From NCBI RefSeq assembly GCF_002368415.1, contig NZ_AP018292.1:186001-250000 (forward strand): a stretch of 64,000 nucleotides of DNA. Direction: 5' to 3'. This document shows, piece after piece, positions 1 through 64,000 of the stretch. Within the stretch, counting starts at the first letter, position 1. Each line of letters begins with the position of its first letter. This stretch comes from Calothrix sp. NIES-4105 (GTDB taxonomy: Bacteria; Cyanobacteriota; Cyanobacteriia; Cyanobacteriales; Nostocaceae). A program made the position numbers and the translations under genes. The notes beneath the pieces were generated by a model. The model was not told where the DNA came from. It saw nothing but the letters and a program-made list of their open reading frames with translations, and made no database searches.

Positions 1-1134
1 ATTGGGATGAATTGTATCGTTGACTTTGTGACTCAACGGCGCCTCAAAACTATCTTTCTTCAAGGACTCCAGAGCTTGCTCCAATTCAGCAACACGTTGT
101 TCTAATTGTTGATTCTTAGCTTGCTTTGAACGTATTGCAACTAACTCTTGTTCTTTTACTGAAAGTTGTTGACGTAATTCTTGGTTGGCTTTTTCTAATG
201 AGAGCGCGCGTTGTTCATAAGATTTAATTGTGGACAGAGCTGCTTTTTCTCCTGCTTCTTGAGCTTTAACAGTTTCTCCAAGCATTTCTTCTTTAAAATC
301 TCGTTTGAAAGCATCAAGCCTTTTTTGTACCTCCTGCTCCACTTCCTCAATAGTAAACAAACGTTCGGATTTTGACTTATTCTTTACAACTATTTTTGGT
401 TCCGGCGCCAATTGTTCTGGCTTAAACAACATACTAGCTACTCCGCCATTCGTGGCAGTGTAGTCTAAAAGAACCCAAAAATTGTTACCATCTCTCTCTT
501 TAATTTCTCCAGTAGAACCATTGTATGCATCGTTAGTCTTAACTATTATTCTCATTCCCGGCGCCAGTTCTGCGGGATTAACTTCTTCGGTTGAAGTAGT
601 TTTGGTTGTGAGTGCATTATTGTTCTTTATCTTGAAACCAGATAAAGTGGTAGCCGCGCGCTTGACTTGTGCAGCAGTTTTCTTACCACCGTTTATTACG
701 GATTCTAGAAACTTATCAGCAACCTTACTTAGCTGAACTAATGCACTAACACTCCATTTTTGTACTTTTGAGCGGATAGATTCTTGGCGAATTGGTTGTA
801 AACCATCAAACCAGCCAGCAATTTCCATTGAGCTTTTAGCCAGATACTGACTGGCGCCGAAATCTTCGCACTTTATCCACTGCTCGAATACTTTCTTCCC
901 GTCTGGTAAGAATGCAACGCAATCGTTGTAAAGTTCTCGCAACATTCGACCAATTCCGAGTAACCCATCTAAGGTGGCGCCTATAAATCCGAAAAAACTG
1001 CCAAGCGTGCTTTTGGCTCTGTTTTTTAGGTCGAGATTCTCAAAACGATCGTAATTAAAACTATAGTTCAAAACAACTGGTGTAGATGGTGTATTTGAAC
1101 TAGCAGTGCGAAAGCCCTGGTTTTGTGTAACCAT
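1..1134 (-). CDS. Hypothetical coiled-coil protein with KOW-like segment (C-terminus outside window)
   Basis: Open from an ATG at 1134 to the first base of the window with no stop (378 codons visible), so the C-terminus is missing. The protein starts MVTQNQGFRTASS. A Gly- and Phe-rich segment lies near residues 40-65 and a Lys-rich linker near 150-175. A KOW/SH3-like stretch follows around 190-245 (ELAPGMRIIVKTND...). From about residue 265 to the edge there is a Lys/Glu/Gln-rich heptad region that looks like a long coiled coil. I do not recognise the family. A DNA- or membrane-associated structural role would fit the coiled coil, but that is inference. It is divergent from the XRE gene at 1306. 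Confidence 0.75.
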   Translation of the reverse strand, partial: MVTQNQGFRTASSNTPSTPVVLNYSFNYDRFENLDLKNRAKSTLGSFFGFIGATLDGLLGIGRMLRELYNDCVAFLPDGKKVFEQWIKCEDFGASQYLAKSSMEIAGWFDGLQPIRQESIRSKVQKWSVSALVQLSKVADKFLESVINGGKKTAAQVKRAATTLSGFKIKNNNALTTKTTSTEEVNPAELAPGMRIIVKTNDAYNGSTGEIKERDGNNFWVLLDYTATNGGVASMLFKPEQLAPEPKIVVKNKSKSERLFTIEEVEQEVQKRLDAFKRDFKEEMLGETVKAQEAGEKAALSTIKSYEQRALSLEKANQELRQQLSVKEQELVAIRSKQAKNQQLEQRVAELEQALESLKKDSFEAPLSHKVNDTIHPN

Positions 1135-1156
1135 AGTAGTTGCTTTTTTATACTTG

Positions 1157-1196
1157 GGCGCCTGTTTAAGACCTTTTGGGGAATGCAGCAGGCGCC
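1157..1196. repeat. Hairpin from two GGCGCC palindromes in the divergent intergenic region
   Basis: GGCGCCTG at 1157-1164 can pair with CAGGCGCC at 1189-1196 over a 24-base loop. It lies between two divergent genes, so it is not an obvious terminator. It may affect transcription from either promoter. The remaining 110 bases up to 1305 show no other clear element. Confidence 0.4.
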
Positions 1197-1305
1197 TTGT
1201 TTCTTTTGCTTAGGAATATTATAACGATTAATCGACTGATGGAATGATTCATTAATCAAAATTAATGTTAATCTGGTAATCGACAATAGGAACGTAGGAT
1301 GTATT

Positions 1306-1599
1306 ATGACCGCAATAATAATGAGTGCCCCCGTTCCACCCAAATTCACTAAAAGAGACGAAAGAAAGGCTGTGCAACAATCAACGGTTAAAATTCACTG
1401 CCGTCTACAAGACCTTATAGATGCTCAAGGCATGACCAGAACGGCATTATCTCAAGCTACTGGTTTAACCAGTGCAGCTATTAGGGGATTATGTGAAAAC
1501 ACTGCTAAACGTTATGATGCCGATACTATAGCCGCTTTATGTGACTTTTTTGGGTGCGACATGAATACCCTGTTTGAAGTTGTGCCAAGGGAGAAGTAA
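1306..1599 (+). CDS. XRE/Cro-family helix-turn-helix regulator
   Basis: 97 residues. A Cro/CI-type HTH occupies about residues 33-90: LQDLIDAQGMTRTALSQATG followed by a recognition-helix region ending in FFGCDMNTLF. This matches the short Cro/CI-like HTH_26 regulators. Known members bind DNA as dimers, often autoregulating. The first 30 residues are a variable Lys-rich arm. Another ATG lies at 1321, so the start is not certain. It is followed closely by a second tiny HTH gene at 1684. The target is unknown; repression of its own divergent region is inference. Confidence 0.8.
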   Translation: MTAIIMSAPVPPKFTKRDERKAVQQSTVKIHCRLQDLIDAQGMTRTALSQATGLTSAAIRGLCENTAKRYDADTIAALCDFFGCDMNTLFEVVPREK

Positions 1600-1683
1600 T
1601 AGATGGCGCCTTCAGTAATCTGGCAGCACTAGCAATTACAATCGCAGTTTAATGTATAAATTAATGCTTAAATAATGAATTAT

Positions 1684-1815
1684 ATGCGGATAAAATGGCG
1701 CCTTGCAGTATTGATGGCTGATAGGGAAATTAACTACAAGGAACTTGCATCACTTACCGGAATGCATCACGTCACTACTAGTAGGCATAAAAATATGAAA
1801 ATTATGCCGGAGTGA
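1684..1815 (+). CDS. Very short Cro/CI-type HTH protein, possibly truncated
   Basis: A 43-residue frame beginning MRIKWRLAVLMADREINYKE and ending KIMPE. It resembles the N-terminal two to three helices of cyanobacterial Cro/CI-type HTH proteins (WRLAVLMA..., KELASLTG), which normally run 65-80 residues. The C-terminal helices are absent, so this is either a minimal DNA-binding peptide or a truncated gene. No strong ribosome binding site is visible. It lies between the XRE gene and the methyltransferase, on the same strand as both. Confidence 0.5.
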   Translation: MRIKWRLAVLMADREINYKELASLTGMHHVTTSRHKNMKIMPE

Positions 1816-1869
1816 ATTGTTTTGGGTCAGTGTTACAATTACTAAAACATAACAACAAAGGGATGATTC

Positions 1870-2676
1870 ATGGGAGAAGACAAGGGATACGCACTAGCTA
1901 CTGGAGAGTCAGGAGCATATCGCTTGCAAATTCTTAATGCAATCCACCAGCCGTATACAGAGTTTTTAATGCAACGAGTAGGATTAAAAGAAGGAATGCG
2001 TGTAGCCGATATTGGCTGCGGCACAGGAAATGTTTCTTTTATGATGGCTTCTATTGTTGGACAAAGTGGTTCAGTATCTGGTGTAGATATGAGTGAGGCA
2101 CAGCTAGATATCGCGCGCTCCCAAGTCGCAGTTCTCAACCTTAAAAATGTAGAATTTACTTGTGGCAGCGCCTATGATACTAAGTTACCTAAAGAATTTT
2201 TTGATATAGTTTACTGTCGTTTTTTGTTGATGCATCTCCATCACCCTGTCAATGCACTCGTTGAAATGCGCTCGCTTCTCAAACCTGGTGGGTTGCTTGT
2301 GTGTGAGGAAGCAGATTTTAGCACCGCTTTTTGTGAACCATCTTTTTCAGCCCATGACCGTTGTTATGAAATGCTTATTGCCCTTGCATTAGAAAGAGGT
2401 AGCAACTTTTGCATGGGTACTATACTCTACCAGCATTTCCAAGATGCTGGGTTTAGCACAAGAGAAATGTCTTTTGTACAGCCTGTTGCAATACGTCCTG
2501 AAAGCAAGCGTCTTGTAGATTTGTCAATGAAGGAAGCTTTATCGGCTGTAATTGAGGCTGGGCTGGCAACACCAGAAGAAATGAAGCAAACGATTACTCA
2601 ATTAAAAGTACTTGCAAGTGACGAAACCACAATATTTGGTATTGCCCGTGTCACTCAAATTTGGGCACGTAAATAG
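1870..2676 (+). CDS. Class I SAM-dependent methyltransferase
   Basis: 268 residues, the usual length of UbiE/Methyltransf_11-type enzymes. Motif I is clear (VADIGCGTGNVSF, about residues 47-60), followed by the acidic end of strand 2 (GVDMSEAQLDIAR) and a post-motif region (FDIVYCRFLLMHLHHPV). It should transfer a methyl group from S-adenosylmethionine to a small molecule; the C-terminal half that sets the substrate gives no hint. A GGGATGATTC stretch precedes the ATG. It contains no GGCGCC, unlike most neighbouring DNA, which may point to later acquisition. Confidence 0.85.
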   Translation: MGEDKGYALATGESGAYRLQILNAIHQPYTEFLMQRVGLKEGMRVADIGCGTGNVSFMMASIVGQSGSVSGVDMSEAQLDIARSQVAVLNLKNVEFTCGSAYDTKLPKEFFDIVYCRFLLMHLHHPVNALVEMRSLLKPGGLLVCEEADFSTAFCEPSFSAHDRCYEMLIALALERGSNFCMGTILYQHFQDAGFSTREMSFVQPVAIRPESKRLVDLSMKEALSAVIEAGLATPEEMKQTITQLKVLASDETTIFGIARVTQIWARK

Positions 2677-2685
2677 GCTTGAAGT

Positions 2686-2922
2686 TTATTTGTACGCTTT
2701 GTTTAGACTTGTTCCGCGCGCCACGGATTTATCTTTCCATAATGACACTCTACAGTGACCGCTTATATTCATATGATTTAGAGTTTTAAAGATTGAATCA
2801 AAAAACATTCCCCTATTCAAACGGAGTTGTTCATCACTCAAGTCATCACAAATCGAGAAAAGGTTTTCGTTCTGCCACTTGTTATATGAAGCCATTGTTT
2901 CTAAAAAATTTGAAGTAATCAT
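2686..2922 (-). pseudogene. Truncated DinB-family protein
   Basis: 78 residues matching only the N-terminal part of DinB/YfiT-type four-helix proteins (usually about 160-170 residues): MASYNKWQNENLFSICDDLS, then an Arg-Gly-Phe-Phe segment and TLNHMNISGH, which carries the first metal-ligand-like His. The frame ends 10 bases from the 3' end of the convergent methyltransferase, where the rest of the domain should lie. This suggests a deletion when the methyltransferase segment arrived. It probably cannot fold as a complete DinB domain. Confidence 0.7.
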
Positions 2923-3246
2923 AATTCTTGTTTCATGAATACTTCACTATACTAACTGTTTTAACAAGAAACGGCGCCTTTAATCTAGTTTACACTTCAA
3001 CAAGTAAATATGTATTATGTTAGTTTGATATTGAAATGTCTGGTCACGAGGCGCCGTCTGGTTTGTGGAAGTTTTGGTAATTAAGTCTTAGCAAGCAGTA
3101 CCAGAAATTATAGGCGCCAGTTTTTGTATTGTGGTTCATTACTTTAAGTACGTGATTATTCTAAAAGTATTGGCGCCCAATATACAGTGCAGAATTTTAA
3201 CTAGTATAATTCTTTAGTTCTAATAAACACTTAGGATACAAGTATT
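2923..3246. other. Intergenic, no gene seen
   Basis: AT-rich DNA with GGCGCC motifs near 2974, 3051, 3113 and 3172. I find no convincing coding frame or hairpin terminator. Confidence 0.5.
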
Positions 3247-3659
3247 ATGAAATACGCACACTTAGTAATTGCAAGTGCGGCACTTTTCTTGGTTACTGTG
3301 CCAAATTCCGCGCGAATTCAGATGAAGTATGGAATAGCGATTATGGTAAAGTCGTTTACCAAAGTGATAGAGGTAAAACAACTATTTGGACTTATCCAAC
3401 AGGCGCCATTTTTATTGAAGGGCTGGCAGGAATTTTTAGCAATCGTGGAATTTATCACGGTTACTGGGTTGGGAAATCTAATGTTAAATGCGATACAGCT
3501 AGAGAAAATGCTTCTGGTAAATTAAGTAACACTTGGGGAAGATTTTCGATTCATTTCACAGTGCCTAATTTTCCTATGCCTTGGGAAGCAAAGTGGAGTT
3601 ACTGCGAAGCTGAACCAACTTTTTCGTGGAATGGAACTCCTGTCACAACAGTTCCTTAA
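3247..3659 (+). pseudogene. Frameshifted small secreted protein
   Basis: Frame 1 from ATG 3247 gives a clear signal peptide (MKYAHLVIASAALFLVTVPN, then SA). After GCGCG at 3309 the sensible frame shifts: it reads NSDEVWNSDYGKVVYQSD, continues through WTYPTGAIFIEG and HFTVPNFPMPWEAKWSYCEA, and stops at 3659. Removing one CG dinucleotide restores a single frame of about 137 codons with cleavage after the Ala. The mature protein would be small, Trp- and Tyr-rich and have two Cys. Family unknown. This is either a true frameshift in a CG tract or an assembly error there. Confidence 0.6.
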
Positions 3660-3806
3660 GTCAGTTCATGGTCAACAGGCGCCATCTTAACCAGTTGTAG
3701 CAGGGCGCCTTTGACCTGTAAATATCGCGCTGACTTTGAGTACTTGGGTATTTATAAATATCGGCGCCAAGCAAAGCATGATAAAATATAAATAAAATTA
3801 ATATAA

Positions 3807-3977
3807 ATGGTTAAACTCAAAAATAATATTTATCGCGGATATGTAATAAAAAAAATTGGTTGCGGTAAAAAAGTAGTATTTACAGCAGTTATTCACAGAA
3901 AAGAATGGGCTACCATGATTGAATCTGATTTGAAAAAAAAGATTGATGCTCAGATTGATGAAGGAATAGAGTCATAG
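3807..3977 (+). CDS. Small basic hypothetical protein (56 aa)
   Basis: ATG 3807 to TAG 3977 reads MVKLKNNIYRGYVIKKIGCG, then a hydrophobic strand (KKVVFTAVIHRKEW) and an amphipathic C-terminal helix (MIESDLKKKIDAQIDE). The strand-strand-helix pattern and Lys content look like a genuine small protein, but I recognise no family. It stands alone between the broken secreted gene and the HEAT-like pseudogene. Confidence 0.45.
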   Translation: MVKLKNNIYRGYVIKKIGCGKKVVFTAVIHRKEWATMIESDLKKKIDAQIDEGIES

Positions 3978-4171
3978 CGAATAGGCAACTTGTGATTTGA
4001 TGTAGGAATGTGGCGCCTAAATACTTGTTTGCGTAATTACTAAATCTTTGTTAGCGCGCCTCTAGATTTTCTTTTTCTTTCTTTGACTAGAAGCATACTT
4101 ATGAACGTTGATTTTTCTTGGATAAGAGATAGGAGCGCCGAGTAATTCAACATTGCTGTGGAGAAGCTAAT

Positions 4172-4841
4172 TTAATTATCAAGGTAAACTTCTTCCCATG
4201 TTTTTAATCGTAAGCCTACTTGGACATCATTCCAATTACCCATAAGTAAAGTATCTACTTTGCGCCTACTAAAAGCTTTTTTAATAACAGAAAGCGACTC
4301 AACTGCTTTTAATTTAACAAGTTCGTCAACTAAAATAGCATTAAACTCTTGCCCATTAACCGCAAATGACTCTAATTGCTGTGTTAAAACACTAACGCAT
4401 TTGTCCCGCAAATCTGGATAATTCTCAGCAAGATAAAAAAAGCATGAAGCCGCAGCAAAGCGCTGGTAATCTTCGCGGGAACTATCAGCAATATATTTTG
4501 TAAGTGGAGGAATAGCATCACCCCCAATTAAGCCAAGAGCTTTGGGTAAATCAAAATTATTCCAATCATCTACAACATCATGGAATAAAGCGATTAGTGG
4601 TTCAATTGCTTCTGTTGCACGCAGTTGACCAAGCGCGCCATGCATGAACGGGCGCCCAAACTTCAAGAGTATCTAGGTATGTAAGATGTAATTCTTTATT
4701 AATCGCTAAACGGATTAAGTCTGGAATATGCTCCTTCCCAAAACCAAATTCCTCTATGTAGTTGGGAAATTCTGATAATTTACTACAGTCAGCGTAGGCA
4801 AGTAACTTATCTACGGGAGGTTTGTAGGTTTCGGAAGCCAT
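4172..4841 (-). pseudogene. Frameshifted HEAT/PBS-lyase-like repeat protein (DUF1186-like)
   Basis: Two overlapping minus frames make one protein. The N-terminal part (start at 4841, MASETYKPPVDKLLAYADCS) reads into LDTLEVWAPVHAWRA; the C-terminal part reads ALGQLRATEAIEPLIALF and continues as helical repeats to 4172. The break falls in the GCGCGC tract at 4633-4638, and adding one CG pair joins the frames (HAWRALGQLRA). The repeat ALGQLRATEAIEPLI is typical of PBS-lyase/HEAT scaffolds. Full length would be about 223 residues. It is an inactivated gene unless the break is a sequencing error. Confidence 0.65.
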
Positions 4842-5023
4842 AGGTTTTTGACGTGAGTGAGTTATTACTACTATCACAAACTGGCGCCGACTACAAATGA
4901 TGGTTCACCGAACGGCGCCCTTCCTATAATCACATACAGGTGCCGACACTTAGAAATATTTACAAACGACAGGTGCCACTATCACAGACACACCCTAGTA
5001 CTGTCGTTTATTCATGCCATACA

Positions 5024-5314
5024 TTAGCCGGCTCTTCTTGCGCTTGCTGCTAATTCATGCAAAATCTGCCAAGTTTTTGGTCCAACAATTCCATCCACAT
5101 TCAAATGGTTCTCGCGTTGGAAAATTTTGACCTCAGCTTCGGTTTTCAAACCAAAATCACCATCAACTGTTAATGCAGGACGACTACCAATGTCACCGTC
5201 AACTTTATTTTTACCAAAACCAAAGCGCACAATATTCAGATCATCTTGCAGATGCTTGACATCATCACCTTTGTCGTGGAGCTTTAATATACGGTCTTGA
5301 GTTTCTACTGGCAT
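5024..5314 (-). CDS. Peptidoglycan-binding domain protein
   Basis: 96 residues that are essentially one PG_binding_1 domain: LKLHDKGDDVKHLQDDLN at the start, LTVDGDFGLKTEAEVKIFQR in the middle and VDGIVGPKTWQILHEL at the end. This fold binds cell-wall murein and is usually attached to a hydrolase, but here it stands alone with no signal peptide. AAGGAAA lies a few bases before the ATG. It could be a detached targeting module or a partner for another secreted enzyme. The substrate follows from the family; its role alone is unknown. Confidence 0.85.
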   Translation of the reverse strand: MPVETQDRILKLHDKGDDVKHLQDDLNIVRFGFGKNKVDGDIGSRPALTVDGDFGLKTEAEVKIFQRENHLNVDGIVGPKTWQILHELAASARRAG

Positions 5315-5683
5315 AACTTTTCCTTACTAATGTTTTTGTGTACCAATCTGTTAGTTCTATTGGTTCTACAAGTTAGATTACTAGTCTTTCGGAAAAATGT
5401 ATATAAATTTACTTAATAAGAAGTTTTCCCCCACTATGAAGTTTTCCCTTTATGGTAGTGAGTAGCGCCACCTCCCATCATTAGTGTCAATTCTTCTCTA
5501 GCTTGGTCGCGGCAGTATGTTGTCATATATCCCTATATAGTTTTTAACTGAGAATGATTATTCTATACAGTTAGGATACCCACGACTAAAACGAAACTAA
5601 CGTCCAGTAACGCCTGCATAAGTTGATTTTTACGCGCGTGGATTATTTAAGAAGGTTTCAAATCATTTTTATGAGAGTTTGTC
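5315..5683. other. Intergenic region upstream of the cupin gene
   Basis: No coding frame is supported. It holds a weak Fur-box-like dyad at 5549-5565 (TGAGAATGATTATTCTA), about 120 bases before the cupin start, and a direct repeat of GAAGTTTTCCC near 5421 and 5438. Metal-dependent regulation of the cupin gene is possible, but the dyad is a poor match. Confidence 0.3.
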
Positions 5684-6139
5684 ATGCTAGAAAAAGCAGT
5701 ATCCAATCATGATTCCTATAGTCAACTTGATCAAAAGCCAAAAGAGCTAATTATTATCCGTCCCGATGCAGAAACGCTGAACAGCCAAAATCTGCCTAAT
5801 TTTGTTGGTATTTGTGCTAATACAACAGGCGCTCTTAGTATTGCAATGTATCTAGCAATTATTCCTCCAGGTGGAATTGCCGAACCACACTACCACCCAG
5901 AACACGAAACAGCTATTTACTTGTTAAAGGGTCAAGTTGAAATCCGTTATGGGGAAGGACTCAAGCAATGCCAAGTGTGTGAAACTGGGGATTTTATTTT
6001 TACTCCCCCTGGTGTTCCTCATCAACCACGGAATTTAAGTGCAACAGAACCAGTTTATGTACTAGCTGCTCGAAATGACGCAGATCAAGAAGAGAAAGTT
6101 GTACCCTGTGACCCAACGTTGTCAAGTCAGTTTTGTTAA
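5684..6139 (+). CDS. Cupin-domain protein
   Basis: 151 residues, a single small beta-barrel cupin. Cupin motif 1 is seen as PPGGIAEPHYHPEHETAIYL with its metal-binding His pair and Glu, followed by LLKGQVEIRYGEG. Motif 2 is GDFIFTPPGVPHQPRN with the last His ligand. Such proteins bind a metal and act as oxygenases, isomerases or sensors; the substrate is not visible here. The gene has no GGCGCC and stands alone on the plus strand. Confidence 0.85.
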   Translation: MLEKAVSNHDSYSQLDQKPKELIIIRPDAETLNSQNLPNFVGICANTTGALSIAMYLAIIPPGGIAEPHYHPEHETAIYLLKGQVEIRYGEGLKQCQVCETGDFIFTPPGVPHQPRNLSATEPVYVLAARNDADQEEKVVPCDPTLSSQFC

Positions 6140-6307
6140 AGTATTTTACCCTGAAATTATCAGTTCTCTGCATAAGTTGAATTTACATAAATCTATTAAC
6201 CATCAACAAGTAAAAACAATCTTGACCTTCGATAAAATCAACAACTGAAGTTTTACATGAATTCCAGGTGTAAGAATATATCAGCAATATAACATTATTA
6301 ACTACAA

Positions 6308-6757
6308 ATGAAACTTAATATTATGAAGAACAAAGTCATCGCAGCTACACTAGCTTTAAGCACATTCTTGATTGGAACATTTGCCTTTGCTGGTTCGAGT
6401 AATGCTCTAAACTCCAGTCCACAAGAATCTTATGTAGATCGAGCGGGACATCGCGATAGTTTTAGCGGTTCGACAGTACGGAGAGAAAACAATTCGGGAC
6501 AGAACGCTGAATACATTCAACTCATCGCTATACTAGCTTTAAGCGGATTCTTCATTGGAGCATTGGCCTATGTTAGTTCGAGTAATGCTCTAAACTTTAA
6601 TCAACAAGAATCTTTTGCCTATCAAGCGGGACATCGCGATGGTTTTAGCGGTTCAACAGCACATCCAGAAAACTATCCGGGACAGGAAACTGAATATATG
6701 CGAGGTCATCGGAAGGGTTGGCATGATGGACAAGGACAACCAAGAACGACGTTTTAG
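6308..6757 (+). CDS. Secreted protein made of an internal 61-residue duplication
   Basis: 149 residues. The N-terminus is a signal peptide (MKNKVIAATLALSTFLIGTF from the internal ATG at 6323). The segment from the signal region through SSNALNSSPQESY and AGHRDSFSGSTV is repeated as ILALSGFFIGALAYVSSSNA, QQESFAYQAGHRDGFSGSTA. The DNA repeat period is 183 bp (TAGCTTT at 6351 and 6534). The copy includes the signal peptide, so the product now has an internal hydrophobic segment. The unit ends with a His/Gly-rich tail (RGHRKGWHDGQGQ). Function unknown. Confidence 0.7.
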   Translation: MKLNIMKNKVIAATLALSTFLIGTFAFAGSSNALNSSPQESYVDRAGHRDSFSGSTVRRENNSGQNAEYIQLIAILALSGFFIGALAYVSSSNALNFNQQESFAYQAGHRDGFSGSTAHPENYPGQETEYMRGHRKGWHDGQGQPRTTF

Positions 6758-6855
6758 CTTTTACTGGACTTTAAAATTGATAAACGGCGCCTATTTATAA
6801 GTACCTAGATGTTTAAGTCTCGCGCGTATTTATAAGATTGGCGCCATTAATGCTA

Positions 6856-7392
6856 TTAAGCAGCGATTTCGTCTTGATTTTCTTCCTCTGAAATTGCTGT
6901 TAACTTGATGTTCATTCTACCTATCTTGAGGGAAAATTCATCCCCTGGTTTTAAGCCCAATTGTTTTGTATAAGTAGAACCTATTAGCAAAGAGCCGTTA
7001 GACTGCACTGCAATTCGGTAGCTAGCACTACGTCCACGACTATTCTTGTCCGAGGGGGTATCAAATGATATCTCTTCTGCATCAAGTAGAGCATTGAGAA
7101 ATTTCATCATGTTAACTCGCTCTACGCCATCTTTGGTGACGCTATAGTATCCACAGGCTTTAGCTTTTTCTTCTTTACTGCTATTTGGCATTTCTTTAAC
7201 TTTATCAGTTAATGCCTTACCCTCTAGAACCTCAATTTTTTTAGCTTTTTTAGCTGGCGCCTCCTCAACTTTGGACTTAATTTGTTTTACTTTTTGGGAA
7301 AAAGGCGCCTCACTTTCTGAGGGTTTACTTGTGAGCGCTTTTTTAGCTGATGCCTTGGGTTCAGGGGACTTCGTTATCTTCTTTCTTGCCAT
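6856..7392 (-). CDS. cyAbrB-type transcription factor with basic N-terminal tail
   Basis: 178 residues. The C-terminal half is the cyanobacterial AbrB-like fold: a helical region (SKEEKAKACGYYSVTKDGVE) and the AbrB strand pair (IAVQSNGSLLIGSTYTKQLG, KPGDEFSLKIGR). Known cyAbrB proteins are DNA-binding regulators of carbon and nitrogen genes and behave partly like nucleoid proteins. Residues 1-75 are Lys/Ala/Pro/Ser-rich, like a histone H1 tail, and longer than in chromosomal cyAbrBs. That tail suggests non-specific DNA binding (inference). It would suit a plasmid- or island-borne silencer. Confidence 0.85.
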   Translation of the reverse strand: MARKKITKSPEPKASAKKALTSKPSESEAPFSQKVKQIKSKVEEAPAKKAKKIEVLEGKALTDKVKEMPNSSKEEKAKACGYYSVTKDGVERVNMMKFLNALLDAEEISFDTPSDKNSRGRSASYRIAVQSNGSLLIGSTYTKQLGLKPGDEFSLKIGRMNIKLTAISEEENQDEIAA

Positions 7393-7758
7393 ATTGACAC
7401 AGTTTAGTTAAGAAATTATTGAGAATAGTCACGGAATTACTTTATTGTATAGAGGATATTTACTTTGTACCAATAATTATTTACTCGCTCGTGGTGCCTG
7501 TTTTTTTGTTGATGTAATCAGGAATACCAATAATTTCGTAGTTGGCAAGAATGCCTTCGTTTAGATGCGGCGCCTGCTATGGAAGTCAGAAAGTACTTTG
7601 AGTGCAAGCTTGAATAGTTCGATATGAGGTAGTTAGTTTTTATAAAAACAGATAATTAGCTGTAACAATGGTACCTATCCATAAGTACTTAGATATTTAG
7701 GTATTTGAGTATTTATAAGATTGGCACCTACTTTACCAGCATAGGAACCTTACCGACA
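7393..7758. other. Intergenic, carries an AT-rich dispersed repeat
   Basis: No gene seen. Around 7680-7729 there is a copy of a repeat made of AAGTACTTAGATATTTAGGT-like units followed by TATTTATAAGATTGGCACC. Similar copies lie near 6800, 9649, 33477 and 59877. The terminal GGCACC corresponds to GGCGCC in other copies. Confidence 0.45.
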
Positions 7759-8415
7759 TTAGTCATCATCACCCGGCGCCCATCCATAGTTAGGAAAGTC
7801 GAAGCTACCAATCATGTCTAGGTACTGTCTAGTAGTTACAACAAATTCATCACTGTAAAATTCATCTAAATTATCATCTGTTTCGTTGTCATCAAAAAGA
7901 ATTTCATCTGCTACCTCCATAATAAAGCGTTCAATTAGCCATGACTTAGAAGAAGAGAAATCACGCTTTAATCCTAAATAAATTGCACCAAATGCAGCTT
8001 CAAACATTTCTGCAAAAAGGTTTTCTTGCTCGCTGATACTTTTGCCTTGCAAACTTTTACCCAATAAACAAAATTTATCTAAGCTTAATTGTTCTGCAAA
8101 CTCAGATAACTGAACTTTATCCACAAGTAATTGTTTGACTTGAGTTAATTCACCTTTTGCTAGCTTTGGATATTGTTCATATAAATAATCAGTAATAATG
8201 GCGCCAATTATGGCATCGCCTAAGTGAGCTAGGCGCCTGTACTCTTTTTCTTGTAAATCCTTTTTCTCTCTATCGATATTTGATTCATATAAATATGACG
8301 GATGCATCAAACTAATTTCTATCAGTTCTTTATCTAAACCTGATATGTCAAGAATCTTTAAAAATGCTTGAATCTCCTGCTCACGCTTACTACTAGGATT
8401 ATTAGGTAGTACCAT
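7759..8415 (-). CDS. RNase III-domain protein without dsRBD, catalytic residues altered
   Basis: 218 residues. Residues about 15-155 follow the RNase III fold: LIEISLMHPSYLYES, then RLAHLGDAIIGAIITDYLYE and AEMFEAAFGAIYLG. In active enzymes the signature is RLEFLGDA; here the first Glu is Ala (residue 63) while Asp67 remains. The second acidic pair is Glu136/Glu139 instead of Asp/Glu. No C-terminal double-stranded-RNA-binding domain follows, only an acidic tail. It could be a divergent or non-cleaving dsRNA-binding protein. Cyanobacteria often carry several RNase III homologues, but this one is probably not the housekeeping copy. Confidence 0.75.
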   Translation of the reverse strand: MVLPNNPSSKREQEIQAFLKILDISGLDKELIEISLMHPSYLYESNIDREKKDLQEKEYRRLAHLGDAIIGAIITDYLYEQYPKLAKGELTQVKQLLVDKVQLSEFAEQLSLDKFCLLGKSLQGKSISEQENLFAEMFEAAFGAIYLGLKRDFSSSKSWLIERFIMEVADEILFDDNETDDNLDEFYSDEFVVTTRQYLDMIGSFDFPNYGWAPGDDD

Positions 8416-8739
8416 TGTTTTAAAGGATTTCTATTTAAATTATGAATTATAAATTGCGCCTGAAAGCGAACCTAAGTGATTGAAGAGCGGGAACACAATT
8501 AGTATAAAAATATTATAACTAGCCTACACTAACATTAGTTACGAAGGGATGACTCTTTAATCCGGGAAAATACATAAAGTATGTATTGAAGTTCTGGAGT
8601 GGCGCCTGCTATAGAACAGCAATCAAGCTTCAATATTAAAGTAAATAAGTACTAATATATTGAGTAAACAGGCGCCTGCGAAAGTCTTATTATGAATTTT
8701 TATTTCAATAGATTTTATTAAAAAATCCTTACACTCGCT

Positions 8740-8795
8740 TTCGGGAAGTACAACGGTAAAACTTTAGTAGAAGTTTATGCAACTGACCGGGCATC
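8740..8795 (+). pseudogene. Remnant of a second copy of the SnoaL gene 3' end
   Basis: GGTAAAACTTTAGTAGAAGT followed by TTATGCAACTGACC at 8755-8788 nearly repeats 9362-9395, the 3' end of the next gene (KTLVEVYAT). The rest of the upstream copy is missing. A tandem duplication followed by deletion explains it. Confidence 0.6.
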
Positions 8796-8799
8796 TAGC

Positions 8800-8849
8800 T
8801 TGACAATTAAGCAAATGCTTAAGTATGCTTTATTTAAGCATTTGCTTAA
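8800..8849 (+). promoter_or_regulatory. Promoter with two palindromic operators
   Basis: TTGACA at 8800-8805 and TATGCT at 8824-8829 are 18 bases apart. The perfect palindrome TTAAGCAAATGCTTAA (8807-8822) sits between them, and a sister palindrome TTAAGCATTTGCTTAA lies at 8834-8849 just downstream. This is the classic layout for a dimeric repressor such as an ArsR-type protein. No such repressor is coded next to it. Confidence 0.7.
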
Positions 8850-8935
8850 TTATATCTATGAGTCGAACAACAACCATGAACTACCAAACCAACTGGTATT
8901 AATGGTTGCAACAAAAATTACCTGAAGTATTGACT

Positions 8936-9412
8936 ATGACGGAGAATCAGCAGTTTCTGCAATATTTATACGAAGCCTTCAACAAAGGCGAGATTGAAAC
9001 AATCATCTCGGTGATGCACCCAGACGTGAAATGGGCAAACGGGGTGGAAGGCGGTTTCGTTTATGGACGCGACGCGGTGCGCGAATACTGGACTAATCAA
9101 TATAAGGTTATTCAAGTGCAGCTTGAAACCTTAAAATTCGAGACAGATGAAAACAACCGAAATATCGTTACCGTTCATCAAATCGTCAGAGATTTACAAG
9201 GCAATTTGCTCGCGGATGCAACAATTCAGCAAATCTTTACTATTGAGAATAGTTTGATTAGTCTTTATGAAATTGGCGAAACCGAAACAATCCAAGAGAT
9301 GATTCAAAAAACGAGAACTGCAATAAGTAATTGGGAAGGCAGTTACAATTCGAGCCGCAAAGGTAAAACTTTAGTAGAGGTTTATGCAACCGACCCAGGC
9401 TATTTGGATTGA
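8936..9412 (+). CDS. SnoaL-like (NTF2-fold) protein
   Basis: 158 residues from ATG 8936 (MTENQQFLQYLYEAFNKGEI). The pattern of an N-terminal helix, VMHPDVKWANG, GFVYGRDAVREYW and a beta-sheet half fits SnoaL/ketosteroid-isomerase-like proteins. The C-terminal KTLVEVYATDPGYLD tail goes beyond the common fold. I chose this start because the fold begins here; a TTG upstream at 8906 adds only ten unlike residues. It is probably controlled by the palindromes at 8807-8849. The ligand or substrate is unknown. No GGCGCC occurs in the gene. Confidence 0.75.
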   Translation: MTENQQFLQYLYEAFNKGEIETIISVMHPDVKWANGVEGGFVYGRDAVREYWTNQYKVIQVQLETLKFETDENNRNIVTVHQIVRDLQGNLLADATIQQIFTIENSLISLYEIGETETIQEMIQKTRTAISNWEGSYNSSRKGKTLVEVYATDPGYLD

Positions 9413-9648
9413 ATTATTACAGGAAATTCGCATTCCCAAGCAAAACCCGAATGTTGAAGGGCGCCTGAGTATTTGTAAGTGGCGCCAGTAAAGCAATTTG
9501 GCTTTGGGGAGGTGCTTTTCCACTTTTTACAGGCAAGACGCTTTTGTCATAGCTGATGGTACAACGAAGTGCTTAATGTACTCAGTTGGGAGGACAGCGG
9601 CTCAGATAGTAATTCGTTCAGTTAGTGTAAGATACAGCGCCTGTCAGT

Positions 9649-9680
9649 AAATACCTAGATACTTAAACATCTAGGTATTT
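9649..9680. repeat. 12-bp perfect inverted repeat (AAATACCTAGAT family)
   Basis: AAATACCTAGAT (9649-9660) and ATCTAGGTATTT (9669-9680) form a perfect stem with an 8-base loop. It lies downstream of the SnoaL-like gene and could end its transcript. It belongs to the dispersed AT-rich repeat family also seen near 7680 and 59877. Confidence 0.6.
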
Positions 9681-9773
9681 ATTAAGGTGGGTTGGGGGGT
9701 TAAATTTTATCCCTTATAGTATCGATGGCGCCCATATTTAAGCGCGCGTGCTTGCTATACGATTTGTAGAGCG

Positions 9774-10082
9774 TTAATCACTTTTATTATCACCATCCTT
9801 GTCATCAGAACCTTTTTTCTTCTTATTGTCATCATCGTTGTCATCAGAATCTTTCTTTAACGCTGATACTAGTGAAGCAAACGCTGTAACCAGCAGTGAA
9901 ATTTCTGTTATGTACCCTGCGGGTATCGGCGCCTGTCCTACTTGAGGATTGACAACATCGGATGTTGCTGGAACGCCGATAGAGGTTCCAACTGCTATAT
10001 TTTGCGAAATCATTAGGTATAATAGAATTAAGTTCAAATAAAAGTCTTCATCACTGATTGGCGTCAGTGTTGGTAGATGCAC
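9774..10082 (-). CDS. Small membrane protein with Asp/Lys-rich tail
   Basis: Up to 102 residues from a GTG at 10082; an in-frame ATG lies 22 codons further in (MISQNIAVGTSIG). One hydrophobic segment is seen around residues 57-75 (YITEISLLVTAFASLVSALK). The C-terminus is a charged tail of DDND, DDNKKKKGSDD and DGDNKSD. No family is recognised. The Pro/Gly-rich part before the membrane helix (NPQVGQAPIPAG) may be external. The start is uncertain because neither candidate has a good ribosome binding site. Confidence 0.45.
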   Translation of the reverse strand: MHLPTLTPISDEDFYLNLILLYLMISQNIAVGTSIGVPATSDVVNPQVGQAPIPAGYITEISLLVTAFASLVSALKKDSDDNDDDNKKKKGSDDKDGDNKSD

Positions 10083-10921
10083 AAGCTCGATGCCTAGCTA
10101 GTTTGGCGTTGGGCTATTTTGTTTATGCCCGTTTGCTAGCTATTAAACAGTGTAGTTGGCGCCTGTCTAAATTACGATTATCTCACTCACCTTATTACAG
10201 CTATTTTTAAAAGCTTTGGCGATTGCATACTAAATGCAAGATAGTCAAGCGACTAACACACTTATCTAAGTATACAGCCCTGTTAGTAAGATTTTCGAGT
10301 TGTCCAAAGGATTTTACATACATATTCCTAATAAGTAAAAAGCTATCTTATTAGGCTAAAACAGTTGCTAACATCTTATATAAGGCAAATAGAAAATATC
10401 TTGAATTTCTTGCAAATATTAGCTCCTGATGTTAATCACCACTAGTATATATTAAAAACGTAATTACATGTCTCAACACATATGTGTTAAAATTTTGCAA
10501 AAATAGACATAAGATAAACTTATTTAAGTAGTATTGATGTACAGTTTTATAAAAAATATTAGCATTTTATTATATTTATTAATGTATATTAATTGCGAAA
10601 CAGATTATAGGCAAGGGTCATGTAAATTTATTAAATTAATTGTATGTCAGATTAGACATACTAAACTGATATCATAATTTGACTAACTTTGGCATATTGA
10701 ACTCAGTTTAATATCTATAACGTGGATAAGTTTATAACTTTAAGACTAGTTGTGCATTCTTAAGTTTTTATTGTGCTTCAGTCTAGTTGCAGGAACGATA
10801 CACTAACTAAACGCTCTGCATCCATTAACCTGTAAAATAGCTTGATAAGCTTTGGGGCTTCGGCTTAAGTGTATCCCTGAGATACACCTGTAAAAGTCAT
10901 TTTTAAATTAAAAACGGTTTT
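10083..10921. other. AT-rich intergenic DNA with a hairpin at its end
   Basis: About 840 bases without a supported gene. GGCGCC occurs only near 10158. A perfect hairpin GTGTATC-CCTGA-GATACAC lies at 10869-10887, just downstream of a Gly/Cys-coding-like GC-rich patch (GGGGCTTCGGC). The rest is low-complexity AT-rich sequence, possibly regulatory or a decayed gene. Confidence 0.4.
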
Positions 10922-11015
10922 GCTGCCGGAGTGCCTTGCAACATCATGATGTGTCGGGTAGACGACAGTGGATAGAACATTCAAAACAAGTGTTCGCTGC
11001 CGGAATGCCTTGCAA
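10922..11015. repeat. Direct repeat GCTGCCGGAGTGCCTTGCAA, two copies
   Basis: 20-bp copies at 10922-10941 and 10996-11015 differ by one base (GAGTG versus GAATG) and are 74 bases apart. A frame of 68 codons overlaps the second copy (10936-11142), but it looks random. Role unknown; iteron-like or duplicated regulatory DNA is possible. Confidence 0.5.
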
Positions 11016-11020
11016 AGAAA

Positions 11021-11713
11021 GTGAAAAGTTTTCACAGGGTGTTAACCACAAAACCTCGTTATGGAAAGATTTCCTTAACGAAAAAAACTGTAACCTTGAT
11101 TATAATTCAAATACGTCTTCCTGTGAAACCCCGCGCGCATGACGATTGAAAAACTAGCTGTCTGGCACCTGAGCGAAACTACAGCAAGTTATTTCAACAA
11201 AAGAGTTTGCAGGCGCCTTTACCAAGATTAAAGCTAGTTATCAAGGGTGAGTATTATATGCACGCTCTCGCAGAAACAGTAAGTGTATTCCAGAAATACG
11301 GGTTTAAAGCATTGCTCACGGTTTCACACCACTAAACGGAATTTCGGCGCCATATCCAACAACAAACGGCGCCGTTACAATATAATGGTTGCGGGAAATG
11401 GTCAACATACCGCATATTAGCAATATTTTAGGAGCTAAAAAATTCGCAGCGAATAAAAGTTAGTACTATGGCGCCTACCTGTTGAGCTAGACAAGAAACT
11501 GGAACCTCTGTGAATCGATTCACGCACGGCACCAAGAGAAGCGCGCACTACAGCAGTTTATCCTTATTTTCACATGTGAAACTCAAACAGGGGTACGGCG
11601 CCTGTACTAGAATAAAGCAGCTTTATTCAAATGAGGCGAACATTTGTAGCGCAATAGTCAAGAGTTACCTGTGAACGGCGCCGACGCAGGATAAAGGTTC
11701 TCAGCCCGTGAAA
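11021..11713. repeat. Cluster of GTGAAA/TTTCAC palindromes
   Basis: Perfect inverted repeats GTGAAAAGTTTTCAC (11021-11035) and TTTCACATGTGAAA (11568-11581) and single GTGAAA or TTTCAC sites at 11123, 11322 and 11708 fall in 700 non-coding bases. GTGAATCGATTCAC at 11510-11523 is another 14-bp palindrome. The half-site resembles that of ParB parS boxes (TTTCAC...GTGAAA) but the spacing differs. It may be a binding region for a plasmid maintenance or regulatory protein. Confidence 0.35.
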
Positions 11714-12060
11714 GTGATTTTAGCTCATTGAAAACTGGTGCTTTATGGAAGTTTCAATCTTAGAAGCGGAGAGTTAGTAATAAGAAACGGCCTTGCAAAG
11801 TTATTCCATATCAAATAAGTTTACTTGTTTATTCACGGATAATCTTGGACGGTGCCGACGTATCAATAGAGTATTGGTACTACTTTTTCAGGCACCTTTA
11901 TAGAGCAAACTTGCAAGCGCAATAGTTAAGAGTAGTTAACTCGCTCTCTCGTTTCATAGGAGTGGCGCCTTACTGGCTGTTAGTTTTGATGCTGGTACGG
12001 GCAAATTAAATATATGGTACGAGCCTTAACCTTTTACAACACCCATTTTTATAAGCATTT
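11143..12060. other. Non-coding DNA before the pentapeptide gene
   Basis: Apart from the palindromes listed separately, this stretch has several GGCGCC motifs (for example 11212, 11346, 11368, 11598) and no coding frame I trust. It could be a long untranslated leader or a plasmid control region. Confidence 0.4.
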
Positions 12061-13803
12061 ATGAATATCTCGAATTCTGAGTCAAATTTATCCTCTGTCA
12101 TTTCTACACTGCATACTCTTGAAGCAGAGCAAAATACTTGGAAACAAAACACTATTTGGCTGAAGCGCTATTTTGACGAGTTAAAGCAAGAGTTTCAAAG
12201 TCGGAGAGAGGTGGGACAGGTAGAGAAAATGCAGGAGACAATTTTACACCTTACTGCACGAGTGTCGCAGTTAGAGGAATGCTTTAACCAAAAATCTTGT
12301 GTAGTAGATAATTGTGAGGTTGAGTCGAAACCTATCGACGAGAGTATCAATGTATTGGTAGAAGAGAGTGTTGGTATTACAGCAAGCGAGGAAATTCAAT
12401 CAGAAAAGATTTTAGTTACTAATGATGCTGATATTATAGTAATCGAGAATATTAAAACTGATAGTGTTGAGGCGCCGGAACAGTTTGATAGGAAGTTTAG
12501 TGATTTTGAATTTAAACTTGAAAGAATGATGTGGTTGCTAGATAAAATCTACACATCTGAAATACCAATTGAGTATAGGCTTGTTGATGCAGATGAATTT
12601 TGGAGACGACATGAACAAGGGGAAAGAGATTTTACAGGAATTAACTTAGCAGGAGCAGATTTGACAAGTCAAAGCCCTGAAAATGTTAATTTGACAAAAG
12701 CTAATTTAACTGGCGCCAAACTCACAGGAGGTGGTTGGAATAACGAAATTTTGAGTCAAGCTAATTTAACAAAGGCTGATTTAAGTCATGCAGGTTTAGA
12801 TAAAGCTAATTTAAGCCAAGCTAATTTAAATCAAGCAGATTTAAGTTATACAAATTTAAATAATGCAAACTTAAAAGGAGCTAATTTACAAAATGCTAAT
12901 TTAAGCAAAGCATTTATGATAAAAGCAAATTTAGAAAATGCTAATTTATACAGAGCAAATTTACAAGGCAGTTTATATGATGAAACTACTATTTTTCCAA
13001 ATGATTTTGATATTGCTAGTTCAGGTGCTTATTTAATTGCACCTAATGTGATGTTAAAAAAAGCAGATTTAGCATTTAGTTATTTAAAAAAAGTTAATCT
13101 AGCTGGTGCTGATCTGCAAGAAGTAAATTTAAACTTTAGCCATTTAGAAGGAACGAATTTAAGTGCAGCTAATTTGAGTAAAGCTAATTTAAAACAAGCA
13201 AATCTTGAAAAAGCACAACTTATTCAAGCTAATTTGAGTGAATCAAATTTAAACCAAGCAAATCTTAAAAATGCAAATCTTCTAGGTGCCAATTTGCAAT
13301 CAGCAGACTTGGTAGAAACAGATTTTACACGTGCTGAATTAACTGGAAGTAATTTATCTAAAACTAATTTAAAGCAAGCTAACATGTCTTATGCTAATTT
13401 ATCTGGTTCTAATCTTAATAATTCAAATATAACTCAAGTAAATTTTAGTTATGCTAATTTATCAGGAACAAATTTAAAAAATACAAAGTTGAGGCATTCA
13501 CTATTTAATTCCAACACTAATTTTAACAATGTAAACTTAAGCGAATCAAACTTAGCAGGCGTTGATTTGTCTCAGGTTTCACTTATCGGCGCCAATCTAA
13601 GCATGTCAAATTTATGTGGAAGTATCTTCAGAGATGCAAAGCTAAGTGAAGCTAATTTATCTAAAGCTGATTTACGCGGCGCCGATTTGAGAAATGCTTA
13701 TTTAAAAAAAGCTAATCTCAAAGATGCAAATTTAACTGGAGCTAATTTAGAAGGCGCCAAACTTACAGGTGCCACTATGCCAGACGGCACAATTCACGAA
13801 TAA
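12061..13803 (+). CDS. Large pentapeptide-repeat protein with N-terminal coiled coil
   Basis: 580 residues. Residues 1-85 are predicted coiled coil (LHTLEAEQNTWKQNTIWLKR and an MQETILHLTARVSQLEE heptad). An acidic linker follows to about 175. From about residue 193 to the end, A(N/D)LXX repeats dominate (LSQANLTKADLSHAGLDKAN and many more), with one interruption near 318-340. Such repeats form a right-handed square beta-helix. The family includes DNA-mimic topoisomerase inhibitors and many cyanobacterial proteins of unknown role. No signal peptide is visible. A hairpin at 13878 may be the terminator. Confidence 0.9.
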   Translation: MNISNSESNLSSVISTLHTLEAEQNTWKQNTIWLKRYFDELKQEFQSRREVGQVEKMQETILHLTARVSQLEECFNQKSCVVDNCEVESKPIDESINVLVEESVGITASEEIQSEKILVTNDADIIVIENIKTDSVEAPEQFDRKFSDFEFKLERMMWLLDKIYTSEIPIEYRLVDADEFWRRHEQGERDFTGINLAGADLTSQSPENVNLTKANLTGAKLTGGGWNNEILSQANLTKADLSHAGLDKANLSQANLNQADLSYTNLNNANLKGANLQNANLSKAFMIKANLENANLYRANLQGSLYDETTIFPNDFDIASSGAYLIAPNVMLKKADLAFSYLKKVNLAGADLQEVNLNFSHLEGTNLSAANLSKANLKQANLEKAQLIQANLSESNLNQANLKNANLLGANLQSADLVETDFTRAELTGSNLSKTNLKQANMSYANLSGSNLNNSNITQVNFSYANLSGTNLKNTKLRHSLFNSNTNFNNVNLSESNLAGVDLSQVSLIGANLSMSNLCGSIFRDAKLSEANLSKADLRGADLRNAYLKKANLKDANLTGANLEGAKLTGATMPDGTIHE

Positions 13804-13877
13804 TCAATCTTGGATATTACACTAACTCTGTAAGCACTTGGTAACTGCTTTACGCATGAGAGCAAAGGGTTGTAGTT

Positions 13878-13902
13878 AAGTTGTCACGTTTTGTGACAAC
13901 TT
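13878..13902 (+). terminator. 10-bp perfect hairpin after the pentapeptide gene
   Basis: AAGTTGTCAC and GTGACAACTT pair around a GTTTT loop, 75 bases after the stop codon. No long T run follows, so it may stabilise the mRNA end or be a protein-binding dyad rather than a strong terminator. Confidence 0.5.
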
Positions 13903-14084
13903 CAGGCGCCTATAATTCAGTACCCATGTATTTATATAGATAGGCGCCTCATTCTAAGCGAGGTTATCCTGAAAAGCGATAACTTCCTGCAACGAGTGGC
14001 GCCTTCAACAGAGTGTCGTGCGTGCGACAAGTACTTGGTATTTATAAGCCCTGCTACACTTATAAATATTCAAGGGGGTTAAAT

Positions 14085-14321
14085 ATGCCGAGTTTTAGGG
14101 AGTATTTAAGAACTTACCACAAGGGACAAGACACACCGATAGGTGATTTATACAAGGACGCTACAGACCTTCGTAGAGCTAGGTTTAGCACAGACTATGA
14201 GGAAATTTGGGAAGGAGAGACACCAGAAACCTTAAAAGAGTTTATGCAAAAGCACAATGCTTGTCATGAAGCTTATCAGGTGTTGGAGGAAGCTGAGGAA
14301 GAGTATAAAAAGCATCTGTAG
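14085..14321 (+). CDS. YozE/SAM-like small protein
   Basis: 78 residues from ATG 14085, chosen because AAGGGGG stands at an ideal distance before it. The sequence MPSFREYLRTYHKGQDTPIG matches the start of YozE SAM-like proteins, followed by DLYKDATDLRRARFSTDYEE. The second half is an amphipathic helix with an Ala/Glu-rich end (CHEAYQVLEEAEEEYKKHL). YozE-type proteins are small helical bundles of unknown function, often on mobile DNA. It lies just before the left direct repeat that flanks the reverse transcriptase. Confidence 0.75.
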   Translation: MPSFREYLRTYHKGQDTPIGDLYKDATDLRRARFSTDYEEIWEGETPETLKEFMQKHNACHEAYQVLEEAEEEYKKHL

Positions 14322-14339
14322 CGTTGGGGGAGTGGGCGC

Positions 14340-14430
14340 GTGTCATGAGTGGGCGCCTGTATTTAGTGCTTATGTATCATAATTTGGAGAGGTGTATCTA
14401 TATATAGTGGGCGCCTGTAATGAAATAAGA
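14340..14430. repeat. Left copy of direct repeat flanking the reverse transcriptase module
   Basis: Shared blocks with 16551-16650 occur in the same order: ATGAGTG, GGCGCCTGTA, GGAGAG, CTATATATA and GCGCCTGTNATGAAATAAGA. The two copies have diverged but are colinear. They bracket the reverse transcriptase and its upstream non-coding DNA. Confidence 0.55.
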
Positions 14431-14474
14431 GAATAAGACAGGTTCGTTGTCGAATTTAGTAATTGAAAGCTATT

Positions 14475-15740
14475 CTACTTTAAATTTATTCTTTCGATTT
14501 CCTTGTGAAGATTTTTCCAATGACGGCGTATCTGGCGACGAATCTCTTTCGATGCCATAATTTCGGCAGACCTATTAGCATATCTAATAAAATTGTTATT
14601 ACCTAAGTGGCTATATTTTCTATAGATAGATTTGCGATAAAGTTGTGAATATCCTGCATTTAAGGCTGCTACTCCTGCAAATCTAACTGCTGTTTTCATT
14701 CTTCTACAATATCTACCAACTGTTTGAGAGCGTATTAAGCGACGTTGACCATCAAACGTAAAACCTAGGTATTGTAAAGCAGGTGTTCCTATCAATTTGT
14801 CATTATCTATCTTAAATACACTAATTTCTGTTTTTTTATCATTGATAGTCAGTTGTCCTCCCATTGTGTATATTTCTTTAATTACTAAACTTTTAATAAT
14901 TTCTACATCGTCGTTAGGACATATCCAAAGAATATCGTCACAATATCTTCTATATACACCATTTATTTGATTTGCATGTTTTTGCATTAGCTCATCAAAG
15001 TGAATAAGGAAAATATTAGATAACACAGCGCTAATTGGAGAGCCTTGTGGAATACCATAATTTAGTTTATTCGTTTGAACTAGTCCTTTTCCTCTCACAC
15101 GCTCTCGAAATTCTTGAAACGAACAAATACGTTTCTTTTCTTTTAGTTGTTCTCTATCTATTTGTAACTCTTTGAAAACAGAATCTAAATTTACGTATGA
15201 ATACTTAGTAATAGATTTATAAACTTTATAGTGGTCTAAAGGTAATTCTGTAACTCCAAGAATGTTGCACCAAGCTTGTTTCAATATTTTATGGTCAATG
15301 TTGTCAAAGAAACCAGATATATCAAAAGTCAATACTGTACAAGGCGCCTTACAAACAATTTCATCGAATACTTCTTTAGAAAAATCAATATTACATTTAC
15401 CTAAACTTCGATAAGCTAAAACACACTCAGCAATACCGTTATTTTGAATAAATTTTTCATAATGCTGACTAAGTTGATGCGAGTACCAAGAGTAAATGTG
15501 AGAGTCTAGGTGGCTAGCATACATTATTGGTCTTTCTTTTGACTTTGTTTTATTCTCATTGGCTAAATAACTAGATTTTATTTTGATATATTTCAGAAAA
15601 GGTAAGAAGGAATGTTTTTTTATATTTTCTAAATCTTGGACATACTTTTGAGCGAATTTTAAAGACCTTTTATTATCAAAATGAATATAGCCACGAGGTT
15701 TTAACCATTTTTTTAAATTATTATTGGAATTAGACATCAT
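14475..15740 (-). CDS. Stand-alone antiphage-type reverse transcriptase (DRT2/UG2-like)
   Basis: 421 residues, essentially one reverse transcriptase core. Seen are RPIMYASHLDSHIYSWYSHQ, the first catalytic Asp in TVLTFDISGFFDNIDH (about 140), the NYGIPQGSPISAVLSNIF motif and the catalytic YRRYCDDILW near residue 267. The YCDD box and the lack of maturase, DNA-binding or endonuclease domains argue against a group II intron protein. They fit the 'unknown group' defence reverse transcriptases, of which DRT2 has YCDD and works with an upstream RNA template. It contains only one GGCGCC in 1.27 kb and is AT-rich, so it looks recently acquired. The DRT2 label is tentative. Confidence 0.8.
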   Translation of the reverse strand: MMSNSNNNLKKWLKPRGYIHFDNKRSLKFAQKYVQDLENIKKHSFLPFLKYIKIKSSYLANENKTKSKERPIMYASHLDSHIYSWYSHQLSQHYEKFIQNNGIAECVLAYRSLGKCNIDFSKEVFDEIVCKAPCTVLTFDISGFFDNIDHKILKQAWCNILGVTELPLDHYKVYKSITKYSYVNLDSVFKELQIDREQLKEKKRICSFQEFRERVRGKGLVQTNKLNYGIPQGSPISAVLSNIFLIHFDELMQKHANQINGVYRRYCDDILWICPNDDVEIIKSLVIKEIYTMGGQLTINDKKTEISVFKIDNDKLIGTPALQYLGFTFDGQRRLIRSQTVGRYCRRMKTAVRFAGVAALNAGYSQLYRKSIYRKYSHLGNNNFIRYANRSAEIMASKEIRRQIRRHWKNLHKEIERINLK

Positions 15741-16020
15741 AGCTTAGAAAGAAAATCATAATATTAAATGATAAAAATCATTACAAAAAACTTTTAGATA
15801 AAACTAACGTAATTTGTACTTTTGAGTAGATGAGTAGTAAGTGCAAACTAAAGCATGAGCGGAGCAATAAAAATACTCCGCTTATAGCTTCATAGATAAG
15901 TTGTTATTTCACAAAGCTAAAGGCAAGACTGACGACATCGTTTTGAGTTTTTATAACCCAACACCTTTAGCGCACGCTAATCAACCGCTTCTTTGGATAA
16001 TCCTTAGAGGCGCCCGTCAA
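15741..16020 (-). ncRNA. Candidate structured RNA upstream of the reverse transcriptase
   Basis: This region has no protein-coding frame on the minus strand, but reads as structured RNA there. A composite hairpin AAGC-tata-AGCGGAG-loop-CTCCGCT-cat-GCTT spans 15851-15890. Further upstream TTAGC-GTGC-GCTAA sits inside CCAA...TTGG near 15963-16000. DRT2-type systems have a template RNA in this position. The exact ends and any promoter are not determined, and structure alone is not proof. Confidence 0.35.
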
Positions 16021-16550
16021 ATAAGTAATAATCAAAGTATGCTATTCTGGATTAGGATCACTCAGCACTCACCGCGCATTGTCATCGTCACCAAGATAAG
16101 TAACATTCCCTGCACACATTTGTACAGGCGTTTTCAATATAACTATTTGGGTTACAGATTGGCAAGATTAAAAAGGTTAAACTAAACTTCTTGTATCTAG
16201 CTAGCAATGCTTGATTTAGAGCCAGTATTGATTATTTCAGTAGCATTTAAAATAATCTTTAAGCTCCAGCGCCTTTTTCAACACCCCTTTAGCAACCAGC
16301 TTCTTAAACTACGAGCGTATAGAAGAGCGCAACTCGGAAAATGCGTGTCTGTATATAATATGGGTGCCTCGTCAGGGCAAAAGCAGCAACCGAAGCCTCA
16401 ACATCACTTGATAACAATTAATTAGTACTTTCGCACGTTAATTTCAAGCGTGCGGGCTGTAAAGTATCTTTGATAAACACTCAATAATTTAAGTGAAGAC
16501 GATGTATATCTATATATATCATGATTGTTTGAAGGCGCCTGTCTATGAGT
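16021..16550. other. Intergenic, no gene seen
   Basis: Open frames here (for example 16207-16425 on the plus strand) look random in composition and lack ribosome binding sites. GGCGCC is present near 16010 and 16535. GCACGTTAATTTCAAGCGTGC at about 16434-16454 is a weak inverted repeat. Confidence 0.4.
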
Positions 16551-16650
16551 GTAAGCCGTTTATAACAGGAAGTGGCGCCTGTACTAGGTAAACATCTACA
16601 GGGAGAGAGAATGGAAGACCTATATATAGGCGCCTGTCATGAAATAAGAC
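16551..16650. repeat. Right copy of direct repeat flanking the reverse transcriptase module
   Basis: Partner of 14340-14430. It contains CCTATATATAGGCGCCTGTC followed by ATGAAATAAGA, GTGGCGCCTGTACTAG and GGGAGAGAG. A short frame begins within it (ATGGAAGACC at 16611), but it is not supported as a gene. Confidence 0.55.
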
Positions 16651-17404
16651 GAGCCATCGAAGCTTTAGAACTATTTGACGGCGCCGGAAGAATTTATCGG
16701 TTTTATCTTCAGAGAACAATAATCAACTTTTCTCTAACGAAATATATTTTCAGTAACCTCAAGAGCAGCTACATATCGCTTGCTATGCTTTTATAGATGA
16801 GGCGCCTGTATAGTATTAGTACAAATATTTGGTATTAAAAATTACTTGACTAAAGGTAGTTAATAAAACTAGTTAATCTCAGAATTTCCACTAGACTGTA
16901 AACATATCAAGTGACATATCACTCTATATAATCAACCAGCTTGCGAAAACTTAGCATATTTGCTGAGTTTTAGCTAGTTTGATAGAGCGGCAATTGCCAA
17001 TTGCTGGTGTGCAACTTGCTTACGATACTTTACGTTTTACGTAAGCTCACCTATCATAACTGGGAGATATTTGCCCAAATTTAAACTAAATAATCAAAGT
17101 AATCATCACTGATTATTTAGCAAAAATTACAAGTTATCTAAGTGATTTTACCTTTACTGAAATTACTTAGTAGTAACCACCAATAAAGTTTAATTTAGTG
17201 TACAAAACTGTACTGCTATAAGCTTTTCGATTCAAACTTACAGGGGATAAATGTTTGAATAAGAAACATCAGCACTATTAAGGCGCCAACAAATATCTTC
17301 GGTTATTCCGGATGGCGTAAAATTCTGCTGCTAATATAATGTTCGATATATCAAAGAATATACCTTGCACTAACGACCCACTACATCCTTTTGTGGAGAG
17401 TTAA
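16651..17404. other. Intergenic region upstream of the defence operon
   Basis: No gene is supported. Inverted repeats are present: GCTTACG/CGTAAGC (17018-17024 and 17040-17046) and GTACA-AAAC-TGTAC (17200-17213). Either could be an operator for the XRE protein coded next. GGCGCC occurs near 16679, 16801 and 17281. Confidence 0.4.
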
Positions 17405-17647
17405 ATGAAGCACAAGTTAATAAATAAACAACCAGAAGTTGGGCAATTGATTCGTGAATTGCGTCTTCTGTGCGAACTAACGCAAGAGCAGTTCGCCGCA
17501 TCTGTAGGAGTCACTTATCCCACCGTGAACCGCTGGGAAAACGGGCATTCCACACCATCGCCTATGGCATTTAAGCTTATAGAACAAAAACTTCTTGAGC
17601 TTGGCGCCAGTGGAAAAGAATTACTTGATAAATACTTAGTGTCCTAA
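17405..17647 (+). CDS. XRE-family regulator (possible controller of the restriction-like operon)
   Basis: 80 residues, a complete HTH_3 domain: VGQLIRELRLLCELTQEQFA, then ASVGVTYPTVNRWENGHSTP. GTGGAGAG lies before the ATG. It precedes, on the same strand, the methyltransferase and helicase genes with a gap of 199 bases. In restriction-modification loci such small XRE proteins (C proteins) delay expression of the nuclease arm. That function here is inferred from position only. Its own binding site may be one of the inverted repeats in the preceding 400 bases. Confidence 0.8.
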   Translation: MKHKLINKQPEVGQLIRELRLLCELTQEQFAASVGVTYPTVNRWENGHSTPSPMAFKLIEQKLLELGASGKELLDKYLVS

Positions 17648-17846
17648 AAAATTCCCTATTAAAATTTGGCGAAAAGTTATAGTTACTCTTTCCAACTAAT
17701 GTTTAGCAGCATTAGACGTATTGTTGTGAGCATTATTAGTTGTGAACGTATATTTTTAGATTCTGCTTCGTTACAGATTGCAGACATGTTGTGCTGCATA
17801 GTTGACACTATTAATTATTTTGTAATATCTATAAGGCTTGTATTTT

Positions 17847-20800
17847 ATGACTTTCACCAAGGAGAATTTGCGTGCGCTTGCAACTGGAAATGAGAAAAAT
17901 CGTATTGCAGTATTAAAAGAGTTATTAGGATATCCAGTTGCACAGCGTGACCCACAAAGCGGTAATTTTTGGTATTTACGTCCAGGTGACGACGAGGACG
18001 AAGCATTAGAAACATGCCCAATTGCTGTAGGTTTCTTAGAAGAACTGAACGATGCTACTGATACTCAAATTAAACAGTTATTAACACGAGAGAAAAAACA
18101 AGAAATCTACGGGCACTATTCCAGTAGAGAAGATATTGTTAATCAACCTGTAATGTATCTTCTACTTCCTACTAAAGGAGGTATTGGTCGTATTCCATTG
18201 GTGTTGCCTACTGAAGGTGGCTTGCGTCAGCGTCAAATTCAAACTTTCGAGTGGAACGATAACCAGTTAATCGGGCGCCTTGAAAAGCTTAGACAAGGTA
18301 AGTTACCTATTGCTGAAAGAGCAGTATGTTTAGTTCCCCAGGTTGATTGGGTATTTTACGAGCCAGTTAAGACAGCTAGTGAACTTGCCCGCGCGCTTGC
18401 TGAAGCTGCACGTCGTATTGAACAAGCTATTCCAAAGGTTTACCGTGCGGAAGGAAAAGATGGGTATCTTCATAGTTTGCTTAAGAGTTTTCAAAAAGAA
18501 TTACTACCTACACTACAGTTAACGTCCGACAATGAAAAGGACTACAGCTTTGCTGATATCTACGCCCAAACAATAGCCTATGGGTTATTCACTGCTAGAG
18601 TGTTCAGCTATATAAAAGACAATAAAAATAGTAAAAATAAAGAAACTGATTTTAACCGTCAAGATGCTTGGAAACAGCTTCCAGAAACTAATCCTCTTCT
18701 ACGCCAGCTATTTAGAGATGTATCAGAGCAAAGTACCGATGAGTTGGGTGAAGAACTGATTGCCGCCATTGCTGATATTTTCAGTATTCTACGTGCCGCA
18801 AAAATGAATTTTATCTTGTCTGATTTTCAAATGAAAATGAATCAGGAAGACATTGTTATCAGATTTTATGAGGACTTCTTAGCTGCATACAAACCACAAA
18901 TGCGTGAACGTCGAGGAGTTTACTATACTCCTGAACCAGTGGTTTCTTATATGGTGCGTTCTGTTGATACTCTGTTAGTAGAAAAGTTTGGTAAGCCTTT
19001 AGGATTAGCTGACCCGGAAGTTGAAATTCTTGAACCCGCATGTGGAACCGGAAGTTTTTTACTTTACATATTTCGTTTAATTTATGAACGATTTCACAAT
19101 ATTGACTATCAACCATTATTTAAGTCAAAAGTAGGTAATATTTCTTGGTCTAAATATGTCGAAAATCATTTATTAACTCGAATATATGGGTTTGAGCTAT
19201 TAATGGCACCTTATGCAATAGCCCATTTAAAGTTAAGTCTTTTTTTAGAAGAAACTGGTTATACATTTGAAAGCGATAAGAGATTAGAAATTATATTATC
19301 TAATACTTTAGATGCTCCAGAACGCAAGTCAGAAGTTTTGCTAGGAGAATATATTTCAGAAGAGTCAGACCGAGCGGTCGTAATTAAGCGTGATCAACCA
19401 GTTATGTTAGTAATTGGTAATCCTCCGTACTCATATGATTCAGAAAATACAGGTGAGTGGATAACTTCTTTAACCCGTGACTATTATCAAGTTGATGGGC
19501 AGTCACTAGGTGAAAAAAATCCTAAAGGCTTACAAGATGATTATGTCAAATTTATCCGTTTTGCTCAGTGGAAAATTGAACAAACAGGTCAAGGAATATT
19601 AAGCTTTATTACTAACCACGGTTTTTTAGATAATCCAACTTTTAAAGGAATGCGACAACAACTAATCAATGCTTTTGACTCATTATTTATATATGATTTA
19701 CATGGAAATACTAAAAAGAAAGAAAAACAACCTAATGGATTGCTTGATAGCAACGTTTTTGACATTCAGCAAGGTAACAGCATAACGTTTGGAATTAAAA
19801 GTGATGAAAAAATAAACTACCACTGTCACTTATGGGGTAGTAAAGAGGAAAAATATAAGTTTTTAATAAATAATACTATTAGTTCTACATCATGGATAAA
19901 AATACAACCAAAGTCTCCATTCTATTTATTCATACCACAAAACACTACTTTACTTCCAGAATACAATAATTATTGGAAAATTCAAGACATATTCCCAATT
20001 AATAGTATGGGCATAACAACAGGAAATGATGAGCATTTTGTCGCTTTTAATGATGAGGAATTACAAATAAAATGTCAAGATATTACTCAATCAACTCTTG
20101 CAGATTATAGACCTTTTGATAAGCGTAGTTTGCTCTACAATCATCACTTAGAACGAGCCAGAACAAAATTTATGCAACATTTTATACAAGGTGATAATTT
20201 AGCATTAGTAACTGTTCGTAGACCTCGTAATCAAAAGTTTGATAATTTTTTTGTTACTGATAAGCCAACAGATAAGTGTATTATTTCGTCGCTAGATAAT
20301 GCACAATTATTTGCACTGTACATCTATCCCAATCCAAATAACCCTAAAGAACTAGAAGAAACAGTTCGCTCTAACATATCTTGTGATTTCTTTAATGCTA
20401 TTACCTCAAAACTTGGATATACCCCTATACCTGAAGCCATCTTCTACTATATCTACGCAATTTTCCACTCTCCCACCTACCGCGCGCGCTACGCAGAATT
20501 TCTCAAAATAGACTTCCCGTGCGTTCCACTTACCAGCAACAACGAACTATTCTGCCAATTAGCAGAGTATGGTGAAGAACTAGTAGCACTTCACCTAATG
20601 AAATCACCTGAGTTAGACAGCCACATCACCAAGTTTGTTGAATCTAAAGGTAATTGTGCGGTTGACCCTGGACACCCTAAATACAGTAATGGCGCCGTCA
20701 CAATCAACAAATTAGGAGACAAGTTTACTGGAGTACCTGAAGAAGTGTGGAACTTTTATGTTGGTGGTTATCAAGTCTGTCAAAAGTGGCTTAAAGACCG

Positions 20801-20924
20801 TAAGGGCAGGCGCCTCTCGGATGAAGATATTCAACACTACCAACGTATTGTTGTTGCACTCAAAGAAACTATTGCACTTATGAAGAAAATTGATGATGCT
20901 ATCCCTGGTTTCCCAATCCAATAG
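17847..20924 (+). CDS. Type ISP-like adenine-N6 DNA methyltransferase with specificity domain
   Basis: 1,025 residues from ATG 17847 (AAGG ten bases upstream; a TTG at 17838 adds three residues). A helical coupling region leads into MRERRGVYYTPEPVVSYMVR, SAM motif I ILEPACGTGSFLLYIF near residue 395, and the catalytic NPPY (VIGNPPYSYDS) near 525. The C-terminus (VPEEVWNFYVGGYQVCQKWL, then HYQRIVVALKETI) matches the Type_ISP_C specificity domain. In true type ISP enzymes an N-terminal nuclease-helicase is fused; here it is absent and a helicase is coded 47 bases downstream. From 18280 to 20690 there is no GGCGCC, unlike the helicase gene. Confidence 0.9.
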   Translation: MTFTKENLRALATGNEKNRIAVLKELLGYPVAQRDPQSGNFWYLRPGDDEDEALETCPIAVGFLEELNDATDTQIKQLLTREKKQEIYGHYSSREDIVNQPVMYLLLPTKGGIGRIPLVLPTEGGLRQRQIQTFEWNDNQLIGRLEKLRQGKLPIAERAVCLVPQVDWVFYEPVKTASELARALAEAARRIEQAIPKVYRAEGKDGYLHSLLKSFQKELLPTLQLTSDNEKDYSFADIYAQTIAYGLFTARVFSYIKDNKNSKNKETDFNRQDAWKQLPETNPLLRQLFRDVSEQSTDELGEELIAAIADIFSILRAAKMNFILSDFQMKMNQEDIVIRFYEDFLAAYKPQMRERRGVYYTPEPVVSYMVRSVDTLLVEKFGKPLGLADPEVEILEPACGTGSFLLYIFRLIYERFHNIDYQPLFKSKVGNISWSKYVENHLLTRIYGFELLMAPYAIAHLKLSLFLEETGYTFESDKRLEIILSNTLDAPERKSEVLLGEYISEESDRAVVIKRDQPVMLVIGNPPYSYDSENTGEWITSLTRDYYQVDGQSLGEKNPKGLQDDYVKFIRFAQWKIEQTGQGILSFITNHGFLDNPTFKGMRQQLINAFDSLFIYDLHGNTKKKEKQPNGLLDSNVFDIQQGNSITFGIKSDEKINYHCHLWGSKEEKYKFLINNTISSTSWIKIQPKSPFYLFIPQNTTLLPEYNNYWKIQDIFPINSMGITTGNDEHFVAFNDEELQIKCQDITQSTLADYRPFDKRSLLYNHHLERARTKFMQHFIQGDNLALVTVRRPRNQKFDNFFVTDKPTDKCIISSLDNAQLFALYIYPNPNNPKELEETVRSNISCDFFNAITSKLGYTPIPEAIFYYIYAIFHSPTYRARYAEFLKIDFPCVPLTSNNELFCQLAEYGEELVALHLMKSPELDSHITKFVESKGNCAVDPGHPKYSNGAVTINKLGDKFTGVPEEVWNFYVGGYQVCQKWLKDRKGRRLSDEDIQHYQRIVVALKETIALMKKIDDAIPGFPIQ

Positions 20925-20971
20925 ACACTAGTTTAAGTACAAATTACATTGTAAGAGGTAAAATAAGTATC

Positions 20972-23900
20972 ATGATTGAACAAGCCATACAAGATATAAT
21001 ACGCAAACAACGCCCCTATTACTTACCTCAAGGTAGCCCTATCAAGGGTGTTGATAATCAGTATTGGCTTGTTTTTAAACATCGTGATGCCGATAGCTTA
21101 CTTAAAAACATTATCTCTTTTATTAGAAGAGATGAAAGACACGCTACCTATAAATTACTGCGTATTGACCCAAAAAATGCCAAGGTTTTTGAATATACTC
21201 CTATCAAACAAAATGACATACCCGGCGCCACCACATTACGAACGAGTTCACTGCATATAATTGAAACATTTCTTAATCAAGAAAGTGTTACCGAAGAAAA
21301 ATCATTAATTGCAGGCAGTTTTAAAGAAATTCAAATAGACGGGCGCCGCTTCAGTTTACCGGATGAACTAGAAGAATATCAAAATTTTGTTTGCTCAATC
21401 TTACAACGCACTCAATTTTATCGACGTTCAACAGCGTACTTCGATAACGGTGTCCTTAAACTCTACGAAGAACCCATACAAAATATAGTTTCCACAGAAG
21501 GTAAGATACGCTTACTTATGGACTGGCAGGGGTTTACCAAGGATGCTGACATTCAGGAACTTGCTAAACTGCATGACCCTCAATACCGTGCTGAATACGC
21601 GCGTCGTACCTTAAGTGAATTTTTACAAGGTTTAGAAGACGGCGCCTTCACAGGTACACAAATTATGGCGGAGCTTGTAAGATTAAGCTTGCTGGAAATT
21701 AAACTTGTTAAAATGCGAGGTGGTCGAGGTATTTATCACAAAAAAACTGGGATATTTACAGATGGACTAGACAACCATATTCTCCACGAAGGGTCAGATA
21801 ACTTTACGCGCGCGGCAAAATCCATAAATTCTGAGGGTGTGGTATTCTCATTCTCATGGAATTCTAAAATAGATAGCGATGATATAGCTAAAGCCATCCG
21901 TCAATTCGATAGCGAGTGGGAACGCGAAGATTTATCATTCGACCTTACCCAAGAATTTTTAGAACAGGTGCTTGCCGAGAAGGAACGGCGCCAGCAACTC
22001 AACGAACCTGTTATCGAAAGTATCTCACCTCCAGAGCTACCACCAGGTGAAACTACAACAGTAGAAATTACGGGTAAAAATCTTGATAAAGTCGAGGATA
22101 TTATCATCCCTGACGATACTTTAGTAACTGTAACAATCGAAAGCAAAGAACCTGAAAGTATTACTGCTACTGTAAACGTTGACCCTGATCACCCACCAAC
22201 AACGTTAACCGAATTCCAAATTACCACCGAGGACGGTACTTATATAACCTCCCCCACGGCGCCACCTACTGTTACTCCAACTTTAGAGATTTCCGAATAT
22301 CCAGAAATCGCTGGTTTTAAACAAGCTGTTGAAATTATCTTGAAAGGCAGCTATGGTAAGCCAAACGATTTTCTATATTGGTTAGCACAACAGCGTCCGC
22401 ATCAGTTTCAGGTAGAAAGCAGCGATATTTTAGACAAGCTGGTTTACGATGGTGTCTTGTTTGAACACCAAAAATCAGGCGCCCAGCATTGTTTACGAGT
22501 AATGCAAGATTTTGGTGTCGCTGTATGTGCCGATTCGGTAGGTTTAGGAAAATCTAGACTCGCAGCAACTGTAGCTCGATTATACGGAGAACAAAATAAC
22601 GGCGCCAAAGTTGCTATCATCGCCGCGAAGAAGTTGCATGATAACTGGGAACGAGAAATGGCTGAGTTAGGTTTTTCTAGTAATAATTATGAACTATACA
22701 ATAAAAACTTGATGAGTCGTAAGGGAAGTAATTTTCTTACAGAGTTTAATCGTTATGGTGGCGCCGATATTATCATCCTTGATGAAGCACACGAGGGTAT
22801 CCGTAATTATAGAAACCGTATTCATCGAACTTGCTTACAAATTCAAGAGCAAGATAGAAAGTCTGGTAGACAGCGTTATTTCTTACTGTTGACTGCTACT
22901 CCTTGGAATAACCGCCGTGAGGATATCTATAATATATTGTCTCCCTTCCTCAACCGTCCCGAAGGTTTTAATCAGTTAAATTTACCTGCTGAATTAGTAA
23001 CTTGGTTTCAAAGTCGGGAAATAGGAGTAGAAAATTTTACAGATAATACTGAGATATTTAGGCGTGTTTACAAAGAGCTTTTCCTTCAACGTACCCGTCA
23101 AATGCTGCGGGAAGCTACACCAGATATGAATTTATACGCTAAACGTGTTGCCGAATGGCTACCAGTACCATTTGAAGACAGTACCGAAGAAGCATTAGAG
23201 CAAATATTTACCCAATTTGAAGACAGTTTATTTATTCCTTTTGCTGACCCAATTCGTTATTTAAGAGAAAACGTTGAACAGCGGTCATTACTTCGTAACC
23301 AACGGCGCCTGTTCCTCCAGCGCGCGGAGTCATCAATGTACGCGCTACAACGTACTATCAAGGCTTTTGGTAATAGAATTCGTGAATTACAAAACCTTTT
23401 GCAGCAAGTAACTCCTGATGCTGATGGCTTAAAACAGTTTCTTCTCATCCACTATAAATTTGAATCACTTCCTAAAAATCAACCTACATTGTTTGAGCAA
23501 GACGACCGGGAAGCATGGGACGAAGATTATGAGGAAGAAGAGGAAGACGAAAACGACGAAGAGCAAGAAGGGCAACAACGGCGCCAGCAGTTACGAACCT
23601 TGATTAATAATTACACCGACGCACTTCGAGATAACCCTGAGCAAGCACAACATATATATAATCGTATCCTCTCTGACTGTGAGGGTGATTTACAGCAGTT
23701 AGACCAAGTTCAAAATTTACTTGCTGGTGAGTTTATACGCGACCACAAGCGTGAAGAAGTTACCAACAAAGTAAAAGAACTTATAGCTCTTGGCCATAAG
23801 GTGCTATTAATTTCTACCTTCTCTGATACGGTTATTGACTATTACAACTACATGCGTCGAGATGGAGTTATCGCCGCCAAAGGTATTGGTATGGCAATCG

Positions 23901-25210
23901 GTAACACTAAAAACTACTACCCTAATAATTCAACTACTGCTATTACTGTTGCTCCTCATAATATCTACAAGGGAAGTAATCATCGTACTGGAGTTAAGCG
24001 CGCGCAGGTTTTCCGATTATTTGCACCAGTCGCTAGCTGTAAAAAGCCTGTAGACCGTCCAACTAGCAGCGAAGAAATATCTGTACTAATTGGTTCTGAA
24101 ACTCTTTCGGTTGGTCAAAATCTTCAAGATGCTGATTATATAATTAACATAGACTTACCGTGGAACCCGATGATTCTCGAACAACGTATTGGTAGAATCG
24201 ACCGTCCCAAAGCTCATAAGTGTGAAAATATTTACATTTACTACGCGAACAGTGAAAGTCAGTTATTACGTCAAGCTTCCCGGCTGGCTAATTTAAACAA
24301 GAAACTCGTCGGAGAACTCGCAAACGAGGAAGGACAAATTCCTACCATCACTGATGTTAAAAATTTAGGCGCCTCAATTTATGGGGATACATTATTTGAC
24401 TCTGAGGTTCTGCCTGGTTACATCGACTTTATCAACAGTTTGGTCAAAGCGCGCAAATTGGAACAGGGTAATTTACAGGAGGAGGTTTACAAGAAGCAAG
24501 AAACTAGTACTAGTGTATATAGTCAAACTGAGATTTTATATAGTGAGGAGCTAAGTAAATTAGTCAAAGAGTTGGGTGATGATTATCAAGCTAACCCGAT
24601 AACATTAGGGCGCCGGACTGGTAATAATGAACCGACTGGTTTAGTAGCAATGACAGTTAAATATTATGGACCCAATGGCGAAGCTATTGATAACCAAACT
24701 CAAACTGTCTTCTGGAATGACCAAACTGGGGATAAAGATGGGTATGGTACAGCAATTGCCACAGCTTCTAAAACACCAGAAGCAGGAGATATTTTCTCTA
24801 CTAAGTATTTACTCGATAATGCTAATAATTTATACCAGTTATTGGTTGGGCATAAACGAGAGTTACAAAGTGGGTTGCAACAAGAAGATAGTAATGAAGG
24901 TATCAACACAACATCTGAGCGTATAACTAGGGTACAAAATCGTATTCAAAAAATGACTGTTTTACCCAATGGTTTGGATAAGAAAGCTGTCCGAGAAACA
25001 CTCAAGAAATTAGGTCAGTGGAAAGCAACACATAAAAGTGTTCAAAAATTGCTTCGCGATTTTACTGAAGGCGCCAAGGCTAAACTTGATGATGAAAGTT
25101 TCTTGCGGCAGTTGGTTGAAGAGACTGATGAGCTTAACCTTCTTGCTGGGGATGGAATAAAAGCAACTAGTTTGACAGTTTCGCTTGCTGCTGTTTTGCT
25201 GCGCGCGTGA
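20972..25210 (+). CDS. PLD-family nuclease / TIG-like / SNF2 helicase fusion
   Basis: 1,412 residues. Residues about 130-290 form a phospholipase D-type nuclease with IYHKKTGIFTD (His near 256) and HEGSDNFTRAA. Residues about 345-430 look like an IPT/TIG immunoglobulin-type domain (PVIESISPPELPPGETTTVE, ITGKNLDKV). The helicase follows: Walker A SVGLGKS near 522, DEAH near 603, LTATPWNN near 640 and the C-terminal lobe LSVGQNLQDADYIINIDLPW with QRIGRIDRP near 1040-1080. An acidic patch lies near 850-865. It is probably the translocase/nuclease arm of a restriction-like defence operon with the upstream methyltransferase. Rich in GGCGCC and GCGCGC. Confidence 0.85.
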   Translation: MIEQAIQDIIRKQRPYYLPQGSPIKGVDNQYWLVFKHRDADSLLKNIISFIRRDERHATYKLLRIDPKNAKVFEYTPIKQNDIPGATTLRTSSLHIIETFLNQESVTEEKSLIAGSFKEIQIDGRRFSLPDELEEYQNFVCSILQRTQFYRRSTAYFDNGVLKLYEEPIQNIVSTEGKIRLLMDWQGFTKDADIQELAKLHDPQYRAEYARRTLSEFLQGLEDGAFTGTQIMAELVRLSLLEIKLVKMRGGRGIYHKKTGIFTDGLDNHILHEGSDNFTRAAKSINSEGVVFSFSWNSKIDSDDIAKAIRQFDSEWEREDLSFDLTQEFLEQVLAEKERRQQLNEPVIESISPPELPPGETTTVEITGKNLDKVEDIIIPDDTLVTVTIESKEPESITATVNVDPDHPPTTLTEFQITTEDGTYITSPTAPPTVTPTLEISEYPEIAGFKQAVEIILKGSYGKPNDFLYWLAQQRPHQFQVESSDILDKLVYDGVLFEHQKSGAQHCLRVMQDFGVAVCADSVGLGKSRLAATVARLYGEQNNGAKVAIIAAKKLHDNWEREMAELGFSSNNYELYNKNLMSRKGSNFLTEFNRYGGADIIILDEAHEGIRNYRNRIHRTCLQIQEQDRKSGRQRYFLLLTATPWNNRREDIYNILSPFLNRPEGFNQLNLPAELVTWFQSREIGVENFTDNTEIFRRVYKELFLQRTRQMLREATPDMNLYAKRVAEWLPVPFEDSTEEALEQIFTQFEDSLFIPFADPIRYLRENVEQRSLLRNQRRLFLQRAESSMYALQRTIKAFGNRIRELQNLLQQVTPDADGLKQFLLIHYKFESLPKNQPTLFEQDDREAWDEDYEEEEEDENDEEQEGQQRRQQLRTLINNYTDALRDNPEQAQHIYNRILSDCEGDLQQLDQVQNLLAGEFIRDHKREEVTNKVKELIALGHKVLLISTFSDTVIDYYNYMRRDGVIAAKGIGMAIGNTKNYYPNNSTTAITVAPHNIYKGSNHRTGVKRAQVFRLFAPVASCKKPVDRPTSSEEISVLIGSETLSVGQNLQDADYIINIDLPWNPMILEQRIGRIDRPKAHKCENIYIYYANSESQLLRQASRLANLNKKLVGELANEEGQIPTITDVKNLGASIYGDTLFDSEVLPGYIDFINSLVKARKLEQGNLQEEVYKKQETSTSVYSQTEILYSEELSKLVKELGDDYQANPITLGRRTGNNEPTGLVAMTVKYYGPNGEAIDNQTQTVFWNDQTGDKDGYGTAIATASKTPEAGDIFSTKYLLDNANNLYQLLVGHKRELQSGLQQEDSNEGINTTSERITRVQNRIQKMTVLPNGLDKKAVRETLKKLGQWKATHKSVQKLLRDFTEGAKAKLDDESFLRQLVEETDELNLLAGDGIKATSLTVSLAAVLLRA

Positions 25211-25256
25211 ACTACTATTAATGCCATAAAAAAGTAGTTAATTTCAACGTCAAGGA

Positions 25257-25289
25257 AGGTGAGTTTATCAGAACTTGATAAACTCACCT
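25257..25289 (+). terminator. Long perfect hairpin after the methyltransferase-helicase operon
   Basis: AGGTGAGTTTATCA and TGATAAACTCACCT form a 14-bp stem with a GAACT loop, 47 bases after the helicase stop. No T run follows on either strand, so termination strength is uncertain, but the position fits an operon end. Confidence 0.6.
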
Positions 25290-25466
25290 ATACTATTGAA
25301 GCCGCTTCCTAAAAATAGCTATAGAAGACGCAACTTAGCTGTCAAATTCCATCTGTTACTTCAATCTATGCTTTTTAGTTATATACAACTTTACAATTTG
25401 GGATTCTCAAGAATTTACCTTTCAACTTCACTGCTATGTTTACCCCTTATCAATAGCAGTAAAATC

Positions 25467-25655
25467 TTACTCACCTAATTGAGCTATCAAAACTTCCTGC
25501 TTATCTGGTAGGAAGGGTTCAATTTTGCAGTTTGGTGGCGGATTTAATTCGACTACGATATTATTGCCCAAATTGATCCGAATTGGAACCTGACATAAGG
25601 CGGCCGTGCCTAAGATGGCTATTAGAGCCAAAATAGCTGCTGTCTTAGTTCTCAT
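25467..25655 (-). CDS. Small secreted protein (62 aa)
   Basis: ATG at 25655 is preceded by GAGGAAA at good spacing. Residues 1-20 form a signal peptide (MRTKTAAILALIAILGTAAL). The mature part, about 40 residues, alternates hydrophobic strands and prolines (RINLGNNIVVELNPPPNCK) and has one Cys after the signal region. No family is recognised. It is convergent with the helicase gene and separated from it by the 25257 hairpin. Confidence 0.6.
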   Translation of the reverse strand: MRTKTAAILALIAILGTAALCQVPIRINLGNNIVVELNPPPNCKIEPFLPDKQEVLIAQLGE

Positions 25656-25731
25656 TTACTTTTCCTCTACAATTCAAAATTATGGAACAAGCCCAAAATT
25701 ATGAACTGAGGACAAAACAACCAGACAGAGC

Positions 25732-25969
25732 GCGACCTACTGTTAGTGTCTATCCAAAGCTCTTATTTTAGGCATCAAGCTTAAAACTTAAAATTTCAAG
25801 CTCGATAATTTAGTATAGCTTAGGTTATTAAATTGTCTATTTTTCAAAAACAAATTGGCTACCACTTACAGTAATAAGGTAAGTGATAGCCAATTTGTCT
25901 ATCTGCCCATTTCATTTTAATCATCTATCATTAGACAGATTCTTTGGACAGACACTAACAGTAGGTCGC
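25732..25969. mobile_element. 238-bp MITE-like element with 28-bp terminal inverted repeats
   Basis: Left end GCGACCTACTGTTAGTGTCT (25732 on) and right end (25942-25969) match as inverted repeats over 28 bp with one mismatch. Inside, ACAAATTGGCTACCACTTAC (25850-25869) pairs with 25879-25898 in a 20-bp stem with one mismatch. There is no coding frame. Size, long ends and internal hairpin fit a non-autonomous miniature transposon. No transposase with such ends is present in the window, and a target duplication is not clear. Confidence 0.7.
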
Positions 25970-26706
25970 TTCTCTATACTAACGGAAGATAGACTAACTA
26001 GCAAACATTATTGTATCTAAAACATCACAACTATAAAAAATTAAGCTTGTTAATATCTCTTTGCATCATCTAAAGATTAAGCGTTTTAGATATGCTGTCA
26101 CAAATATACCAATTTATCTCAGTATTAACTCTATGACTTTAGTGTCTTAAATCACGCTTAATTAGTCAATTTTATTTACGTGATATTACTGATTATGTCA
26201 GCTTTATAAAATCTTTAATTTAAGCTCATGTAAGCTTTTAAGGAGTTGTGAAGGATTTTAACAGCGATGCATGTAGTAATTGTTAGGAATGCTCAGAACT
26301 AATTTTTACTGTTGACAAAACTAGAATCTACTAATTTAACACAATTCAAGTTAAAAAAAATCATATTATGATTGTCTTATGTGTCACATGATGTTATTAC
26401 GGTCATTAAAGCTTTTGTTGGTAGCCTAAAGTAAGCAATATTTCTAAGCTTTACGCTTAACTTAATAATTGATATGTATAAAATATTGCAATATATTTAA
26501 TATAGCTTTTTCAAGCATTAATTTTTTCTCTGGCAAAGTATATAGATGTAACACTTGCGTAATTTAAAGAAAATTTACTTCTTATTTACTGTTGTTTAGT
26601 ACGATTGCAACTAGGAACGCATAAGCACTCTAACGTGAATCAGGAGAGTGAAGTTTTTTGACGCTCCACAGTTCGTTCCACCGAGTTCGTTTTTGAGGTA
26701 GCTGCA
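25970..26706. other. Intergenic region upstream of the PEP-CTERM gene
   Basis: AT-rich, no GGCGCC, no supported gene. Just before the next gene an imperfect dyad AGCACTCTAACGTG...CAGGAGAGTGAAG and a TTGACG at 26658 may form its control region. Confidence 0.35.
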
Positions 26707-28014
26707 ATGCGAAATTTAACAAGACACACTCAGACGACAACAGCAAGGCGCACTCGTTATTACGCTTTCATAAGTGGGATAGCTTTTAGCTTGTCTTTAT
26801 GCTTGCTAGTGAGTGGTAAAGCTGTTGCTGCTAGTTTTAGTTTTACCAAAGTTGTTGATACCAACACCCTCGTACCAGGTGATAAGGAAAACTTCACCCT
26901 TTTCGGTGTTCCATCGCTTGACAATGGTAATGTAGCGTTTTTGGGCGGTTCATCACCATCAACTACACCAGGTATTTATACTAATATTGGTGGTTCATTG
27001 AACGTAGTTGCGGATCGCAATACACCTGTTCCTAACGGGATCGGAAACTTTCGTAATTTTGGTGATATTTCCTTTAACAATGGAAATGTGGCATTTTATG
27101 CCGTTACACTGCCGGCTGATGAAACTACAGGTATTTACACCAATGCTGGTGGTTCATTGAATGTGGTTGTTGATCGCAATACAATAACTCCTGACGGTCA
27201 AGGAAGATTTATCTATGTGCAACAGCCTTCATTAAATAATGGAATTGTAGCATTTAAAGGTGTTGGAGCAAATGCCCAACCACAATTTCAAACAGATATT
27301 TACGTAAACAATGGTGTACTAAGCGTAATTGCCAATCGTAATACACCTATTCCAGACGGACAAGGAAATTTCACCTTTTTTGGTGCGCCTTCTCTAAATA
27401 ATGGGAGTGTAGCTTTTACAAGCTTTGCAGCGAGTCTGAGAGGTGTTTACATCAATGATGGTAATTCACTTAACTCCGTTGCTGACACCAATACACCAAT
27501 TCCTTTTAGCAATGAAAACTTTACCAATTTCGGTGATCTTGACCTAGATGATGCAGGTGTAGCATTTGTAGGCATTGGAAATTCAACTCAAGGTATTTAT
27601 ACCAACAATGGTGGAACACTCTCAGTAATTGCCGATACCAATACTTCCATACCATCCAGAACAGGAAACTTTGCTAGCTTCAGTAATCTTTCAATCAATA
27701 ACGGAAGTATAGCTTTTTTAAGTACTGACACAACAAGAAGTCAAGGCATCTACACCACTATTGGTGGAACACTAACAAAAGTTATTGATACCAACGATTC
27801 TTTAAATGGCTTGACTATTAATTCATTATTTTTTGGACGTGAAGGTAAGAGTGGTAATCAAATAGCCTTCAAAACCAACTTTGTCGATGGTTCGCAAAGC
27901 ATCTACGTTGCCACTCTTAACAGTCCGACTTCTGTCCCCGAACATAAGGCAACGTGGGGTATTTTGGCTGTTAGTGCAATGTGTGTAGTGGCGTTGAAGC
28001 GTAGGCAGAAATAA
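26707..28014 (+). CDS. Secreted tandem-repeat protein with PEP-CTERM-like anchor (DUF7453-like)
   Basis: 435 residues. A long signal peptide spans residues 1-40 (hydrophobic core AFISGIAFSLSLCLLVSGKA). Six to seven repeats of about 55 residues follow, each with NGxVAF, GIYTNxGG and VADxNTPIP (for example GNFTFFGAPSLNNGSVAF). They are probably blades of a beta-propeller. The C-terminus reads SVPEHKATWGILAVSAMCVV then KRRQK, a PEP-CTERM sorting signal with PEP changed to PEH. Such proteins go to the outer surface via exosortase and exopolysaccharide. Whether PEH still sorts is open. No GGCGCC in or around it. Confidence 0.85.
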   Translation: MRNLTRHTQTTTARRTRYYAFISGIAFSLSLCLLVSGKAVAASFSFTKVVDTNTLVPGDKENFTLFGVPSLDNGNVAFLGGSSPSTTPGIYTNIGGSLNVVADRNTPVPNGIGNFRNFGDISFNNGNVAFYAVTLPADETTGIYTNAGGSLNVVVDRNTITPDGQGRFIYVQQPSLNNGIVAFKGVGANAQPQFQTDIYVNNGVLSVIANRNTPIPDGQGNFTFFGAPSLNNGSVAFTSFAASLRGVYINDGNSLNSVADTNTPIPFSNENFTNFGDLDLDDAGVAFVGIGNSTQGIYTNNGGTLSVIADTNTSIPSRTGNFASFSNLSINNGSIAFLSTDTTRSQGIYTTIGGTLTKVIDTNDSLNGLTINSLFFGREGKSGNQIAFKTNFVDGSQSIYVATLNSPTSVPEHKATWGILAVSAMCVVALKRRQK

Positions 28015-28101
28015 GCGCGCAGCAAAAGCAAAAGCAAGCAAGTATCAAGTAGTATCATCCATTCATGCGTATTCAGGAGTCATTACAGACCGGAGCGCTT
28101 T

Positions 28102-28600
28102 TTACAAACGTTCGAGGTAAGAATCTACCAATTCAAACATATCAGTAGAGTTTGACCACAATATAGAGATATTAGGTATAAACTCAGGGTTTTTTTGTAC
28201 TGCTGCGCGACTCAACAGCAAATGTAGAGTCTGTGGGACGAAACGCTATTTGAATGATTGTTTCCTTGAAGTATGAACGTCAATATCGGCGCCCTTTCAG
28301 AACTGCGTATAGCGAAGTTAATCGTTGTTGCCCATCAACAATTAATAAAAGAGAAATTTTTGATTTTGGGTTTGAGCCAATTTGACGACTGTTGTTTGAA
28401 TGGGCGTTTTCCCAAAACAGTAGGTAGCCAGCAGGGAACCCTCTATACATTGAGTCGAACAGATCTCTAACCTTTGCTGCCTCCCAAACGAACGGACGTT
28501 GAATATCTGGTAATCCAATATCACCCATGTCTATACGTTGTATTAGGTTGACAAGCGAGTAATCTGTTCTTTTGTATAAGGTTTTCGACATAACAGGCAC
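28102..28600 (-). pseudogene. Decayed GmrSD-type (DUF262) gene, N-terminal part only
   Basis: Starts MPVMSKTLYKRTDYSLVNLI and keeps DIGLPDIQRPFVWEAAKV and the conserved LLIVDGQQRLTSLYAVLKG of DUF262. An in-frame TGA at about 28283-28285 interrupts RRY-RSYFKETIIQIAFRP. A frameshift near an A7 run (about 28200) is needed to reach NPEFIPNISILWSNSTDMFE and a stop at 28102. Only about 165 of the usual 500-700 residues remain. GmrSD is a type IV restriction system against modified DNA; this copy cannot be functional. Confidence 0.8.
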
Positions 28601-28908
28601 CGTTTTGGTCTAAGTGTTGGTATTCTGCACTACTTTAAATATGTTATTTTACAATAACCAATTTGTTGGTTTACCCTCATTTGACAATGCTTTGCCCCTG
28701 GAATGAAAATAATAGATACAACTTATGCTTGTGATTTTTGATGCAAAATAAGATTTTAATTATCGGGCGCTTGCGGTATCCCAACTGAACTGTTATGAGC
28801 TAACTAATCTTGTTGGGCATTTATCACCTTTAGAATAAAAAGGCGCCGGGAGCAAATAAATTATGTGTGGTTAAATCAATAGACATTGGCGCCACATCAT
28901 CATAAACC
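28601..28908. other. Intergenic, no gene seen
   Basis: AT-rich with two GGCGCC motifs near 28852 and 28888. No hairpin or frame stands out. Confidence 0.4.
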
Positions 28909-29355
28909 TCAACCACCCGATTTATTGTCATTATCTTTACCTTGAACAATTATGTAAGGATTTGATAGCAATTTTTCTAGAAGGGTTACAATACCGTCCA
29001 CTTGCAACCGTTGCTGTTCTGTAAATATTCCTGTTATTGTCAAGCTGTATCGAGGTTCTGTTATATCTAAAATTTGCTTTTTGCTTAAAGTTGGATGATT
29101 AAGAACTATAGTACTATCTATACTCCTTTCAAAATCGGCAATGCTTTGCCAATCCTCAATGCCTACTGCTTTACATACAGAAATGAAGTTTTGAAGAGAA
29201 ATTGGTTTTTTATTCAAAAACCTGCTTAAAGTTGATTGTGAAATGCCACATTGCTGCTTCCAATCTGGAGATGTTTTGTTCCACCCTCTTGATTGCCTAG
29301 CTTTATCAACTCTTTTATAGCCATCACTTGTTAATTTAAGGGACGTTCTAGCCAT
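28909..29355 (-). CDS. HTH-like regulator/adaptor with C-terminal shared domain
   Basis: 148 residues. The N-terminal half reads like a cyanobacterial XRE-type HTH (LTSDGYKRVDKARQSRGWNK, then CGISQSTLSRFLNKKPISLQ and VCKAVGIEDWQSI). This type also caps NTPase effectors in cyanobacteria. The C-terminal half (LTITGIFTEQQRLQVDGIVT, LLEKLLSNPYIIVQGKD) is a short alpha-beta domain also present in the paralogue at 29704. It may sense a partner or dimerise. No GGCGCC is present from 28.9 to 31.36 kb, suggesting a recent arrival of this pair. Confidence 0.65.
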   Translation of the reverse strand: MARTSLKLTSDGYKRVDKARQSRGWNKTSPDWKQQCGISQSTLSRFLNKKPISLQNFISVCKAVGIEDWQSIADFERSIDSTIVLNHPTLSKKQILDITEPRYSLTITGIFTEQQRLQVDGIVTLLEKLLSNPYIIVQGKDNDNKSGG

Positions 29356-29703
29356 TATAGTTACTTATTACAATGACAACTGAGGAATTACGTATTTATT
29401 CTCCAGTATTGTAATAATTTTGTTGCTTTAAAAGCAAGATTTGATACTTTTTTTATCTGAAAAACGCCTACAATTGAAGATTATTAAACAAACAGAACCG
29501 TTGAACTATTTACTTTTGCGGTATAAAAAGTCAACTAATTAGATTTCTATAAAGCGAAGTTGACTTGTAAATTATCTTAAAGTGAAAAGTGTCTGCTTGA
29601 CCGTATATATAAGCCAAAAAAGAATACAAATGCATTGTTAAGGCAAAGGCTTATTTTTATATGGATACAAAATATTTTAGTTATAAAAATCAGCCATAAA
29701 AGT
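29356..29703. other. Intergenic between the HTH-like paralogues
   Basis: AT-rich, no supported frame. AAGTTGACTTGTAAA near 29556 and AAAAGTCAACTAATT near 29526 form a loose dyad (AGTCAACT/AGTTGACT) that could be an operator. Confidence 0.35.
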
Positions 29704-30054
29704 TTAACCACCTGATTCATCCTCATTATCTTTGTCTTTGCCTTTGATAATTATTTGAGAGTTTGATAACAATTTTTTTAAAGCTACCAAAATTCCGTTT
29801 ATTTGTAATTGTTCATCTTCTGTAAAGATTCCTGTTATCGTCAAACTAGATTGGGGTTTTGTTATCTCTGATATTTGATTAGTACTTAATGTTAAATTTT
29901 TAGGCACTTTTGTACTATCTGTAGCTATATTTTTATCCCAATCGACTAGCTTATACCAATCCTCAATGCCTACTACTTGACATAATTTTATAAAGTGTTC
30001 AGCAGAAATTGCATCTCCTCTCAAAAATTTTTTTAAAGTTGATTCTGAACTCAT
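29704..30054 (-). CDS. N-terminally shortened paralogue of the 28909 gene
   Basis: 116 residues. It aligns with the upstream-coded paralogue from its HTH recognition region (STLKKFLRGDAISAEHFIKL, VVGIEDWYKLVDW) through the shared domain (SLTITGIFTEDEQLQINGIL). The DNA before the ATG still encodes remnants of the missing N-terminus (ARTNNKLTTEALVKVDKAG, beginning with ATA instead of ATG, then two stops). The gene has therefore lost its first about 35 codons. It may make a shortened protein with half an HTH or be decaying. Tandem duplication with the neighbour is clear. Confidence 0.6.
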   Translation of the reverse strand: MSSESTLKKFLRGDAISAEHFIKLCQVVGIEDWYKLVDWDKNIATDSTKVPKNLTLSTNQISEITKPQSSLTITGIFTEDEQLQINGILVALKKLLSNSQIIIKGKDKDNEDESGG

Positions 30055-30169
30055 ATTTTTCCTTATTGACTATTTTCCCTTATTAACTCTGTTTTTTGAA
30101 TTGCCCAGCTTTATCAACTTTAACTAAAGCCTCAGTTGTTAATTTATTATTTGTTCTAGCTATTGTAAT

Positions 30170-31243
30170 TAATTACTTATTAAAATGACATCTGGGAAAT
30201 TACGTAATTATTATTATCAGAGGTGATAAATTTGTATATTTTGAAGCAAGATAAAATACTTGTTTTATCCAAGTATAAACGAAATGAATAGATTTTAATT
30301 GGTAGTAATATTGAAATATTCACTTTGAGATCACAAACAAAGAAGAATAACTAAGTTTTGGTCAAGCTAAATTAACGTATGAATGGTACATAAATGACAA
30401 ATATGTCCACCATTTTTAATTTGTATGACAAAAATTATACTCTTATAAAGAAGACACTAGTTTAAAATTTATTAACAATCGACTCTAGATATTGAGAAGA
30501 GACAAGTATCCATTAAGTAACAATATAAGTATAAATGTAGACGCATGCATAAATGATACTAAGTAGTGATTCAATTATAATTCTTTTAGGCGTTAGTGAA
30601 TTGGAATTTACTAGTTATTAAGCTACTAACATTTGATTTTGGTATTTATTGAATGCTCAAATTTTTTGCTTTACTGAAAGATAAGCTATCCTGCCATGTG
30701 CTTTATCTAATTTTAAACTTACCAGTACTCAAGTATTTGTCAGCAAGTAGTCACATTAGTCAGATACTTCAAAAAAATAAGTAAATACATCAGATATATC
30801 TGGTTTTAGAGAGCAGAAAGTGATACGCTTATGCATCAAATTTTCCTTTACAGAAATAAAAAAAGGACTACAATTGATGTAACAAGTTTATAGCTTGCTT
30901 CCAATAAAATTCTGGAGTTCCAAATGCTCGAATAATTTTACAATAGTGATTCTCATAATATTTATTATGATTTTGCACATATTAAATTTCTTGCAACACC
31001 TTGAAGCAAAGGATATGCCAGTTATAAGCAACTGTAGACTGATAAGCGTGGACATGTGTATAGAAGAAGCCTACCTATAGTTTGCAGCTACAAGGCAGGC
31101 TCTAAAAGCGGTTCTACACAAGGTCTACAATTGAAAGCAATAACTTAGCTTAAATTGACACGCTTGGTAAGTGCGAATTACCGAGCAGTTGGATAAAGGC
31201 AGACCTTTCAAGATTTTCGATCAACCATTACTACAAACTTAAC
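30170..31243. other. Long AT-rich intergenic region
   Basis: More than 1 kb without GGCGCC and without a convincing gene. A 61-codon frame at 30895-31080 with a hydrophobic start has no ribosome binding site and is not counted. A GC-richer stretch after 31080 leads into the next gene. Confidence 0.4.
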
Positions 31244-31606
31244 ATGAAAAGCCAAACAGAAGCTGATATTGTAATCACTTCGTCTGATGAGAAATTAAAC
31301 AGTGCCGAATCTATTTCAATCAAAAATGCACAATGCATAGTCATTTCCGTTAACGATGAAGTAGACGGCGCCGAACCTGAAAGCGATAAAGAAACCGAAT
31401 CAATTGCACAAGAGACTGCTGGAGCTATAGCGCGCAGTAAATCCTTAATTCTAGCAATCCTAATATTTGTGCTAGGGATTATGAGTATACAGATAGTGGC
31501 TAAATCTAGTTGCGGCGCCTCGTTCTCTTTAAAGTTGGTGCCTCCCGAAATCGAATTGAATAGCGGCGCCTGTGATATTCCAACAGACCAATCTGGAACT
31601 AACTAG
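31244..31606 (+). CDS. Single-pass membrane protein with acidic cytoplasmic part
   Basis: 120 residues. Residues 1-65 are hydrophilic and acidic (NDEVDGAEPESDKETESIAQ). One membrane helix spans about 66-87 (SLILAILIFVLGIMSIQIVA). A short tail with two Cys follows (SSCGASFSLKLVPPEIELNS). No family is recognised. A decayed copy of its second half plus downstream DNA lies at 40733-41130, so this locus was duplicated. The hairpin array starts 80 bases downstream. Confidence 0.55.
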   Translation: MKSQTEADIVITSSDEKLNSAESISIKNAQCIVISVNDEVDGAEPESDKETESIAQETAGAIARSKSLILAILIFVLGIMSIQIVAKSSCGASFSLKLVPPEIELNSGACDIPTDQSGTN

Positions 31607-31686
31607 TATCTTGATCTAAGGAGGCACCTGTACTCATAATCAGGTCAAAATGTACATGCTCGTGCTGTTGCAGGTGCCACTAATAA

Positions 31687-32332
31687 GTTAGGGTGCGTTC
31701 AGCGGCATTTTTAGACATACGAGCGCACCCTAACTCCATTTGAATAGCGCAATACTACGATTATCAAGTACTTATGTTCGTTATGATTCCAGGCGCCATT
31801 GATTTAGTTAGGGTGCGGTTGAGGGCATTTCTAGACATACGAGCGCACCCTAACTCCATTTGAATAGCGCAGTACTTCAATTATAAAGTACTTGTGTTCG
31901 TTCTAATTACAGCCGCCATTGATTTAGTTAGGGTGCGTTCAAGAGTATTTTTAGACAGATGAGCGCACCCTAACTCTGTTTAGATAGCGCGGTACTACGA
32001 TTATGAAGTATTTATGTTCGTTATGATTCTAGGCGCCATCAAGAGCGTTAGGGTGCGTTCAAAGGCATTTTTAGACGTATGAGCGCACCCTAACTCCATT
32101 TGAATAGCGCAGTACTCTGATTGTTTAGTACTTGTGTTCGTTATGATTCCAGGTGCCACTGATTAGTTAGGGTGCGTTCAAGAGCATTTTTAGACGTATG
32201 AGCGCACCCTAACTCCATTTGAATAGCGCAGTACTCTGATTGTTTAGTACTTGTGTTCGTTATGATTCCAGGTGCCGTTAATTAGTTAGGGTGCGTTCAG
32301 CGACATTTTTAAATAAATGAGCGCACCCTAAC
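31687..32332. repeat. Six-unit tandem array, ~120-bp period, of a GTTAGGGTGCG hairpin
   Basis: Hairpins with arms GTTAGGGTGCG / CGCACCCTAAC lie at 31687-31734, 31807-31854, 31927-31974, 32047-32094, 32166-32213 and 32285-32332. The period is 120 bases three times and then 119 twice. Each unit also carries TAGCGCAGTACT, AGTACTTGTGTTCGTTATGA and an AGGCGCC or AGGTGCC box. Units are non-coding. It lies between convergent genes (31244 plus, 32342 minus). The length of the unit and the absence of short identical repeats with unique spacers exclude CRISPR. Confidence 0.9.
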
Positions 32333-32341
32333 TAGATGCGA

Positions 32342-32641
32342 TTATCTAGTTAAATGCTTGAGATAGTAGCTTCGGTATTTACCTTCGTGCCGGAAACGTA
32401 GATAAGGATATGGTCCATAACCTTTTACAGTCTTCCATTCAATTCTGGCGCCACCGCGAGAACCGCATTCTGGGCGTGACTCTTCCTGAGTATCCTCTTC
32501 ATCTTCTTTGTTATCAATCGCTTCAATTAATGCCTTGAGTCCGGTCAGTAAATCAATTCGTTCATTTTTAGATAACTGTGTTGCTTGTTGTAACATGCCC
32601 TCTACAGTTGGTTGTGACTCTGTTTTCTTCCGCTTTGACAT
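32342..32641 (-). CDS. Small protein with DUF6788-like C-terminus
   Basis: 99 residues. The N-terminal half is helical (VEGMLQQATQLSKNERIDLL) with an acidic linker (DNKEDEEDTQEESRPE). The C-terminal half, GARIEWKTVKGYGPYPYLRF then YRSYYLK, resembles the short strand-rich domain found in many cyanobacterial and archaeal hypothetical proteins (DUF6788-like: GxxGPYxYxRxxxGGKxxxxYLG). Function unknown; small DNA-associated proteins are often of this shape. It is divergent from the XRE gene at 32859. Confidence 0.6.
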   Translation of the reverse strand: MSKRKKTESQPTVEGMLQQATQLSKNERIDLLTGLKALIEAIDNKEDEEDTQEESRPECGSRGGARIEWKTVKGYGPYPYLRFRHEGKYRSYYLKHLTR

Positions 32642-32799
32642 ATAAAGATAGACACACGCGCGGTTTGCTAAAGTACTTGAATCAAATTGGTTCGGGTGCA
32701 GTTATCAATTACGTTCGGCGCCTTTTACTCACCCACTTACTTTCATGTTTGGCACCACTATGAACGCAAAGCATTCTTTTATATATACTATTGTAAGAT

Positions 32800-32829
32800 G
32801 TAAGCTAACGTCTTACAATGCCAACATGG
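32800..32829. promoter_or_regulatory. Inverted-repeat operator upstream of XRE gene
   Basis: ATTGTAAGA (32800-32808) and TCTTACAAT (32821-32829) are perfect 9-base arms around a 12-base centre, 30 bases before the XRE start and between divergent genes. A TATATACTATT stretch precedes it. An autoregulatory site is likely. Confidence 0.6.
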
Positions 32830-32858
32830 CAAATAGTTTAACTTTGGAGTATTAGCGT

Positions 32859-33107
32859 ATGTTAAGAGTAAAAATGAAGGTCAGGCGTACTATAGATAAA
32901 GAAACTCCTGGATTAGGACAGCGTATTCGAGAAGCAAGAGTAGCTGATGGGCGCCCGCTTGAGGTAATTTGCGCGCTTGCCGGCTTATCTCGTGTTCATT
33001 GGTACGACATCGAGTCAGAAAAAGTTAGAAATGCATTGCCAGAGGAAACACTTCGCAAGATTGAAAAGGTACTCGATGTTGATTTTGAAGTTAACTTTGA
33101 TACTTAA
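32859..33107 (+). CDS. XRE-family regulator
   Basis: 82 residues with a full HTH: LGQRIREARVADGRPLEVIC, ALAGLSRVHWYDIESEKVRN, then EETLRKIEKVLDVDFEVNFD. The spacing fits HTH_3 proteins. GGAGTATTAGCG stands before the ATG, so the first Met is preferred over Met6. The dyad at 32800-32829 is its probable binding site, which would also control the divergent 32342 gene (inference). Confidence 0.8.
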   Translation: MLRVKMKVRRTIDKETPGLGQRIREARVADGRPLEVICALAGLSRVHWYDIESEKVRNALPEETLRKIEKVLDVDFEVNFDT

Positions 33108-33147
33108 GAATAATTTTTATACTGTTGAGGCGCCTTGGCATAAATTA

Positions 33148-33193
33148 TTAGGGTGCGCTTAGAATCATTTTTCGGGACATAAGCGCACCTTAA
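33148..33193. repeat. Dispersed copy of the TTAGGGTGCG hairpin
   Basis: TTAGGGTGCG at 33148-33157 pairs with CGCACCTTAA at 33184-33193, one base away from the array consensus. It lies 40 bases after the XRE gene and could act as its terminator. Confidence 0.75.
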
Positions 33194-33275
33194 TAAAGCT
33201 AAATTCTATAATCTTCTATTAGTAAAAGAGTTCTAATATAATTATGATGTTAGGCGCCAATTAATAGCGCGAAGA

Positions 33276-33404
33276 ATGGTCGGCTGGTCGATGGCTTCTT
33301 GGAATCCTGCAATAGAATGGTTAACTGCTAGTTTCGCCGAATTGATGTTACAAGAATTGGAAAGTTTCTTGGAAATCCGTGATACTCGCGAAGTATTCTC
33401 ATAA
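33276..33404 (+). CDS. Possible small protein (42 aa) or gene remnant
   Basis: ATG 33276 to TAA 33404 reads MVGWSMASWNPAIEWLTASF, then AELMLQELESFLEIRDTREV. It is rich in Trp and Leu and has protein-like amphipathic character. It may be the last exon-like piece of a longer lost gene, as the frame is open a few codons upstream. No ribosome binding site is visible. Family unknown. Confidence 0.3.
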   Translation: MVGWSMASWNPAIEWLTASFAELMLQELESFLEIRDTREVFS

Positions 33405-33651
33405 AAATACAGACAATTCGGCACCTGTTTAAATTATAGATATTGGCACCACATCTAAACAAACAAGCACGCATAATTTAAGTATTTAAGTGTTTATGAG
33501 TGTCGGCGCCTATGAACGCGAAACTATAAAACAATTAAAAATGACACAGATTGTTGTCAAAAATAATCCCGTGTATTGGCGCCTTCCCACTCCCATACGC
33601 TTCAAATGCTTTATGCTTTACTAGTAGGACTATAAATATATATTGGATTTT

Positions 33652-33969
33652 ATGTCAAGTTTTACTAATAAAAAATTAATTATGCTTGAACTCGATGTGA
33701 TTGGTTCGATAGAGTGGAGCCAGCAGCTAGGTACAAGGTTAAAAGAGATACGAGGTAAAGTTTCTCGCCGCGCGCTAGCTGAGAAAATCCTTGATGAATA
33801 CGATTATAAGGTGTCACAGCAATACATACAGCTTATCGAGCATCCTGAAGGTAACGAGAAGGCGCCTGCTACAGTATCCTTCAAACTGTTGAGGTATTTA
33901 ACAGAAGCACTTGGAAGCGATGTTTATGAACTATTTAACTCTCCAGAAATTTTAACTAGAAAAGCTTGA
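33652..33969 (+). CDS. XRE-like HTH protein
   Basis: About 105 residues from ATG 33652 (a TTG three codons earlier is possible). The HTH is QLGTRLKEIRGKVSRRALAE followed by DYKVSQQYIQLIEHPEGNEK, with a C-terminal helix FKLLRYLTEALGSDVYELF. The inserted loop between helices 2 and 3 (KILDEYDYK) is longer than usual. A strong terminator follows at 34006. It is the second of three regulators in 2.3 kb. Confidence 0.7.
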   Translation: MSSFTNKKLIMLELDVIGSIEWSQQLGTRLKEIRGKVSRRALAEKILDEYDYKVSQQYIQLIEHPEGNEKAPATVSFKLLRYLTEALGSDVYELFNSPEILTRKA

Positions 33970-34005
33970 AAAAGTAGAGTGTTACTAGTAAACTATAAAT
34001 ACAAC

Positions 34006-34044
34006 AAAGGCGATGCCCCGACTGCAATCTGACGCATCGCCTTT
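34006..34044 (+). terminator. Rho-independent-type terminator
   Basis: AAAGGCGATGC and GCATCGCCTTT form an 11-bp perfect stem with a 17-base loop, 36 bases after the HTH gene. The arm ends in TTTG. Confidence 0.8.
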
Positions 34045-34076
34045 GTCCAAACCAGTTACATAGGTTCATTATTATC

Positions 34077-34394
34077 ATGACACATACAAATTTAGATGTG
34101 GCGCCTGTTCAACAGGTGAAAATCGTTGCTAACCAAGAGGCGCCTGAATTTGAAATCGACACGGAGCATTATCCCGAACTTGGAACTATTTATCGTCTCT
34201 GGCAAGGATGGAACTTGCTTGGTATTTTTTATTGTGACTCCGCAGATGGTAAGTGGGTAACGCAACCAAGTTGTTCTAGTCGCGAATCTCGTTGTGACAA
34301 TCCAGATCAAGCACAGCTACTGATTGTTACGGTTAGTGGTCTTCTTGTGGAAGGCGATTTTAGCCCGTTTGAAACTACGAACGGCGCCGAATAA
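34077..34394 (+). CDS. Hypothetical protein (105 aa)
   Basis: Starts MTHTNLDVAPVQQVKIVANQ. The middle (YRLWQGWNLLGIFYCDSADG) is strand-rich, and Cys/Ser-rich SCSSRESRCDNPDQAQLLIV follows. It looks like a small beta protein. I recognise no family. It ends directly before a GGCGCC-based terminator and the KilA-N gene, and stands after the 34006 terminator, so it is its own transcription unit. Confidence 0.55.
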   Translation: MTHTNLDVAPVQQVKIVANQEAPEFEIDTEHYPELGTIYRLWQGWNLLGIFYCDSADGKWVTQPSCSSRESRCDNPDQAQLLIVTVSGLLVEGDFSPFETTNGAE

Positions 34395-34414
34395 AGTTTC
34401 CCATCTCTCAAGTG

Positions 34415-34440
34415 GGCGCCTGATTGTAAGGCGCCTTTTT
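34415..34440 (+). terminator. Terminator built from two GGCGCC palindromes
   Basis: GGCGCCT (34415-34421) pairs with AGGCGCC (34429-34435) over a 7-base loop and is followed directly by TTTTT. It lies 21 bases after the stop of the 34077 gene. Confidence 0.75.
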
Positions 34441-34473
34441 CCTACCACTTCACAAAATATTTGGTCAAAGGAT

Positions 34474-35157
34474 ATGTCTGACAGCAACGAAGAGTTTACA
34501 GATGCTATCGTTCCTCAAGCTATTATTACTCGCACAATTCAAAGTTCTGTTGTGGAGCAGCGCGCGTCTGATGGTTATATTAATGCCACTGCCTTAGCTA
34601 GCGCTTATAAAAAAGCAACTGGTAAACGACGTGATGTTGCTAGCTGGCTGGAGTTAGAACGGACAAAAGAGACATTAGAGCATCTAAGTTCAATTACTGG
34701 GAAACGAGTAATTGAGTTATATCAAGCGTTTCGAGGCTCTCCAGAGAATGGAGGAGGTACTTGGATTCATCCAAAACTTGGGGTTAGGTTTGCGATTTGG
34801 TTAAGCGATGAGTTTGGTTACATCGTCGAGGAATGGGTCGAACAATGGCGCCTAACAGGTCAATCACCTATTGATTCGCCAAACTTAACAACTACTATCA
34901 CCACTGCTGTATCTGAAGCACTGGTGCCAATTACCCAACGTCTTGATGTAATCGAACAGCGGCTCAAAGTTCTACCCGGTGCCAAACCTAAACGCCCTTG
35001 GACTTTAAGTGCTTCTACACCTGAAACAGAAGTTCCAGATGATTATGTACAACTAGAAGACGGTTCTTGGTTATCGCCCGAAGCTTATCAATCCATCTTG
35101 AGACAAAGTAGACGCTCGTTACCTTGGGAACTTCGGCGCCTGAAAAATACTGATTAG
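34474..35157 (+). CDS. KilA-N domain protein
   Basis: 227 residues from ATG 34474, chosen because AAAGGAT precedes it and the domain begins here; a TTG frame extends 50 unlike codons upstream. KilA-N features are SDGYINATALASAYKKATGK, the Trp-Leu motif DVASWLELERTKE, and GGTWIHPKLGVRFAIWLSDE followed by EEWVEQWR. KilA-N domains are DNA-binding and typical of phages and mobile elements. The C-terminal part has a short coiled coil (ALVPITQRLDVIEQRLKVL) and a Trp/Arg tail. It suggests a phage-derived segment. Confidence 0.9.
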   Translation: MSDSNEEFTDAIVPQAIITRTIQSSVVEQRASDGYINATALASAYKKATGKRRDVASWLELERTKETLEHLSSITGKRVIELYQAFRGSPENGGGTWIHPKLGVRFAIWLSDEFGYIVEEWVEQWRLTGQSPIDSPNLTTTITTAVSEALVPITQRLDVIEQRLKVLPGAKPKRPWTLSASTPETEVPDDYVQLEDGSWLSPEAYQSILRQSRRSLPWELRRLKNTD

Positions 35158-35173
35158 CCACTTCTCTACAAGG

Positions 35174-35201
35174 GGCGCCTGTTTAATAAAGGGCGCCTTT
35201 T
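35174..35201 (+). terminator. Terminator built from two GGCGCC palindromes
   Basis: GGCGCC at 35174-35179 and 35192-35197, with AAGG before and TTTT after extending the stem, 16 bases after the KilA-N stop. Confidence 0.7.
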
Positions 35202-35232
35202 CTAGAAAACTTCACATCTACATGGAGGAATC

Positions 35233-35515
35233 ATGATTATCGAATTATTTGACCGAGACGTTCAATTAATTTGTCAAAACATGGCGTATATTCCATCTCG
35301 ATTTGAGTTGGAAGAAAGAAAAAATTGCTGGAAAGATGCGCTTCTTAAGCGACAGCTTAGGTTTTAAAACCGAGATGGATTTTATTATTACAATCTTCAA
35401 ATGCTACGGTATTGAAGAATATATGTTTTTTCTTGGATATCAAAGATTTTTCATCACTCTGAATGATTACGCAATTGCTAAAATTTCCGAGTGGAACGTT
35501 AGCAAAAACAATTAG
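35233..35515 (+). CDS. Small gene, possibly frameshifted
   Basis: ATG 35233 has an excellent ribosome binding site (GGAGGAATC) and reads MIIELFDRDVQLICQNMAYI to a stop at 35367 (44 residues, ending LLKRQLRF). A different frame is open from 35303 to 35515 (SLGFKTEMDFIITIFKCYGI, EEYMFFLGYQRFF). Either the first is a complete small protein, or the two are halves of a frameshifted gene of about 90 residues. I cannot decide and recognise no family. Confidence 0.35.
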
Positions 35516-35942
35516 GTATGGAACAGGCGCCGTTCACCAACCACTTTCTCCATCACGAAAGCAACTAACAGATGCAACGCGCACTCGAAAAAAGGCACCT
35601 TGTAAGGATTATATAAATACAATACGTTTCTTTTTGTTGCACAAAGTAAGATTTGGTGCCTTATTTTCTATAAAGCAAGGGGAAGCGAACTGCAATTGAA
35701 TAGCGGCGCCAATCATTAGTTAGGGTGCGGTCGCTGGCATTTTTAGCCCACATTCCGCACCCTAACTATTTCAAATGACGTAATATCAAAACTCTTGAGT
35801 ACTTTTGTTCGTACTAATAAGAGGCGCCACTCCATTAAAAGCTCTAACGGAGCGGGGTTATTCTTGTATAACGCACAGTACGAACAGGAAATATTGAGCA
35901 GGCAGAAAATTCAGTAATTATTATTGAAGTGATGAATATTAA
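35516..35942. other. Intergenic with a dispersed hairpin copy at 35719-35766
   Basis: GTTAGGGTGCGG (35719 on) pairs with CCGCACCCTAAC ending at 35766. The flanking TTCAAATGACG, GAGTACTTTTGTTCG and AGGCGCC match the array unit. No gene is supported. Confidence 0.7.
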
Positions 35943-38900
35943 TTAGACCTCCCATTTATCTGGCCAGTCCCACCATGAGCCATTGTAGTATTCTAAAAAG
36001 TTTGGATTCCATTTACTGTTTTCTTCCTTCGGTTTCAATATTGCTTCAAAACCATCATGTCTTTGCCAAGGTTTATCATTACCATTGATTCGATTTAGAG
36101 CAAAAAGCTTACTAACTTCTCCAGCCTGACCTCTGTTGTTTTTCTCTAGCATTTGAGTGAAAACATCTACAACATCACCATGAGCATTATAACCAGGTAT
36201 GGAAGGTCTTATAGGAAACTCTATTCTAAAAGACTCATCAGCAGTGTTAGCACGGTCAGCAGAACCAAGTGTACTGCCGTAAAATCCCCATGACCAGTCA
36301 GAATATTTTTTGAAATCGACACTCCAGTCATCATATTTACCTAAAGTCTGCGCTCCTGGGTCTAGGGCAATTAACTTTGATATACCCCCTAATCCTTTGG
36401 AGATTTCATAAGACACATAAGAACCGAAGCTATGACCAACAAGGTTAATATTGTTTGATGATATTCCCCATCCACTCAATTTTTCAGCAGCAAATTTTCC
36501 TACAGTTGTAATCCAAGAAGCTGCATCATCAAACTGTAGTCCAGTATCGGCAGCTTGACTCCAATCAAGTGCAAAAACTTGATCACCATTTTCGTAGCCA
36601 TCTATCGCGCTAGCTAAAAGAGCAACAGTAGACGGACTATTGTTCCAACCGTGAGTTACTACCCATGTTTTTTTGTTACCAATATTAGCTGTACCATTAA
36701 TCAGTTCGATTCCTGCTCGACGTTCTTGGTTTTCTTGAGTGTATCCTATGCTTCCCCAGGTATACTTGACTGAAATATTTAGGTCATAGTTAGTGTTATT
36801 ACTACTAGTTTTTGGAAAAACTCGGATGTAGTAGTTTCCAGCATCCAGATATTTATCTATAATTGCTCCAGGAAAACCAGGACCGTGCAATGGTATACTT
36901 TCAACAATCTCACCATTCTCTTTAATAAGTTGAACTTGAGCATTATTACTTAAACCATTTAAGTTAATGAGCAAGCCACTCCGCCAGGGCAAATTAAATT
37001 TATAATAATCGTTGGTATCGGCATTACCTACCCAATCTTTATACTTATAAGTTTGTTTATCTTCTAAAGTGCCAAGTACACGTGCCTGACTTTGGCTATT
37101 TCCTGCCCAATCTTGAGGAATGTTAGTTCCAGAATTATTACTTCCGTTATTACTGCCACCTCCAGAATTTCCAGTCCCAGGATTTCCAGGCACACTATCT
37201 CTAGGAACTATAACAAAGTGATCAGGTAACTTATTTCCAGAGATAGTACGAGTGTTGTACATCTTGCCAAGCCAGTTTGATTCTGATATCAGAAGCGAAC
37301 CGTCTGGGTTAATTTGCTCAACTACTGCAACGTGACCCAATCTACCTGCACCACCACGATTAGGCTCCCATACTGCGATTGCACCAACTTGGGCTTCATT
37401 TGTCACTGTAATTCCAGCTTTGCGGGCTTGGTCATCCCATTGATAAGCATTGCCAAGCATTTTATCTAGCGCGCTTGCTCGATAACCCAATTCTTTCAAC
37501 CGACCATTCGCATACCAAGTACAGTTAGGCCCACCATATCCAGATAACCAGAAAGGATTATTTTTTGTGTAGAACGACGAGTTTAAATTGACCGGAATTC
37601 CAATAGTTGACCCAGATGCGCCGTTAGGATTTGGTGATGGCAATGATGGTATTACAGGTTTACCCGTTCCCGACTGATACCCAAACGGTAACCGTAATAA
37701 TTGCCCAACTTGTAAATTACGTGTATCCCAATCACTAAGTGGATTATTATCTTGCTTCAATATATCTCGCCAGCGCGCGGCACTTCCCATTTCTCTTAAT
37801 GCAATTCCCGAAGGCGTATCACCAGGACGCACGTAGTAATTTCTATAATCAGTAGTAGGAAGATTAGACGCTGGAGTATTGGTAATAACGTTACTGCGAA
37901 GAATACTCCAGAAGTTTGTTGCCAATGTAGCGATATAACTAGCTTTGTCTAAACCATTAACAATCCGCCTAGCATTATAGAAATCCTGGCGCCCGCCACT
38001 GATATATTTACCTAGCCCAACTCCTGTAAATGAGCCATCACGCATTCCTTGTACAAGAATTTTAGCCGCAATTACTGGGTCAGCCGCTAAATCTGGATTA
38101 TTGATTAAATCTATACCCAGGCGCCGTGACCAGTTAGCATAATTATTCCGACCAGTGATTTGCACAAAACCGCGTCCTTTATAGCGTCTGCCATCTCCAG
38201 GTTGGGTGTTACCTAAATCTCTTCTACCTTCATATGCATCCCCAGAAGCAAGTTCATACATAAACTTACCTAAAAGAGATTCTTGCTGTGCTGTAGCTAG
38301 AATGTATGCTATTTGGGCTGGGTCAGTAATTCCACTTCTTTGGGCTTCAGCTATGATGAGAGGAATAGAATTTTGAGCATAAGAACGAATAGATGAAGGA
38401 ACAACATTGAGGATTTGTCCCAAGTTTGTATTTAAACTTCCACCAAGATTGCTTCCACCATTATTAGTAGTGTTTGATGACAGTGGTAAATATACGGTTT
38501 GATTTGGTTGAATTCTCCGAGCTTCATCTTCGGTAAATCTAGAACCGTTAGATTTTTTAATTTCAGTCCAGCGGTAAGGGCTTCCTAAATAAGTAGCAGC
38601 AATGTCCCACAGTGTATCACCTGGTCGAATTGTATATGCTCGATTTACTGCTCTTTCAGCAGCGATGACCTCACCCTCACCGCTCCAATCACGAACTTGT
38701 TCTACTGGAGCAACAATATAAGCTTGTGGTGTTGTATTTTTCGCGACAGCAACAGCAGCTTCAATATTCAACAAACCAGAACCAGTTTCCATATCCCAAC
38801 CAGGCTCTGCTAAATCTGTTGCTGAACTTTCTAAAATTTCAATTACTTGTCGATAACTTAGGTTCGGGTTTTCTCCCCAGATACGAGAAGCGGCGCCTGT

Positions 38901-40583
38901 CACATAACTAGTAGCAACAGATGTTCCTGCCATTGTTCCTAGACCATCGCCTACTGTAGACAGTATGGGATTTTCAATTGTCCCACCAGGCGCCAAAATG
39001 TTCAAACCGTGACCGTAACTAGAATAATCTGCTCTTAAAAGTCCATCCGCTGCTCCAACTGTAAAAATATTGTCGAACTCTTGGGAAGATTGCCCTAATG
39101 CTGACATTACACCGCCATCATTACCTGCTGCCACTACAATTACAACCTCTTGTTGATGAGCGTATTCCAATGCAATACGTTCATCTGGTGTAAACTCATA
39201 ACGTGTTGTTACCGTACCATCAGCATTATTTATTTGTGTTAAATCTAAAGCGAGGTTTACAACTATATTTTTCTGTCCTAACTGTTTCGCTGCGTCTATA
39301 GAATTTATTAATCCTTCCGCCCATTTTCCTGAACCAATCGCACGCTCTATATATGTTGGAGCTTTGTTATTAATACCAGTAATAATTCCTGCGAGGTGCG
39401 TTCCATGTTCACTACCCTCACCTTGACTCAAAAGAGGATTATTATCATTATCAACGTAGTCTCTTCCTAAAACCAGGCGCCTATAATCCAAGTAAGGATT
39501 ATTAGCTGCTACACCACTATCAATCAAAAGAATCGCAGGTTGGTTTGAATCAATTACATTATTAGCAAATATCTGGACTGGAGCATTGAAGATAATATCG
39601 CCTTGTGTTTTAATCGAACCGACAATCTTCGAGGCGCCGTTTACTGTGAAGCTACCCGACGCGAGAAAATCCGTGCGCGCGTCTAATTCATTATTAATGG
39701 TTATATTACCATTAGCAAATACATTAATTGAATCTGAGGGTTTCTCTGTGACTGTTTTACCGCTAAAAATAACACTTCCGTTTTTGGTAGCTAACAAGTT
39801 CTCGCCACTGAAGGTAGCTGTTTGATTAAAACTAATTGAGCCAGAAGCAAATACAGAAAGGTTGGCAGATTTTATTCCACTTAAGTTGATATTGCCATTT
39901 TTAACAATGAGAGTAACATTATCTAGTTCATGGAAACTACCATTGAAATTAATATCACCGTTCTCTACCGTAATTATCGTATTACGGAGCAGTGATGATG
40001 ATGGTAGATTCAAACCGCCACCAACAACGTTAACTATAGATAATTCCTTATCGTTGCTCTTAAATGCATCTGTTACATCCGTGGCAGTATTTAGTGGTTT
40101 TAGCGAAGGGTTAAATACTAGCTCTTGTCTTGACGGCACCTGTGATAAACCTGAAGAAAGTAGTTCATCGTAAGGAACATTAACAGGTAATAGTTCTGAT
40201 GCACGTGAATACTGGATACCTGTAAGCTTGTCAGTTATGGATACTGTACCATTGGCGCCTATAGTCAGCGCTCCGGGTAAAGATGATAGTGTCGGCGCCC
40301 CATTAAATGTAACTCCTTGATTGGCATAGATAAAAGTATCATCCCAAGGTTTACTTAACTCGCCAACGAAGTTGCTACTTGAGTTATCTGTAAATTTTGA
40401 ATTTGTCGCAATATTTGTATTGTCTATGAACGAGTTATAACTACTGGCGCCGAGTACACCGCTGCTTATATTAAATGGATTTTTATGTAAGTCAGGTTCA
40501 AAGTTGAGTTTTAAAGTGTTCTGTAAAGTATCAAGCGCGTTGCTATTCCCATTAGAAGAGTTCGCTGTGAAGTCAACTGGCAT
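35943..40583 (-). CDS. Multi-enzyme exoprotein: subtilisin, LysM, GH19-like, LysM, CHAP, PPC, lipase
   Basis: 1,546 residues in one frame. Residues 175-340 are Gly/Asn-rich strand repeats (NGNINLSG, NGNITINN). The S8 protease has Asp355 (ILLIDSG), His393 (EHGTHLAG), Asn488 and Ser555 (AGTSVATS). LysM domains span 649-699 and 916-966. Between them lies a GH19/lysozyme-like domain (740-895, AQQESLLG, YKGRGFVQITGRNNY). The CHAP domain (1008-1125) has Cys1021 and His1084. PPC spans 1160-1272. A lipase-like fold (1285-1500) has GHSFGS Ser1385, Asp1408 (ALDPG) and His1468. It should cut protein, peptidoglycan (twice) and ester lipids of other cells. No Sec signal is seen, so export route is open. 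Confidence 0.9.
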   Translation of the reverse strand: MPVDFTANSSNGNSNALDTLQNTLKLNFEPDLHKNPFNISSGVLGASSYNSFIDNTNIATNSKFTDNSSSNFVGELSKPWDDTFIYANQGVTFNGAPTLSSLPGALTIGANGTVSITDKLTGIQYSRASELLPVNVPYDELLSSGLSQVPSRQELVFNPSLKPLNTATDVTDAFKSNDKELSIVNVVGGGLNLPSSSLLRNTIITVENGDINFNGSFHELDNVTLIVKNGNINLSGIKSANLSVFASGSISFNQTATFSGENLLATKNGSVIFSGKTVTEKPSDSINVFANGNITINNELDARTDFLASGSFTVNGASKIVGSIKTQGDIIFNAPVQIFANNVIDSNQPAILLIDSGVAANNPYLDYRRLVLGRDYVDNDNNPLLSQGEGSEHGTHLAGIITGINNKAPTYIERAIGSGKWAEGLINSIDAAKQLGQKNIVVNLALDLTQINNADGTVTTRYEFTPDERIALEYAHQQEVVIVVAAGNDGGVMSALGQSSQEFDNIFTVGAADGLLRADYSSYGHGLNILAPGGTIENPILSTVGDGLGTMAGTSVATSYVTGAASRIWGENPNLSYRQVIEILESSATDLAEPGWDMETGSGLLNIEAAVAVAKNTTPQAYIVAPVEQVRDWSGEGEVIAAERAVNRAYTIRPGDTLWDIAATYLGSPYRWTEIKKSNGSRFTEDEARRIQPNQTVYLPLSSNTTNNGGSNLGGSLNTNLGQILNVVPSSIRSYAQNSIPLIIAEAQRSGITDPAQIAYILATAQQESLLGKFMYELASGDAYEGRRDLGNTQPGDGRRYKGRGFVQITGRNNYANWSRRLGIDLINNPDLAADPVIAAKILVQGMRDGSFTGVGLGKYISGGRQDFYNARRIVNGLDKASYIATLATNFWSILRSNVITNTPASNLPTTDYRNYYVRPGDTPSGIALREMGSAARWRDILKQDNNPLSDWDTRNLQVGQLLRLPFGYQSGTGKPVIPSLPSPNPNGASGSTIGIPVNLNSSFYTKNNPFWLSGYGGPNCTWYANGRLKELGYRASALDKMLGNAYQWDDQARKAGITVTNEAQVGAIAVWEPNRGGAGRLGHVAVVEQINPDGSLLISESNWLGKMYNTRTISGNKLPDHFVIVPRDSVPGNPGTGNSGGGSNNGSNNSGTNIPQDWAGNSQSQARVLGTLEDKQTYKYKDWVGNADTNDYYKFNLPWRSGLLINLNGLSNNAQVQLIKENGEIVESIPLHGPGFPGAIIDKYLDAGNYYIRVFPKTSSNNTNYDLNISVKYTWGSIGYTQENQERRAGIELINGTANIGNKKTWVVTHGWNNSPSTVALLASAIDGYENGDQVFALDWSQAADTGLQFDDAASWITTVGKFAAEKLSGWGISSNNINLVGHSFGSYVSYEISKGLGGISKLIALDPGAQTLGKYDDWSVDFKKYSDWSWGFYGSTLGSADRANTADESFRIEFPIRPSIPGYNAHGDVVDVFTQMLEKNNRGQAGEVSKLFALNRINGNDKPWQRHDGFEAILKPKEENSKWNPNFLEYYNGSWWDWPDKWEV

Positions 40584-40732
40584 GGTGGTAGTGCTTTAGT
40601 GTGTAGATATACGTATTTTCCTCTATAGAAATAAAAAATCCAGTGTTTAGTACAAACTTTATGTTTCAGTGTTTATATCATGTACAAAACTTTAAATTTT
40701 AATCAAAATCATAACCACTTTGATTTTTACGG

Positions 40733-40975
40733 AAACGGCGCCAAACCTGCAAGCGACAAGAAACCGAATTGATTGCATTCATAGACTGCCGGAGCTATCG
40801 CGCGCAGTAAATTGTTGATTCTAGCTATCCTAATATTTCTGCGCTTGGATTATGAGTATATAGATAGTCGCGCGTCTGGTTGCGGCGCCTCATTGTCTTT
40901 AAAGTTGGCGCCTCCCGAACTAGAGTTGAACAGCGGCGCCTGTAATATCCCAACAGACAAATCTGGAACTAACTA
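40733..40975 (+). pseudogene. Decayed duplicate of the 31244 membrane-protein gene
   Basis: The DNA runs parallel to 31366-31606: GCGCGCAGTAAAT, TCCTAATATTT, TTGCGGCGCCTC, AGTTGGCGCCTCCCGA, and TCTGGAACTAACTAGTATCT follow in the same order. Stops and frame changes prevent translation. The similarity continues past the stop through a leader and one hairpin copy to about 41130. Where the intact copy has GGTGCC or GGCACC, this copy has GGCGCC. Confidence 0.85.
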
Positions 40976-41057
40976 GTATCTTGATCTAAGGAGGCGCCTG
41001 TACTAATAATCAGATCAACATGTACATGCTCGCGCTGTTCCAGGCGCCATTGAGAGC

Positions 41058-41105
41058 GTTAGGGTGGGGTTGAGGGCATTTTTGGCATTATGAGCGCACC
41101 TTAAC
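41058..41105. repeat. Dispersed hairpin copy in the duplicated segment
   Basis: GTTAGGGTGGGG (41058 on) and GCGCACCTTAAC (ending 41105) are a degenerate copy of the array hairpin, in the same place relative to the pseudogene as the array is to 31244. Confidence 0.75.
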
Positions 41106-41346
41106 TCTTTTTAAATAGCGCAGTACCATGATTTTGAATACAAAAGTTTGCTATACACTCCTGTAATAATAAGCTTAATAGCAGAACTCATATACACAAA
41201 TTGCTACCGTATTGTCAAGTCCTTACTACCACCTTTACGCAATTTTCATATTAACTTCATAAAATAGCGCTCAAATGTGAGTTGATTGCAAAGCAAGCGG
41301 ATGCAGTAAATCAAACTAAGTATTAGTGAAGTAGGAATGCTGAAAA

Positions 41347-41371
41347 TAAAAAAAGCCGGGAACTTCCGGCT
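41347..41371 (-). terminator. Rho-independent terminator of the 41403 gene
   Basis: On the minus strand AGCCGG-AAGTT-CCCGGCT is followed by a run of T (plus-strand AAAAAAA at 41348-41354). It is 32 bases after the stop codon. Confidence 0.85.
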
Positions 41372-41402
41372 AAATAGATTATTGCTAGCACCCTTTTTCA
41401 GC

Positions 41403-41591
41403 TTATTTTTTTGGTTTTGGCAATTGCGAGTAGCAGCTCGTAAATGCGCGAACCAAGAGTGTAGTTAAAACACGGGAAAACAATCCTAAAATAATAGAAC
41501 TTACTAAAGTAGGATGAGAGCAGCCACATTCAAACTGAGGTTCCGCAACAGTTGGCGCTGATGCAGGAACTTGAATTAGGGGATTATTCAA
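41403..41591 (-). CDS. Small Cys-containing hydrophobic protein (62 aa)
   Basis: ATG at 41591 with AAGGAAGATT before it. The sequence starts MNNPLIQVPASAPTVAEPQF, has ECGCSHP and then a membrane-type stretch TLVSSIILGLFSRVLTTLLV, ending in a Lys/Pro tail. A real terminator follows and a strong upstream inverted repeat precedes it, so it is very likely expressed. The single helix with a Cys-x-Cys and small size recall toxin or holin-like peptides, but this is only a resemblance. Confidence 0.6.
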   Translation of the reverse strand: MNNPLIQVPASAPTVAEPQFECGCSHPTLVSSIILGLFSRVLTTLLVRAFTSCYSQLPKPKK

Positions 41592-41645
41592 AGTAATCTT
41601 CCTTTTCGATAAAGTTTGTGGAGCGGCAGTACACCTGATTTACGT

Positions 41646-41711
41646 AGAAGCTCTATGACACATTAACGGTAAATTCCAGGTTTACTAAAACAAATGTGAC
41701 ATAGAGCTTCT
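41646..41711. repeat. Long inverted repeat upstream of the small membrane gene
   Basis: AGAAGCTCTATGACACATT (41646-41664) and AATGTGACATAGAGCTTCT (41693-41711) match over 19 bases with one mismatch and a 28-base centre. It lies 55 bases before the ATG at 41591, so it may be an attenuator or operator in its leader. Confidence 0.65.
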
Positions 41712-42183
41712 TGGTCATATTTACATCAATAAAAATTACTTAACAGGACAATTAATACTGAGACACGGAAAAATAATATTATTCATTAGTAACATATTGT
41801 ACAAAAAACTCTGTAAAATTAAGCAGCAAACTATTGAGTGTAGTACATATAAAAAGAGTGACTAATGCAAGAAACCACAAATCTGTCTAGTAAGGGTGCG
41901 TCCCTTGGGCATTTACTTGCATACGAACGCACTCGTTGGAAATCCTCCAGGCACAGTATCATGACTATTAACTAATGGGGAGCAATTTTATTCCAGGCGC
42001 CACGAACGCTATATAACTGTATTCGATAAATATCGGCGCCTGCTTTACAAGCAACAGCGCTTTCGGGCAACCATCATAAATGTGTGTGCAATAGGAGTTA
42101 GTGTCGAACAACCTCATAAAATAAAATGTCGAAGCAGTATGGTATTAATAAGTTTACCAGGACTTAAAAGTGGAGTTGTTTGA
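41712..42183. other. Intergenic with a degenerate hairpin copy at 41891-41935
   Basis: TAAGGGTGCGT...GAACGCACTCG is a decayed array-type hairpin. GGCGCC occurs near 41997 and 42036. No gene is supported. Confidence 0.5.
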
Positions 42184-43125
42184 ATGACTGAACCACATAA
42201 GGCTAACGGGAACGCTGAAGTATGGCCAAGTTTGCCATTTGATAAATGGAAGGACACGTATGCAACACTCCATATGTGGACTCAAATCATTGGAAAAATT
42301 CGGCTTGTGCAAAGCCCTTTCTTAAACCACTGGTGGCATGTGCCATTGTACGTAACGGCTCGCGGGCTAACAACGTCGGTTATTCCATACGGTTCTAAAA
42401 CTTTTGAAATCAACTTTGACTTTATTAACCACAAACTTATTATCAACACTCTTTGTGGCAATACTAAAACACAGGATTTACGTTCGCAATCTGTAGCCGA
42501 CTTTTATCAAGAAACGATGACTGCCCTGCGCTCGCTCGGTATAGAAGTTAGTATTTGGACTACACCAGTTGAAGTGGCAGATCCAATTCCCTTTGAACAG
42601 GACTTACGCCACGCAACTTACCATCCAGAATATGCACAGCGGTTCTTTCGTATTTTGGCACAGGCAAGCCGTGTACTTACAGAGTTTCGCTCCCGATTTA
42701 TTGGTAAGGTAAGCCCAGTTCATTTTTTCTGGGGCAGCTTTGATTTAGCCGTTACTCGTTTCTCTGGGCAACCAGCACCCGAACACCCAGGTGGAATTCC
42801 AAATATGGCTGATTGGGTAACACGAGAAGCATACTCTCATGAGGTAAGTAGTTGTGGTTTCTGGCCAGGTAATGAGGTGAGTGAACCTATTTTCTATGCC
42901 TATGCTTATCCAACACCATCCGGTTTTAAGGATTACTCAATTGAGCCAAAAGAAGCAAGTTATAGCAATGATCTAGGGGAATTTATATTGCCTTACGATG
43001 CAGTGCGAACAGCTTTGTCACCCGACGACCGATTACTGGCTTTTTTGCAAAGTACTTACCTTGCTGCTGCAAACCTTGGAGAGTGGGATCGGGCTGCACT
43101 GGAGCGTACACAAGTAATTAGTTAG
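42184..43125 (+). CDS. DUF5996 family protein
   Basis: 313 residues. Conserved points of the family are visible: WPSLPFDKWKDTYATLHMWT at the start, PFLNHWWHVPLYVTARGLTT, DLRHATYHPEYAQRFFRIL, the SPVHFFWGSFDLAVTRFSGQ box and SHEVSSCGFWPGNE. The protein is rich in Trp and His. Function is unknown; no membrane or signal sequence is seen. The gene contains no GGCGCC, in contrast to the intergenic DNA on both sides (43138, 43165). Confidence 0.85.
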   Translation: MTEPHKANGNAEVWPSLPFDKWKDTYATLHMWTQIIGKIRLVQSPFLNHWWHVPLYVTARGLTTSVIPYGSKTFEINFDFINHKLIINTLCGNTKTQDLRSQSVADFYQETMTALRSLGIEVSIWTTPVEVADPIPFEQDLRHATYHPEYAQRFFRILAQASRVLTEFRSRFIGKVSPVHFFWGSFDLAVTRFSGQPAPEHPGGIPNMADWVTREAYSHEVSSCGFWPGNEVSEPIFYAYAYPTPSGFKDYSIEPKEASYSNDLGEFILPYDAVRTALSPDDRLLAFLQSTYLAAANLGEWDRAALERTQVIS

Positions 43126-43324
43126 AAGTACTTAAATGGCGCCTGTATTCACAACCAATATATCGGCGCCAGGAAATAAAATATTGTTTTATTTGGAAGT
43201 ATTATATAATACAAAGCTTTTTGAAAAGTAAATAAGACCTCACTTTAAACTAATATTTGAGTACATATGTTTAGATTTATTCAGGCGCCGCAATTAATTT
43301 TCGACAATTAAGAATAGTAAAGAT

Positions 43325-43999
43325 ATGACTCAGGAAAAATGGACTGCTGTTGATAAATATATTACTGACCTGTTTGTACCACCTGACCCAGTGTTGGATG
43401 TAACAATTCAATCTACCAGTGATGCTCAGATGCCATTAATTAATGTGGCGCCGAATCAAGGAAAGTTGCTACATATACTCGCATTAACTCAAGGCGCCCG
43501 TAATATTTTAGAGATTGGTACGCTCGCAGGTTATAGCACAATTTGGCTAGCGCGCGCATTACCTGCTGATGGCAAACTAATCACTTTAGAGGTTGAACCA
43601 AAACACGCTACAGTTGCTCGTGATAATATTGAGCGCGCAGGATTAATTGATAAAGTCTCGGTGCGTTTAGGGGCAGCATTGGATACTTTACCACAGTTGA
43701 GGAATGAAGGACTGGCGCCGTTTGACTTAGTATTTATTGATGCTGACAAAGTTAATACAGCAGAGTATTTTGAGTGGGCACTTAAATTAACCCGACGTGG
43801 TAGCTTAATTATTACCGATAACGTTGTGCGGAAAGGCGCCGTAATTGATGAAAATAGCACAGATGCAAACGTTCAAGGTGTTCGCCGCTTTAATGAGAAA
43901 CTTGCAGCAGAAGCGCGCGTAACAGCAACAATAATTCAAACAGTCGGTAGCAAAGGCTATGATGGTTTAGCGATTGCGCTTGTAACTAGCGATTCCTAA
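43325..43999 (+). CDS. Class I O-methyltransferase (CCoAOMT-like)
   Basis: 224 residues, the family's usual size. SAM site: NILEIGTLAGYSTIWLARAL near 60-80, and the acidic VEPKHATVARDNIE. The metal/substrate loop is DLVFIDADKVNTAEYFEWAL near 138, and SLIITDNVVRKGAV follows. Such enzymes methylate catechol-type hydroxyl groups using SAM and a divalent metal. It could work with the neighbouring HAD and SDR genes but strands differ, so no operon is evident. GGCGCC-rich. Confidence 0.9.
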   Translation: MTQEKWTAVDKYITDLFVPPDPVLDVTIQSTSDAQMPLINVAPNQGKLLHILALTQGARNILEIGTLAGYSTIWLARALPADGKLITLEVEPKHATVARDNIERAGLIDKVSVRLGAALDTLPQLRNEGLAPFDLVFIDADKVNTAEYFEWALKLTRRGSLIITDNVVRKGAVIDENSTDANVQGVRRFNEKLAAEARVTATIIQTVGSKGYDGLAIALVTSDS

Positions 44000-44079
44000 T
44001 TACCAACTTTCTCAGTTTTTTGAACTAATATTTTAGTACTTATGTTTGGCATTAATCAGGCGCCTTAATACTCCTAAAG

Positions 44080-44760
44080 CTAAAAAACGTTCTTAGTTTT
44101 TACCTCTATTATTTTGTTAGCCGCTTCCAATAATGATGATGCCAAAACATCTGGTTCTGGGTAAATGCTTAGATATTCTTTTTCTTCTGTTGTAATAAAA
44201 GCAGTTTTCATCTTAGCCATGTTGGCGCCTGCAATATCCCAAGCATGTGCGGCAACCATCCAAACATCACCCGCGACATCTTTATCAATCAAAGCGTAAA
44301 CGTCTGGATATGGTTTAGTCTTAGAAACAGCATCACAAGACAAAATCTGATCAAAGTAATTAATACTACCTGCACGCTCTAAAAGTTGGCGTGTAGAATC
44401 TTCACTACCGTTGGTAAGAGCTACTAGACGGTAGCCTTGTTCTTTGAGCATTTTAAATGATTCATTGGCGCCTGTAGCTAATTCAAGTTCGGTAAAAGAT
44501 TTTACTATATTAGACATCTGTACAGAATCTGCTTTAACACCTAATGTTTTTAACGTTCGAGGTAGTTCTGCTTCTAGTACTTCTTTTAATGGTCGGTAGC
44601 TTCCTGCATGAGAGAGAGCAAAAGCATCACGCAGCGTTTGGGCAAACCAAAGCGTGAAAGAGTGAGCAGGGGCGCCGAGTTCTTCTAATTTCTGCTTGGG
44701 TTTATCTAAACTAAAACAAGTACCGATGATGTCAAAAACTACTGTTTGTGTCGGTTTCAT
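44080..44760 (-). CDS. HAD hydrolase, haloacid dehalogenase type II-like
   Basis: 226 residues. Motif I is VVFDIIGTCFSL: the nucleophile Asp is kept and the second Asp is replaced by Ile, as in dehalogenase-type HADs where it is Tyr or similar. Motif II is LVALTNGSED, motif III Lys lies in SKTKPYPDVY, and motif IV is weak (VWMVAAHAWDIAGANMAKMK). It should hydrolyse a carbon-halogen or phosphate bond of a small molecule; the substrate is unknown. Convergent with the O-methyltransferase. Confidence 0.85.
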   Translation of the reverse strand: MKPTQTVVFDIIGTCFSLDKPKQKLEELGAPAHSFTLWFAQTLRDAFALSHAGSYRPLKEVLEAELPRTLKTLGVKADSVQMSNIVKSFTELELATGANESFKMLKEQGYRLVALTNGSEDSTRQLLERAGSINYFDQILSCDAVSKTKPYPDVYALIDKDVAGDVWMVAAHAWDIAGANMAKMKTAFITTEEKEYLSIYPEPDVLASSLLEAANKIIEVKTKNVF

Positions 44761-45049
44761 TTGATTAACCTATATTGTGATACGTAGTATTTTGACTGCA
44801 CCATTCGGCGCCGCACCTCCTTTTAAAGTTAGAGATTGAATTGAAATTTTAGTATTTATATTTGGTATTATTTCAGGCGCCGCAAATTAATTAAAGTGCA
44901 ATCATTGAGCATTTATTGATATATAAGCGCACCTAAAAAACCCTTCCTTCCAAAGTACTACGATTTATTAGTATTTATGTTCTGAGTATTTCAGGTGCCG
45001 CAATTGATTAAGATGATGACTCAAGGCAATTACGATTAAATTTGGCTAT

Positions 45050-45863
45050 ATGAGTAAAATCGCACTAATCACAGGTGGCAGTCGAGGTCTAGGTAAAGAC
45101 ATGGCTTTGCGTCTGGCTCAAACCAAATGTGACATTATAATTACTTATCAATCCAAGCTAGAAGAAGCCAATGATGTAGTGTCTCAAATCCGAGAAATGG
45201 GACAGAGAGCTACGGCTTTAAAGCTTGACGTTGGAAAAGTCAAAATTTTTGATGATTTTCTATCTAAGTTACATTCGTGTTTATTACAAGAGTTTCAAAC
45301 GGACAAGCTGGATTTTTTAATTAATAATGCTGGTATCGGCGCCACTATTCCAATTGCCCAGGTAACAGAAGAAGATTTTGATCGGCTTGTAAACATTCAT
45401 TTCAAGGGGGTATATTTTTTAACCCAGAAACTGTTACCACACTTGAATGACGGGGGCAGAATTATCAACATTTCCAGTGGAACAACTCGTTTTGCCAATC
45501 CTGGTTACTCAGTTTATGCTTCAGCTAAAAGTGTAATTGAAACCTTTACCCGCTATTTAGCGAAAGAAGTTGGAGCAAGAGGGATGACTGCGAATGTACT
45601 GGCGCCCTTCGGGTTCAGCACTTTGCTTATGCCGGGAAACCCGTCCACCGCAAGTGCTTCACCTGGAGCAATTGAAACCGACTTTAATAACGCTACTGTC
45701 CGTTCTAATCCCCAAATTAAAGCTATGATAGCCTCTAATACTGCTTTGGGAAGGGTAGGGCAAGCTGAAGACATTGGTGGAATAGTAGCTTTTTTGTGTT
45801 CGTAGTAGTGCTGGGTGGATTAACGGTCAAAGAATTGAAGCTAGTGGTGGAGTGTTTCTTTAA
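45050..45863 (+). pseudogene. SDR oxidoreductase with 3' frameshift and in-frame insertion
   Basis: Starts MSKIALITGGSRGLGKDMAL (cofactor loop GGSRGLG), with NNAGIGATIP, the Ser of NISSGTT and the catalytic YSVYASAKS. After IVAFLCS at 45805 the frame breaks; one base further on it reads SSAGWINGQRIEASGGVFL and stops at 45863, the normal SDR C-terminus. So one inserted base removes about 20 residues. Between NVLAP and GAIETDF, adjacent in relatives, lies a 57-base insert (45608-45664). The core may still fold, but cofactor-site and C-terminal parts are altered. Confidence 0.8.
45608..45664 (+). repeat. 57-base in-frame insertion resembling cyanobacterial small dispersed repeats
   Basis: The insert adds FGFSTLLMPGNPSTASASP to the SDR. 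Its sequence (CCGGGAAACCCGTCCACCGC, CAGCACTTTGC) is GC-richer than the gene and of the kind seen in small dispersed repeats of filamentous cyanobacteria. That identification is from memory of the type, not from a search. Confidence 0.45.
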
Positions 45864-45903
45864 GGTTAAGTACCAGGTTTTTAAGTACTGATGCTCCCGT
45901 CGA

Positions 45904-45946
45904 GGCGCCTGGAAACATCTTCATTGAAACTCGAACAGGCGCCTTT
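45904..45946 (+). terminator. Terminator built from two GGCGCC palindromes
   Basis: GGCGCCTG (45904-45911) pairs with CAGGCGCC (45936-45943), followed by TTT, 40 bases after the SDR end. Confidence 0.55.
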
Positions 45947-46045
45947 ACCCAGATTTTTCATAACTGCATAAGTGCTTATAGTTCACGCCTATACTTAAAC
46001 ATGAACCAAGTTGAGAGCCGTAAGTAAATATTTATAGGTGGAACC

Positions 46046-47356
46046 ATGATAAATAACAGAAAACTTGATTCTAACGAGCAAAGCATGGAAATACTGAATC
46101 GTTGTGCAGGCTCTTTTAATGTACTAACGATTAGCCGCGTGAAAGGAGATTTAAATGAAGAAATAGTAAGTGTTGCTCTCAACTTACTTCAAAAACGCCA
46201 CCCTCGTCTTAAATGTCGTATTACTGGTACTTTAGATAATCTTTGCTTTGCTGATGGAAATGAAAAAATTCCTTTACGTGTAGTTGAGCAACAGCACAGA
46301 GAGCAGTACTTAGAAGTTATTGTGGAAGAACTCAACAAGCCAATTGAGAGTAATAAAGGTTTAGCGCGCGTAGTATTAATTAGTTCATCTGAAAATACCA
46401 GCTATTTGCTGACAATATTACACCATGCTATATCAGATGGATTATCAACTGTTCAATTACACTCAGAAATATTAACTTATTGCAACAAAATAGCTGCTGG
46501 TAAAATTGAAAATGATATTCAAGAGTTACCTCCACTTCCTAATGTCCAAGAGTTAATGCCAAAATCAATGCAGGGAACATTTGGACTAATAAAGAGCATT
46601 TTATCTTTTATAAAGTTCAAGTTTAATGGCGCGAATTATCGCCCTCAAACTCTGAGTTTTGAAGAGTGTGTACCTATTGAATCTCGTTCCACTGGCATGG
46701 TTCAGAGAAAGTTAAATAAAGATGCTACCACACAATTGATAGATGCCTGTCGAACGGAAAACACTACTGTACAGGGTGCTTTATGTGCGGCGTTACTATT
46801 TGCTACAGCAATATTAATTCGAGATGGAAGTCAAGGAAATTTACTTTTAAATTGCCACTCATCTGCCGATTTACGAAGGCGCCTTGAACCAGAAGTAAGT
46901 CGTGAAAACTTAGGTATATTGGCTTTGGGTCTTACCTCGTTTCACAACGTAGATATAAATACGCCTTTTTGGGATTTAGCGCGCGATGTTAAGCAACAAC
47001 TGGAGGCAGGTTTAAAAAGTGAAGAAATCTTCAGTACCATCTTAATGTCTAGAAAAATTTACGAATCTCTTCTATCTCGCCCAAATGAAGCACCTGTAAC
47101 TGCAGGCGTTACCAACATTGGTAGAGTAAAGATTCCCGACGATTATGGTTTGTTCAAGCTTGAAGAAATCAGCTTTGTTTCATCACAGGCAGTTTTTGGG
47201 GGTGTTCCCGGTGTTGCTGTTACAACATTTCAAGGAAAAATGATTTTAAACTTTTACTTTTCTAAACCTTCTATTAGTCTTCGTAGAATCGAGATACTAG
47301 CAGACGATGTGATTTCATGTCTTGTTAATGTTTGTAACAAGGATGCATGTGCTTGA
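46046..47356 (+). CDS. Condensation/PapA-like acyltransferase
   Basis: 436 residues, one condensation-type fold. The catalytic HHxxxDG box is HHAISDG near residue 126. Other family points are RHPRLKCRI near 50, NCHSSADLRRRLEPEV near 270-290 (matching the R-x-R region) and VTNIGRVKIPDDYG near 350. Stand-alone members transfer acyl groups from thioesters to alcohols or amines (PapA5, alcohol acetyltransferases). GGTGG precedes the ATG. No carrier protein or NRPS is near, so the acyl donor is unknown. Confidence 0.85.
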   Translation: MINNRKLDSNEQSMEILNRCAGSFNVLTISRVKGDLNEEIVSVALNLLQKRHPRLKCRITGTLDNLCFADGNEKIPLRVVEQQHREQYLEVIVEELNKPIESNKGLARVVLISSSENTSYLLTILHHAISDGLSTVQLHSEILTYCNKIAAGKIENDIQELPPLPNVQELMPKSMQGTFGLIKSILSFIKFKFNGANYRPQTLSFEECVPIESRSTGMVQRKLNKDATTQLIDACRTENTTVQGALCAALLFATAILIRDGSQGNLLLNCHSSADLRRRLEPEVSRENLGILALGLTSFHNVDINTPFWDLARDVKQQLEAGLKSEEIFSTILMSRKIYESLLSRPNEAPVTAGVTNIGRVKIPDDYGLFKLEEISFVSSQAVFGGVPGVAVTTFQGKMILNFYFSKPSISLRRIEILADDVISCLVNVCNKDACA

Positions 47357-47473
47357 TTTTACAGGCATGGGTTAAGCATCATTTGAATTAATAGAGCGCC
47401 CTTGTTTCATGAAAGTTTTTTTTAATACAAAGTAACTATTTTAAAAGTGGCGTCAATCCATTTGAAGGATTAG

Positions 47474-47584
47474 ATGTTGGCTAACGGCTATCCTAAAGAA
47501 GATATCAACAAGATTTATGAAATTATTGATAGCTGGTTTGTCAAAAATGGATTGCGTCTCCGCACAACCCAAGGGCGACCCTAG
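47474..47584 (+). CDS. Possible small protein (36 aa) or remnant
   Basis: ATG 47474 reads MLANGYPKEDINKIYEIIDS, then WFVKNGLRLRTTQGRP. The helix has a protein-like pattern and is open to a stop at 47584, where a repeat sequence begins. It could be the end of a lost gene. No ribosome binding site is evident. Confidence 0.3.
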   Translation: MLANGYPKEDINKIYEIIDSWFVKNGLRLRTTQGRP

Positions 47585-47780
47585 TTTGAATTGATATTTT
47601 AGTACTTGTGTTTGGTTTGGTATTGTTTCAGGCACCACTAATAATTAGGGTGCTAAGAAAAATGTAGCGGCAATTGTCGGCGCCTGTAATTAATGGGCAA
47701 GTCGAGTTATGTTGATACCTGAAGAGGACATACAACAAATAGCATCGATAGCCATCAAGATGTTTATATTATCTCTACAG
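47585..47780. repeat. Intergenic copy of the AGTACTTGTG...GGCACC unit with half a hairpin
   Basis: TAGTACTTGTGTTTGGTTTG, CAGGCACCACTAATAATTAG and GGTGC match one side of the array unit; the right hairpin arm is gone. GGCGCC occurs near 47679. Confidence 0.55.
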
Positions 47781-48677
47781 TTAAGCCTTGAAATACAATT
47801 CTAAACCATTATCTTCTGCATAAACAACTTTCTTCTCTCCTCGGAGTCTAGCAAGTTTTGGTTCTCCAAACACAATTTCTTTAATTTGAAGAGGTGGATA
47901 TACAACACATTCGTAATAGTCATCTGTATCATTACATTTAACAAAACAGACCCACGCGCTAAGATCATCTAGTATGATATCTCTTCTATATTTTCCACAT
48001 TGAAAAGTCCAAGATAATCCATATTTATCAGCTGAACTTTTAGACTGTGCTTTTACCGATAACTCAATTTCGTTAACTTTTAAATCAGCATCCCAACTTT
48101 TATTTTTACCGTGATAAATATTATAGTCAGGTTTTGTTACATTATCTGTAAATCGCTGAAAAGCGGCATAAACAGCTTCTTCTCCAATTTTACCAATAAA
48201 GTAATCTTTCCAAACTTTGATTCTATTAAATTGTTTGCTATCTTTATAATTCACTGTTCCAATAACTTGGTCTGTAAAAATTTTTATTTTTTCAAAAACA
48301 GTAGGAGTTGGTTTAAATAAATAAGGTTGTTCAAAAAAGCGTAGATTTTTAACAGTACATTGCTCTGGAGAAATCTTATGCAAGGGAACAGGGGGTGTTT
48401 CTTGAGGATGATTTAGCAATAGTTCTTCGGCAACAACTTTTAAGTTTGGATTTGGATTTGAAATACATGCACCATGAATTAAGTCTTCAATCCATCCCTC
48501 AGCATCTGCTGTTTCTATTAAATAAAAAATAGTAATTGATAAATTATCTTTTCTAACAATTGCGTCTAAATTTTTTTCTAGCTCATACGATAACATCATT
48601 TTCAATGATTCTTGAGTAGGAAAAGCACTAATTAAAGCTTGTTGTAATTTTTTACGTTTTTGACCAGATAAAATCAT
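47781..48677 (-). CDS. EAD1 effector protein with C-terminal nuclease-like domain
   Basis: 298 residues. Residues 1-90 match effector-associated domain 1: LSGQKRKKLQQALISAFPTQ, MMLSYELEKNLDAI, then the AEGWIEDLIHGA helix. EAD1 is a death-like adaptor that pairs effectors with NTPase hubs in cyanobacterial conflict systems. Residues about 150-298 look like a restriction endonuclease-type fold: GKIGEEAVYAAF (Glu166), WDADLKVNEIELSVKAQ (Asp198, Lys209) and an aromatic-rich core. The usual Glu before the Lys is Ser here, so nuclease activity is not certain. No EAD1 partner is coded within the window. No GGCGCC in the gene. Confidence 0.7.
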   Translation of the reverse strand: MILSGQKRKKLQQALISAFPTQESLKMMLSYELEKNLDAIVRKDNLSITIFYLIETADAEGWIEDLIHGACISNPNPNLKVVAEELLLNHPQETPPVPLHKISPEQCTVKNLRFFEQPYLFKPTPTVFEKIKIFTDQVIGTVNYKDSKQFNRIKVWKDYFIGKIGEEAVYAAFQRFTDNVTKPDYNIYHGKNKSWDADLKVNEIELSVKAQSKSSADKYGLSWTFQCGKYRRDIILDDLSAWVCFVKCNDTDDYYECVVYPPLQIKEIVFGEPKLARLRGEKKVVYAEDNGLELYFKA

Positions 48678-48931
48678 ATTTTTTATTACCTATACAATAT
48701 AGTATCGATGGCTATAGTTCACACACATAAATACAGGAACGTAAAGTAAAAGTAGAGGCAACTTACGTGTTATTTAGATACAGGAATATTGAATAATCGA
48801 GTTTGAAAAGACTGTCTTGAATCTTTATTAAATAGTTTCTCAAACAAACTTAACATATTTATAAAATAATTAAAGCTGGATTAATAAAATAATAGAGGCG
48901 CCACAGACACCGGAATGATATCTGGAGATTG
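48678..48931. other. Intergenic, no gene seen
   Basis: AT-rich spacer with one GGCGCC near 48897. TACAATATAGTATCGATGGC near 48690 also occurs as a similar string near 47740 and 9715, a minor dispersed repeat. Confidence 0.35.
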
Positions 48932-49075
48932 CTACCTACTTTTACATATTTCTTTCCTGTTCATCTCCTTTTTTTCTTGAATCCTCAGACATTCAATCAA
49001 TTTTTTGACCTGATTCTCAAAGCGAACAGGGATTCTGATAAGCTTTGTAGTTCTGCCCGTTGCTCTTCTACCCAT
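48932..49075 (-). CDS. Small basic protein (47 aa), RHH-like start
   Basis: ATG 49075 to TAG 48932 reads MGRRATGRTTKLIRIPVRFE, then NQVKKLIECLRIQEKKEMNR. The pattern of a basic arm, a strand (TKLIRIPVRF) and a helix matches the beginning of ribbon-helix-helix DNA-binding proteins (MGRP...KxIRVPxxxxxxVxxLI). The second helix is charged and short. It is divergent from the exonuclease-RecQ-UvrD gene and might regulate it. Confidence 0.5.
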   Translation of the reverse strand: MGRRATGRTTKLIRIPVRFENQVKKLIECLRIQEKKEMNRKEICKSR

Positions 49076-49441
49076 AGTTAAAATAAATGGTTAACCGTTT
49101 ATGATTAAACTTGTATAAAATATGCTTGTCAAGTAGCCCAGACTACAAATTTTGTAAATATGGACTTATTGCTTTAAGGCGCCTCAAAATCCCTACCCCA
49201 TTTGATGAAAGAAGATTTTTGCATAAAAATTACGAAATTTAGAGTAAATAACTTGGTAGCTGTATCTATCGCTTGCATTAACCAAATAATCGCAAAATCA
49301 AAAAATTTCCGGAACATGCATCAAGCAAGTAGTATCATGTATAAATGCGTAGACCACATAGTTTCTAAGACAACTTCCGTCACGAACAGGCACTGTCAAA
49401 CTGGAGTATTGGCTACCGAATTAATCTATAACTAAAAAATT
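49076..49441. other. Intergenic region before the helicase fusion gene
   Basis: A 77-codon frame at 49202-49435 looks random and is not counted. GGCGCC lies near 49179. No clear ribosome binding site precedes the ATG at 49442. Confidence 0.35.
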
Positions 49442-52400
49442 ATGGAAATGTTACCAGTGATTGATTCAAGCTATGTATATCTAGATTTGGAAGTCAGTGC
49501 GTTATCGAACATATACTGTCTAGGTTTTGTGTCACCCGATATGGCACAAGACTTTAGTAGCGATAACTTGACTCAAGCAGCAGATAAACTTACTCATCTG
49601 AAAAATAGCGGTTTGAGTGTTTGTGGTCATAACTTTCGACGCTTCGACCATCCACATTTAATAAAACAGGCGCCTGAATTATCTGACTGGAATGTTATCG
49701 ATACACTAGAACTATCAATTCTTGCATTCCCTCTCCAACATAAACATAAGCTCAATAAAGAATATAAGCAAAGCGAATATAGCTCAAATTGCCCTCTAGA
49801 AGACGCACGTGCAACTAGATTATTACTGCACGTGCAAATTGAAGCACTACAAAATAAACCACAGTCATTACGACATCTATTAACTTGGTTACTTGGTTGT
49901 GGATACGAAAAAGCTTCTTGCGCGTATAAGCAGCTATTTTGTGATGTTTTGGGCTGGAATATGGCGCCAGTAAGGATTGAAAAACTACCAACCGAGATGC
50001 TACTTGGAGTCAATCAATCCTACTTACACCAATTATTGCTGAGTCCACAAACCTATAATTTTGATACCAAACTATGTGTAGCAGCACTATTGGTTTGGAA
50101 TTATGAAACCAACCTAAAAAATGAAAGAGAAGCATTTTCTAACTGGCTTTCAAATTTGGCGCCGTTCCAAGACGTACTCAACAATTTATTTCCGCTAGTA
50201 AATAGTGAGTTTGCAATTGAGTCTCACCTGGAACATTTTGGTATTTCCAGTTTTCGACCATTACAAGAGAAAGCTGTTAAATCAATAGTCAATAGGGAAT
50301 GTCCATTAATAATGATGCCCACTGGTGGTGGTAAGTCATTATGCTACCAACTACCTGCTTTGATGTTCCACCATAGACAAAAAGCTTTAACTGTTGTTAT
50401 ATCCCCATTACAAGCATTGATGGCTGACCAAGTAGCAGACTTGGAAGAAGCTGGTTTGTTTTTCTCTACCTACATAAATGGTAATTTAACCGCACAGGAA
50501 CGGCGCCTGCGTTTAGAGGAATTACGTTCAGGAAACAAGGGTTTACTATATATAAGTTCTGAACAATTACGCTCAATGAGTATCCGCGCGCTACTAGAAC
50601 AGCGTCCTCCAGTGTTATGGGTACTCGACGAAGTACACTGTATTAGTCAATGGGGACATGATTTTAGACCTGACTATTGCTATGTTCCTAAATTTATTAA
50701 AGAATTATACGAACGGCGCCAGTTACCAACACCAATGTTAGCTTTATTAACAGCAACTGCAACAGTTAGTGTTGTAGAAGATATTAAAAAACTATTTGGT
50801 GAATACAATCTAAACATTAGTACTACAATTGATGGTGAAGCTACCCGTTCTAACTTGACATTTGAAGTTGTTCCAACAGTAGGTAATAAAGAAAAAACCC
50901 TTATTGATAAAGTTAAAGAAGCATTGAATTATGGTGGTAGCACTCTTGTATATACAACTACTCGTAAGAATGCTGAAAAGCTAGCTAAACTGTTGAATCA
51001 AAGTAATATTAATGCCAAATATTACCACGGGAAATTATCAACATACGAGAAATACGAAGTCCTACAAGCGTTTAAATCGGGTGAATTAAACGTAGTTGTA
51101 GCGACTTGTGCTTTTGGGATGGGTATTAATAGAAAAGATGTGCGCGCGGTTATTCATCATTCAATGAGTTCCAACCTAGAAGGTTATGTTCAGGAAGCTG
51201 GGCGCGCGGGTCGTGATGGTCAACCTTCTTATTGCACCTTACTTTATGACCCAAAAGATGCGGATACAATATTTTTCCTACAAAGTTTAAATCAACTTAG
51301 CGAGCAAGATTTAAAAAATACTTTTATATCAACCAGGTACTTGCGGAATAAAATACATAAAGGCGCCTCTGAAGAATGGTTTTGGGTGACAGCTTCGGAA
51401 ATTATCTCCGAGGGGGATTTTGACGAAGAGTTTGATGTAGCGCCCGAACAACAAGATACTAAAATTAAAGTTGCCTTACATCACTTAGAAAAATTTGGTT
51501 TACTAGAGCGCGCGGAGAATTTGTCAACTTTTATCCAGTTTGAATTGCTACACAAAACTTACGATGAGTCCCGTGAGCATTTTGAGAAATATAGTAGAAC
51601 GCAAAATTTACCTCAGTCAGAAATAAAACTGTTTGAGGGGTTAATTTTAGCAATGCATATGGCTAAAACCTATTTCGGGCAAACAAACGAGCATTTCCCA
51701 ATTGATAGACTAAGTGATGAGTCAGGTATTAGTACTAAAGAACTGAGTTCAAGAATCCGAGAGTTGAAGAAAGCTGGTGTTTGTTCAGTTGAGATACCTA
51801 TTGCGTTGATGATAACCAAAGGTGTTACAGGAGACGCGCGCAATTTACACGATAGTAAACGTGAATTAGAAAAACAGCTATTAGAAGTACTAATAGAAAT
51901 GTTGGGAGAGGCGCCTGAACTTCAAGTCAACCTACGTGGTTTAGCTTCTCGTTTAGACCCAGATAACTCTAAAAAACTTAGAGCGTCAGTACTGATGGAT
52001 ATTTTAGAAGGTTGGGCTAACCAGAAATGGATTAAGTTAAACCACGTTACGCGCGATGTTGTGAAACTCCGAGATATCAAAGTTGACGAAAACTTAGGGC
52101 GCCATCAAATCTTATCTGACGATGTACTCAAAATACTTTATACAGCACTTGGAGATAAAAAAGGTGCCAGATTACCGTTAAAGTACGAATTAGAACGTTT
52201 AGCAACCGAAGTAACAGAGAGTACACAGCTAGTTTGGGAAAGTAAAGAATTAGAGCAAATACTCTTGTGGTTGCATCAAAGAAAAATTATTCGTTTAAGC
52301 GAAGGTCTTAACTTATTCCAACATTCATTGAAAATTCGCGTTATTAAAGGCGCCAGTATAAGCAGAGTAAGTAGACGTTACCCAGATGTAAAAACTCGTT

Positions 52401-54448
52401 ACGATGAGCAAACAAGACGTACCCATTACATGTTGAAGTATGGGGAAGTACCACCCACGATGCGCCTACAATATATAGAAGATTATTTTGGCAAAGTCCA
52501 CGAAGAGTTTACCCAATCTCATCAACTACCAACTGGTGAGGAAACTATTCGCCCTGTAATACCATCTGATTACGAGAGTATTATAGAAACACTCAACGAA
52601 TCCCAGAAGGAAATTGTTTTAGCAGATAATCCAGCACTAGCTGTAATCGCTGGTCCAGGTTCAGGTAAAACTAGAACTATTGTTCATCGTATTGCTTATC
52701 TAGTAAAAGTAAAACGAGTTGAACCGCAGAGTATATTAGTATTAGCTTATAACCGTAACGCCATTACAGAAATACGAGTTCGGTTGCAGAAATTAATTGG
52801 AAACCTTGCCGCGCGCATTCGTGTTTTTACCTTCCACGGTTTATCTTTAGCTTTGTTAGGTCGTACCCTTGGGGAAAGTACCAGAAGTCAAGAGTTTGAT
52901 TTTGATAAGTTAATAACTGAAGCATGTTCGCTATTGGAGAAAGGCGAGGAATCAGAGGAAGAGTCAGACGATACCCAGCAACGACGAATTCAACTACTTG
53001 GTAAGCTCGAACATATATTTGTCGATGAGTACCAAGATGTTAGTGAGACTGAATATCGTTTGATTAAGTTAATAGCAGGATTAAATGATTCTGAAGACAC
53101 CGAACGTTCAGTACAAATAAATCTTTGTGTTATTGGCGATGATGACCAAAATATCTATGCTTTTAGAGGCACTGATACAAGATATATAATTCAATTTACT
53201 GATGAATATAAAGCAAAACGCTTATTACTAACCGAAAATTATCGTTCCACTGAATCAATTATTGAAGCTGCTAATAAATTAATTAGCAACAATAGAGAGC
53301 GTTGTAAACTTAATGAAGATGAACAAGTACGGATAGATAACGGGCGCCTCGGTTATAAAGGTTTTCCACTTGAAGCTTACACATTCGGTAGTATTGAAAG
53401 TCAAGCAACATGGATACAGCAGCGTATATCTTCCCGTATCGAACAAGGCACCTCATTAAAAGATATAGCTGTACTAGCTAGACACTGGGGTAGTTTAGAT
53501 GCTATCCGATTACTCTTGGAAAGGGCAGGTGTTCCAACTTGTACTTTGAGAAAAGATGGTATCAAGCTTGTTAGAAATCAAGTTACCTGCGAACTTATCA
53601 AGCAGTTGAAAACTAAACGTCATCAAGTCCTGGCACCAGACAAATCGGTTTTAAGCTGGTTTGAAGCTTGTTTTACTAAATGGGGGCGCCTAATTGGCGA
53701 ACCAACGGTACAAGTACTTCTCAAAATCGCGCGTGATATAGATATTGAGCGAGGATATGGTATTGAAGAAGAGGCACTACCTATTAGTGCCGCTGATATC
53801 CTCACTTCTATATTTGAATTTAATGAAACTTTTGAAGCTGCAAGAGACGAAGATGCTGTACTCGTAACCACTTGTCACGGCGCCAAAGGTTTAGAGTTCC
53901 AAAACGTTATATTACTCGGAGATGGTTTTAATACAAAAGCTGAAGAAATTGAGTCTGAGCGAAGATTATTTTACGTAGCGATGACGCGCGCAAAGCAAGA
54001 ACTGACTATATGTACTACTAAGCAATCGCAATTTGTACATGAGACAGGCGCGGTTCCTGAACGACTTACTGTAAAGACTGATTCGTTACCAGAGCTAATG
54101 TTCTACTTTGATTTGACTCCTGGGGATATTTTTCTAAGCAATTACAACACGAAGAAAAATCAGCAAGTCATTGTTAACTTGACCGAAGGCGCCGAATTGT
54201 TGATGAAAGTAAACTCATATAAAAACGGTTGGGATATTTTGACTGCGGATGGTCAATGTATTGGTGCCTTATCTAAAAAAGCAAATGCGGAGTTATCTAA
54301 GAAAGGGTGTGTACCAGGTCAGTTTGAATTTATTTTAGGTGAGGTAACTGTTAAAAGTGTATATCGTCATATGAGCATAGATGATGTATCTGGAGAAATT
54401 AACGAAGATTGGTTTGTTGTTATTCCTCAAATACGGGTTTGTCGGTAA
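49442..54448 (+). CDS. Exonuclease-RecQ-UvrD helicase fusion
   Basis: 1,668 residues. Residues 10-135 look like a DEDD exonuclease: YVYLDLEVSALSN (Asp15, Glu17), CGHNFRRFDHPHLI and NCPLEDARATRLLL; the last box lacks the His of DEDDh enzymes. RecQ-type helicase: FRPLQEKAVKSIV and MPTGGGKSLCYQLP near 272-300, LDEVHCISQWGHDFRPDY near 394 and EAGRAGRDGQPS near 585, without a zinc-binding RQC. UvrD-type helicase: ESQKEIVL and AGPGSGKTRTIVHRI near 1055-1085, VDEYQDVSETEYR near 1190, GDDDQNIYAFRG near 1230 and FYVAMTRAKQEL near 1505. It is a complete two-motor DNA-processing machine, probably repair or defence. Confidence 0.9.
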   Translation: MEMLPVIDSSYVYLDLEVSALSNIYCLGFVSPDMAQDFSSDNLTQAADKLTHLKNSGLSVCGHNFRRFDHPHLIKQAPELSDWNVIDTLELSILAFPLQHKHKLNKEYKQSEYSSNCPLEDARATRLLLHVQIEALQNKPQSLRHLLTWLLGCGYEKASCAYKQLFCDVLGWNMAPVRIEKLPTEMLLGVNQSYLHQLLLSPQTYNFDTKLCVAALLVWNYETNLKNEREAFSNWLSNLAPFQDVLNNLFPLVNSEFAIESHLEHFGISSFRPLQEKAVKSIVNRECPLIMMPTGGGKSLCYQLPALMFHHRQKALTVVISPLQALMADQVADLEEAGLFFSTYINGNLTAQERRLRLEELRSGNKGLLYISSEQLRSMSIRALLEQRPPVLWVLDEVHCISQWGHDFRPDYCYVPKFIKELYERRQLPTPMLALLTATATVSVVEDIKKLFGEYNLNISTTIDGEATRSNLTFEVVPTVGNKEKTLIDKVKEALNYGGSTLVYTTTRKNAEKLAKLLNQSNINAKYYHGKLSTYEKYEVLQAFKSGELNVVVATCAFGMGINRKDVRAVIHHSMSSNLEGYVQEAGRAGRDGQPSYCTLLYDPKDADTIFFLQSLNQLSEQDLKNTFISTRYLRNKIHKGASEEWFWVTASEIISEGDFDEEFDVAPEQQDTKIKVALHHLEKFGLLERAENLSTFIQFELLHKTYDESREHFEKYSRTQNLPQSEIKLFEGLILAMHMAKTYFGQTNEHFPIDRLSDESGISTKELSSRIRELKKAGVCSVEIPIALMITKGVTGDARNLHDSKRELEKQLLEVLIEMLGEAPELQVNLRGLASRLDPDNSKKLRASVLMDILEGWANQKWIKLNHVTRDVVKLRDIKVDENLGRHQILSDDVLKILYTALGDKKGARLPLKYELERLATEVTESTQLVWESKELEQILLWLHQRKIIRLSEGLNLFQHSLKIRVIKGASISRVSRRYPDVKTRYDEQTRRTHYMLKYGEVPPTMRLQYIEDYFGKVHEEFTQSHQLPTGEETIRPVIPSDYESIIETLNESQKEIVLADNPALAVIAGPGSGKTRTIVHRIAYLVKVKRVEPQSILVLAYNRNAITEIRVRLQKLIGNLAARIRVFTFHGLSLALLGRTLGESTRSQEFDFDKLITEACSLLEKGEESEEESDDTQQRRIQLLGKLEHIFVDEYQDVSETEYRLIKLIAGLNDSEDTERSVQINLCVIGDDDQNIYAFRGTDTRYIIQFTDEYKAKRLLLTENYRSTESIIEAANKLISNNRERCKLNEDEQVRIDNGRLGYKGFPLEAYTFGSIESQATWIQQRISSRIEQGTSLKDIAVLARHWGSLDAIRLLLERAGVPTCTLRKDGIKLVRNQVTCELIKQLKTKRHQVLAPDKSVLSWFEACFTKWGRLIGEPTVQVLLKIARDIDIERGYGIEEEALPISAADILTSIFEFNETFEAARDEDAVLVTTCHGAKGLEFQNVILLGDGFNTKAEEIESERRLFYVAMTRAKQELTICTTKQSQFVHETGAVPERLTVKTDSLPELMFYFDLTPGDIFLSNYNTKKNQQVIVNLTEGAELLMKVNSYKNGWDILTADGQCIGALSKKANAELSKKGCVPGQFEFILGEVTVKSVYRHMSIDDVSGEINEDWFVVIPQIRVCR

Positions 54449-54644
54449 CTTGAGGATTGGCGCCGATAAAATTAATTAGAGTGCTTCTAGGACTATTTTT
54501 GGGAACATTCGCATACCATAATAGAACAAAATCAGTACTTTCATCGAGTTTTATAGCATTCTTAACTGGCGCCTGAGTTAACCGAAATATTTAACAAACA
54601 ACCTGTAGGTATTTACTGAATTTCTGTAAGTATATTTAAAAGCA

Positions 54645-55448
54645 ATGAGAAACAAGCGTCTCTGGATTTTAGTACTATTTTTTATAAGTGTTTTACATGT
54701 AATTATACTTACCAAGAATACCCTAGATACAGGAGGAGGAGCAGGAGAATTAGGAGGAGCAGGAGGATTAAGTAGCCCTTCCCCAATACCAACAGCAAAA
54801 CCAACAGATGCAGGTGCCGCTACAACATCACCAGCGAGAACTCAAGCAGCACCAGACGGCGCCGATGAAGCTTTGAAGAAAGTTATTGAAACCAGACCAG
54901 GGCAAATAGCTTTTAACGTTCCAGGTAAAATGAAGGTTAACGATGCTGAAGTAGTAGAAGTGGTAATTAGTGATGATTTGCAACGCGATTTGAAAAAAGA
55001 ACTTGGAAATCAAACCGGGACGGAGATTGCTAAGTTACAAGTCAGTTCTTTCTTGAAAGCGTGACTAGAAGGCGCCAATTTTAATACAAAATCTCTAAAT
55101 GAAGAAAATAGGTTTTTAATTCAAAATGGTATAGCTACATGGCGATGGAGCGTTACCCCAACAGAGGCAGGCGAGCAAAAGCTATATATGTCTATTTACG
55201 CGCGCGTGCGAAAAAACGGTTCTACTGAAAATGTTGATTTGAAAACTTTCCAGCGCGCGATTAATGTATCGGTTAGTCCAACTAGCTGGTTAAATCAAAA
55301 CTGGAAATGGGTTATTGAAAACTCTACAGGTATTGGAGCAATCTTAGCTGGAATATCAATTTTTGTTGTTGCTAAATGGAAATGGCTTAGAACAAAAATA
55401 CAAACCTTTAATAAACAAGGCGCCTTTTCTAGAAAGAGTAAACCTTGA
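54645..55448 (+). pseudogene. Membrane-anchored protein interrupted by one in-frame TGA
   Basis: Residues 1-24 form an N-terminal membrane helix (LWILVLFFISVLHVIILTK). A Gly/Ala/Pro-rich stretch and a domain ending LQVSSFLKA follow, then TGA at 55062-55064. The same frame continues without break: LEGANFNTKSLNEENRFLIQ, NGIATWRWSVTPTEAGEQ, and a second membrane helix (GIGAILAGISIFVVA) before KKQ-type basic end at 55448. Reading CGA (Arg) at the TGA gives one 267-residue protein. The cause is a single C to T change in GCGCGA. Family not recognised. The downstream half has an internal ATG at 55188. Confidence 0.75.
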
Positions 55449-55714
55449 TATATCCGCTTACGGTAGCGCCTGTCATATAATATTTACTATCTAATTAACT
55501 CTGTTACTTTCAAATACCTAGCAACATCACTTCTATCAACTTCGCAATTGCACTCAGCACTCATAAGATTACATGGTATGCGGGAAACCCAGAGACTTCA
55601 GTCCTGTTTCGGAAGCGACTCAACAAGTTTTAACGCGCAGAGGATGTTCGCCGTCAGTGACAAGAAAAGTTTTGTTTACAAACGGCGCCAATAATTGTTT
55701 TCCAGATGGTGCGT
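55449..55714. other. Intergenic, no gene seen
   Basis: Contains a GC-rich patch (GTATGCGGGAAACCCAGAGA near 55575) of the kind found in cyanobacterial small dispersed repeats. The 61-codon frame over it is not counted. Confidence 0.35.
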
Positions 55715-56990
55715 TCAAGCCAAAACTGGTTTACCCGTGGATATTGCCTGTTCAATAATATCAGCCGCACGACTAACACCCCCAGCACTCTTGGTAGCTT
55801 TTTGTAATTTAAGTACATTTTGCTTATAAGATTCTTGCGTCAATACCTTTGTTACAGCAGCCCGCAAAGAAGCAACATTCAATTTTTTAAGGGTAACAAA
55901 CTCACCTGCTCGAGTCCAAGCAATACGCGCTGCTACCCCTGGTTGGTCATTAGCAACGGGAATCGCCACCATTGGCACTCCATACTTCACACATTCCATT
56001 GTAGTATTCATACCTGCGTGAGTAATCATGAGGGCTGCTTTTTCCAACAGTTCTAATTGAGGCGCATACTCAACAACTAAAGGGTTTCCCGGTAAAGCTG
56101 GTAGTCCCAAAGGTTTTGCGGCGCCTCCCAGAGAGATGACGAGTTCGGCATCCAATCCCTCACAAGCCGAGGCAATGGTTTCAAAAATCCACATCAAGCG
56201 ATTTTGTAATGTTCCCATCGAAGCATAAATCAAAGGTTTTCCAGTTAATTTGTCAAAGGGAAAGGGAACAGATGCGCGACTAGCTCTTGTATGGAAAGTT
56301 CCAGTGAAATGAAACCAAGGGGGTAATTCCAGCCTAGGATATTCAAATTCAGAAGGCGCCTGACTTATTTGAGCCAGTTTAGAGTAACCATCCGAAGGGT
56401 GAGTGTACAAAGGTAGCTTCCACTCTTTGCGATAATTATCTATCAAGTCTTTAATTGGCTTGGCAACTGGATAAAGTAATGCGTAACCTATGTTATTGCG
56501 TAAACGTCCCCACCAAGTTGGGCTATATTTCCAGGTGGTGCAAAAAGGAGGAACGTTGGGGTCTTGATTAAGTACCACAGCGCTGCACACAGTTACAAAA
56601 GGAATTTGCAGAAAATCAGCAATAGTCCCTCCTTCCGCTGAACTTTGGTTTACTAGCATTGCTTCTACACCTGCTGCTTTAAGCAATGCTGGAGCATATC
56701 GAAGAGTAACAGCCGAGATTTCCTTCAGCAATTCAATGGTATATTTTAATGCAGCGATTCCACGCAACTGCCCTAACTTAGTCAAAGATTCTGCCCCTGA
56801 GCCAAGCGGGAAATCTTTCTCACCAATTGCTTGGAATTCTACTCCTGCTGCCAGTACCTTAGATTGACTATCAAGTGTTCCTTCATAGTGTGACGTTGTG
56901 CCCACGCCGAATTAGCTCTTGTCCCAAGGGAAGCATCGTGTTGAGTGGACCAGTTGCTGCACCAGGAGTAATAATGCCAAAATGAGTCAT
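55715..56990 (-). pseudogene. Frameshifted GT1/macrolide-type glycosyltransferase
   Basis: The N-terminus begins at 56990: MTHFGIITPGAATGPLNTML, PLGQELIRRGHNVTL, then a stop. The other frame supplies the rest from TLDSQSKVLAAGVEFQAIGE to 55715, including the signature ITHAGMNTTMECVKYGVPMV followed by PVANDQPGVAARI. Relatives read straight through this point in one frame, so there is a frameshift between 56883 and 56905. It was a glycosyltransferase of about 425 residues using a nucleotide sugar and an unknown acceptor such as a carotenoid or sterol-like lipid. Confidence 0.8.
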
Positions 56991-57111
56991 AATAATGTTG
57001 TTTCCTGTACTCGTATTTCTTCGACACGGAATTATTGTTCTGATGCCATCAAATAAAATTATTCTGAACAATAATTACTTAAAGTGTAATAGGTGTGATC
57101 CACTATGAATT

Positions 57112-57261
57112 ATGCAGTTAATGAAATTTGTTTTATTACGGCAAATTTTGATTGAGTTATTTCTTATAGATGGTGATGAGCTTGGTTATTACATTGCTGA
57201 CCGAAGAATTCGCAATTACTACGAGCGGAGTCACACTCGTGTTATTAAAAAGCGGACGTAA
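57112..57261 (+). CDS. Possible small protein (49 aa)
   Basis: ATG 57112 reads MQLMKFVLLRQILIELFLID, then GDELGYYIADRRIRNYYERS and a basic end. It has a hydrophobic helix and a Tyr/Arg-rich C-terminus and appears protein-like. It may be a remnant. No ribosome binding site is clear. Confidence 0.3.
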   Translation: MQLMKFVLLRQILIELFLIDGDELGYYIADRRIRNYYERSHTRVIKKRT

Positions 57262-57659
57262 TTGAGAATTGATTAATTAAGGATGCTTACACCATTATTC
57301 ATTTATGGCGTATAAATTTAAACAATGCGTAGTTCAACCGAACGGTTTATCCGTGGGGCATTAATTGCGTTACATGCACTTCAGAATTGAGAATTAGAAA
57401 TGACCCTATGGAAAACACATAAACTAATAAATGTTGGCACCTAATAGAATAACACTACCATTATGAGTCTAAATTTCAGGCACCCATACTTAGGAAAAGG
57501 CGCCATACAAATTTCTTTAAGTTTTAATATTTTCATGGCAATCTGGAGCCGAAAATAAGAAATGTACAAACTATCAAATTGAGATATGAAGTTGTACTAC
57601 ATCCCGACAACAAGGGCAGTACGCCCTTATAGAAGGTGCCCAATAACAAATATTGCCAA
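57262..57659. other. Intergenic, no gene seen
   Basis: AT-rich with GGCACC and GGCGCC motifs near 57436, 57479 and 57499. No frame or hairpin is supported. Confidence 0.4.
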
Positions 57660-57986
57660 TTATTCATCACTCCATCCGCAAGCTGGGCACAGAAAATCTT
57701 CAACTAAAAGTTCTTGACTTGAAAACTTGTAATTGCAATTTGGACAGGCGCCAGTAAATAGCGGATGACTATCGAGCAGTGCCAGTTTTTCTTCGATAGT
57801 TCGATTTTGTAATGGTTGTTTGATAACTTTTCCGTTATAAATGGCACCTATCTCAGGAGCATAGTAAATACATATGTTTTGCTCTGGTCCATCTGGAAGA
57901 ACTTCGCAAGATAAAAAAGGATTGTCGCAGTAAAAACGACAGCTAGGACATTCAGGTAATTGACGTACCGCGCGGGGTTTTATCAT
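57660..57986 (-). CDS. Zinc-ribbon-like protein
   Basis: 108 residues from ATG 57986 (a longer frame to 58082 has an unlikely start region). Two paired Cys knuckles are present: CPSCRFYC near residue 13 and CPNC...CPAC near 77-104 (GACPNCNYKF, FLCPACGWSD). The middle part, EVLPDGPEQNICIYYAPEIG, contains another Cys. This is a small metal-binding protein, probably of nucleic-acid or protein contact. No named family is recognised. The frame has one GCGCGC near its start. Confidence 0.6.
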   Translation of the reverse strand: MIKPRAVRQLPECPSCRFYCDNPFLSCEVLPDGPEQNICIYYAPEIGAIYNGKVIKQPLQNRTIEEKLALLDSHPLFTGACPNCNYKFSSQELLVEDFLCPACGWSDE

Positions 57987-58082
57987 AAGTAGTAGATATG
58001 TTTTATTCACCGTAACATTTGGAACATCAAGATGTCTGTTGGTAGAAACACGCGGACACAGTTTTGTAGAAGAGCGCCACAC

Positions 58083-58787
58083 GTGTTATGCTCAAATCGC
58101 TTATCAATTAAACGGTGCCGCTAATTGATTATCAATAATCATTGCTTATTGACATATGATTCGATTCAAAATGACCCTACTTAGCATACCTTGTGAGGAT
58201 ATATGAACAAGCAGAAAAGCCTTAATCCCTTACTGAAATAGTCAAATGAGGTCAAATGCAGTGCTAGAGGGAGATTAGCGCCGTAGTGAGGAGTATATCT
58301 GATAAACGCGATATCCTAAAGTTAGGTGTAACTAAGGTGTAACTAAGGTTATACATGTTTGACGCGCGCTGACCGTATTGTAGTAGTGAAATACTAAATC
58401 TAAATTATAATTTTGTTGACAAATAATTGGAATAGAGAAAGTAAAGTTAAAGTTAGGTTCAACTAAAGTTGCACCTTAGTGCCACGTTGAGTCAAAGTAG
58501 TATGGGATACAACCCTAATACGTAAATTTAATTTTCAAGCAAGTATAATTTATAAAAGGCGCCGTTTTTAAAGTTTAATTTTTAATTACTTTGATATTGC
58601 ACGATTAAATTTCAGTTAGTGCGGTTGGCATTCTTTACACTTGCAACTGGAATGGTGCCAGTGAAGAACAAGGAGTAGGCTCCGCTAAGACAGGCTTTGC
58701 TACAATTAGCATTGTAAAGATAAGCATAACTATAGATTCATATCTAAAAAAACTAGTGCATAAAGATATTAATTTCTCCATGTAGAT
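58083..58787. other. Intergenic with short direct repeats
   Basis: GTGTAACTAAG occurs twice in tandem near 58326-58347, with GTTCAACTAAAG as a variant near 58457 and TTAGGTTCAACT close by. TTGACA lies near 58418. There is no supported gene. These repeats could be a binding region for a regulator. Confidence 0.4.
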
Positions 58788-58807
58788 AGTTATGCAGCTG
58801 CACAACT
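58788..58807. promoter_or_regulatory. 20-bp near-perfect palindrome before the Cys-rich peptide gene
   Basis: AGTTATGCAGCTGCACAACT at 58788-58807 has one mismatched pair, and ends 20 bases before the ATG at 58828. It overlaps the leader, so it may be an operator or a 5' mRNA hairpin. Confidence 0.55.
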
Positions 58808-58827
58808 ACACCCAAAGGAGAAAACAA

Positions 58828-58965
58828 ATGATGAGTACAAAAAAGATTGTAGCGAGTACTTTACTTGCTCTAACTGTTATAAGTGTTAGCCTTAGCGCAG
58901 CACAAAAAGCAGATGCTAGATATTGTTTAGATTGCTGCTCTACTGGTAAAAAGACTTGTCAATAG
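58828..58965 (+). CDS. Secreted Cys-rich peptide (45 aa)
   Basis: ATG 58828 follows AAAGGAGAAAACA, a strong ribosome binding site. A signal peptide covers about residues 1-28 (KKIVASTLLALTVISVSLSA). The mature peptide of about 15-20 residues ends ARYCLDCCSTGKKTCQ with four Cys. A good terminator follows at 59080. Short, secreted, Cys-dense peptides are often bacteriocin-like or signalling molecules; no modification or export genes are adjacent, so the role is open. Confidence 0.7.
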   Translation: MMSTKKIVASTLLALTVISVSLSAAQKADARYCLDCCSTGKKTCQ

Positions 58966-59079
58966 TTCGGAACTCAAACAAATAACTTACATAGTATTTA
59001 CTAATACTTGTAAGTTAAGTCTGATAATGATAAAGGTGCCTATCATTTTACCAATAATGTAGATTTGTTAATTGTAAAC

Positions 59080-59106
59080 AAGGCTGGTATTTTAACCAGC
59101 CTTTCT
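59080..59106 (+). terminator. Rho-independent terminator
   Basis: AAGGCTGGT-ATTTTA-ACCAGCCTT followed by TCTT, 115 bases after the peptide stop. The nine-base stem is perfect. Confidence 0.85.
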
Positions 59107-59194
59107 TATAATTTTTTTGAGATGTTCTCTTAGATAGGCACCAATAATTTAAATACTTAGATATTTAAATTTTGAACGTAGTGAGTGGCGCCTA

Positions 59195-59836
59195 TTATAA
59201 TAATATTTTCATAAACTTATATTCTTTGCGCGCGCGATAAGAGTTTACATGACTATACGACTCAATTACAAGATTTTTTTTGACATTAATCTCTCCTACG
59301 TAGTCTACTGTTCCAAAAATATGATGTATTGAAAATTTGACATTATTAGCTTCATTATCTACTACATAATAACCACTATAAGAATCTTCATAATCTTTTT
59401 CAAACCAGGCTGAAAATGGTTTAGGTGTATCAAATGTACTGACTTCAATAACAGTATAGTCAGGGTAGAATTTGATATAATTATAAAAATTACCTGACAC
59501 AGACTGATATGCACCGTCAAAACGAATCAAATAATATTTTTTATGAAACTCGTCTAATTTTGCTTTGATGTCCGGCGCCTTAATATTACCCAAAATCTCA
59601 TAAGCCTGAGTTCTGACTAATATATCACAATCATCTAAAGCTTGCGTCACAAGGCTTAATCCTTCACGCCCATACTTAAAAGCTTGAGTTAAAGCAGCAA
59701 TGCGATGGGAAACTTCAGGCGCCAATAACCGTTGCTTAACTCCCTCAATTCCTCCCAAAACTGCGGCGCCTGTATAAGTAAGACCATTCCCAAGAACTGC
59801 GTCGTACTCTCCTGGCTGGTTTATATTATCTGACAT
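59195..59836 (-). CDS. HEAT-like/beta domain protein, paralogue A
   Basis: 213 residues from ATG 59836 (MSDNINQPGEYDAVLGNG). The N-terminal half has HEAT/PBS-lyase-type helices (GGIEGVKQRLLAPEVSHRIA, then SLVTQALDDCDILVRTQAYE). The C-terminal half is beta-rich (RFDGAYQSVSGNFYNYIKFY, PDYTVIEVSTFDTP, KYEFKMK-like end) and recalls lipocalin- or WGR-sized barrels. It is a clear tandem paralogue of the 59928 gene. I do not recognise the full-length family. Cytoplasmic, no signal peptide. Confidence 0.7.
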   Translation of the reverse strand: MSDNINQPGEYDAVLGNGLTYTGAAVLGGIEGVKQRLLAPEVSHRIAALTQAFKYGREGLSLVTQALDDCDILVRTQAYEILGNIKAPDIKAKLDEFHKKYYLIRFDGAYQSVSGNFYNYIKFYPDYTVIEVSTFDTPKPFSAWFEKDYEDSYSGYYVVDNEANNVKFSIHHIFGTVDYVGEINVKKNLVIESYSHVNSYRARKEYKFMKILL

Positions 59837-59894
59837 ATCACAAGTTTTATTTTTTATAATAACAGATGCCAATATTCTAAATACTTAGATACTT

Positions 59895-59910
59895 AAATAC
59901 TTAAGTATTT
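59895..59910. repeat. AAATACTTAAGTATTT palindrome in the AT-rich repeat family
   Basis: A 16-base perfect palindrome in a run of AAATACTTAGATACTT-type units at 59877-59913, ending TATTTATGAGTGTAGGCGCC. It is the clearest copy of this dispersed family and lies between the two paralogues. Confidence 0.65.
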
Positions 59911-59927
59911 ATGAGTGTAGGCGCCGT

Positions 59928-60569
59928 TTAAGATGATATTTTTATAAATCTATATTCATCCGAGCCTCTGGATTTACTTCTACGACTGAACCATTTGAGG
60001 TTAATATTAGTACCATAAATATTTGTTTTAGCAACAAAATCGACTATTCTATTATTAAGTTGATAAAAAAATCTAATTATTTCTTTTTTATTTTCGACGA
60101 TGTAAATATCACTATATATATCATTGTTTTCTTTGTTGAACCACGTTATTACTTTTTCAGGAGTATCCATTGTACTTGTGGTAATCACCGTGTAATCCGG
60201 ATAAAATCTCAGGTAACTATAATGCTTACTGCCATCGCATTGATAAATACCGTTGAAATGAATTAAGTAGTGCCGTTCGCGGAATTGAATTAATTTAGCT
60301 AGAATCTCCGATTTGTCTAATTTATCCAAAATCTCATATGCATAAACCCTAACAAATCTATTTGGATTATTAAGAGCTTCTACAATCAAATTTAACCCTT
60401 CTTGTCCATGATTAAGAGCTTCATCTAAAGCTGCAATTCTATAGGAAACTTCAGGCGCCAACAATCGTTGCTTGACTCCTTGAATCCCTCCTAACACTCC
60501 AGAGTTTGTATTAATATGATGGTTTCCTAATACTGCGTCGTACTTACCAGTTTGATTTGTATTAGTCAT
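59928..60569 (-). CDS. HEAT-like/beta domain protein, paralogue B, promoter displaced by IS630
   Basis: 213 residues from ATG 60569 (MTNTNQTGKYDAVLGNHH), the start aligned with paralogue A. The HEAT-type part is GVLGGIQGVKQRLLAPEVSY with VRVYAYEILDKLDKSE; the beta part has FNGIYQCDGSKHYSYLRFYP. The IS element ends about five bases before the ATG, so the natural leader is cut off. An upstream start inside the IS (60644) would add 25 IS-coded residues. Expression now depends on readout from the IS. Confidence 0.7.
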   Translation of the reverse strand: MTNTNQTGKYDAVLGNHHINTNSGVLGGIQGVKQRLLAPEVSYRIAALDEALNHGQEGLNLIVEALNNPNRFVRVYAYEILDKLDKSEILAKLIQFRERHYLIHFNGIYQCDGSKHYSYLRFYPDYTVITTSTMDTPEKVITWFNKENNDIYSDIYIVENKKEIIRFFYQLNNRIVDFVAKTNIYGTNINLKWFSRRSKSRGSDEYRFIKISS

Positions 60570-60574
60570 AACTA

Positions 60575-61695
60575 TAGCAATCCGGAATGATTCATGAGAA
60601 AACACCATACTCATCAAGCTTGTCAAAGTTAAAAATTTGACCATGTACGGCTAATTAAAACAACGCCTTAACAACAGAGAAAGAATGACAGAAAAAATAA
60701 AATTCTCGAATTAGTTTTTTGGCTTGCAGCCAAATATCTTCCACAGGATTTTGTTGCGGAGCATTTGGGGCAAAGCGCTCGCAAGTTATTAACCATTCTT
60801 CTTTTTCTAGTGAAGTATTTAAAGAATCCAAGTAGTCTTTGATTTGCTGCGAACGATGATAGCTTGCGCCGTCCCAGATAATTAAAAGCTTGGCGCCAGG
60901 TCTTTGTGAGCGAAGATATTCCAAAAAATTAATTGTGTTAAGAGAGTCACCTTTCTTGGCACTATAGGTTAAAAATTCTTTTGTTTTATAGTCTAAGGCG
61001 CCGAAATATGTTTGTTTATAACGACTGTTTACAACTGGGATTAATATACGTTCTTTCATCTTACCCCAAATATACCCGCATACATCTCCCCATAGTAGAT
61101 GACACTCATCTATCATAAAGATAACTAGCTCTCCTGACTCGATTTCTGGTCGTCTCGCTTCCAACAATGCACAAATTTATTTTTTTTTTGAATCTACCAA
61201 TTCTTGGTCGTACTTTGGGTTACTCGCTTGAGCTTTTTTCCAACTAATACGTGCTTCATTAAACAAATCATAGTAGCTTTGTTTCGATTGGAACGTAACT
61301 TCGTACTTTGATGCAATCTGGTACTCCAGTTCGTTCAAAGTCCAACTATCCTTTGTTTGCAACCACTCAATGATTTCTGCATGTTGGTGTTCATCTAAAA
61401 AACCCTTGCTACCTTTATACGCTAGTTTTAAGCCTTCTACACCGTTTTGAAAAAATATCTTCTTCCATGTACTGATAAATCCAGATGAAACATTTAGTAT
61501 AGGCATTATATCCTTGTGTTTATACCCGCATAACAGCATCTTGACTGCTGTTGCTCGCAAGATTTCGCGTTTATCCTCACTGTTTTTGATAAAATCCTCT
61601 AATGACTGAATCCACATAGCAGCACCCGTACAGTTGTATTTTAGTTTACTTAAATTCCATAACCGTATTTTCTCATAAATGATTCCGGATTGCTA
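60575..61695 (-). mobile_element. IS630-family insertion sequence (complete)
   Basis: Left end TAGCAATCCGGAATGATTCA (60575 on) and right end read inward as TAGCAATCCGGAATCATTTA (61695 back) are inverted repeats of about 28 bases with few mismatches. Both ends are flanked by TA (60573-60574 and 61696-61697), the IS630/Tc1-type target duplication. The element is 1,121 bp. It holds two GGCGCC motifs, so it has been resident for some time. Confidence 0.9.
60655..61617 (-). CDS. IS630 transposase, two frames joined at an A10 slippery site
   Basis: The first frame (61617-61177) carries the HTH part: AVKMLLCGYKHKDIMPILNV, FISTWKKIFFQNGVEGL and DSWTLNELEYQIASKYEV. The second (61167-60655) carries the DDE catalytic part: FMIDECHLLWGD (Asp), LIIWDGASYHRSQQ (Asp) and NPVEDIWLQAKK (Glu). 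They meet at a run of ten A on the coding strand (61173-61186 region), a typical site for transcriptional slippage or ribosomal frameshifting in this family. The full product would be about 320 residues and is probably active. Confidence 0.9.
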
Positions 61696-61915
61696 TATCA
61701 GCAAAAGTCACTATTTTCCATAATAACAGGCGTCATAAATGATGTATTGTTATAAAATATTATTATGAGTTCGATTATTATTTTCGAGGGATAGCAGGCG
61801 CCGCAAACCTCTATTGTCGTCAAATTTGACGGTGCGGAGAGCTTTTATAGAAGTAGCATGAGCATTTAGACAGTTTGCCCTGGGATTAAGTTGGGTTAAC
61901 GGCGCCTGTCCAAAA

Positions 61916-62551
61916 TTATTTAGCAGTAGTTGTTTCCTTATGAAGCGTCAAAGGCATCCAAGAAGTTATAAAATTAGGTATTGTTGAAAGATACCTATCA
62001 GGTATACTACATCTAACATCTGAGTAATAACCCCCTAGACCTATTATTTTAGCTCCTAAATCCTCTAACCTGTCCCAAGAGTCAACCATATCAGATTGAG
62101 TATCGGCGCCATTTCCGAAATGTTCTTTAAACACGTTGCACTCAAATTTTGTGACGTAATGTTTCAATGCACTGTAAAACTTTTTATTATCAACTGTTTC
62201 TCGCTCTTGTTGATGAAATTCATATGTATTTGTTCGGATTTTGCCTCTATTTAACTTCAAATTAGTTTTGATGTATGGCACAGAACTCTTGATTTTACGG
62301 GCTTTATGACCAAGTTCTAAAATACAACCAAGCATTGTACCATTAAAGCAATACAATCCTGTATCTCTTTGGAACTGATGCTTCAACTCAGACGCGCGCC
62401 AACCGCCGTTACCTGTTGAAACTTCAGCATATTGTACTGTTCGCAGTGTTATCCACTCTCTAATAATTGCCTTGAGCCGCGCGTCAGCCAAAAGATAAGA
62501 CAATCCCGTATCTGCAAATGCTTCACCCGAATCGGCGCCTACATAAATCAT
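61916..62551 (-). CDS. Hypothetical protein, tandem paralogue A
   Basis: 211 residues from ATG 62551, chosen because GGAGGTGAT stands right before it. Starts MIYVGADSGEAFADTGLSYL. Conserved with the neighbour are LKAIIREWITLRT, the Cys-containing DTGLYCFNGTMLGC and DMVDSWDRLEDLGAKI, and IPDRYLSTIPNFITSWMP. No named family is recognised. The mixture of helices and the conserved Cys and Trp suggest a stable domain of about 200 residues. The pair is probably one transcription unit with the gene at 62753. Confidence 0.65.
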   Translation of the reverse strand: MIYVGADSGEAFADTGLSYLLADARLKAIIREWITLRTVQYAEVSTGNGGWRASELKHQFQRDTGLYCFNGTMLGCILELGHKARKIKSSVPYIKTNLKLNRGKIRTNTYEFHQQERETVDNKKFYSALKHYVTKFECNVFKEHFGNGADTQSDMVDSWDRLEDLGAKIIGLGGYYSDVRCSIPDRYLSTIPNFITSWMPLTLHKETTTAK

Positions 62552-62752
62552 AATTATCACCTCCACCGTAAATAATTTTGTAATTCTACTATTTCTGCTG
62601 TTGGATATTGACAAAACAAGTTAAGTTTTATCCTTTGTGCTTCAAGCTAATGGCGCCAATACCTTGAAAGCCACTTGAAACCGAAGCGGCGCCTGCTATT
62701 CATTGGGGACAACTATTGGTTGTCGATAATAACGGCGCCTCTCCGAATTAAA

Positions 62753-63388
62753 TTATCTACTAACACGAGTTTTCAAGTTGTGAAGCGTGGCAGGCATCCA
62801 AGGTTTAATAAAGTTCGGTATTGTTGAAAGATATTTTTTAGGCACATCACAGGTGACATTTGAGCTAAAACTTCCTCTACCTGTAAATTTGACACCCAAA
62901 TCTTCTAATCTATTCCAAGAGTCAATCATGTCAGATTCGGTGTCGGCGCCGTCCCCGAAATACTTTTTGAAAACATCGCATTGAAATTGTGTAGTGTAGT
63001 GCTTTAACGCGCTGTAAAGCTTTTTATCATCTACTGTTTCTATTTCTATTTCTTCTATTTCTTCGTCGTAGCTATCGCTCTGTTCCGTACTAGATTTTAA
63101 CTTTAGGTTTGTTTGTACCTCCCAACTCGTCTTATCAACTCTATGACCAACTTCTAAAACACAACCAAGCATTGTACCGTTAAAGCAATACAAACCTGTA
63201 TCCCTTTGGAACATGTGCTTTAAATCACAGACGCGCAATCCCTCTTCATCAATTAAAACTACAGGTACAGGTTTTGTGCGTAAAGATATCCATTCTTTAA
63301 TAATTGCTTTTAAGCGCACGTCTGCTAACAAATAAGATAATCCAGTACTCGTAAACGCTTCACTCGAATCTCCGCCTGTGTAAATCAT
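62753..63388 (-). CDS. Hypothetical protein, tandem paralogue B
   Basis: 211 residues from ATG 63388 (GGGAG before it). Starts MIYTGGDSSEAFTSTGLSYL. It shares with paralogue A the blocks FQRDTGLYCFNGTMLGC, YSALKHYTTQFQCDVFKKYF and PKKYLSTIPNFIKPWMP. An acidic insert (SYDEEIEEIEIETVDD) differs. The two genes are separated by about 200 bases rich in GGCGCC. Function unknown; duplication implies selection for variants, as seen for toxin-immunity or surface proteins, but nothing proves that. Confidence 0.65.
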   Translation of the reverse strand: MIYTGGDSSEAFTSTGLSYLLADVRLKAIIKEWISLRTKPVPVVLIDEEGLRVCDLKHMFQRDTGLYCFNGTMLGCVLEVGHRVDKTSWEVQTNLKLKSSTEQSDSYDEEIEEIEIETVDDKKLYSALKHYTTQFQCDVFKKYFGDGADTESDMIDSWNRLEDLGVKFTGRGSFSSNVTCDVPKKYLSTIPNFIKPWMPATLHNLKTRVSR

Positions 63389-63591
63389 AATTACTCCCAA
63401 GAAAAGTGTAGTAACCTTGACTAATTCCTTTTAAAGTACTGAAGAACTATCAATACAAATAGTAGTTCAAGCACCTTAATAAAGATATTATAATGAAAAT
63501 TACAATACAAGTGTAATTATTTTAGTCAATACAGTTGTCACTACTGCACTATGTTGCTAGTTTGAAATTAGGTATTACTTGTGGTGATATA

Positions 63592-63953
63592 ATGGCAGCT
63601 AAAAAAGAGCGGGTATTTATTCAGGTCGCAATAGACCCAGCCAAAAAGGGTAGATTTACAAGCAAAGTTGAGGAGCAGGGAAAATCAATAACTGATGTAA
63701 TAATCAGTTGGATTGATGACTACCTCGACGAAAGCGAGAAAGTAGATGTTTTTGATCTAAAGCATCGTCTCGATAGCTTGGAAACTGTAGCTTTATCTCG
63801 CATCGAAGCCCTGGAGCGTGTGTTGCAAGACAATGCTGATTTGGTGGGGGAATCGCACGCCTGAGAAACGAAAACCTGGTTCTCAGGCAAACATATGAGC
63901 AGATTCTAGAACTGCTGCATAAGAAACAACCCGCCAGTGACGAGGCGGGTTAA
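63592..63953 (+). pseudogene. Ribbon-helix-helix-like plasmid protein, frameshifted near 3' end
   Basis: ATG 63592 follows GGTGATATA. It begins MAAKKERVFIQVAIDPAKKG, a basic strand and arm like RHH proteins, then FTSKVEEQGKSITDVIISWI and a coiled coil (LKHRLDSLETVALSRIEALE). The visible frame ends at 63864 with ESHA. One base off, after the GGGGG run at 63846-63850, the coil continues (GIARLRNENLVLRQTYEQIL, ELLHKKQPAS) to a stop at 63953, overlapping a terminator. So the complete product is about 120 residues, and the G run carries a frameshift or sequencing error. Confidence 0.6.
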
Positions 63954-63960
63954 CTTTTTT
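63928..63960 (+). terminator. Rho-independent terminator
   Basis: AACCCGCC-AGTGACGA-GGCGGGTT followed by AACTTTTTT. It overlaps the last codons of the restored frame of the 63592 gene. Confidence 0.85.
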
Positions 63961-64000
63961 AAGGGTACTTGACTTGTAATGACTAAATTGTGCTATATTC

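What the first reader, a model, noticed from the sequence alone, without database searches (positions are those of the whole stretch)
35943..40583. One protein with protease, two cell-wall hydrolases, wall-binding domains and a lipase
Complete-looking catalytic residues are present for four different enzymes: S8 protease (Asp355, His393, Ser555), GH19-like (Glu768), CHAP (Cys1021, His1084) and lipase (Ser1385, Asp1408, His1468), joined by two LysM and a PPC domain. This would attack proteins, glycan strands, peptide cross-links and lipids at once, like a one-molecule predation or competition weapon. No Sec signal or type I secretion repeat is evident, and the order of domains is not one I know.
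Basis: partly seen in the sequence, partly recalled or inferred. Interest (0 to 1): 0.75.

Follow-up and report, generated by a model that had tools for sequence, protein, structure and literature searches.

The report
Cyanobacterial four-enzyme envelope-lytic protein
A large cyanobacterial protein carries a protease, two cell-wall-cutting enzymes and a lipase on one chain, and looks like a secreted protein built from swappable parts for breaking open other microbes, although its target and activity are untested.

Summary
The frame at 35943-40583 (-) is one intact 1546-aa ORF, and all nine named catalytic residues sit at the stated positions and align with solved enzymes or relatives. It lies on a 366-kb contig of a 12-Mb genome, inferred to be cyanobacterial.

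The protein is a mosaic. (1) Its N-terminal beta-solenoid module also opens giant RHS-type polymorphic-toxin-like proteins of the same genome; one is followed, 1.3 kb on, by a PpiC-HlyB-HlyD exporter cassette, and this recurs in another genus. (2) Its subtilase belongs to a subfamily found in 17 of 292 sampled genomes, in long frames only. (3) The tails are exchangeable: 17 of 31 relatives carry a peptidoglycan hydrolase (CHAP, M23, Amidase_3), one also Ntox44; another has a lipase. No relative found has the window's full combination.

I read it as a leaderless, exported, multi-enzyme envelope-lytic effector, with the subtilase probably a maturation or release protease. I do not file it as a polymorphic toxin: no same-strand immunity gene follows it. 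Export route, target and activity are inferred. A side result: the subtilase family co-occurs with an M50-HlyD gene pair, which this genome lacks.

The parts
35943..40583 (-). whole ORF, 1546 aa, ATG start
   Evidence: stop-to-stop frame 1550 aa
40407..40583 (-). aa 1-59: Ser/Asn-rich leaderless N-end, no signal peptide by hydropathy
   Evidence: very low model confidence here
39549..40406 (-). aa 60-345: N-terminal module (Nt), beta-solenoid at about aa 181-340; also opens the 7552-aa and 5255-aa RHS giants of the same genome
   Evidence: weak DUF4097 match
38775..39539 (-). aa 349-603: S8 subtilase, D355/H393/S555; lacks 10 aa after HGTHLAGI that relatives have
38484..38636 (-). aa 650-700: LysM 1
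37869..38420 (-). aa 722-905: GH19, phage-endolysin-like, E768
37686..37844 (-). aa 914-966: LysM 2 (not passed by Pfam; 38% identical to LysM 1)
37275..37541 (-). aa 1015-1103: CHAP amidase/endopeptidase, C1021/H1084
36816..37013 (-). aa 1191-1256: PPC-like domain (below Pfam cutoff; BLAST relatives cover about 1154-1275)
35988..36716 (-). aa 1290-1532: lipase of the pancreatic-lipase/PLA1 type, S1385/D1408/H1468

Best explanation
It is a leaderless exported exoprotein assembled from exchangeable modules, made to break down the envelope of other microbes. Shown by sequence: an N-terminal module shared with RHS giants, an intact subtilase of a subfamily found here only in long frames, and a tail with wall-binding LysM, GH19 (glycan strands), CHAP (peptide or amide bonds) and PPC-lipase (acyl lipids). 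Inferred: (1) it leaves the cell by a type I-like exporter such as the PpiC-HlyB-HlyD cassettes on contigs C4 and C5 of the same genome; (2) the Nt beta-solenoid holds or guides it at the surface; (3) the subtilase cuts in cis or in trans to mature or release the lytic tail; (4) LysM domains dock the tail on exposed peptidoglycan, where GH19 and CHAP open the sacculus and the lipase attacks membrane lipids. It serves antagonism or scavenging; the producer's own outer membrane would shield its sacculus, so no dedicated immunity gene would be needed.
For: Catalytic residues in place. S8 subfamily (E 1e-50 or better) in 17 of 292 genomes of the phylum, 34 matches including the query, all in open frames of 1094 aa or more. 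Of 31 relatives whose tails were scanned, 17 carry CHAP, M23 or Amidase_3 at or above the Pfam cutoff and 20 carry LysM, SH3_3, LGFP or RicinB; L045 pairs CHAP with Ntox44, L117 has a lipase. (With L109 and L112 the first figure is 17 of 33.) P0002, on an Allocoleopsis franciscana plasmid, is DUF4114-S8-LysM-LysM-CHAP. Nt is shared with giants that bear RHS cores and differing C-ends. PpiC-HlyB-HlyD follows the Nt-RHS giant on C5 at 1.3 kb and the Nt giant of G320 at 2.8 kb. No signal peptide-like or transmembrane stretch.
Against: No PpiC, HlyB, HlyD or M50 homologue was found in the window or in three other 20-kb stretches of its contig, nor is the cassette near its S8 relatives, so export is by analogy through one shared module. 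The Nt-RHS giant on C1 has no PpiC copy near it. The HlyB C39-like domain seems to lack its catalytic Cys (read by eye), and such exporters usually read C-terminal signals (recalled). No activity, target or expression data. 14 of the 31 relatives show no wall hydrolase above cutoff, among them L111, L052, L118, L119 and L121, and a divergent one has GH5 cellulase plus CBM6 (L054), which suits scavenging as well as warfare.
Confidence: 0.55

Rival explanations
1. A true polymorphic toxin: Nt is the trafficking module, the subtilase the built-in processing peptidase, and the tail a kin-directed toxin with a cognate immunity protein.
For: Exchangeable tails behind a constant head, one with Ntox44; Nt shared with RHS giants; Zhang et al. 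2012 (PMC3482391, passages read) lists subtilisin among processing proteases of polymorphic toxins.
Against: No same-strand ORF of 60 aa or more starts within 300 nt downstream of the window gene; the 70-aa and 78-aa ORFs in the downstream gap are on the other strand and were not tested further. Of 30 relatives with enough sequence, 21 have some such downstream ORF, but no gene family recurs in that position in the clusters (several small-ORF clusters there, besides PIN and PemK, were left unidentified). Here the tail is several enzymes, not one short C-terminal toxin.
Confidence: 0.2
2. A scavenging or saprolytic exoenzyme that digests dead cells, sheath or biofilm, with no role in killing.
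For: No same-strand immunity gene; divergent S8 member with GH5 cellulase and CBM6 (L054); others with second S8, P-domain or beta-propeller tails.
Against: Peptidoglycan hydrolases with wall-binding domains are common in the family (17 of 31), one tail has Ntox44, and the N-module is shared with RHS proteins.
Confidence: 0.2
3. Self wall remodelling, such as filament fragmentation or controlled lysis of the producer's own cells.
For: Multicellular cyanobacteria remodel septal walls (recalled); peptidoglycan hydrolases fit.
Against: No high-identity S8 match is listed for the six other genomes of its genus and only 17 of 292 genomes have the family, so not a core developmental gene; the lipase does not fit.
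Confidence: 0.08
4. An assembly or fusion artefact, or a decayed gene.
For: S8 lacks 10 residues present in 23 of 23 relatives matched, which could be damage.
Against: 1546 codons open, even GC, all nine catalytic residues kept; at the gap the sequence aligns without a break to engineered calcium-free subtilisin, which is an active enzyme (activity recalled).
Confidence: 0.03

Closest known systems
S8-LysM-LysM-CHAP protein WP_015186244.1, plasmid pMIC7113.03 of Allocoleopsis franciscana PCC 7113
   Same: S8 core, LysM pair, CHAP; best plasmid match (43.9% over the aligned pieces)
   Different: DUF4114 N-terminus instead of Nt; no GH19, PPC or lipase found
Calothrix elsteri CCALA 953 protein, NZ_NTFS01000017 (L063)
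   Same: same Nt (65% in BLAST) followed by S8 (57%) and LysM; the closest relative from the N-end
   Different: insert of about 141 aa inside S8; C-end without GH19, CHAP or lipase hits
RHS polymorphic-toxin-like giants of the same genome (L055/L066, L057/L058)
   Same: Nt module at the N-terminus
   Different: Ig repeats and RHS core instead of subtilase and wall hydrolases
Polymorphic toxins with subtilisin processing domain (Zhang et al. 2012, PMC3482391, passages read)
   Same: constant N-part, built-in peptidase, variable effector tail
   Different: no same-strand immunity gene following; multi-enzyme envelope-lytic tail
Phage endolysins with GH19 and solved CHAP enzymes
   Same: catalytic domains
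   Different: here fused to protease and lipase in one protein
Engineered calcium-free subtilisin BPN' (1suc, 7am3)
   Same: loop after the catalytic-His helix missing; aligned without a gap there (7am3)
   Different: natural, in a multidomain protein; activity untested

Membership tests
Peptidase S8 (subtilase) | Asp/His/Ser triad and oxyanion Asn in subtilase fold | tested here: met
   D355/H393/N488/S555; the top Foldseek rows are subtilisins, although the S8 part of the model has low confidence
Peptidase S8 (subtilase) | calcium site A loop (typical, not universal; recalled) | tested here: not met
   10-aa gap relative to 23 of 23 relatives matched by the pattern
GH19 | catalytic Glu and GH19 profile | tested here: met
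   29.8 bits vs cutoff 25.5, profile match partial; E768 aligned to phage endolysin Glu. Second catalytic acid not assigned
CHAP | Cys/His pair and CHAP profile | tested here: met
Pancreatic-lipase type (PF00151) | profile above gathering score and Ser-Asp-His triad | tested here: inconclusive
   23.6 bits, below cutoff 27; triad present and conserved; relative L117 passes with 32.4 bits
Polymorphic toxin | conserved N-part with exchangeable C-terminal effector domains | tested here: met
   constant S8 head with changing tails, though the N-end itself comes in more than one kind
Polymorphic toxin | adjacent cognate immunity gene | tested here: not met
   none of 60 aa or more, same strand, within 300 nt downstream; only short or opposite-strand ORFs in the flanks
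Polymorphic toxin | toxicity neutralised by immunity protein | not testable with these tools
   bench work
Type I secretion substrate (RTX type) | C-terminal RTX nonapeptide repeats | tested here: not met
   no RTX hit
Type I secretion substrate (other) | linked ABC exporter and adaptor genes | tested here: not met
   no PpiC, HlyB or HlyD homologue in the window; cassette only beside giants, some sharing Nt
Sec/Tat exported protein | N-terminal signal peptide | tested here: not met
   hydropathy only; no signal-peptide predictor available

The most novel reading that the evidence does not exclude
The window protein belongs to an undescribed class of cyanobacterial leaderless lytic weapons: a constant subtilase head with exchangeable envelope-degrading tails, fed to dedicated exporters by interchangeable N-terminal tags. 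Nt would serve a PpiC-HlyB-HlyD type I machine shared with RHS giants, and the FILEPI[LY]TPSG motif would serve an M50-HlyD machine. The subtilase, in the window protein naturally free of its calcium loop, would release the tail at the surface.
Probability: 0.3. Interest if true: 0.72.

Novelty: new variant of a known kind. Interest (0 to 1): 0.5.

Why it matters
If it works as inferred, one polypeptide attacks glycan, cross-links and lipids at once, and the family would give cyanobacteria a protein-based lytic arsenal outside the usual needle, CDI or T6SS routes. It also makes an export question testable: what carries leaderless proteins of more than 1500 aa out of cyanobacteria. The natural loss of the subtilisin calcium loop, matching a classic protein-engineering deletion, can be checked on one purified domain.

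Tried and rejected
Assembly fusion or pseudogene: disfavoured. Sec or RTX export: no support. Immunity gene on the same strand just downstream: none. Linkage of the PpiC-HlyB-HlyD cassette to S8-family loci: not found (only a 29% ABC match in L065, a 20% PpiC match in L111, a 24% HlyD match in L116), nor in the window and three further stretches of its contig. M50-HlyD as exporter of the window protein: rejected, because the genome has no M50 match. The idea that FILEP proteins always go with M50 failed in G029, which has a FALEP-type protein (L047) but no M50; conversely several M50-positive genomes have S8 proteins without the motif (L048, L051, L052, L114, L115, L118, L119, L121; L051, L052 and L119 have uncertain starts). 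Structure of the C-terminal half: not run, since the rule of the structure tool left too few relatives (A2 has 2 rows). The N-terminal model has mean pLDDT 56; outside S8 only about 181-320 reaches block means of 70-87. The 50 Foldseek rows shown, of 164 with E 0.001 or better, are subtilases matching the S8 part, so the solenoid was not placed. A search of the window's flanks against known plasmids gave only short matches in 5 records. Pfam found no family in the C-ends of four giants (L058, L066; L149, L150). S8 control outside the subfamily: only two proteins (L042 with DUF5942; L054, a divergent relative) were scanned, too few for a statistic. Nine paper searches showed no description of this family among the titles and abstract starts listed; several printed only the top 12-20 of longer lists, and (subtilase, CHAP domain, LysM, cyanobacterium; three of four) returned none. 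Only passages of PMC3482391 and PMC2605481 were read.

Rows dropped before counts: the 31 scanned tails (26 of the 33 non-query matches, plus L063, L064, L065, L044, L047) leave out L109 and L112 (scanned: second S8, P-domain, fn3, and in L112 SBBP and SH3; no wall hydrolase) and the five divergent frames L122, L053, L043:16638-20000, G289 and G186:C60, which were not scanned; L054 and P0002 were scanned separately. Some of the 31 are incomplete: L045, L113 and L117 at the N-side, L049:13173 at the C-side, and L065 lies in a broken frame. L104 (M23) and L048 (C39-like) were below cutoff and not counted. In one search, L109/L110 and L112/L113 overlap, so the 8 HlyD loci are 6 genes. In one search, L103 was too short to test.

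Full report
Observation. The ORF at 35943-40583 (-) is intact, 1546 aa, with only four codons of possible upstream extension. Pfam finds S8, LysM, GH19 and CHAP above cutoff, and lipase and PPC below it. They are supported by alignment to solved subtilisins, phage GH19 endolysins and CHAP enzymes, and for the lipase (Ser and Asp only) weakly to phospholipase A1/pancreatic lipase. The second LysM, not passed by Pfam, is 38% identical to the first over 53 aa. Composition is even along the gene and there is no signal peptide-like or transmembrane stretch by hydropathy.

Where it lies. The window is part of contig C3 (365,907 bp) of a 12.04-Mb genome of 8 contigs. The window also carries restriction-modification, helicase, reverse transcriptase and EAD1 genes, which suits a plasmid or island, but C3 was not shown to be circular. 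For the six other genomes of the genus no high-identity S8 match is listed.

The subtilase family. A search of 292 genomes of the phylum with the S8 core (E 1e-50 or better) gave 34 matches, the query included, in 17 genomes, all in open frames of 1094 aa or longer. Pfam scans of 31 relatives show a constant S8 core followed by changing modules: CHAP, M23 or Amidase_3 at or above cutoff in 17 of 31 (L103, L105, L106, L107, L108, L110, L114, L115, L116, L120, L064, L044, L045, L049:1063-6000, L046, L047, L050), or 17 of 33 with L109 and L112; LysM, SH3_3, LGFP or RicinB in 20 of 31. L045 ends in Ntox44. L117 has a lipase 42% identical to the window's. Others show no wall hydrolase (for example L111, L052, L118, L119), or a second S8 with P-domain and in part beta-propeller repeats (L121, L049:13173 and, L109 and L112). 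A divergent member, L054, has GH5 cellulase and CBM6. A named relative is WP_015186244.1 of Allocoleopsis franciscana. GH19 was seen in none of the 31.

No full-length relative was found: no plasmid record of the 507 with a match covers 80% of the query; apart from the query's own locus no match listed for 41 genomes spans the whole; a pattern scan of a collection of 84,980 species genomes, which may leave out the window's own, returned three loci matching aa 1-670, 347-1297 and 58-699. Closest matches per module come from different places: Nt 65-66%, S8 up to 69%, GH19 59-61% in frames of about 395 aa, CHAP 56%, lipase 41-45% in frames of 346-354 aa of the genus. This is what assembly by module exchange would leave.

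The N-terminal module. Residues 60-345 recur at the start of two giant ORFs of the same genome, open frames of 7552 and 5255 aa, made of Ig-like repeats and an RHS region with different C-ends (Pfam RHS_repeat in L057; in L066 and L058 the RHS core was read from the translation). Nt was matched in 11 of 120 relatives searched, the window's genome included. L062 also combines Nt with an RHS repeat. AlphaFold gives a beta-solenoid from about residue 181, with block means of 70-87 up to 320 and 51-55 to 340; the rest of that model is mostly poor.

Export. 1.3 kb downstream of the 7552-aa giant, past one opposite-strand ORF, lie PpiC, a 985-aa HlyB-like ABC protein with cyclic-nucleotide-binding and C39-like regions, and HlyD (the names PpiC, HlyB and HlyD are my reading of the sequences, no family search was run on these three). 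The same trio follows the Nt giant of G320 after 2.8 kb and two ORFs; in G024 it lies near a YD-repeat-rich ORF, with an Nt giant about 25 kb away; on C4 of this genome and in G002 it lies near other large ORFs; in G319, which carries what appears to be the Calothrix elsteri relative, PpiC and the start of HlyB follow ORFs of 1633 and 238 aa at a contig end. The 5255-aa giant on C1 has no PpiC copy near it. This is the basis for inferring a type I route for the window protein; there is no direct linkage.

A second export lead. Many relatives have another N-terminus: DUF4114 in 9 of the 12 whole proteins scanned, and a motif close to FILEPI[LY]TPSG in 16 of 37 frames listed, six of them among those nine. 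Among 33 loci, an HlyD-like ORF lies within 8 kb in 8 (6 distinct genes) and an M50-like ORF in 5; two of each were confirmed by Pfam. In the same 292 genomes an M50 homologue (E 1e-50 or better) occurs in 15 of the 17 S8-positive and 4 of the 275 S8-negative genomes (Fisher p 1e-19, no phylogenetic correction). In the two exceptions, the window's genome and G148, the S8 proteins found lack FILEP; but so do S8 proteins of several M50-positive genomes. A follow-up found no M50 in G024 and G319 (S8 proteins without FILEP) or in G320 and G336 (Nt genomes), but none either in G029, whose L047 has FALEP: one failure.

Subtilase detail. The window's S8 lacks 10 residues directly after the catalytic-His helix that 23 of 23 relatives matched by the pattern keep. 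In subtilisin this is the calcium-site A loop (recalled), and the window sequence aligns there without a gap to an engineered subtilisin that lacks it (7am3; 1suc is titled calcium-independent by design). It may be a natural calcium-independent form or early damage.

Mechanism. I favour export without a Sec leader, surface presentation through Nt, cutting by the subtilase to mature or free the tail, LysM docking on peptidoglycan, and combined cleavage by GH19, CHAP and lipase. The domain anatomy is shown; every functional step is inferred. Without a same-strand immunity gene I do not file it as a polymorphic toxin, although it works like one in layout. Zhang et al. 2012 (PMC3482391, passages) already list subtilisin as a processing peptidase of such toxins, so the principle is known and this is a new variant.

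Noticed in passing
L121:12384-15580; L115:11413-14454; L109:12853-14499; L050:1985-3409: M50-peptidase-like and HlyD-like genes near members of the subtilase family (FILEP type in L109 and L050, an LERLNTPSP variant in L115 and L121), with strong genome-level co-occurrence; a possible undescribed export machine.
   Followed up: partly
L104, L106, L107, L046, L050, L109, L112 and others, within about 75 residues of the N-terminus: Conserved N-terminal motif [ST]FILEPI[LY]TP[SG]G in long subtilase-headed proteins; looks like a sorting tag.
   Followed up: partly
L072:8233-13763; L151:6154-11639; L149:9520-15346; L150:5167-11178: PpiC-HlyB(CNB, C39-like)-HlyD cassettes near giant RHS or other large ORFs in several cyanobacterial genomes.
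   Followed up: partly
window 38775-39539: S8 domain lacks a 10-aa loop found in all 23 relatives matched, like engineered calcium-free subtilisin.
   Followed up: partly
L057/L058: 5255-aa giant combines Ig repeats, a PAP2/haloperoxidase-like domain, FG-GAP-like repeats (by eye) and an RHS core.
   Followed up: no
L045:141-4136: Subtilase-headed protein (N-end near a contig start) with LGFP, CHAP and Ntox44 in one chain.
   Followed up: no
L054:8153-11098: Divergent subtilase fused to GH5 cellulase and CBM6.
   Followed up: no
window 31244-31606 and 40812-40976: Two ORF ends share a near-repeat (GCGASxSLKLxPPExELNSGACxIPTDxSGTN); the second looks like a fragment of the first.
   Followed up: no
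window 17838-25210: Type ISP methyltransferase/specificity protein followed by a SNF2-like helicase: a probable restriction-modification or defence pair.
   Followed up: no
window 47781-48677 and 49442-54448: EAD1 effector-associated protein and a fused DEAD plus UvrD helicase of 1668 aa, near each other; possible defence genes.
   Followed up: no
window 14475-15740: Reverse transcriptase-like ORF; type not determined.
   Followed up: no
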